Made by a program: the position numbers and the translations under genes
Notes under the pieces: model-generated
Seen by the model: the letters and a program-made list of their open reading frames with translations, nothing else
Database searches by the model: none
What the model was told of the DNA's origin: nothing
Assembly: GCF_000719335.1 (NCBI RefSeq)
Contig: NZ_JOGB01000090.1
Location: forward strand, 1 to 18,345
Origin: Streptomyces sp. NRRL S-87
GTDB lineage: Bacteria; Actinomycetota; Actinomycetes; Streptomycetales; Streptomycetaceae
Reading direction: 5' to 3'
DNA length: 18,345 bases
Shown: positions 1 through 18,345 of the stretch, one piece after another
How the letters are laid out: every line of letters starts with the position of its first letter
How positions within the stretch are numbered: the first letter of the stretch is position 1

Positions 1-108
1 CGGGTCCTCGGCGAGAAGCGCGTCGAGGATCGTGTCGCTGATCTGGTCAGCGATCTTGTCGGGGTGGCCCTCGGTCACGGACTCCGAGGTGAACAGGCGA
101 CGGGGCAT
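1..108 (-). CDS. metK: S-adenosylmethionine synthetase, N-terminal fragment
   Basis: Methionine adenosyltransferase makes S-adenosylmethionine from methionine and ATP in the cytosol. Only the first 36 codons are in the window, read leftward from ATG at 108 to the left edge. They begin [18 protein letters not shown], the classic family N-terminus, in which the His of EGHPDK belongs to the ATP-binding site. A GGAG ribosome-binding site lies about six bases upstream of the ATG. The gene is divergent from the biosynthetic genes. It could be the single housekeeping metK or an extra copy that supplies SAM to the methyltransferase at 4064-4858; the fragment cannot settle this. The family call is secure, and the C-terminal 90% of the protein is outside the window. 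Confidence 0.95.
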
Positions 109-204
109 GGTTCTCCAGGGTCGACTGGGTCAGGTGCGTGTGATCGCCAGGGAGTGAGAAGCGGGAACCAGGGCACCCCGAGGCGCTCCTGGGATGCGTC
201 CGCG

Positions 205-241
205 CAGCCTCCCGGCGGGGATGGCCTCCCCTCGGCGGCTG
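205..241 (-). other. Nested hairpin in the metK leader
   Basis: CAGCC (205-209) pairs with GGCTG (237-241). Inside it, GGGGA (217-221) pairs with TCCCC (227-231) around a five-base loop. It lies 97-133 bases upstream of the metK start and could be a structured 5' leader. I do not recognise it as a known riboswitch. Confidence 0.35.
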
Positions 242-409
242 CACCATACCCATGATCAACTGCCCCCCGGGTATGACCCACATCACCTTTCGGGCGATGG
301 GATGCGGAACTCCGGATTCAGCGCCTTCACCCCCCCTTCACAGAATTCCGCAAGGCCGACACATCAGGGGTTCACGAAATTTTCCAACCGCTTCGTGATC
401 ATCGTCACA

Positions 410-439
410 TCGACACGCTCGCTCGTGCCTGCCTAGGGT
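410..439 (+). promoter_or_regulatory. Predicted promoter of the TauD-like oxygenase gene
   Basis: TCGACA at 410-415 and TAGGGT at 434-439 are separated by 18 bases. Both match actinobacterial vegetative sigma-factor elements (TTGACA and TAGRRT types). Transcription would start near 446, giving a leader of about 170 bases before the ATG at 614 and covering the short ORF at 483-590. Confidence 0.55.
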
Positions 440-482
440 GATCATGTTTTCGAGCTGCATTAAAAAGACCGAGTTCTACACA

Positions 483-590
483 ATGAATAAAGGCCTCATC
501 CGCACATACGAATTGAGTGGAGAGCGGTTTCTGTGCTTTCTCCCGTTCAATCAGGATCGCCATCGGCCGAAGGGCCGGGAGTTCTGGTAG
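483..590 (+). CDS. Possible short leader ORF, 35 codons
   Basis: An ATG at 483 opens a 35-codon frame (it begins MNKGLIRTYELSGERF) ending at TAG 588-590, 23 bases before the preferred start of the oxygenase. It lies inside the transcript predicted from the promoter at 410-439. There is no convincing Shine-Dalgarno sequence before it, and its codons are AT-rich compared with every neighbouring gene, so it may be chance. I recognise no family. If translated it could act as an upstream ORF that couples to the oxygenase gene. Confidence 0.2.
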   Translation: MNKGLIRTYELSGERFLCFLPFNQDRHRPKGREFW

Positions 591-613
591 GCGATGGTTG
601 GCTGGGATCCTCC

Positions 614-1621
614 ATGGCCGAAGACGAGCAGCAGTGGCGCATCCCCATGCCGCCCGGGGTCGCAGCGGAGCTGACCCGTGCCGCACGGTCCGCGCTGGCC
701 GCGGGCGACCGGCTCGACCTCGCGGCCCCCAGGCCCCGCGGGCTGGACCTGACCGAGGCGTTCGCGGCCGGACTGGGCCGCCGGCTCGCCGGCAGCCCGG
801 GCTTCGCCGTCGTCGAGGACTTCCCGGTGGACGCCGAGGACCCCCGGGAGACCGAGATGGCCTACTGGCTCCTCGGACTCCTGCTGGGCCGCCCCGTCAC
901 CCAGAGCCGCAAGGCCGATCTGCTCGGCCGGGTCGAGGACCGGGGCGCCGACATCGCGAGCCCCGTCCAGCGCGGCTACGAGAGTTCCGCCGCGCTCCCC
1001 TTCCACGTGGACCGCACCGACGTGATCGGGCTGCTGTGCGTCCGCCCCGCCCCGTCCGGCGGCCTGAGCCGGCTCGTGTCCTCCAAGGCCGTCCACGACG
1101 TGCTCCTGCACGAGCGCCCCGACCTGCTGGAAGAGCTCTACCGGCCGTTCCCGAACGACCGCCGGGGCGAGGAGCAGCCGGGCCAGGACCCCTGGTCCTC
1201 GATCCCCGTCTTCAGCCGCGTCGACGGCTCGTTCGCGACGCGGTACCTGCGGCGGTTCATCGAGGGCTCCCAGCGCCACGCGGCGGCCCCCCGGCTCACC
1301 GCCGGCCAGCTCGAGGCGATGGCCGTGCTGGACCAGGTCCTCGACCGGCCCGGGGTCTCCCTCGACATGGAACTCCGCAGGGGCGACCTGCAGTTGATCA
1401 ACAACTTCCACATCCTGCACGCCCGCACCGCCTTCGCGGACGGCGGCGGCCGGGGCCGGCTCCTGCTCCGCCTCTGGCTGGCCTTCGCCGGCAGCCCGGA
1501 GCTCCCCGAGCACTACGCGTCGCTCTACGGAGCGGTCGCGGCCGGCAGCTACCGGGGCGGCGTCTGGGCCCCGGGGACCGTCCCCGCGGATTTCGGCCGC
1601 CCCGTTTCCGAACTCGGTTGA
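614..1621 (+). CDS. TauD/TfdA-family Fe(II)/2-oxoglutarate-dependent oxygenase
   Basis: A 335-residue member of the taurine dioxygenase/clavaminate synthase-like family, which usually hydroxylates or desaturates an amino acid or other small cytosolic substrate using O2 and 2-oxoglutarate. The iron triad is visible: HVD at residues 131-133 and a distal His in LHAR (His269). An Arg-rich RGRLLLRLWL segment follows, where the 2-oxoglutarate-binding Arg is expected. The Asp of the HxD motif is present, so it should not be a halogenase. I place the start at ATG 614 because third-position G/C rises sharply there. An in-frame GTG at 533 has a better GGAG site but would add 27 residues with poor codon bias. 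The gene is followed by a hairpin at 1675-1691 and is probably its own transcript. The substrate is unknown; a cluster-specific amino or carboxylic acid is likely. Confidence 0.85.
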   Translation: MAEDEQQWRIPMPPGVAAELTRAARSALAAGDRLDLAAPRPRGLDLTEAFAAGLGRRLAGSPGFAVVEDFPVDAEDPRETEMAYWLLGLLLGRPVTQSRKADLLGRVEDRGADIASPVQRGYESSAALPFHVDRTDVIGLLCVRPAPSGGLSRLVSSKAVHDVLLHERPDLLEELYRPFPNDRRGEEQPGQDPWSSIPVFSRVDGSFATRYLRRFIEGSQRHAAAPRLTAGQLEAMAVLDQVLDRPGVSLDMELRRGDLQLINNFHILHARTAFADGGGRGRLLLRLWLAFAGSPELPEHYASLYGAVAAGSYRGGVWAPGTVPADFGRPVSELG

Positions 1622-1674
1622 ACCGAACCCCGCTTTCATCCGTGCGCGCGTGACATTTCGGCGTCCCACTGCCC

Positions 1675-1698
1675 GCGCCACCCCCTGGCGCCCCTTTT
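1675..1698 (+). terminator. Hairpin terminator after the TauD-like gene
   Basis: GCGCCA (1675-1680) and TGGCGC (1686-1691) form a perfect six-base stem around a CCCCC loop, followed by CCCCTTTT. It lies about 55 bases after the stop codon. Confidence 0.55.
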
Positions 1699-1788
1699 GT
1701 CGCGTCGAGGCCCTACGTCCCCGTCATACCGGGGTGCACCCTCTGGCCGGGTTCCTGTTCTTCTTCTGAAATATCGGGTCCGACCACA

Positions 1789-1807
1789 CCGGGAAATTCG
1801 TTCCCGG
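1789..1807. promoter_or_regulatory. Inverted repeat upstream of the PhyH-type gene
   Basis: CCGGGAA (1789-1795) and TTCCCGG (1801-1807) form a perfect seven-base dyad around ATTCG. It sits about 105 bases before the ATG at 1912, in an AT-richer stretch between a terminator and a new transcription unit. It could be an operator or a leader hairpin; I see no clear promoter around it. Confidence 0.35.
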
Positions 1808-1911
1808 CGACCCGTTCGTTCATCTTCCGCCTTTGTACGAGGCTGCCCCGATTCAATTCACGAGCAGCCGAGGTACTGCGGTCGATACCCGAAAAGAAAG
1901 CAGCTACCGCA

Positions 1912-2643
1912 ATGCCTGTCATCGACCTGGACCGCTATCGACGGGACGGCTACCAGCTGCTCCCGGGACTCCTCGACGACGAGGACCGCCGCCGGGCCGT
2001 CGCGTTCTTCGACGACCTCGACGGCGCCGCGGAGGTCTCCCCCTCGTACGAGCCCGAGTACGACGAGGGGGACGGCGTCCGCCGGCTGCGCAAGCTCCGG
2101 CGGCTGCTGTGGAACGACCCCGAGGTCTGGGGTCCCCTGCTGAACCGTGCCGGCGTCACCGACCTGGCCCGCCAGGTCGTCGGCGACAGCGCCGGGGTCG
2201 TCTTCCACGCGGCCTTCCTCAAGCCGGCGCTCGTCGGCACCGAGGTGGCGCTCCATCAGGACCAGGCCCTGTGGACCCACACCTACCCGGGCGCGTTCAG
2301 CGTCTGGTTCGCGCTGACGGAGGTGTCGCCCGCCAACGGCGGCCTCTTCGGCAGCCCCGGTTCGCACAGCGGCGGCGAGGTCGCCCACCGCGACCGGCCG
2401 CAGTACCGCTGGCACCCCAGCCTGGACGCCGCGGAGGACGGCCTGCGCGAGCCCGTGCAGTTCGAACTCCGTCCCGGCGACGGGGTGATGTGGGACCGCT
2501 TCTTCGCCCACGGCAGCGCCGCGAACACCTCGCCCGCCGACCGCCGCGGCATGGTCGTCGTCTTCGCCGACTCCTCCGCCCCCGGCTTCGCGGCCAAGGA
2601 CCACTTCCCGTTGGACGCTCTGCACGCGCTCGGTGCCGAGTGA
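1912..2643 (+). CDS. PhyH-family (phytanoyl-CoA dioxygenase-like) Fe(II)/2-oxoglutarate oxygenase
   Basis: A 243-residue cytosolic oxygenase of the PhyH superfamily, which in secondary metabolism typically hydroxylates small or carrier-bound substrates. Visible iron ligands are His115 and Asp117 in LHQDQ, and His200 in FFAHGSA. Arg211/Arg212 follow in the 2-oxoglutarate-binding position. The start region (MPVIDLDRYRRDGYQLLPGLL) is the usual PhyH N-terminal pattern. The ligand Asp is intact, so hydroxylation rather than halogenation is expected. The start at ATG 1912 has only a weak purine-rich site (GAAAG). It opens the five-gene run that continues with the synthase-cupin gene 41 bases later. 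With the TauD-like enzyme upstream, the cluster has two unrelated 2-oxoglutarate oxygenases, suggesting two oxidised positions. The substrate is unknown. Confidence 0.87.
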   Translation: MPVIDLDRYRRDGYQLLPGLLDDEDRRRAVAFFDDLDGAAEVSPSYEPEYDEGDGVRRLRKLRRLLWNDPEVWGPLLNRAGVTDLARQVVGDSAGVVFHAAFLKPALVGTEVALHQDQALWTHTYPGAFSVWFALTEVSPANGGLFGSPGSHSGGEVAHRDRPQYRWHPSLDAAEDGLREPVQFELRPGDGVMWDRFFAHGSAANTSPADRRGMVVVFADSSAPGFAAKDHFPLDALHALGAE

Positions 2644-2684
2644 CCGGACAACCCCCCGCGACCCTCTCAGCCGCTGGAGAACAG

Positions 2685-4064
2685 ATGACCTTCATCATCG
2701 ACGGCACCCTGCGCGAGGGGATGCAGTCGGCCCATGGCTGCTTCACCCTCGAACAGAGCGTGGAAGTCACCACCCTGCTGATCCGATCCGGGGTGGACAC
2801 CATCGAGTGCGGCCACCCCGCCATCGACGAGAGCGAGATGCTGCGCGTGGCGGCCGTCGTCGAGGCGGCCGGTGACACGCCCGTCCTCGCCCATGCCCGC
2901 GCCCACCTCGGTGACATCCAGGCCGTGGCCAAGAGCGGCGCCGCCTGGGTCGGCATCTTCCTCGGCGTCAACGACGTCTCCCGGCGCTCCCGGCTCCCCG
3001 GCAGCGACCTGAGCGACCTCTACGGACGCATCCGCGAGTCCGTCACCCATGCCCGCGAACTCGGGCTGCGCGTACGGTTCACGGTCGAGGACAGCAGCCG
3101 TACGGATCCCGGTGAACTCGTCGAGGCGTACCTCGTCGCCATCGAGGCGGGCGCCGAGCGGATCTGCTTCGCCGACACGCTCGGCATCCTGGAGCCCCAG
3201 GACACCGCCGCCCGGGTCCGGGAGCTGAAGAAGCGGTGTCCCGGCGTGGACATCGAGGTCCACCTCCACGACGACCGCGGGCTGGCCATGGCCAACGCGC
3301 TCGCGGCGATCGACGCGGGCGCCACGTGGGTGTCGACCTCCGTCAACGGTCTCGGCGAGCGGGCCGGCATCACGGACTACGCGGCGCTCGCGGCCAACCT
3401 GCACCACCGGGGGACCCGCGAGCTCGCCGACGGCGACCTGCTGGGCGACCTCAGCCGGCGGGTGGGCGCGTACTCCCGCTCCATGCCGGACCACCGTCGG
3501 CCCGTGGTCGGCCGGGACGTCTTCCACCACGTCGCCAAGCTGCACGTCCGTGCGGTGGAGCGCGAGCCCGGATCCTACGAATGGGTCGCGCCGGCGACGT
3601 TCGGACGGACCGGCAGCGTGTCCCGCCCGCAGCTGCCCGCCGACCCCGCGGCCTGGGTCGTCGACCCGAAGGTCATCTCCGCGACCGAGCTGCGCCACCA
3701 CCGGCACGGCCCCGGCGAGCGCTACGTCCTGGTCGACAACCGCTTCGTGCCGGGCGCGGACCAGTACTGCATCGCGCGCCGCATCCCCCAGCTCGACGAC
3801 TACGGCGCCGGCCACGTCGACACCCACGTGCACCACTGCGACAGCCTCTTCATGTTCCTCGGCGAGGGCGAGGGCTACGGCGGACTGTCGGTCGAGGTGT
3901 GGCTCGGTGACCAGGTCTTCCCGGTGCAGAGCCCCGCCTCGGTCTTCATCCCGGCCGGTGTCCCGCACGGGTACCGGGTGGTCGGCGGCGCCGGCACCTA
4001 CCTCAACCACGTCCTCGCGGGCGACTACAACTCCAGCCTGATCGACCCTGTAGGGAGCATCTGA
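2685..4064 (+). CDS. DRE-TIM alkylmalate/homocitrate-synthase-like enzyme fused to a C-terminal cupin
   Basis: A 459-residue two-domain protein. Residues 1 to about 300 form a DRE-TIM metallolyase barrel of the 2-isopropylmalate/homocitrate synthase family, enzymes that condense an acyl-CoA with a 2-oxo acid through a divalent metal. Visible motifs are DGTLREG (Arg10, Glu11), HLHDD (metal ligands His193 and His195) and NGLGERAGIT (Glu225); the Ile after ERAG resembles lysine-type homocitrate synthases. The LeuA-type regulatory domain is missing. Residues about 310-459 instead form a cupin with HVHH (381-384) and PHGY (His428) as likely metal ligands. The start is ATG 2685 with GGAG upstream. 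The upstream extension of the frame overlaps the PhyH gene and lacks coding character. The stop overlaps the next ATG by one base, so the two are probably co-translated. It is inferred to make a cluster-specific alkylmalate; the role of the cupin is unknown. Confidence 0.85.
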   Translation: MTFIIDGTLREGMQSAHGCFTLEQSVEVTTLLIRSGVDTIECGHPAIDESEMLRVAAVVEAAGDTPVLAHARAHLGDIQAVAKSGAAWVGIFLGVNDVSRRSRLPGSDLSDLYGRIRESVTHARELGLRVRFTVEDSSRTDPGELVEAYLVAIEAGAERICFADTLGILEPQDTAARVRELKKRCPGVDIEVHLHDDRGLAMANALAAIDAGATWVSTSVNGLGERAGITDYAALAANLHHRGTRELADGDLLGDLSRRVGAYSRSMPDHRRPVVGRDVFHHVAKLHVRAVEREPGSYEWVAPATFGRTGSVSRPQLPADPAAWVVDPKVISATELRHHRHGPGERYVLVDNRFVPGADQYCIARRIPQLDDYGAGHVDTHVHHCDSLFMFLGEGEGYGGLSVEVWLGDQVFPVQSPASVFIPAGVPHGYRVVGGAGTYLNHVLAGDYNSSLIDPVGSI

Positions 4065-4858
4065 TGACGATCCAGACCGAGAACACGAAGGCCGCCGCCT
4101 GGGACCTGATCGGCTCCCTCTTCTGGGAGACCGGGCGCACCACCGCCAAGCCCAGCGACGAGGAGATCGGCCTCTTCCTGGCCGGCATCACCGCCGGCGC
4201 GCGCTGCACGGTCGTCGGCGCCTCCACCAAGGACCTCGTCGAGGCCCTGATCACCCTCGGCGCCGAGGTGACGGTCATGGACTTCTCGGAGCGCATGTGC
4301 GAGGACCTGCGGGCGGCACTCCCCGCCGGCTCCTGCACGATCCTGCGCCACGACATCACCCAGCGGGCCCCCGAGGCGCTGCGCGGCACCCAGCAGTTCG
4401 TCCTCAACGACCGCCTGGTCAACCGCTTCAGCGAGGACGAGGCGCGCCGGGGGCTGGAGGGCATGCTGGACCTCCTCGCGGACGGCGGCCAGGTCCGGGC
4501 CTCCATCAAGCTCGGCCTGTACCCGATGGACGAGCGGATGATCGACACCGGCCGTGAGCGCGGCACCCTCGAGACGTTCTTCGACGCCGGGTCGAAGGTC
4601 ATCGACTTCGCCGCGGCCGGGGACGTCCTCACCGACTCGCTGCTCCCGCACGGCGGGATCGACCCCGAGATCCTCCTCGACTGGTACCGGGGGCGCGGCC
4701 GCGAGCAGCGCTTCGACCACGAGGACGTACTGGGCCTCGTCGCCGCCGCCGAGGTCGGGGGCCGGGGCCTCGCGCTGGTCTCGTCCACCGAGTTCGGCCA
4801 GGCGCCGAAGACCCGGATGTACACGGCCTCGGCCGTCTCTCCGCGCCAGGACGCCTGA
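4064..4858 (+). CDS. SAM-dependent methyltransferase-like protein
   Basis: A 264-residue protein with a class I methyltransferase layout. Residues 49-57 hold the motif I position (TVVGASTKD) and residues 70-76 the acidic strand end (TVMDFSE), whose Asp73 would bind the SAM ribose. The glycine-rich loop is degenerate: one Gly (G52) followed by ASTKD instead of GxGxG. The middle part reads like the motif IV-VI core (an FVLNDRLVNRF strand, then LLADGGQVRASIK). The start overlaps the synthase-cupin stop (TGATG), with GGGAG upstream, and the stop is only three bases from the next gene, so it is firmly part of the operon. Family logic suggests O-, N- or carboxyl-methylation of the alkylmalate-derived intermediate, by analogy with methyltransferases acting on aconitate or isopropylmalate. 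Substrate and activity are inferred. A non-methylating SAM-fold enzyme is possible. Confidence 0.7.
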   Translation: MTIQTENTKAAAWDLIGSLFWETGRTTAKPSDEEIGLFLAGITAGARCTVVGASTKDLVEALITLGAEVTVMDFSERMCEDLRAALPAGSCTILRHDITQRAPEALRGTQQFVLNDRLVNRFSEDEARRGLEGMLDLLADGGQVRASIKLGLYPMDERMIDTGRERGTLETFFDAGSKVIDFAAAGDVLTDSLLPHGGIDPEILLDWYRGRGREQRFDHEDVLGLVAAAEVGGRGLALVSSTEFGQAPKTRMYTASAVSPRQDA

Positions 4859-4861
4859 CCC

Positions 4862-6631
4862 GTGTGCGGAGTCGTCGGAGTGAGCCTGGCACCTGCGGCG
4901 GGCGGGACGGGGAGCGTCCCGGACGCCCGCGACCTGGCGCGGCACGGCATCGGCCGGTTGGCGCACCGCGGGCCGGACGGGCACGGCGTGGCCGGTGACG
5001 CGGCGTCCGCGGTCGCCATGTGCCGGCTCCGGGTGCGCAGCCGGCCCGCTGACGGGGTCCCCTTCACCACGGGCCACGACGGTGTGCACCTCGCCTACAA
5101 CGGTGAGGTGTACGCCGTGGGGTCCGGCGCCCGTGACGGCGCGCCCCGGGTGACGGTGCCCCGGGGCGGGCTGGACGAGGCGCAGGCGGTCGCGGAGCAC
5201 GACACCGCCGCGCTGGACGGCATGTACGCCCTGGTGCGCCGGGCCCCCGACGGCTCCGTCGAGGTCAGCCGCGACCCCCTCGGGATCAAGCCGCTCTACC
5301 TGCGGCGCGGTCCGCAGGGAGTCGCGGTGGCCTCGGAGATACCGGCGCTGCTGGACCTGTTCGGTCCGGCGCGCGTCCGCCCCGCGGCCGTGGCGCAGTT
5401 CGTCCTGCTCGGCCGGGTCGTGGACGGCGGCACGTGCTACGAGGACATCGAGCCCGTGCCGCCGGGCGCCCGGCTGCTCCTGAAGGAGGGCCGGTGCGAA
5501 CGGCTTCCGGGCAGCGGACCCTGGCAGGCCGACGTGGCAGCGGCCCCCGGGGACACGTCGCCGCAGGCCGTGCGCGACGCCGTCGCCCGCGCGGTGGACC
5601 GCGTGCTCGTCTCGGACCGTCCGCTGGGCCTGGCCCTCAGCGGCGGACTGGACTCCACGGTCCTGGCCCTCGAGCTGGCGGGCCGCGGCATCGAGGACCT
5701 CGCCACCGTGAGCGTGGTGCCCCGCGGCAACGGCGACGGCGTGCGCGACGTCGCCGAGCTGGGACTGCCCGGCGGCGCGTGGCGCGGCTGGCGGCACGCG
5801 TGGACGGAGTTCGGGCCGGCGGAGCTGTTCGCCGGCGTCGCCGACGCGGTGGCGGTGCTCGGCGAGCCGACCGCGCTGACCAGCGTCCCGATGTACGCGG
5901 CGCTGGCCCGCCTGGCCCGCGAGTCGGGGATCGTCGTGCTCCTGCTGGGCGAGGGCGCGGACGAGGTGTTCGGCGGCTACCGCAGCTACCTCGGGCTGGA
6001 CGGGCTGGCCTCCGCCCAGGAGTTCTACCTGGCGCCGGACCGGCTCGCGCTCGTCGGCGACCTGCTGGGGCCGGAGGCGCGGGAGGCGGCGCGCGAGGCG
6101 CTCCGGGCGGCGCTGCCCGCCGCCGACGGCCGGTCCGCGGCGGAGACCACGCGCGACTTCGAGTACGAGCACAGCCTCGAACCGCTGCTGCGCCGGGCCG
6201 ACCACCTCCTGATGGCCCGGGGCATCGAGGGGCGGACCCCGTTCCTGCACGGCGGGCTGCCCGCCCTGGGACGGTCGTTCCCGATGTCCGAGCTGGTCCG
6301 CGGCGGACAGACGAAGGTGCCGCTGCGCCAGGCGTACGCCAGTCGGCTGCCCCGCTGGACCGACGAGGTCAAGAAGCCGTTCCGGGCTCCCGTCGACGAG
6401 TGGCTGGCCGGGCCGCGGCGCGAGGACGTACTGCGCGGGCTGGAGGAACGCCGGGACCTGTTCGCGGCCGCCGGTCTGCGGGCCGCGGGCGTGGACCGGC
6501 TCGTCGGTGACGTGCGGGCCGGCCGGCCCGGGGCCACCGGCCTGGTGTTCCCCCTGCTGAGCCTCGGCAGCTGGCTGGAACGGGCCGGCTCCGCCGCCCC
6601 GACCCTCCCCACCCCTCCCAGAGGAGCCTGA
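4862..6631 (+). CDS. Asparagine synthetase B/beta-lactam synthetase-like ATP-dependent amidotransferase
   Basis: A 589-residue enzyme of the AsnB superfamily. The N-terminal class II glutaminase domain begins MCGVVGV, with the nucleophilic Cys exposed after Met removal. It keeps HRGPDGHG, YNGEVY and RDPLGIKPLY, but the region normally holding the SDTE motif is shortened and only GLDEAQ is seen there. The C-terminal synthetase domain has the PP-loop SGGLDST (260-266), GEGADEVFGGY (363-373) and VKKPFRAPVDEWL near the end, so ATP-dependent activation of a carboxylate is expected. AsnB homologues transfer glutamine-derived ammonia to form a primary amide; the related beta-lactam synthetases instead close a ring on an internal amine. 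The sequence does not distinguish these. The start is GTG 4862, fixed by the Cys at position 2 and only three bases after the methyltransferase stop. Confidence 0.87.
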   Translation: MCGVVGVSLAPAAGGTGSVPDARDLARHGIGRLAHRGPDGHGVAGDAASAVAMCRLRVRSRPADGVPFTTGHDGVHLAYNGEVYAVGSGARDGAPRVTVPRGGLDEAQAVAEHDTAALDGMYALVRRAPDGSVEVSRDPLGIKPLYLRRGPQGVAVASEIPALLDLFGPARVRPAAVAQFVLLGRVVDGGTCYEDIEPVPPGARLLLKEGRCERLPGSGPWQADVAAAPGDTSPQAVRDAVARAVDRVLVSDRPLGLALSGGLDSTVLALELAGRGIEDLATVSVVPRGNGDGVRDVAELGLPGGAWRGWRHAWTEFGPAELFAGVADAVAVLGEPTALTSVPMYAALARLARESGIVVLLLGEGADEVFGGYRSYLGLDGLASAQEFYLAPDRLALVGDLLGPEAREAAREALRAALPAADGRSAAETTRDFEYEHSLEPLLRRADHLLMARGIEGRTPFLHGGLPALGRSFPMSELVRGGQTKVPLRQAYASRLPRWTDEVKKPFRAPVDEWLAGPRREDVLRGLEERRDLFAAAGLRAAGVDRLVGDVRAGRPGATGLVFPLLSLGSWLERAGSAAPTLPTPPRGA

Positions 6632-6635
6632 CCCC

Positions 6636-9356
6636 GTGAACGACCGAACCGACGCCCGCCCCCGGCCGGTCCACGCCCCCGTGCGGCGCGACGACGTGGC
6701 CCACGGCGTCCTGCTGTACCCGCTGGACGAGCTCGCGGCGTCCGCCGGGGTCGACCTGGACACGCTGCCCTACACGGTGCGGCTGCTGCTGGAGAACGCG
6801 GCCCACGTGGCGGCGGCGGGGAAGGCCGGCCCGGACGTGCTGGACGCGGTCCTGCGGCCGGCCGACGGGGCCGACGTGGCGTTCCAGCCGGCCAGGGTGG
6901 TGCTCCAGGACTTCTCGGGGGTCCCGGTCGCGCTGGACCTCGCGGCGCTGCGCGCGGCGGCGGTCCGGCGCGGACTCCCCGCGGCCGCGGTGGGTCCGCA
7001 GGTTCCCGCCGATCTGGTCGTGGACCACTCCGTGCGCGTGGACGCGGCCGGAACGGCGGACGCGCTGCGCCTCAACACGGGGCTGGAGTTCGCCCGCAAC
7101 CGCGAGCGGTACGCGCTGCTGCGCTGGGCGGAGCAGGCCTTCGACGGCTTCCGCGTCGTACCGCCGGGCAACGGCATCGTGCACCAGGTCAACCTGGAGC
7201 GGCTGGCGCAGGTGGTGGTGCGGGCCGAGGGTCCGCAAGGGGCGGGGCTGACGCGTCCGGACACCGTGCTGGGCACGGACTCGCACACCCCCATGGTGGG
7301 CGCGCTCGGCGTCCTCGGCTGGGGCGTCGGAGGGATCGAGGCGACCTCGGTGCTGCTGGGCGAGCCGGTGCTGCTCGCCGCGCCCCGGGTGGTCGGCGTC
7401 CGGCTGACGGGAGAGCTGCCCCCGGGCACCACGGCCACCGACCTCGTGCTCACGCTCACGGAACGGCTGCGTCGCCACGGCGTGGTGGGCGCCTTCGTCG
7501 AGTTCTTCGGGGAGGGGTGCGCGGGGCTGAGCGTTCCGGACCGGGCGACCCTGGCGAACATGGCGCCCGACTACGGGGCGACCACCGCGCTCTTCCCGGT
7601 GGACGCCGAGACCCTCGCGTTCCTGCGGATCACCGGTCGGCCGGCGGAGCACGTCGAGCTGGTCGAGCGGTACTGCCGGGCGCAGGGGCTCTTCCGCGAG
7701 CCGGGGTCGGACGCGCGGGTGCGGTACGCGGAGGTGGTGGCGCTCGACCTGGGCGAGGTGGAGGCCTGTGTCGCGGGGCCGGGCCGGCCCGATCAGCGGG
7801 TCGCGCTGCGCGACGTCCCGGGGAGCCTGGGCGTGGCGCCCGTACCCGGGGACGGCGGCGACCGGCCGGCCGACGGCTCGGTGGTCATCGCCGCGATCAC
7901 GAGTTGCACCAACACCTCGCACCCGGGGTCGATGCTGACCGCGGGCCTGGTGGCACGGCGTGCGGTCGAGTTCGGGCTCACCGTCCCGGCCTGGGTCAAG
8001 ACCAGCCTCGCCCCCGGCAGCCGCACGGTGCCCGCCTACCTGGAGCGGGCCGGTGTCCTGCCCGCGCTCCAGGAACTGGGCTTCCACGTCGTGGCGTTCG
8101 GCTGCACCACCTGCCACGGCATGAGCGGCGACCTGCTGCCCGAGGCCGCCCGGGCGGTCGCGGACGAGGGGGTGCTGGGTGCTGCGGTGCTCAGCGGCAA
8201 CCGCAACTTCGAGGGCCGGATCCACCCGCAGGTGAAGGCCGCCTACCTCGCCTCGCCCGGCCTGGTCGTCGCGTACGCCCTGGCCGGCACGGTCACCCGG
8301 GACCTGACCGTGGAACCGGTCGGCGTCGCCCCCGACGGCCGCGAGGTGTACCTGCGCGACCTGTGGCCCAGCCCGCAGGAGGTCGCCGAGGCCACCCGTG
8401 CGGCCGTCGGGGCCGACCTCTACGACACCGCCTATGCGGGCCTGTACGAGGGCGGTGCCGCGTGGCGCGCCCTCGACGCCCCCCGGGGCGACCTGTACGA
8501 GTGGCCCGAAGGCTCCGACTACATCCTGGAGCCGCCGTACCTGGACGGGCCCGCGGACGGGTCGGCGGCGGACGGCTCCACGACGGACGGCTCGGCGGCG
8601 GACGGCTCGGCGGCGGACGCGGACGTCATGGGCGCACGGATCCTGGCCCTCCTCGGCGACTCGGTCTCCACCGACCACATCTCGCCGGTCGGCGCCATCC
8701 CCCGCGACGGCGACGCCGGCCGGTACCTGAGCGGACTCGGGGTGCCCGAGCGGGAGTTCAACAGCTTCGGTGCCCGGCGCGGCAACCACCACGTGATGGT
8801 GCGCGGCACCTTCGGCAACGTCCGGCTCCGCAACGCCCTGGCCGACGGGCGGGAAGGCCCCTGGACCCGGTTGCAGCCGACGGGCGAGCTGGTGTCCCTC
8901 CACGAGGCGGCGCAGTCGTACCGGACCGCGGGCGTGCCCCTCATCGTGGTGGCCGGAACGGAGTACGGCTGCGGCAGCGCCCGTGACTGGGCCGCCAAGG
9001 GCACCGCGCTGCTGGGTGTCCGCGCGGTCCTCGCCCAGGGCTTCGAGCGGATCCACCGGAGCAATCTGGTGGGGATGGGCGTGCTCCCCCTGTTGTTCCC
9101 GGCCGGGCTGGACGCCGGGGTCCTGGGCCTCGACGGGACGGAGGAGCTCGACCTCCTGGGTCTGACCGGACTGGGCCCACGCGGCGCGGTGACCGTCCGC
9201 GTCCGGCGCCGGGACGGGACGCACCGGTCCTTCGAGGCGGTCGCCGCACTCGAAACGGCCCGGGAATGCGCCTACTTCACCGCCGGCGGCGTCCTGCCGT
9301 ACACCGTGGCGCGGCTGCGGCGGGAGGCACTGCCCGCGGTGGGCGATCCGGCCTGA
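6636..9356 (+). CDS. Aconitase A-family isomerase, divergent active site
   Basis: A 906-residue homologue of AcnA/IRP-type aconitase, a full-length single-chain Fe-S hydro-lyase that moves a hydroxyl group between adjacent carbons of a tricarboxylate. Cluster cysteines are present: Cys424 in ITSCTNTS, and Cys490 and Cys493 in GCTTCHG. HQVNLE, TDSHTPM, FNSFGARRGNH and the swivel-domain motif YGCGSARDW (776-785) are also clear. Several usually invariant positions differ: GCTTCIGNSG is here GCTTCHGMSG, and the second Ser of GSSR is Ala782. A four-unit DGSAA repeat (641-660) lengthens the linker before the swivel domain. The start is GTG 6636 with GAGGAG upstream, four bases after the AsnB-like stop. 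Its operon position suggests it isomerises the product of the synthase-cupin enzyme, like the aconitase-like enzymes of phosphinothricin and FR-900098 biosynthesis. A spare housekeeping aconitase is less likely. Confidence 0.9.
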   Translation: MNDRTDARPRPVHAPVRRDDVAHGVLLYPLDELAASAGVDLDTLPYTVRLLLENAAHVAAAGKAGPDVLDAVLRPADGADVAFQPARVVLQDFSGVPVALDLAALRAAAVRRGLPAAAVGPQVPADLVVDHSVRVDAAGTADALRLNTGLEFARNRERYALLRWAEQAFDGFRVVPPGNGIVHQVNLERLAQVVVRAEGPQGAGLTRPDTVLGTDSHTPMVGALGVLGWGVGGIEATSVLLGEPVLLAAPRVVGVRLTGELPPGTTATDLVLTLTERLRRHGVVGAFVEFFGEGCAGLSVPDRATLANMAPDYGATTALFPVDAETLAFLRITGRPAEHVELVERYCRAQGLFREPGSDARVRYAEVVALDLGEVEACVAGPGRPDQRVALRDVPGSLGVAPVPGDGGDRPADGSVVIAAITSCTNTSHPGSMLTAGLVARRAVEFGLTVPAWVKTSLAPGSRTVPAYLERAGVLPALQELGFHVVAFGCTTCHGMSGDLLPEAARAVADEGVLGAAVLSGNRNFEGRIHPQVKAAYLASPGLVVAYALAGTVTRDLTVEPVGVAPDGREVYLRDLWPSPQEVAEATRAAVGADLYDTAYAGLYEGGAAWRALDAPRGDLYEWPEGSDYILEPPYLDGPADGSAADGSTTDGSAADGSAADADVMGARILALLGDSVSTDHISPVGAIPRDGDAGRYLSGLGVPEREFNSFGARRGNHHVMVRGTFGNVRLRNALADGREGPWTRLQPTGELVSLHEAAQSYRTAGVPLIVVAGTEYGCGSARDWAAKGTALLGVRAVLAQGFERIHRSNLVGMGVLPLLFPAGLDAGVLGLDGTEELDLLGLTGLGPRGAVTVRVRRRDGTHRSFEAVAALETARECAYFTAGGVLPYTVARLRREALPAVGDPA
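8556..8615 (+). repeat. Four 15-bp tandem repeats inside the aconitase gene
   Basis: Four consecutive in-frame 15-base units (8556-8570, 8571-8585, 8586-8600, 8601-8615) with the consensus GACGGCTCGGCGGCG. Units 3 and 4 are identical; unit 2 is the most diverged. They encode DGSAA, DGSTT, DGSAA, DGSAA, a flexible linker before the swivel domain. Confidence 0.9.
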
Positions 9357-9359
9357 CCC

Positions 9360-9395
9360 GCTGCCGGGCGCCCCTCGACGGGGGCGCCCGGCAGC
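9360..9395. terminator. Strong bidirectional hairpin terminator
   Basis: GCTGCCGGGCGCCCC (9360-9374) pairs perfectly with the complementary arm at 9381-9395, a 15-base stem with a six-base loop. It sits three bases after the aconitase stop and 16 bases from the end of the convergent ATP-grasp gene, so it should serve both transcripts. There is no long T-tract, which is normal for streptomycetes. Confidence 0.8.
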
Positions 9396-9411
9396 CGCTG
9401 GGGGCGGACCC

Positions 9412-10656
9412 TCACGGGCCGTCCGGCGACGGCGACGGCTCGGTGACCACGCTCGCGGCGAACCAGGCGGACAGCTCCTTCATGCGGGACTCCACCTCCT
9501 GGTCGTCGGCTCCCGAGATCACGGCCACTCCGGCGTGGAGGTACGAGGCGGAGGTGACGTCGGGCATGGTCCCGCCCGGCGTGATCTTCAGCTCGACGTG
9601 GACCACTCCGGGGCGGGCGAGCACCTCGTCCTTCGTCGGTGCCTCGCGGACCAGGCCCTGGGGGGCGTAGAGGTGCATGTCGCCGTGCACGGCGTTCGTG
9701 CCGCCCGCGCCGGGTGCCACCGGGGCGGCGGGCCGGCCGAGCACCCCGCGGACCCATTCGTCGTGCAGGTTCACGCCGAAGGAACGCTCGACGACCTCGT
9801 CGGTACGACCGCCTCCGACGCGTGCTCCGCATTCACCGAAAATCATTTCCCCGTCGCGTACGAAGACTTCCATGTGGAATACGCCGTCGACGTGTTCCAG
9901 GGCCTTGAGGGAATCCTGGGCGACCACCTTGGCGGTTTCGAAGAGTTCCGTGTGCAGGGCGGGCGGGAGGGCAATGCAGCCGACGAGCCCGCCGTCATGG
10001 ATGTCGATGATGTTCTCGAGATAGCGGCCCATGGAGAGGAACGTCACCTCGCCGCCGCGCACCACGCCGTCGACCTGGAACTCGGCACCGGAAATGAATT
10101 CCTCGACGAGCCAGGGTCCCTTCGTGGCCGTGGTGCGGACGTATTCGGCCAGATCTTCGCGGCGGTCGATGCGGAACGTGTCGAGCGCGCCACTGCCGCT
10201 GAGCGGCTTGACCACGACGGGGAACCGGTCGGGATGGGCCGCCACGTCCGCCGCGCCGCTCACCGTGACGCACTGCGCGGTCCTCACGCCAGCGGCTCTG
10301 ACCAGCGCTTTCTGGACATCCTTGTCGCGCATGGCGACGGCACCGAAGGCGGCCCTATCGGTCTTGCGGGCGAGGTCGGACAGCACGGCCGCGGTGGCCA
10401 GGCAGAACTCGAGCCCACTGCAGACCGCGTCGAAGTCCCGCAGGTCGAGTGCATTCCTGGTCAGCCCGGCAAGGGCCTGGTCGACGCTCGTCTGGTCGGC
10501 CACCAGCACGGTCCTCATGTTCGGGAATTCGCGCCGGGCGGCTTCGACGTCGCCCGGCGTGAGAACACAGGTGACCTCGACTCCGGAGCGGTGCAGAGCG
10601 GCGACCGCACGGAACATCCAGCCAATGTGGAGAACGGATTCTGGGGTATTTGTCAC
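9412..10656 (-). CDS. ATP-grasp amide/peptide ligase
   Basis: A 414-residue ATP-grasp enzyme of the kind that joins a carboxylate, through an acyl phosphate, to an amine in dipeptide-type antibiotics (L-amino-acid ligase/carnosine synthase/DdaF-like families). Visible parts are an N-terminal Rossmann-like domain (VLHIGWMFRAVAAL), the nucleotide-binding strand and loop VVVKPLSGSGA (Lys150), LVEEFISGAEFQVDG, and the metal-binding end of the fold HMEVFV...FGECGARVGGGR. The start is GTG 10656, preceded by AAGGGA; an ATG slightly upstream runs straight into a stop. It is convergent with the aconitase gene across the hairpin at 9360-9395 and divergent from the MFS exporter. The context suggests it couples the modified acid to an amino acid, before or alongside the NRPS. 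The exact partners are unknown. Confidence 0.87.
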   Translation of the reverse strand: MTNTPESVLHIGWMFRAVAALHRSGVEVTCVLTPGDVEAARREFPNMRTVLVADQTSVDQALAGLTRNALDLRDFDAVCSGLEFCLATAAVLSDLARKTDRAAFGAVAMRDKDVQKALVRAAGVRTAQCVTVSGAADVAAHPDRFPVVVKPLSGSGALDTFRIDRREDLAEYVRTTATKGPWLVEEFISGAEFQVDGVVRGGEVTFLSMGRYLENIIDIHDGGLVGCIALPPALHTELFETAKVVAQDSLKALEHVDGVFHMEVFVRDGEMIFGECGARVGGGRTDEVVERSFGVNLHDEWVRGVLGRPAAPVAPGAGGTNAVHGDMHLYAPQGLVREAPTKDEVLARPGVVHVELKITPGGTMPDVTSASYLHAGVAVISGADDQEVESRMKELSAWFAASVVTEPSPSPDGP

Positions 10657-10807
10657 AAGGTCCCTTTGGTCATTGTTCCGGGGGGATTTAATTTAATGCC
10701 GCACACCGGGGCCAGCTACGTGAGGAAGGTCACAGGGTCCCCGCCCGAATCATGTTGATCAACAGAATGGATCCTGATGGGATGCATTCTGCTCATCCGT
10801 GCGCTTC
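10657..10807. promoter_or_regulatory. Divergent regulatory region between ligase and exporter genes
   Basis: 151 AT-richer bases that must hold the promoters of both genes. On the plus strand, TTGATC (10755-10760) and TGGGAT (10778-10783) are spaced by 17 bases and form a plausible promoter for the exporter. The -35 element overlaps the palindrome described separately. I could not pick a convincing leftward promoter. Confidence 0.45.
10753..10764. promoter_or_regulatory. Perfect palindrome TGTTGATCAACA, candidate operator
   Basis: A 12-base perfect palindrome overlapping the proposed -35 element of the exporter gene. Related GTTGATC elements occur upstream of metK (252-260) and twice upstream of the NRPS genes (16166-16180 and 16191-16198), which supports a shared regulator site. 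The regulator is not identified. Confidence 0.45.
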
Positions 10808-12076
10808 ATGGAGTCCGCATTGAAACAGAAGAAAAGGGCGATATCCCTCCGCTCGCTGCTGCCCTCGTCGCGCCCCCTGTGGGTGCTGGCGCTGAGCACG
10901 CTCGCCCGGAGCACCGGCAACGGCGTCGTCGTCGCGATCATCGTGCTCTACCTCACGCGCTCCGTGGAGATCAGTTCCAAGCACGTGGGCCTCGCCCTGA
11001 CCGTCGCCGCCGTCGTCGGCATGCTGGTCAGCATCCCCGCCGGCCACGCCAGCGACGTCCTGGGCGCGCGGCCGGCGGCCGTCTGCTCCGTCGTCCTGCA
11101 GGGCGTGGCCGTCTGGGGATACGTCCTCGTCGGGGGCTTCGGCGCGCTGATCGCCGCGGCCGCCCTGGTGGCGGTCACCGACTCCGCGTCCAACGCCTCG
11201 CGCGGCGCCCTCGTCGCCCTCGCGGTCCCGCAGCAGGACAGGGTGCGCACCCGGGCCTACCTCCGGTCGGTGACCAACGTCGGGTTCTCCGTCGGCGCCC
11301 TGCTCGGCGGCCTGGTGCTCGGCCGGGACTCGTCCGCCGTCTACACCGGGGCGCTGGTCGCCTCGGGCGCCCTCTTCATCGTGGCGGGCCTGGCGTTCCT
11401 CGCCCTGGACGAGGTACCGAAGGTGCCGCGCCCCGCCGAGGCCTCGCCGTGGGGCGTGCTGCGCGACGGGCCCTTCGTCGCCGTGGGGATGATCAACGCC
11501 GTCCTGATGATGAACGCGGGCATCCTCGACGTGGCCCTGCCCATCTGGATCGCCGAGCACACCCACGCGCCGATGTCCGTGTTCGCGCCCCTGCTCCTGG
11601 TCAACACCGTCATGGTCGTCTTCCTCCAGGTGCCGGTCAGCAAGGGTGCCGAGGACGTGCGCGGCGGCGCCCGGGCCCTGTTCCGGTCCGGTCTCTGGCT
11701 GGCCGCCTGCTGTGCCGCCATCGCGCTGGCCTCGGGGCGTTCCGCGTGGGTGGCGGTGGTCCTCCTCGTGGCCGGCGTCGCGATCCACACGGTGGGCGAG
11801 CTCCTCTACAGCGCCGGCTCCTGGGCCCTGTCGTACGAGCTGGCGCCCGAACACGCGCAGGGGCAGTACCAGGGCATGTTCGGCCTGACCACGCAGCTCG
11901 GTACGGCGATCACGCCGGCCGTCACGGCACTGCTCATCGTGCAGCACGGCTGGATCGGCTGGCTGGTGATGGGGACGATGCTGGCCGCGGCCGGAATCGC
12001 GGCACCGGCGGTGGCCCGCTGGGCCGAGCGGACCCGGCCGGCAGGAACGGAGTCCGTCGCCGCGGTGGCCGCCTGA
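10808..12076 (+). CDS. MFS drug/metabolite exporter
   Basis: A 422-residue integral membrane protein of the major facilitator superfamily, with about twelve hydrophobic segments. The first is near residues 22-44 (LALSTLARSTGNGVVVAIIVLYL). An MFS-like loop after helix 2 (GHASDVLGARPA) and the paired halves of the fold are recognisable. It would export the cluster product by proton antiport and so may also give self-protection; specificity cannot be read from sequence. Start choice is uncertain. ATG 10808 is listed, but GTG 10799 is also in frame, and TTG 10820 has the best-placed ribosome-binding site (GGAG, six bases upstream). It is divergent from the ATP-grasp gene and convergent with the VWA gene, with a hairpin at 12139-12161 between the stops. 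Confidence 0.88.
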   Translation: MESALKQKKRAISLRSLLPSSRPLWVLALSTLARSTGNGVVVAIIVLYLTRSVEISSKHVGLALTVAAVVGMLVSIPAGHASDVLGARPAAVCSVVLQGVAVWGYVLVGGFGALIAAAALVAVTDSASNASRGALVALAVPQQDRVRTRAYLRSVTNVGFSVGALLGGLVLGRDSSAVYTGALVASGALFIVAGLAFLALDEVPKVPRPAEASPWGVLRDGPFVAVGMINAVLMMNAGILDVALPIWIAEHTHAPMSVFAPLLLVNTVMVVFLQVPVSKGAEDVRGGARALFRSGLWLAACCAAIALASGRSAWVAVVLLVAGVAIHTVGELLYSAGSWALSYELAPEHAQGQYQGMFGLTTQLGTAITPAVTALLIVQHGWIGWLVMGTMLAAAGIAAPAVARWAERTRPAGTESVAAVAA

Positions 12077-12138
12077 CCCCGCGGTGGCTGCCCGACCGTG
12101 GGGCGGCACCGGATCGCCCGCGGTGGTCCGCTGTCGCC

Positions 12139-12161
12139 GCGCCCCGGCGGGCCCGGGGCGC
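12139..12161. terminator. GC-rich hairpin between exporter and VWA genes
   Basis: GCGCCCCGG (12139-12147) and CCGGGGCGC (12153-12161) form a perfect nine-base stem around CGGGC. It lies between the ends of two convergent genes and is a likely bidirectional terminator. Its right arm runs into the first copy of the 28-bp tandem duplication. Confidence 0.6.
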
Positions 12162-12215
12162 CGGGGCGTCAGGTCATGATGAGGAGCGCCGGGGCGTCAG
12201 GTCATGATGAGGAGC
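12158..12215. repeat. Tandem duplication of 28 bp at the 3' end of the VWA gene
   Basis: The 30 bases at 12158-12187 recur exactly at 12186-12215, so the period is 28. The right copy carries the last codons (LLIMT) and the stop of the VWA gene. The left copy repeats that end downstream of the stop and reaches into the terminator arm. Confidence 0.92.
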
Positions 12216-13237
12216 CGGGTGTTCGGGACCAGTTTGCGGTTGACGCTGGTGCTCTGCACGAAGATGGTGAAGTCGTCGTTGTGGTCCGGCTTGATGCGCA
12301 CCTCCGCATCCGGCAGGCCGAGCAGGGCGCGGGCCTCCGGCCCCGTGTAGACGTGGTCCGACTTCTTCTCCAGCACCGCGACCTGCTTGCGCGCCTGGAT
12401 CTTCTCGGACTTGGTCAGCTCGTAGAACGCGCAGCCGGTGCGGTAGTCCTGCCCGGACTCGACGACCCACTCCCGGATCGCCGCATCGCGCGCCACGGGA
12501 ACGAGCCGGTACTGCGCGGGGTCCGCCGGCTCGAGACCGGCCGCCTTGATGGTGTCGCTGTTGACCACGTCCGCGCCCGTCGAGAAGACGGCCCGCGATC
12601 CGCGGATCCCCTTGGTGCGGCCCACCATGAACTTCTCGGTGGCCTCCCTGATGACCTGGCCGGCCTCCTGCAGGCCCTGCGTGCTCGTGGCGTCCCAGAT
12701 GGCGATGTTGTCCTTGGGGAAGCCGTACTGCATGGCTTCGCGCTTGCCCATCTGGTCCGGCACGAGGACGGCGAGCGTCCAGTTCTCGGCCTGCGTCTCG
12801 ATCATGGACGCCACGGCCCGCACCAGCTCGCCCGGCTTCTTGGACGGCGTGCCCGGGCAGCGGTGGCTCGCGTTCTCCTGCCCGTCCGTCAGCACGAACG
12901 TCAGGAAGCTGTGGTCGCCGTAGAGCTGGGCCGTCTGCGCCAGCTCGTGCTGCGACTTGAGCGTGGCGGCGAGCAGGGCCGTCATGCCGCCGGTGCGGTA
13001 GACCTCCTGGAGGGAGGGCATGCGCAGCACGTCCTTGTCGTAGACGACGCACTCCACCTGGTTCGAGAACACGTACACCGTGACCCGGGTCTCCTGGTCC
13101 AGCTCCTGCGAGCGGCGCGCCAGGTAGGCGATCTGCTGGTCGGCGACCTCGACGACCTTGCCGCTCAGGTGCGACATGGACGAACTGGCGTCCAGCACGA
13201 GCGCGACGTGGTTGATGTAGTTCTGGCTTCCGGACAT
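12197..13237 (-). CDS. VWA-domain protein
   Basis: A 346-residue protein with an N-terminal von Willebrand factor A domain (about residues 8-210). The metal-ion-dependent adhesion site is intact: DASSS (16-20), a Thr in TGGMTALLAAT and an Asp in LTDGQENASH. Such domains bind protein partners through Mg2+. There is no signal peptide or membrane segment, so it should be cytosolic. The C-terminal part (DYRTGCAFYELTKSEKIQARKQVAVL, then RALLGLPDAEVRIKP) is not a domain I can name. The start is ATG 13237 with GGGGAG six bases upstream; the frame stays open further upstream but loses coding character. It stands alone, convergent with the exporter and divergent from the two-component genes. Similar proteins are common in streptomycetes without a settled role. 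I see no direct link to the biosynthetic genes. Confidence 0.85.
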   Translation of the reverse strand: MSGSQNYINHVALVLDASSSMSHLSGKVVEVADQQIAYLARRSQELDQETRVTVYVFSNQVECVVYDKDVLRMPSLQEVYRTGGMTALLAATLKSQHELAQTAQLYGDHSFLTFVLTDGQENASHRCPGTPSKKPGELVRAVASMIETQAENWTLAVLVPDQMGKREAMQYGFPKDNIAIWDATSTQGLQEAGQVIREATEKFMVGRTKGIRGSRAVFSTGADVVNSDTIKAAGLEPADPAQYRLVPVARDAAIREWVVESGQDYRTGCAFYELTKSEKIQARKQVAVLEKKSDHVYTGPEARALLGLPDAEVRIKPDHNDDFTIFVQSTSVNRKLVPNTRLLIMT

Positions 13238-13488
13238 GGCGAACTCCCCGTTCCCGTTCTCCGATTCGGTACTCCGATCCTCGCAGCCACCACTGACAGT
13301 CGATCCCGGTCTCCGTTGCCGCGCCCCCCGCCGAGGACGGCGCCGCGGTTCACCCGAGGGCCACCTGAGCGACCTCACGGCATCACCGGGCCGCGTCATG
13401 GCCCCCTTGGTTCCGGGCCGACACGTGACGCCTGGGCGGCGGGTGATCGATACGTCGACGACATGCGCCGGCTCGTACCATCAGGGGC

Positions 13489-14184
13489 ATGCGCGTGTTG
13501 ATCGTCGAGGACGAGCCCCTGCTGGCCGAAGCCGTCCGCGACGGCCTGCGCCTGGAAGCGATCGCGGCGGACGTCGCCGGTGACGGCGACACCGCGCTGG
13601 AACTGCTCGGCACCCACGCCTACGACATCGCGGTCCTCGACCGCGACGTGCCCGGACCGACCGGTGACGAGATCGCCGCGCGCATCGTCGCCTCCGGGAG
13701 TGGCATGCCGATCATCATGCTCACCGCGGCCGACCGTCTCGACGACAAGGCGTCCGGGTTCGAGCTCGGCGCCGACGACTACCTCACCAAGCCGTTCGAG
13801 ATGCAGGAGCTCGTCCTCCGGCTGAGGGCCCTCGACCGCCGGCGCGCCCACAGCAGGCCGCCCGTGCGGGAGATCGCGGGCCTGCGGCTGGACCCGTTCC
13901 GCCGGGAGGTGTACCGGGACGGCCGGTACGTCGCGCTGACCAGGAAGCAGTTCGCGGTGCTCGAGGTCCTGGTCGGTGCCGACGGCGGGGTCGTGAGCGC
14001 CGAGGAGCTCCTGGAACGCGCGTGGGACGCGAACGCCGACCCGTTCACCAACGCCGTCCGCATCACCGTCTCGGCACTGCGCAAACGGCTCGGCGAGCCC
14101 TGGATCATCGCCACCGTGCCGGGCGTCGGCTACCGCATCACCACCGCGCCCGGCACCGGGCGGGCGGGAACGGACCGTGGCTAG
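13489..14184 (+). CDS. OmpR/PhoB-family response regulator
   Basis: A 231-residue two-domain regulator. The receiver domain (1 to about 115) has the acidic pocket EDE (7-9), phospho-acceptor Asp51 in VLDRDVPG, switch Thr79 and Lys101 in LTKPFE. The C-terminal winged-helix domain (about 130-222) shows FRREVYRDGRYVALTRKQFAVLEVL and the recognition-helix/wing region NAVRITVSALRKRL...VPGVGYRI, typical of OmpR-type DNA binders. The start is ATG 13489 with AGGGG just upstream. The last eight bases overlap the kinase gene, so the pair is translationally coupled. It probably regulates itself and nearby envelope genes. The CGATAC repeats before the VanZ gene and a matching CGATAC at 13448-13453 before this gene are candidate sites. 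Control of the biosynthetic genes cannot be excluded. Confidence 0.93.
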   Translation: MRVLIVEDEPLLAEAVRDGLRLEAIAADVAGDGDTALELLGTHAYDIAVLDRDVPGPTGDEIAARIVASGSGMPIIMLTAADRLDDKASGFELGADDYLTKPFEMQELVLRLRALDRRRAHSRPPVREIAGLRLDPFRREVYRDGRYVALTRKQFAVLEVLVGADGGVVSAEELLERAWDANADPFTNAVRITVSALRKRLGEPWIIATVPGVGYRITTAPGTGRAGTDRG

Positions 14185-15286
14185 GCGGCCGGGGGTGAGC
14201 GTGCGCGTCAAACTCACCCTCAGCTACGCCGGGTTCCTCATGCTCGCCAGCGTCCTGCTGCTCGCGGCGGTGTGGGTGTTCCTCCTGCGCTACGTCCCCG
14301 AGCGCGCGCTCATCGTCCCGGACGGCACCCTCACCCACGGCGTCTTCCCCGTCCGGTCCAACCTGCTGCGCGTCTTCGCGCCGCGGGCGGCGGCGGTGCT
14401 GGCGTTCCTGCTGGTGTTCGGCCTGGTCGGAGGGTGGGTCCTGGCCGGCCGGATGCTCGCGCCGCTCACCCGCATCACCGACGCCACCCGACTGGCCACG
14501 GACGGCTCGCTCTCCCACCGGATCCGGCTGGCGGGCCGCGCGGACGAGTTCAGCGAACTCGCCGACGCCTTCGACACGATGCTCGAACGGCTCGAGGAGC
14601 ACGTCGCCGAACAGCGCAGGTTCGCGGCCAACGCCTCGCACGAGCTGCGCACGCCACTGGCGATCTCGAAGGCGCTGCTGGACGTGGCCCGCACCGATCC
14701 GGACCGGGACGTCGAGGGTCTCATCGAGCGGCTGCGCGCAGTCAACACCCGGGCGATCGACCTCACCGAGGCGCTGCTCCTGGTCAGCCGCGCCGAGCAG
14801 CGGTCCTTCACCCGGGAGCGCGTCGACCTGTCGCTCCTGGCGGAGGAGGCCACCGAGACCCTCCTCCCGCTCGCGGAGGAGCGCGGGGTCACCATCGAGA
14901 CCGGCGGCGACGTCGGGCCCGTGCCCGGGTCCCGGGCGCTCCTGCTGCAACTGGTCCTGAACCTCGTGCAGAACGCGATCGTGCACAACCTGCCCGGACG
15001 GGGCACCGTGGGGGTGCACACCGTCCTGCGCCCCACGACGGTGGTGCTCACGGTCGAGAACACCGGCGAGGAGCTCGCGCCGCAGTCGGTCCCGACCCTC
15101 ACCGAGCCGTTCCAGCGCGGCACCGAGCGCGTGCACGGCGACCATGCGGGCGTCGGTCTCGGCCTGGCCATCGTCGAGACCATCACCCGGGCCCACGACG
15201 GAACGCTCCTCCTCGCCCCGCGCCCCGGCGGCGGGATCCGCGTCACCGTCGAACTGCCCGCGGCGCCCCCGGACGCCGACACGTAG
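14177..15286 (+). CDS. Sensor histidine kinase
   Basis: A 369-residue membrane sensor kinase, partner of the upstream response regulator. Two transmembrane segments (about residues 13-38 and 68-92) flank a short extracytoplasmic loop of about 30 residues. A HAMP domain (about 93-145, starting GRMLAPLTRITDAT) follows, then the dimerisation/phospho-acceptor helix with His155 in NASHELRTPLAIS. The ATP-binding domain shows an N-box (LVLNLVQNAIVHN) and a late G-box (GVGLGLAIVETI). The sensor loop is too short for a large ligand-binding domain, which fits kinases that sense envelope stress or membrane-active agents. The start is GTG 14177, overlapping the regulator gene by eight bases. The stop lies in an inverted repeat shared with the convergent VanZ gene. 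Confidence 0.92.
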   Translation: MARRPGVSVRVKLTLSYAGFLMLASVLLLAAVWVFLLRYVPERALIVPDGTLTHGVFPVRSNLLRVFAPRAAAVLAFLLVFGLVGGWVLAGRMLAPLTRITDATRLATDGSLSHRIRLAGRADEFSELADAFDTMLERLEEHVAEQRRFAANASHELRTPLAISKALLDVARTDPDRDVEGLIERLRAVNTRAIDLTEALLLVSRAEQRSFTRERVDLSLLAEEATETLLPLAEERGVTIETGGDVGPVPGSRALLLQLVLNLVQNAIVHNLPGRGTVGVHTVLRPTTVVLTVENTGEELAPQSVPTLTEPFQRGTERVHGDHAGVGLGLAIVETITRAHDGTLLLAPRPGGGIRVTVELPAAPPDADT

Positions 15287-15321
15287 CCGACCGACGGGCC
15301 GCCCGGCTCACGGTGTCGGCG
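15274..15321. terminator. Inverted repeat between histidine kinase and VanZ genes
   Basis: CGCCGACAC (15274-15282) and GTGTCGGCG (15313-15321) are perfect nine-base complements. A further inner pair, AGCCG with CGGCT, is present. The structure covers the stop codons of both convergent genes and is a likely bidirectional terminator. Confidence 0.55.
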
Positions 15322-15990
15322 CAAGGGCCGGGCGGGGGCCGTCCGCCGGTGTGCGCACCGCCGCGGACCGCCACCAGCGGCGCGACGCCATCGCGGCCAG
15401 CCCGGCGCCGGCGGTGTTGACCAGTACGTCGTCCACGGACGACACCCGGTCCAGCTGGAGGACGTACTGGGCGACCTCGACCAGGACCGAGCAGCCCGCC
15501 CCGAGGGCCAGCACCCGAGGCACCGACGCCAGCGCCGCGAACCGCAGGGGCGCGAAGAACCCCAGCGACGCGAACACCAGCAGGTTGCCGACGATCCCCA
15601 GCGGCCCCATCGTGACCAGGTCCCGCAGCGGCACCAGGCTCACCCGGCCGGGAACCACACCGGCCCCGGAGCCCGGCATCATGGTCAGCCACAGGAACGG
15701 CACCGTCCCGTGGACCATGGCCACCTCGGCCAGCGACCTGCGCCCCGCCGGCGCGCCAGCGCCCACGCCACCAGCCCGGCCAACGGCAGCGCGACCAGGG
15801 TCATCAGCACCACCCCGTTGAACGTGTCGAGACAGCCGTGCCACCGGCCGGCCGTGCACCTCGGGGCGGCCATCATGAGCGGACCCCGCAGGGCGTACGC
15901 GGCGCCCGCCGTGCCGAGTACCGCCGGGACGAGCAGCAGGGCCCCGCGCGTACGGCGGGCCGGCCCCGAGGGTGGTGCGTCGTGTTCCAT
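15308..15990 (-). pseudogene. VanZ-family membrane protein gene with a one-base frameshift
   Basis: VanZ-like proteins are small integral membrane proteins; VanZ itself gives low-level teicoplanin resistance. The N-terminal half reads from ATG 15990 (MEHDAPPSGPARR, then a membrane segment ALLLVPAVLGTAG and a second hydrophobic stretch VVLMTLVALPLAGLVAWALA). It then runs out of frame. The C-terminal half is in another minus-strand frame (SLAEVAMVHGTVPFLWLTMMPG, then GNLLVFASLGFF, VEVAQYVLQLDRVSSVDDVLVNTAGAG), with the family's Asp-Asp-Val-Asn signature. Adding one C to the CCCC run at 15743-15746 joins the halves smoothly (ARRRGRRSLAEV). It is therefore either a recent null mutation, a sequencing error in a homopolymer, or slippage. 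No good ribosome-binding site precedes the ATG. It is convergent with the two-component genes and probably their target. Confidence 0.75.
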
Positions 15991-16020
15991 GCGGCCAGTG
16001 AAGCCGACGGCCCGGTGGGG

Positions 16021-16053
16021 GGGCGTATGCGCTTTTCGATACGCCCGCGATAC
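16021..16053 (-). promoter_or_regulatory. Dyad and CGATAC direct repeats upstream of VanZ
   Basis: GGGCGTAT (16021-16028) and ATACGCCC (16039-16046) form a perfect dyad. Overlapping it, CGATAC occurs at 16037-16042 and again at 16048-16053, an 11-base spacing of one helical turn, as in OmpR-family binding sites. It lies 31-63 bases upstream of the VanZ start. CGATAC also occurs at 13448-13453 upstream of the response regulator. Confidence 0.45.
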
Positions 16054-16165
16054 ACGGCGGTGGTCGGAGCTCCGGTCCTCCGCGCCGGCGTCGTCCCGGC
16101 ACGGGGCGGCCGCACCGGCCCCGTCATGTCACCGTCGCCGCTTTTGTCCGCATCCGCCCAACCTC

Positions 16166-16213
16166 AAGTTATGATCAACTTCCTTGACGAAGATCAACTG
16201 GCTGCGCGAACAT
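16166..16213 (+). promoter_or_regulatory. Candidate NRPS promoter with flanking GTTGATC elements
   Basis: TTGACG (16184-16189) with GAACAT (16208-16213) after 18 bases is a tolerable promoter. Just upstream, 16166-16180 carries ATGATCAACTT within the inverted pair AAGTT/AACTT. Just downstream, AGATCAAC (16191-16198) gives a second copy of the same core. Both read as GTTGATC on the minus strand and resemble the palindrome at 10753-10764. Confidence 0.4.
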
Positions 16214-16228
16214 CGCTGGAGCGAATTA

Positions 16229-16269
16229 CGGCCGCTGCGGCCGGAATTGACCCGACCGCTTCAGCGGTC
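16229..16269 (+). other. Two tandem hairpins in the NRPS leader
   Basis: CGGCCG-CTG-CGGCCG (16229-16243) and GACCGCT-TC-AGCGGTC (16254-16269) are back-to-back perfect hairpins in the predicted 5' leader, about 130-170 bases before the GTG. Neither is followed by a T-run. They may be a structured leader or an attenuator. Confidence 0.4.
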
Positions 16270-16400
16270 CGGCACTGAAGGGCCTGCCGACCGGCCCCCG
16301 GCGGTCCTCCTCGAAATCTTCTCACCGCATCCCCAGCACCAGCGCATGGCGCGATTCCGGCTACCCCCGCGCGCCCCGAACTGACACCAGGAGATCGCTC

Positions 16401-18071
16401 GTGATCCCCCTTTCGTACGCCCAGCGGCGCCTCTGGTTCCTGAACGAACTGGAGGGAGTGAAAGCGGTATACAACACTCCGCTGGCACTGCGACTGACCG
16501 GCGCACTCGACGTGGAGGCGCTTCGGGGGGCACTGGCCGACCTGGTCGCCCGCCACGAGTCCCTGCGCACCGTGTTCCGGGAGGTCAACGGGGAGCCCCA
16601 CCAGCACATACGCGAGGCGGCCGAGGCCGTGCCGGTCCTGTCGGTGGAGGACGTACCGGCTTCGGAGGTGTCGGACGCACTCCTGCGCGCCTATCGGATT
16701 CCCTTCGATCTGGCCGACGAGATTCCGCTCCGGGCGCAGCTTTTCAGGCAGGGTCCCGACGAACACGTTCTGCTGATCACCCTCCATCACATCGCCGGTG
16801 ACGGATGGTCCATGGTCCCCCTCTGGCGCGACGTGAGTTCGGCCTATGCGGCACGCCTCAAGGGCGAAGACGTGGCGTGGGAAGAACTTCCTGTCCAATA
16901 TGCGGATTACACGCTCTGGCAGCGCGAGGTCCTGGGCGACGATTCCGATCCGAACGCCCTCGGACACCAGCAGATGGAATACTGGAAAGCAAAGCTTGAC
17001 GGAATTCCCGAGGAGTTGGTGCTGCCGACGCGCGGCGGTCGTCCCGCGGTCGCGAGCCGCACGGGCGTACCGGTCGACATCGAGTGCGACCGCTCCACGC
17101 ACGCCCGGTTGGCCGAGGTCGCGGGCCGCAACGGCAGCACCGTGTTCATGGCGCTCCAGGCGGCCCTGGGCGTGCTGCTGTCGAAGCTCGGCGCCGGTCA
17201 TGACGTACCCATCGGCACCGCGATCGCGGGACGGACCGACGAGGCCCTCCACGACCTCGTCGGATTCTTCGTCAACACCCTGGTCCTGCGCACCGACACG
17301 TCGGGGGACCCGAGTTTCCTCGAGGTCCTGCAGAGGGTCCGGACGGTGAACCTCGAGGCCTACGAGAACCAGGACCTGCCGTTCGAACGCCTCGTCGAGA
17401 CGCTGAACCCGCCGCGCGTGCCCGGAAGGCATCCGCTGTTCCAGGTCATGCTGACGCTGCAGAACAACGCCGAGGCGGACTACCGGCTGCACGGGGTCGA
17501 CGTCGCCGTCGAGGAGGTCGAGGAGCGCGCGGCCCAGTTCGACATCGCCTTCCTCCTCAAGGAGGAGCACGACGCGCACGGGGCTCCGGCCGGTCTCCGC
17601 GGGACCGTCCTCTACTCGGAGGACCTGTTCACCCCCCGGGCCGCCCGCTGGATCACGGAGCGCTTCAGGGCCCTGCTCGACCAGGTGGTCGAGGATCCGC
17701 AGCTGCGCCTCGGCGAGCTCGACGTTCCGGAGGTTCCGGCGGCCCTGACGCAGGGCTCGGAGACCGCGGACGCGACGGCGTCCGGCGGCGGGGCCCCGAC
17801 CGAGCCGTACGACGAGCGGCTCGACGTCCTGCGCGGCATCTTCACGCAGGTCCTCGAGGTCGAGGACGTCGGGATCCACGACAGCTTCTTCGCGCTGGGC
17901 GGGCATTCGCTCCTGGTGATCCGCCTGATCAGCCGCGTACGCACCGCGCTGGGCGTCGAACTGGACGTCGCCAAGGTCTTCGAGGCGCCGTCGGTCGCCG
18001 AACTGTACGCATGCCTCGACGAGGCACCCCGCGCCCGGCCGAGCCTCGGAGCCGGCAGACGGTCGCGCTAG
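16401..18071 (+). CDS. NRPS protein with condensation and carrier domains (C-T), no adenylation domain
   Basis: A 556-residue nonribosomal peptide synthetase subunit. Residues 1 to about 440 form a condensation domain: LSYAQRRLWFLNEL at the very start (C1), catalytic HHIAGDG (129-135, second His130), VGFFVNTLVLR (C5) and HPLFQVML further on. The signature looks like an ordinary LCL type, forming a peptide bond between L-residues. A linker follows, then a thiolation domain (about 475-545) with the phosphopantetheine Ser503 in LGGHSLL. There is no adenylation domain between or after them, so the carrier must be charged in trans, perhaps by the next protein. The start is GTG 16401 with AGGAGA seven bases upstream. 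Codon bias is a little more relaxed in the first 200 codons. It is probably co-transcribed with the NRPS gene 111 bases downstream. The peptide it makes cannot be predicted here. Confidence 0.92.
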   Translation: MIPLSYAQRRLWFLNELEGVKAVYNTPLALRLTGALDVEALRGALADLVARHESLRTVFREVNGEPHQHIREAAEAVPVLSVEDVPASEVSDALLRAYRIPFDLADEIPLRAQLFRQGPDEHVLLITLHHIAGDGWSMVPLWRDVSSAYAARLKGEDVAWEELPVQYADYTLWQREVLGDDSDPNALGHQQMEYWKAKLDGIPEELVLPTRGGRPAVASRTGVPVDIECDRSTHARLAEVAGRNGSTVFMALQAALGVLLSKLGAGHDVPIGTAIAGRTDEALHDLVGFFVNTLVLRTDTSGDPSFLEVLQRVRTVNLEAYENQDLPFERLVETLNPPRVPGRHPLFQVMLTLQNNAEADYRLHGVDVAVEEVEERAAQFDIAFLLKEEHDAHGAPAGLRGTVLYSEDLFTPRAARWITERFRALLDQVVEDPQLRLGELDVPEVPAALTQGSETADATASGGGAPTEPYDERLDVLRGIFTQVLEVEDVGIHDSFFALGGHSLLVIRLISRVRTALGVELDVAKVFEAPSVAELYACLDEAPRARPSLGAGRRSR

Positions 18072-18084
18072 GCGGCATCCGGGA

Positions 18085-18122
18085 AACGGGTCCCCGAGGC
18101 TCAGGCCGCCGGCCGACCCGTT
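18085..18122 (+). other. Inverted repeat between the two NRPS genes
   Basis: AACGGGTC (18085-18092) and GACCCGTT (18115-18122) are perfect eight-base complements enclosing 22 bases, 14 bases after the C-T gene stop. It may attenuate or terminate some transcripts before the second NRPS gene. Confidence 0.4.
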
Positions 18123-18182
18123 CTCCGTGATGCGCCCACGACAAGGGCATGCGGTAGTTCCTCAACAGATAGGGGTGTCACT

Positions 18183-18345
18183 GTGTCTTCACATGAATCT
18201 TGGCAGCGCCTGAAGGGTCTGATCGGGCAGGTCGACGGCCTGTCGCCGCTGGAGCGGCGGCGGGTGCTGACCGAGTGGAACGACACGGCACTGGCGCTCC
18301 CCGCGAGGACGTTCCCGGAACTGTTCGAGGAGCAGGCCGCCCGCA
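18183..18345 (+). CDS. NRPS protein, N-terminal fragment opening with the adenylation-domain lead-in
   Basis: Only 54 codons are present before the window ends. GTG 18183 has AGGGG seven bases upstream and begins MSSHESWQRLKGLIGQ. It is followed by LSPLERRRVLTEWNDTALAL and FPELFEEQAAR, which is the standard linker that precedes an adenylation domain in NRPS modules. The protein therefore starts with an A domain and has no N-terminal condensation domain, fitting the A-less C-T protein just upstream. Either this A domain charges the upstream carrier in trans, or it begins an initiation module of its own. Substrate specificity residues lie outside the window. Confidence 0.85.
   Translation, partial: MSSHESWQRLKGLIGQVDGLSPLERRRVLTEWNDTALALPARTFPELFEEQAAR

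What the first reader, a model, noticed from the sequence alone, without database searches (positions are those of the whole stretch)
1912..9356. A possible undescribed alkylmalate-type acid pathway inside a peptide cluster
Seen: one tight transcription unit encodes a PhyH oxygenase, a homocitrate/isopropylmalate-synthase-like enzyme with a cupin, a methyltransferase-like protein, an AsnB/beta-lactam-synthetase homologue and a full-length aconitase homologue, and ends in a strong terminator. Known: synthase plus aconitase-type isomerase pairs extend or rearrange 2-oxo acids (leucine, homocitrate, and the phosphinomethylmalate/phosphonomethylmalate steps of phosphinothricin and FR-900098). Carboxyl methyltransferases act on related acids in beta-lactone pathways such as cystargolide. 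Inference: the unit makes a tricarboxylate-like building block that is amidated or cyclised, methylated and hydroxylated, then joined to amino acids by the ATP-grasp enzyme and NRPS. I know of no described cluster with this exact set.
Basis: partly seen in the sequence, partly recalled or inferred. Interest (0 to 1): 0.78.

Follow-up and report, generated by a model that had tools for sequence, protein, structure and literature searches.

The report
Tricarboxylate-peptide gene cluster with SAM recycling
A Streptomyces-type bacterium carries an uncharacterised gene cluster that most likely joins a modified citrate-like acid to amino acids, and part of its core also occurs in an unexplained gene cluster of Pseudomonas aeruginosa.

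Summary
They form one arm of a roughly 33-kb cluster that this assembly seems to split inside a second metK gene. Contig C1 holds the other arm: a methylthioadenosine (MTA) salvage cassette, an adenylation protein, a T-C protein, a hydrolase, a second ATP-grasp ligase, a second methyltransferase and a PrpF/AsnB module. A relative with a single-contig genome (G1422) has nearly the same order unbroken. Six window genes (TauD, PhyH, synthase-cupin, MT1, AsnB, aconitase) recur together in all five relatives with a strong MT1 match; the NRPS at the window's right end does not. The synthase carries homocitrate-synthase-type residues, so 'alkylmalate' is probably wrong and 'tricarboxylate' probably right. 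The aconitase is far from the housekeeping AcnA (47-49%) but keeps its Fe-S cysteines. P. aeruginosa has a partly homologous locus (synthase-cupin, PhyH, AsnB, TauD, adenylation domain) that matches the orphan PA1211-PA1221 cluster; I found no product in print. An MTA-salvage element (cassette, mtnP alone, or a metK scar) sits at the arm junction in four of six carriers. This suggests, but does not show, that SAM is spent to MTA. Product unknown.

The parts
1..108 (-). 5' end of a second metK gene (first 36 codons); the contig ends here and contig C1 starts with a metK 3' end
   Evidence: translation [22 protein letters not shown]...; 93% DNA identity over 108 nt to the complete metK on C24, C1 start 84% over 99 nt
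533..1621 (+). TauD-family (clavaminate-synthase-like) Fe(II)/2OG oxygenase
   Evidence: PF02668 2.2e-31; weak, sub-cut-off NCBIfam hits to clavaminate synthase and others; H-x-D...H motif read from sequence; 73-88% identity in five relatives
1912..2643 (+). PhyH-family Fe(II)/2OG oxygenase
   Evidence: PF05721 3.9e-26; P. aeruginosa homologue 34% over 188 residues
2685..4064 (+). homocitrate-synthase-like acyltransferase with fused metal-type cupin domain
   Evidence: H70 and R131 invariant in the 29 aligned sequences
4064..4858 (+). MT1, class I SAM-dependent transferase of the 3IV6 family
   Evidence: PDB 3iv6 phmmer 9.5e-72; AF2 pLDDT 94; Foldseek 3iv6 TMq 0.92
4862..6631 (+). AsnB-type glutamine-dependent amidotransferase with Cys2
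   Evidence: PF00733 and GATase_7; N-terminus MCGVVG
6636..9356 (+). AcnA-type aconitase homologue of the cluster
   Evidence: PF00330/PF00694; 66-88% identity among five cluster copies, 47-49% to own AcnA on C30
9360..9395 (.). strong terminator-like hairpin between convergent genes
9412..10656 (-). ATP-grasp ligase with L-amino-acid-ligase C-terminal domain (LAL_C2)
   Evidence: PF13535, PF18603; 67% G163, 88% G188, 69% G1422, 52% G489, 46% on another contig of G437
10799..12076 (+). MFS exporter
   Evidence: PF07690 4.3e-38; 79% G163, 91% G188, 76-83% G1422 in two reading frames, 43% G437 (other contig), 31% G489

Best explanation
The window holds one arm of a natural-product cluster of about 33 kb (C1:1-19526 + a gap of about 1 kb inside metK + C90:1-12076). 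Inferred pathway: (1) the synthase condenses acetyl-CoA with a 2-oxo dicarboxylate (2-oxoglutarate or oxaloacetate) to a homocitrate/citrate-type acid; (2) the dedicated aconitase, helped in the larger version by a PrpF-like isomerase, moves the hydroxyl or double bond; (3) AsnB, using glutamine, makes a carboxamide; (4) MT1 and MT2 use SAM on this acid, and PhyH and TauD oxidise it; (5) an adenylation protein loads an amino acid (Thr-type code here) onto a T-C protein that joins it to the acid, ATP-grasp ligases add one or two more amino acids, and the hydrolase and MFS pump release and export the product. It is probably a small peptide-capped antimetabolite. A metK plus methionine-salvage cassette between the arms would regenerate SAM from methylthioadenosine. 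Shown: gene content, gene order, co-conservation, homocitrate-synthase-type residues, kept Fe-S cysteines and substrate residues of the aconitase. Inferred: every substrate, the order of steps, the product class and the C1-C90 junction itself.
For: Synthase: best PDB relatives by sequence and fold are homocitrate synthases; H70 and R131 align with homocitrate-synthase residues, differ in the one isopropylmalate synthase whose alignment I saw (3ewb: L and Q), and are invariant in 29 aligned homologues. Aconitase: Fe-S cysteines and the recalled active-site Arg/His/Asp/Ser positions kept in 5 of 5 cluster copies, except the second Ser of GSSR. TauD, PhyH, synthase, MT1, AsnB and aconitase in G163, G188, G489, G437 and G1422. 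By equal longest-contig lengths, the top 25 synthase rows share 19 with the top 34 MT1 rows and 10 with the top 25 aconitase rows (numbers typed). T-C, adenylation protein, hydrolase, second ATP-grasp and MT2 on C1 of the same genome; T-C and hydrolase near the block in all five relatives, A in all five but of another specificity type in two. G1422 carries both arms on one contig. PrpF/4-oxalomesaconate-tautomerase-like protein in module B (over the Pfam cut-off, below the NCBIfam ones). AsnB Cys2.
Against: No product, assay or expression data. No decarboxylating dehydrogenase or aminotransferase among the cluster genes scanned, so the source of an amine on the acid is unexplained. The P. aeruginosa locus matches only synthase, PhyH, AsnB, TauD and A: no match for aconitase, ATP-grasp, MT1, MFS, T-C, hydrolase or mtn genes; its methyltransferase shows only 24 bits to MT2 and nothing to the MT1 profile. 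C. sphaeroides matches only synthase (barrel without cupin), MT1 and AsnB. G489 lacks MT2 in the stretches fetched, and module B is not found near the cluster in G163, G188 or G489, so the product must vary. The C1-C90 join rests on metK fragments and gene order in relatives, not on a read across the gap.
Confidence: 0.55

Rival explanations
1. The aconitase is not biosynthetic but a self-resistance copy: the product (or its freed acid) inhibits the cell's aconitase, and the cluster carries a tolerant AcnA.
For: Full-length AcnA type beside another full AcnA in the genome (C30). Fixed changes at conserved motifs in 5 of 5 cluster copies: GSSRDW to GSARDW and TCIG to TCHG. No aconitase match in the P. 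aeruginosa and C. sphaeroides loci.
Against: Only 47-49% identity to the own AcnA against 66-88% within clusters, more distant than expected for a recent resistant duplicate (no tree was built). It follows AsnB by 4 nt. A PrpF-like isomerase in the linked module fits a tricarboxylate pathway.
Confidence: 0.2
2. One of the SAM enzymes (MT1 or MT2) does not methylate but transfers or cyclises the 3-amino-3-carboxypropyl part of SAM and releases methylthioadenosine, which the metK-mtn cassette recycles. This would supply the missing amino group.
For: metK end, mtnAB, mtnD, mtnC and mtnP precede the adenylation gene on C1; in G437 the cluster contig ends in metK beside TauD and another contig starts with the metK end and the same cassette; mtnP alone lies between A and TauD in G1422; a 27-residue metK remnant (70%) lies there in G188. 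Mtn enzymes recycle MTA, not the SAH made by methylation. No aminotransferase among the cluster genes scanned.
Against: G163 has no mtn match beside the cluster (a 50-54% mtn set without mtnP lies elsewhere) and G489 has the cassette on another contig. The cassette could serve module B, or sit there by chance. MT1 and MT2 look like ordinary class I methyltransferases. No mtn match in the P. aeruginosa and C. sphaeroides loci.
Confidence: 0.3
3. Two neighbouring pathways share the locus: module A (TauD to MFS with A, T-C, hydrolase) makes one compound, and module B with metK-mtn, grasp2 and perhaps MT2 makes another.
For: Module A occurs without module B in the stretches of G163, G188 and G489. 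Each module has its own AsnB, and there are two ATP-grasp ligases.
Against: MT2, T-C, hydrolase and A stand beside module A in G188 and G163, but in the own genome and G1422 MT2 directly adjoins module B. Both modules have tricarboxylate-type enzymes (aconitase, PrpF-like).
Confidence: 0.3
4. The unit is an isopropylmalate-type pathway as in the beta-lactones cystargolide and belactosin, with MT1 as the carboxyl methyltransferase.
For: CysG and BelI appear among distant fold matches of MT1 (TMq about 0.43-0.47); ATP-grasp ligase present.
Against: Synthase residues and nearest structures are of the homocitrate-synthase kind. The isomerase is AcnA-type (1062 bits), not LeuCD. The fold match to CysG/BelI is no better than to many other methyltransferases.
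Confidence: 0.05

Closest known systems
P. aeruginosa orphan NRPS cluster PA1211-PA1221 (L120/L122; identified by matching gene order and annotation to the table in PMC9866376, passages read; not compared with PAO1 sequence)
   Same: Synthase-cupin 47% over 454 residues, PhyH 34%, AsnB 31%, TauD 37%, adenylation domain 32-37% with a Val-type code shared with the two Kitasatospora-type relatives; hydrolases and MFS by annotation only
   Different: No match for aconitase, ATP-grasp, MT1, mtn genes, T-C, hydrolase or MFS queries; its MTase is not of the MT1 family; A-T plus a separate condensation protein (name from PMC9866376); an extra AMP-binding protein
Cereibacter sphaeroides plasmid pDE operon (L121), with a 3IV6-like protein
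   Same: Synthase 49% over 300 residues, MT1 50%, AsnB 39%
   Different: Synthase without the cupin; radical SAM and PLP-dependent proteins by annotation; no oxygenase, aconitase or ligase match
Pantaphos (hvr) cluster of Pantoea ananatis (passages of PMC9933511 read; PMC7858074 seen only in a search listing)
   Same: NifV/IPMS-type synthase, aconitase-family isomerase, methyltransferase, ATP-grasp protein and MFS pump in one cluster; works by the same malate-extension logic
   Different: Phosphonate (PEP mutase), LeuCD-type isomerase; no AsnB, 2OG oxygenase or NRPS under hvr in the passage read; MT2 matches a solved HvrF (9e72) only at E 4.6e-4
Homocitrate synthase / AcnA aconitase / AsnB / L-amino-acid ligase families
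   Same: Domain assignments
   Different: Synthase falls below the homocitrate synthase equivalog cut-offs (253 of 413.55 bits, TIGR02146) and carries a cupin part after the barrel

Membership tests
Homocitrate synthase | HMGL-like TIM barrel with TLREG and H-x-H metal motif | tested here: met
Homocitrate synthase | His and Arg that hold the distal carboxylate of 2-oxoglutarate (roles recalled) | tested here: met
   H70 and R131 align with His and Arg in the four HCS chains shown and are invariant in A1; 3ewb (IPMS), the only IPMS alignment shown, has L and Q
Homocitrate synthase | Score over the curated equivalog cut-off | tested here: not met
   253 bits against 413.55 for TIGR02146; 248.6 against 462.9 for TIGR02660, so it is called HCS-like and not filed as HCS
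Homocitrate synthase | Forms homocitrate from 2-oxoglutarate and acetyl-CoA | not testable with these tools
   needs assay
AcnA aconitase | Three Fe-S cysteines, substrate Arg residues, catalytic Ser, full domain set | tested here: met
   TIGR01341 1062 bits against 945; but the second Ser of GSSR is Ala
AsnB-type amidotransferase | Catalytic Cys2 in the glutaminase domain plus synthetase domain | tested here: met
   MCGVVG; PF13537 and PF00733
Beta-lactam synthetase | Loss of the glutaminase Cys (recalled) | tested here: not met
   Cys2 present
PA1211-PA1221-type cluster | Synthase-cupin, PhyH, AsnB, TauD and adenylation protein together | tested here: met
   sequence matches 47, 34, 31, 37 and 32%
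PA1211-PA1221-type cluster | Same MFS, hydrolase and condensation proteins | tested here: inconclusive
   present there by annotation, but our queries give no match at E 1e-10
PA1211-PA1221-type cluster | Same methyltransferase family | tested here: not met
   A2 profile finds no match in the PA protein; MT2 matches it at 24 bits only
Phosphonate (pantaphos/phosphinothricin) clusters | PEP mutase | tested here: not met
   none among the C90 genes and C1:1-19526 genes scanned; C1 20-40 kb was read only as translations, not scanned
Cystargolide/belactosin beta-lactone clusters | Isopropylmalate-synthase-type enzyme | tested here: not met
   HCS-type residues
Any MIBiG entry | Same gene set in a characterised cluster | not testable with these tools
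   MIBiG not available; literature searches listed none that I recognised, in the open-access set only

The most novel reading that the evidence does not exclude
A pathway that spends SAM as a carbon-nitrogen building block: a class I 'methyltransferase' hands the 3-amino-3-carboxypropyl group of SAM to a homocitrate-type amide made by the synthase, aconitase and AsnB, while a built-in MetK and MtnP/A/B/C/D cassette turns the released methylthioadenosine back into SAM; the resulting amino-tricarboxylate is capped with amino acids as a Trojan-horse antimetabolite.
Probability: 0.25. Interest if true: 0.82.

Novelty: new variant of a known kind. Interest (0 to 1): 0.6.

Why it matters
It gives a much fuller gene set for a building-block pathway that is scattered through actinobacteria and proteobacteria, including an orphan cluster of P. 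aeruginosa reported as RpoH-induced (PA1211-PA1221, PMC9866376) and partly RhlR-controlled (PA1221, PMC9040856). The aconitase and the homocitrate-type synthase suggest concrete substrates to test, so the orphan enzyme could be assigned in vitro. A linked MTA-salvage cassette would, if functional, flag other clusters that spend SAM to MTA.

Tried and rejected
MT1 profile on 14 of those 80 genomes: 0 of 14. Family of one Rhodovulum genome: 1 of 295. Alahopcin as a candidate product (recalled structure): 1 irrelevant paper in the listing; dropped. An apparent aconitase-MT2 fusion (P0232) was rejected: the aconitase match stops at residue 755 of P0232 and the MT2 match starts at 877, with a stretch between that reads like a shifted frame; it only suggests that the genes are neighbours. 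The A-domain code of G188 was not obtained (my script picked a wrong frame); that row was dropped. C. sphaeroides 123-aa protein as a split cupin: not supported (A1 profile matches only the barrel protein). PHROGs: no family for 3 proteins. AzeJ-like azetidine synthase: no such name among the hits shown for MT1 and MT2, inconclusive. Calling the aconitases a 'clade' was dropped on re-check: no tree was built, and in the database listing identity falls gradually from 94 to 52% over the 120 rows shown. The statement that MFS, hydrolase and T-C are shared with P. aeruginosa by sequence was withdrawn. Eight matches at E 3.6e-4 to 8.9e-4 (20-22 bits) were treated as noise, two at E about 1e-38 kept as remote. 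Wrong-frame ORFs at the TauD and MFS loci were scanned first and gave nothing; the right frames are.


Full report
OBSERVATION. The block is PhyH (1912-2643), synthase-cupin (2685-4064), MT1 (4064-4858), AsnB (4862-6631) and aconitase (6636-9356), with gaps of 41, -1, 3 and 4 nt. It is followed by a hairpin with a 16-bp stem at 9360-9395. A TauD-family oxygenase (533-1621; PF02668 2.2e-31) lies 290 nt upstream. An ATP-grasp ligase (9412-10656, minus) and an MFS pump (10799-12076) lie downstream. I take the large antisense ORFs for high-GC artefacts: the two I scanned (551-1681, 14138-15196) had no Pfam match, the longest (4025-6763, 6369-9224) were not scanned, and the sense genes have third-position GC of 0.80-0.98.

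CO-CONSERVATION. The MT1 profile (A2) is rare. Genus sample: 13 of 392 at E 1e-3, of which 3 strong (G000, G163, G188), 2 remote and 8 near threshold. With a limit of 1e-20: 4 of 249 in the family sample (adding G437, G489), 1 of 396 in the phylum sample (the own genome), 3 of 391 in the order sample (adding G1422). The samples overlap. In the five relatives with a strong match, TauD, PhyH, synthase, MT1, AsnB and aconitase are all present: G163 72-83% identical, G188 88-95%, G489 and G437 67-80%, G1422 74-85% apart from the aconitase, which aligns at 66 and 76% in two frames. ATP-grasp and MFS follow in G163, G188 and G1422. G489 has them at 52 and 31%. G437 has them at 46 and 43%, on another contig. 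In the protein database the top 25 synthase rows share 19 longest-contig lengths with the top 34 MT1 rows and 10 with the top 25 aconitase rows (one contig per cluster is listed, so this is a rough lower bound). The vWA and VanZ genes had no match in the 53-91 kb fetched per relative. The response regulator (35%) and kinase (31%) matched only in G188, and the NRPS C-T protein only at 25-35%, in part to the T-C protein.

THE OTHER ARM. Near the block the relatives have a T-C NRPS protein, a standalone adenylation protein and an alpha/beta hydrolase (5 of 5), and MT2 (4 of 5; not in G489). In the window's genome these are on contig C1 (T-C 69% at C1:6359-7909). C1 begins with the last codons of metK, then an MtnA-MtnB fusion, acireductone dioxygenase, MtnC and MtnP, all over their NCBIfam or Pfam cut-offs. 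The adenylation protein (PF00501), hydrolase, T-C (PF00550+PF00668), a second LAL_C2 ATP-grasp ligase and MT2 follow. The window starts with the first 36 codons of metK on the minus strand. The two ends are 93% (108 nt) and 84% (99 nt) identical to the complete metK on C24, which may explain the contig break. G437 looks the same: its cluster contig ends in metK beside TauD, and another contig starts with the metK end and mtnAB-D-C-P. G1422 shows both arms on one contig: dihydroorotase-like, acyl-CoA dehydrogenase, PrpF-like, AsnB2, two bicupins, an orphan 413-aa protein, MT2, grasp2, T-C, hydrolase, A, MtnP, TauD, PhyH, synthase, MT1, AsnB, aconitase, grasp and MFS, from 8,944,456 to 8,972,194. 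The window's genome has the same order with metK-mtnAB-D-C added and a flavin reductase at the end, which I did not find in the relatives.

CHEMISTRY. The synthase is nearest to homocitrate synthases by sequence (6ktq 4e-55) and by fold, although below the equivalog cut-offs. H70 and R131 align with His and Arg of the four homocitrate synthase chains shown and are invariant in the 29 aligned homologues; the isopropylmalate synthase 3ewb has L and Q there. That these residues hold the distal carboxylate of 2-oxoglutarate is recalled. The cupin part keeps H377, H381, H383 and H428 in all 29, as metal-binding cupins do; its role is unknown. The aconitase keeps the three cysteines (TSCTNT, GCTTC), NRNFEGR, the Arg of RGTF and the first Ser of GSxR. 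All five cluster copies have GSAR for GSSR and TCHG for TCIG; they are 47-49% identical to the own AcnA on C30 but 66-88% to each other. No tree was built, and database identity falls gradually. AsnB starts MCG, so its glutaminase should work. MT1 models as a class I SAM enzyme (pLDDT 94; 3iv6 TMq 0.92, the other rows shown 0.43-0.62). Adenylation codes by alignment: own and G163 DFWNVGMVH (Thr-like), G489 DALWMGGVF, G437 DALWLGGVF, P. aeruginosa DALWLGGTF (Val-like; amino-acid assignments recalled).

RELATIVES IN OTHER PHYLA. The plasmid search gave 6 records. In P. aeruginosa (L120/L122) the annotated order is NRPS, hypothetical, hydrolase, PhyH, synthase, MTase, AMP-binding gene (in two pieces around Mu-like phage genes), AsnB, clavaminate-synthase family, MFS, hydrolase. 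This matches the PA1221-to-PA1211 table in PMC9866376 (passages read), which calls PA1220 a condensation domain. Papers describe that cluster as RpoH-induced (PMC9866376), with PA1221 in the RhlR core regulon (PMC9040856), and as an NRPS of unknown function with proteins lowered by calprotectin (PMC8557868); I read passages only. I found no product in searches (open-access papers). By sequence only synthase, PhyH, AsnB, TauD and A match; aconitase, ATP-grasp, MT1, MFS, T-C and hydrolase queries do not, nor do the mtn and module B ones apart from AsnB2, which hits the same AsnB at 28%. The C. sphaeroides pDE operon matches in synthase, MT1 and AsnB. Two genus mates (G030, G003) carry remote MT1, TauD and AsnB together; in G003 ketopantoate hydroxymethyltransferase and pantoate ligase genes lie beside them.

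THE SALVAGE CASSETTE. MtnP, A, B, C and D recycle methylthioadenosine, which methylation does not produce (general knowledge). The cassette, mtnP alone, or a metK scar lies between the adenylation gene and TauD, or abuts TauD, in 4 of 6 carriers: own genome and G437 (both by contig ends), G1422 (mtnP), G188 (27-residue metK remnant, 70%). It does not in G163 (another mtn set elsewhere) or G489 (same cassette on contig C7, beside what looks like another NRPS locus). The salvage marker ARD is accessory in the genus (44 of 199 genomes, 43 over the cut-off) and present in 4 of 5 carriers tested (G1422 not tested; too few for a firm statistic). This is the basis of the novel case. The counter-reading is that it serves module B or came along by chance.

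VERDICT. An uncharacterised cluster whose core logic (synthase, isomerase, amidotransferase, ligases) resembles known malate-extension pathways such as pantaphos, with a combination and a SAM-recycling annex that I did not find described. MIBiG could not be searched. Product, substrates and order of steps are inference.

Noticed in passing
L113 (own genome contig C102:1-11764): A second synthase/isomerase NRPS locus: NRPS condensation end, thioesterase, A-T protein, TauD, aminotransferase, LeuC-like and HCS/IPMS-like genes and a LeuD-like frame read by eye on one short contig.
   Followed up: partly
L132:10210-19526 (own C1), L145/L150 (G437), L154 and L153 end (G1422): Module B: an orphan 413-aa protein without a Pfam or PDB match, two bicupins, AsnB2, PrpF/4-oxalomesaconate-tautomerase-like, acyl-CoA dehydrogenase and dihydroorotase-like; G437 and G1422 are 52-79% identical to the own genome; a flavin reductase only in the own genome.
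   Followed up: partly
L114:3717-10581 and L115:1964-16152: Remote MT1 (35-39%), TauD (33-35%) and AsnB (28-29%) homologues recur together, in L115 beside ketopantoate hydroxymethyltransferase (PF02548) and pantoate ligase (PF02569), so MT1-TauD-AsnB may be a reusable trio.
   Followed up: partly
L121:12781-20338 (C. sphaeroides pDE): A 3IV6-family protein (3iv6 was deposited as a 'Zn-dependent alcohol dehydrogenase') sits in a plasmid operon with radical SAM, synthase, PLP-dependent and AsnB genes; the deposited name looks wrong.
   Followed up: partly
L120:17121 to L122:27076 (P. aeruginosa plasmid): The AMP-binding gene at the PA1215 position is in two pieces on either side of Mu-like phage genes in this plasmid copy.
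   Followed up: no
L144:7737-13392 (G489 contig C7): The same metK-mtnA-B-D-C-P cassette next to genes that read by eye as SARP regulator, thioesterase and TauD, with adenylation-domain matches (37-43%) further along the contig in L151, suggesting a portable unit of biosynthetic clusters.
   Followed up: partly
12197-18345: A protein with weak, sub-cut-off vWA matches, a two-component system, a VanZ-like protein, an NRPS C-T protein and the start of another NRPS; not conserved beside the block in relatives.
   Followed up: partly
P0232: The predicted protein runs from an aconitase frame into MT2, apparently through a shifted frame; suggests acn and MT2 are adjacent in another genome, as they are in G437.
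   Followed up: yes
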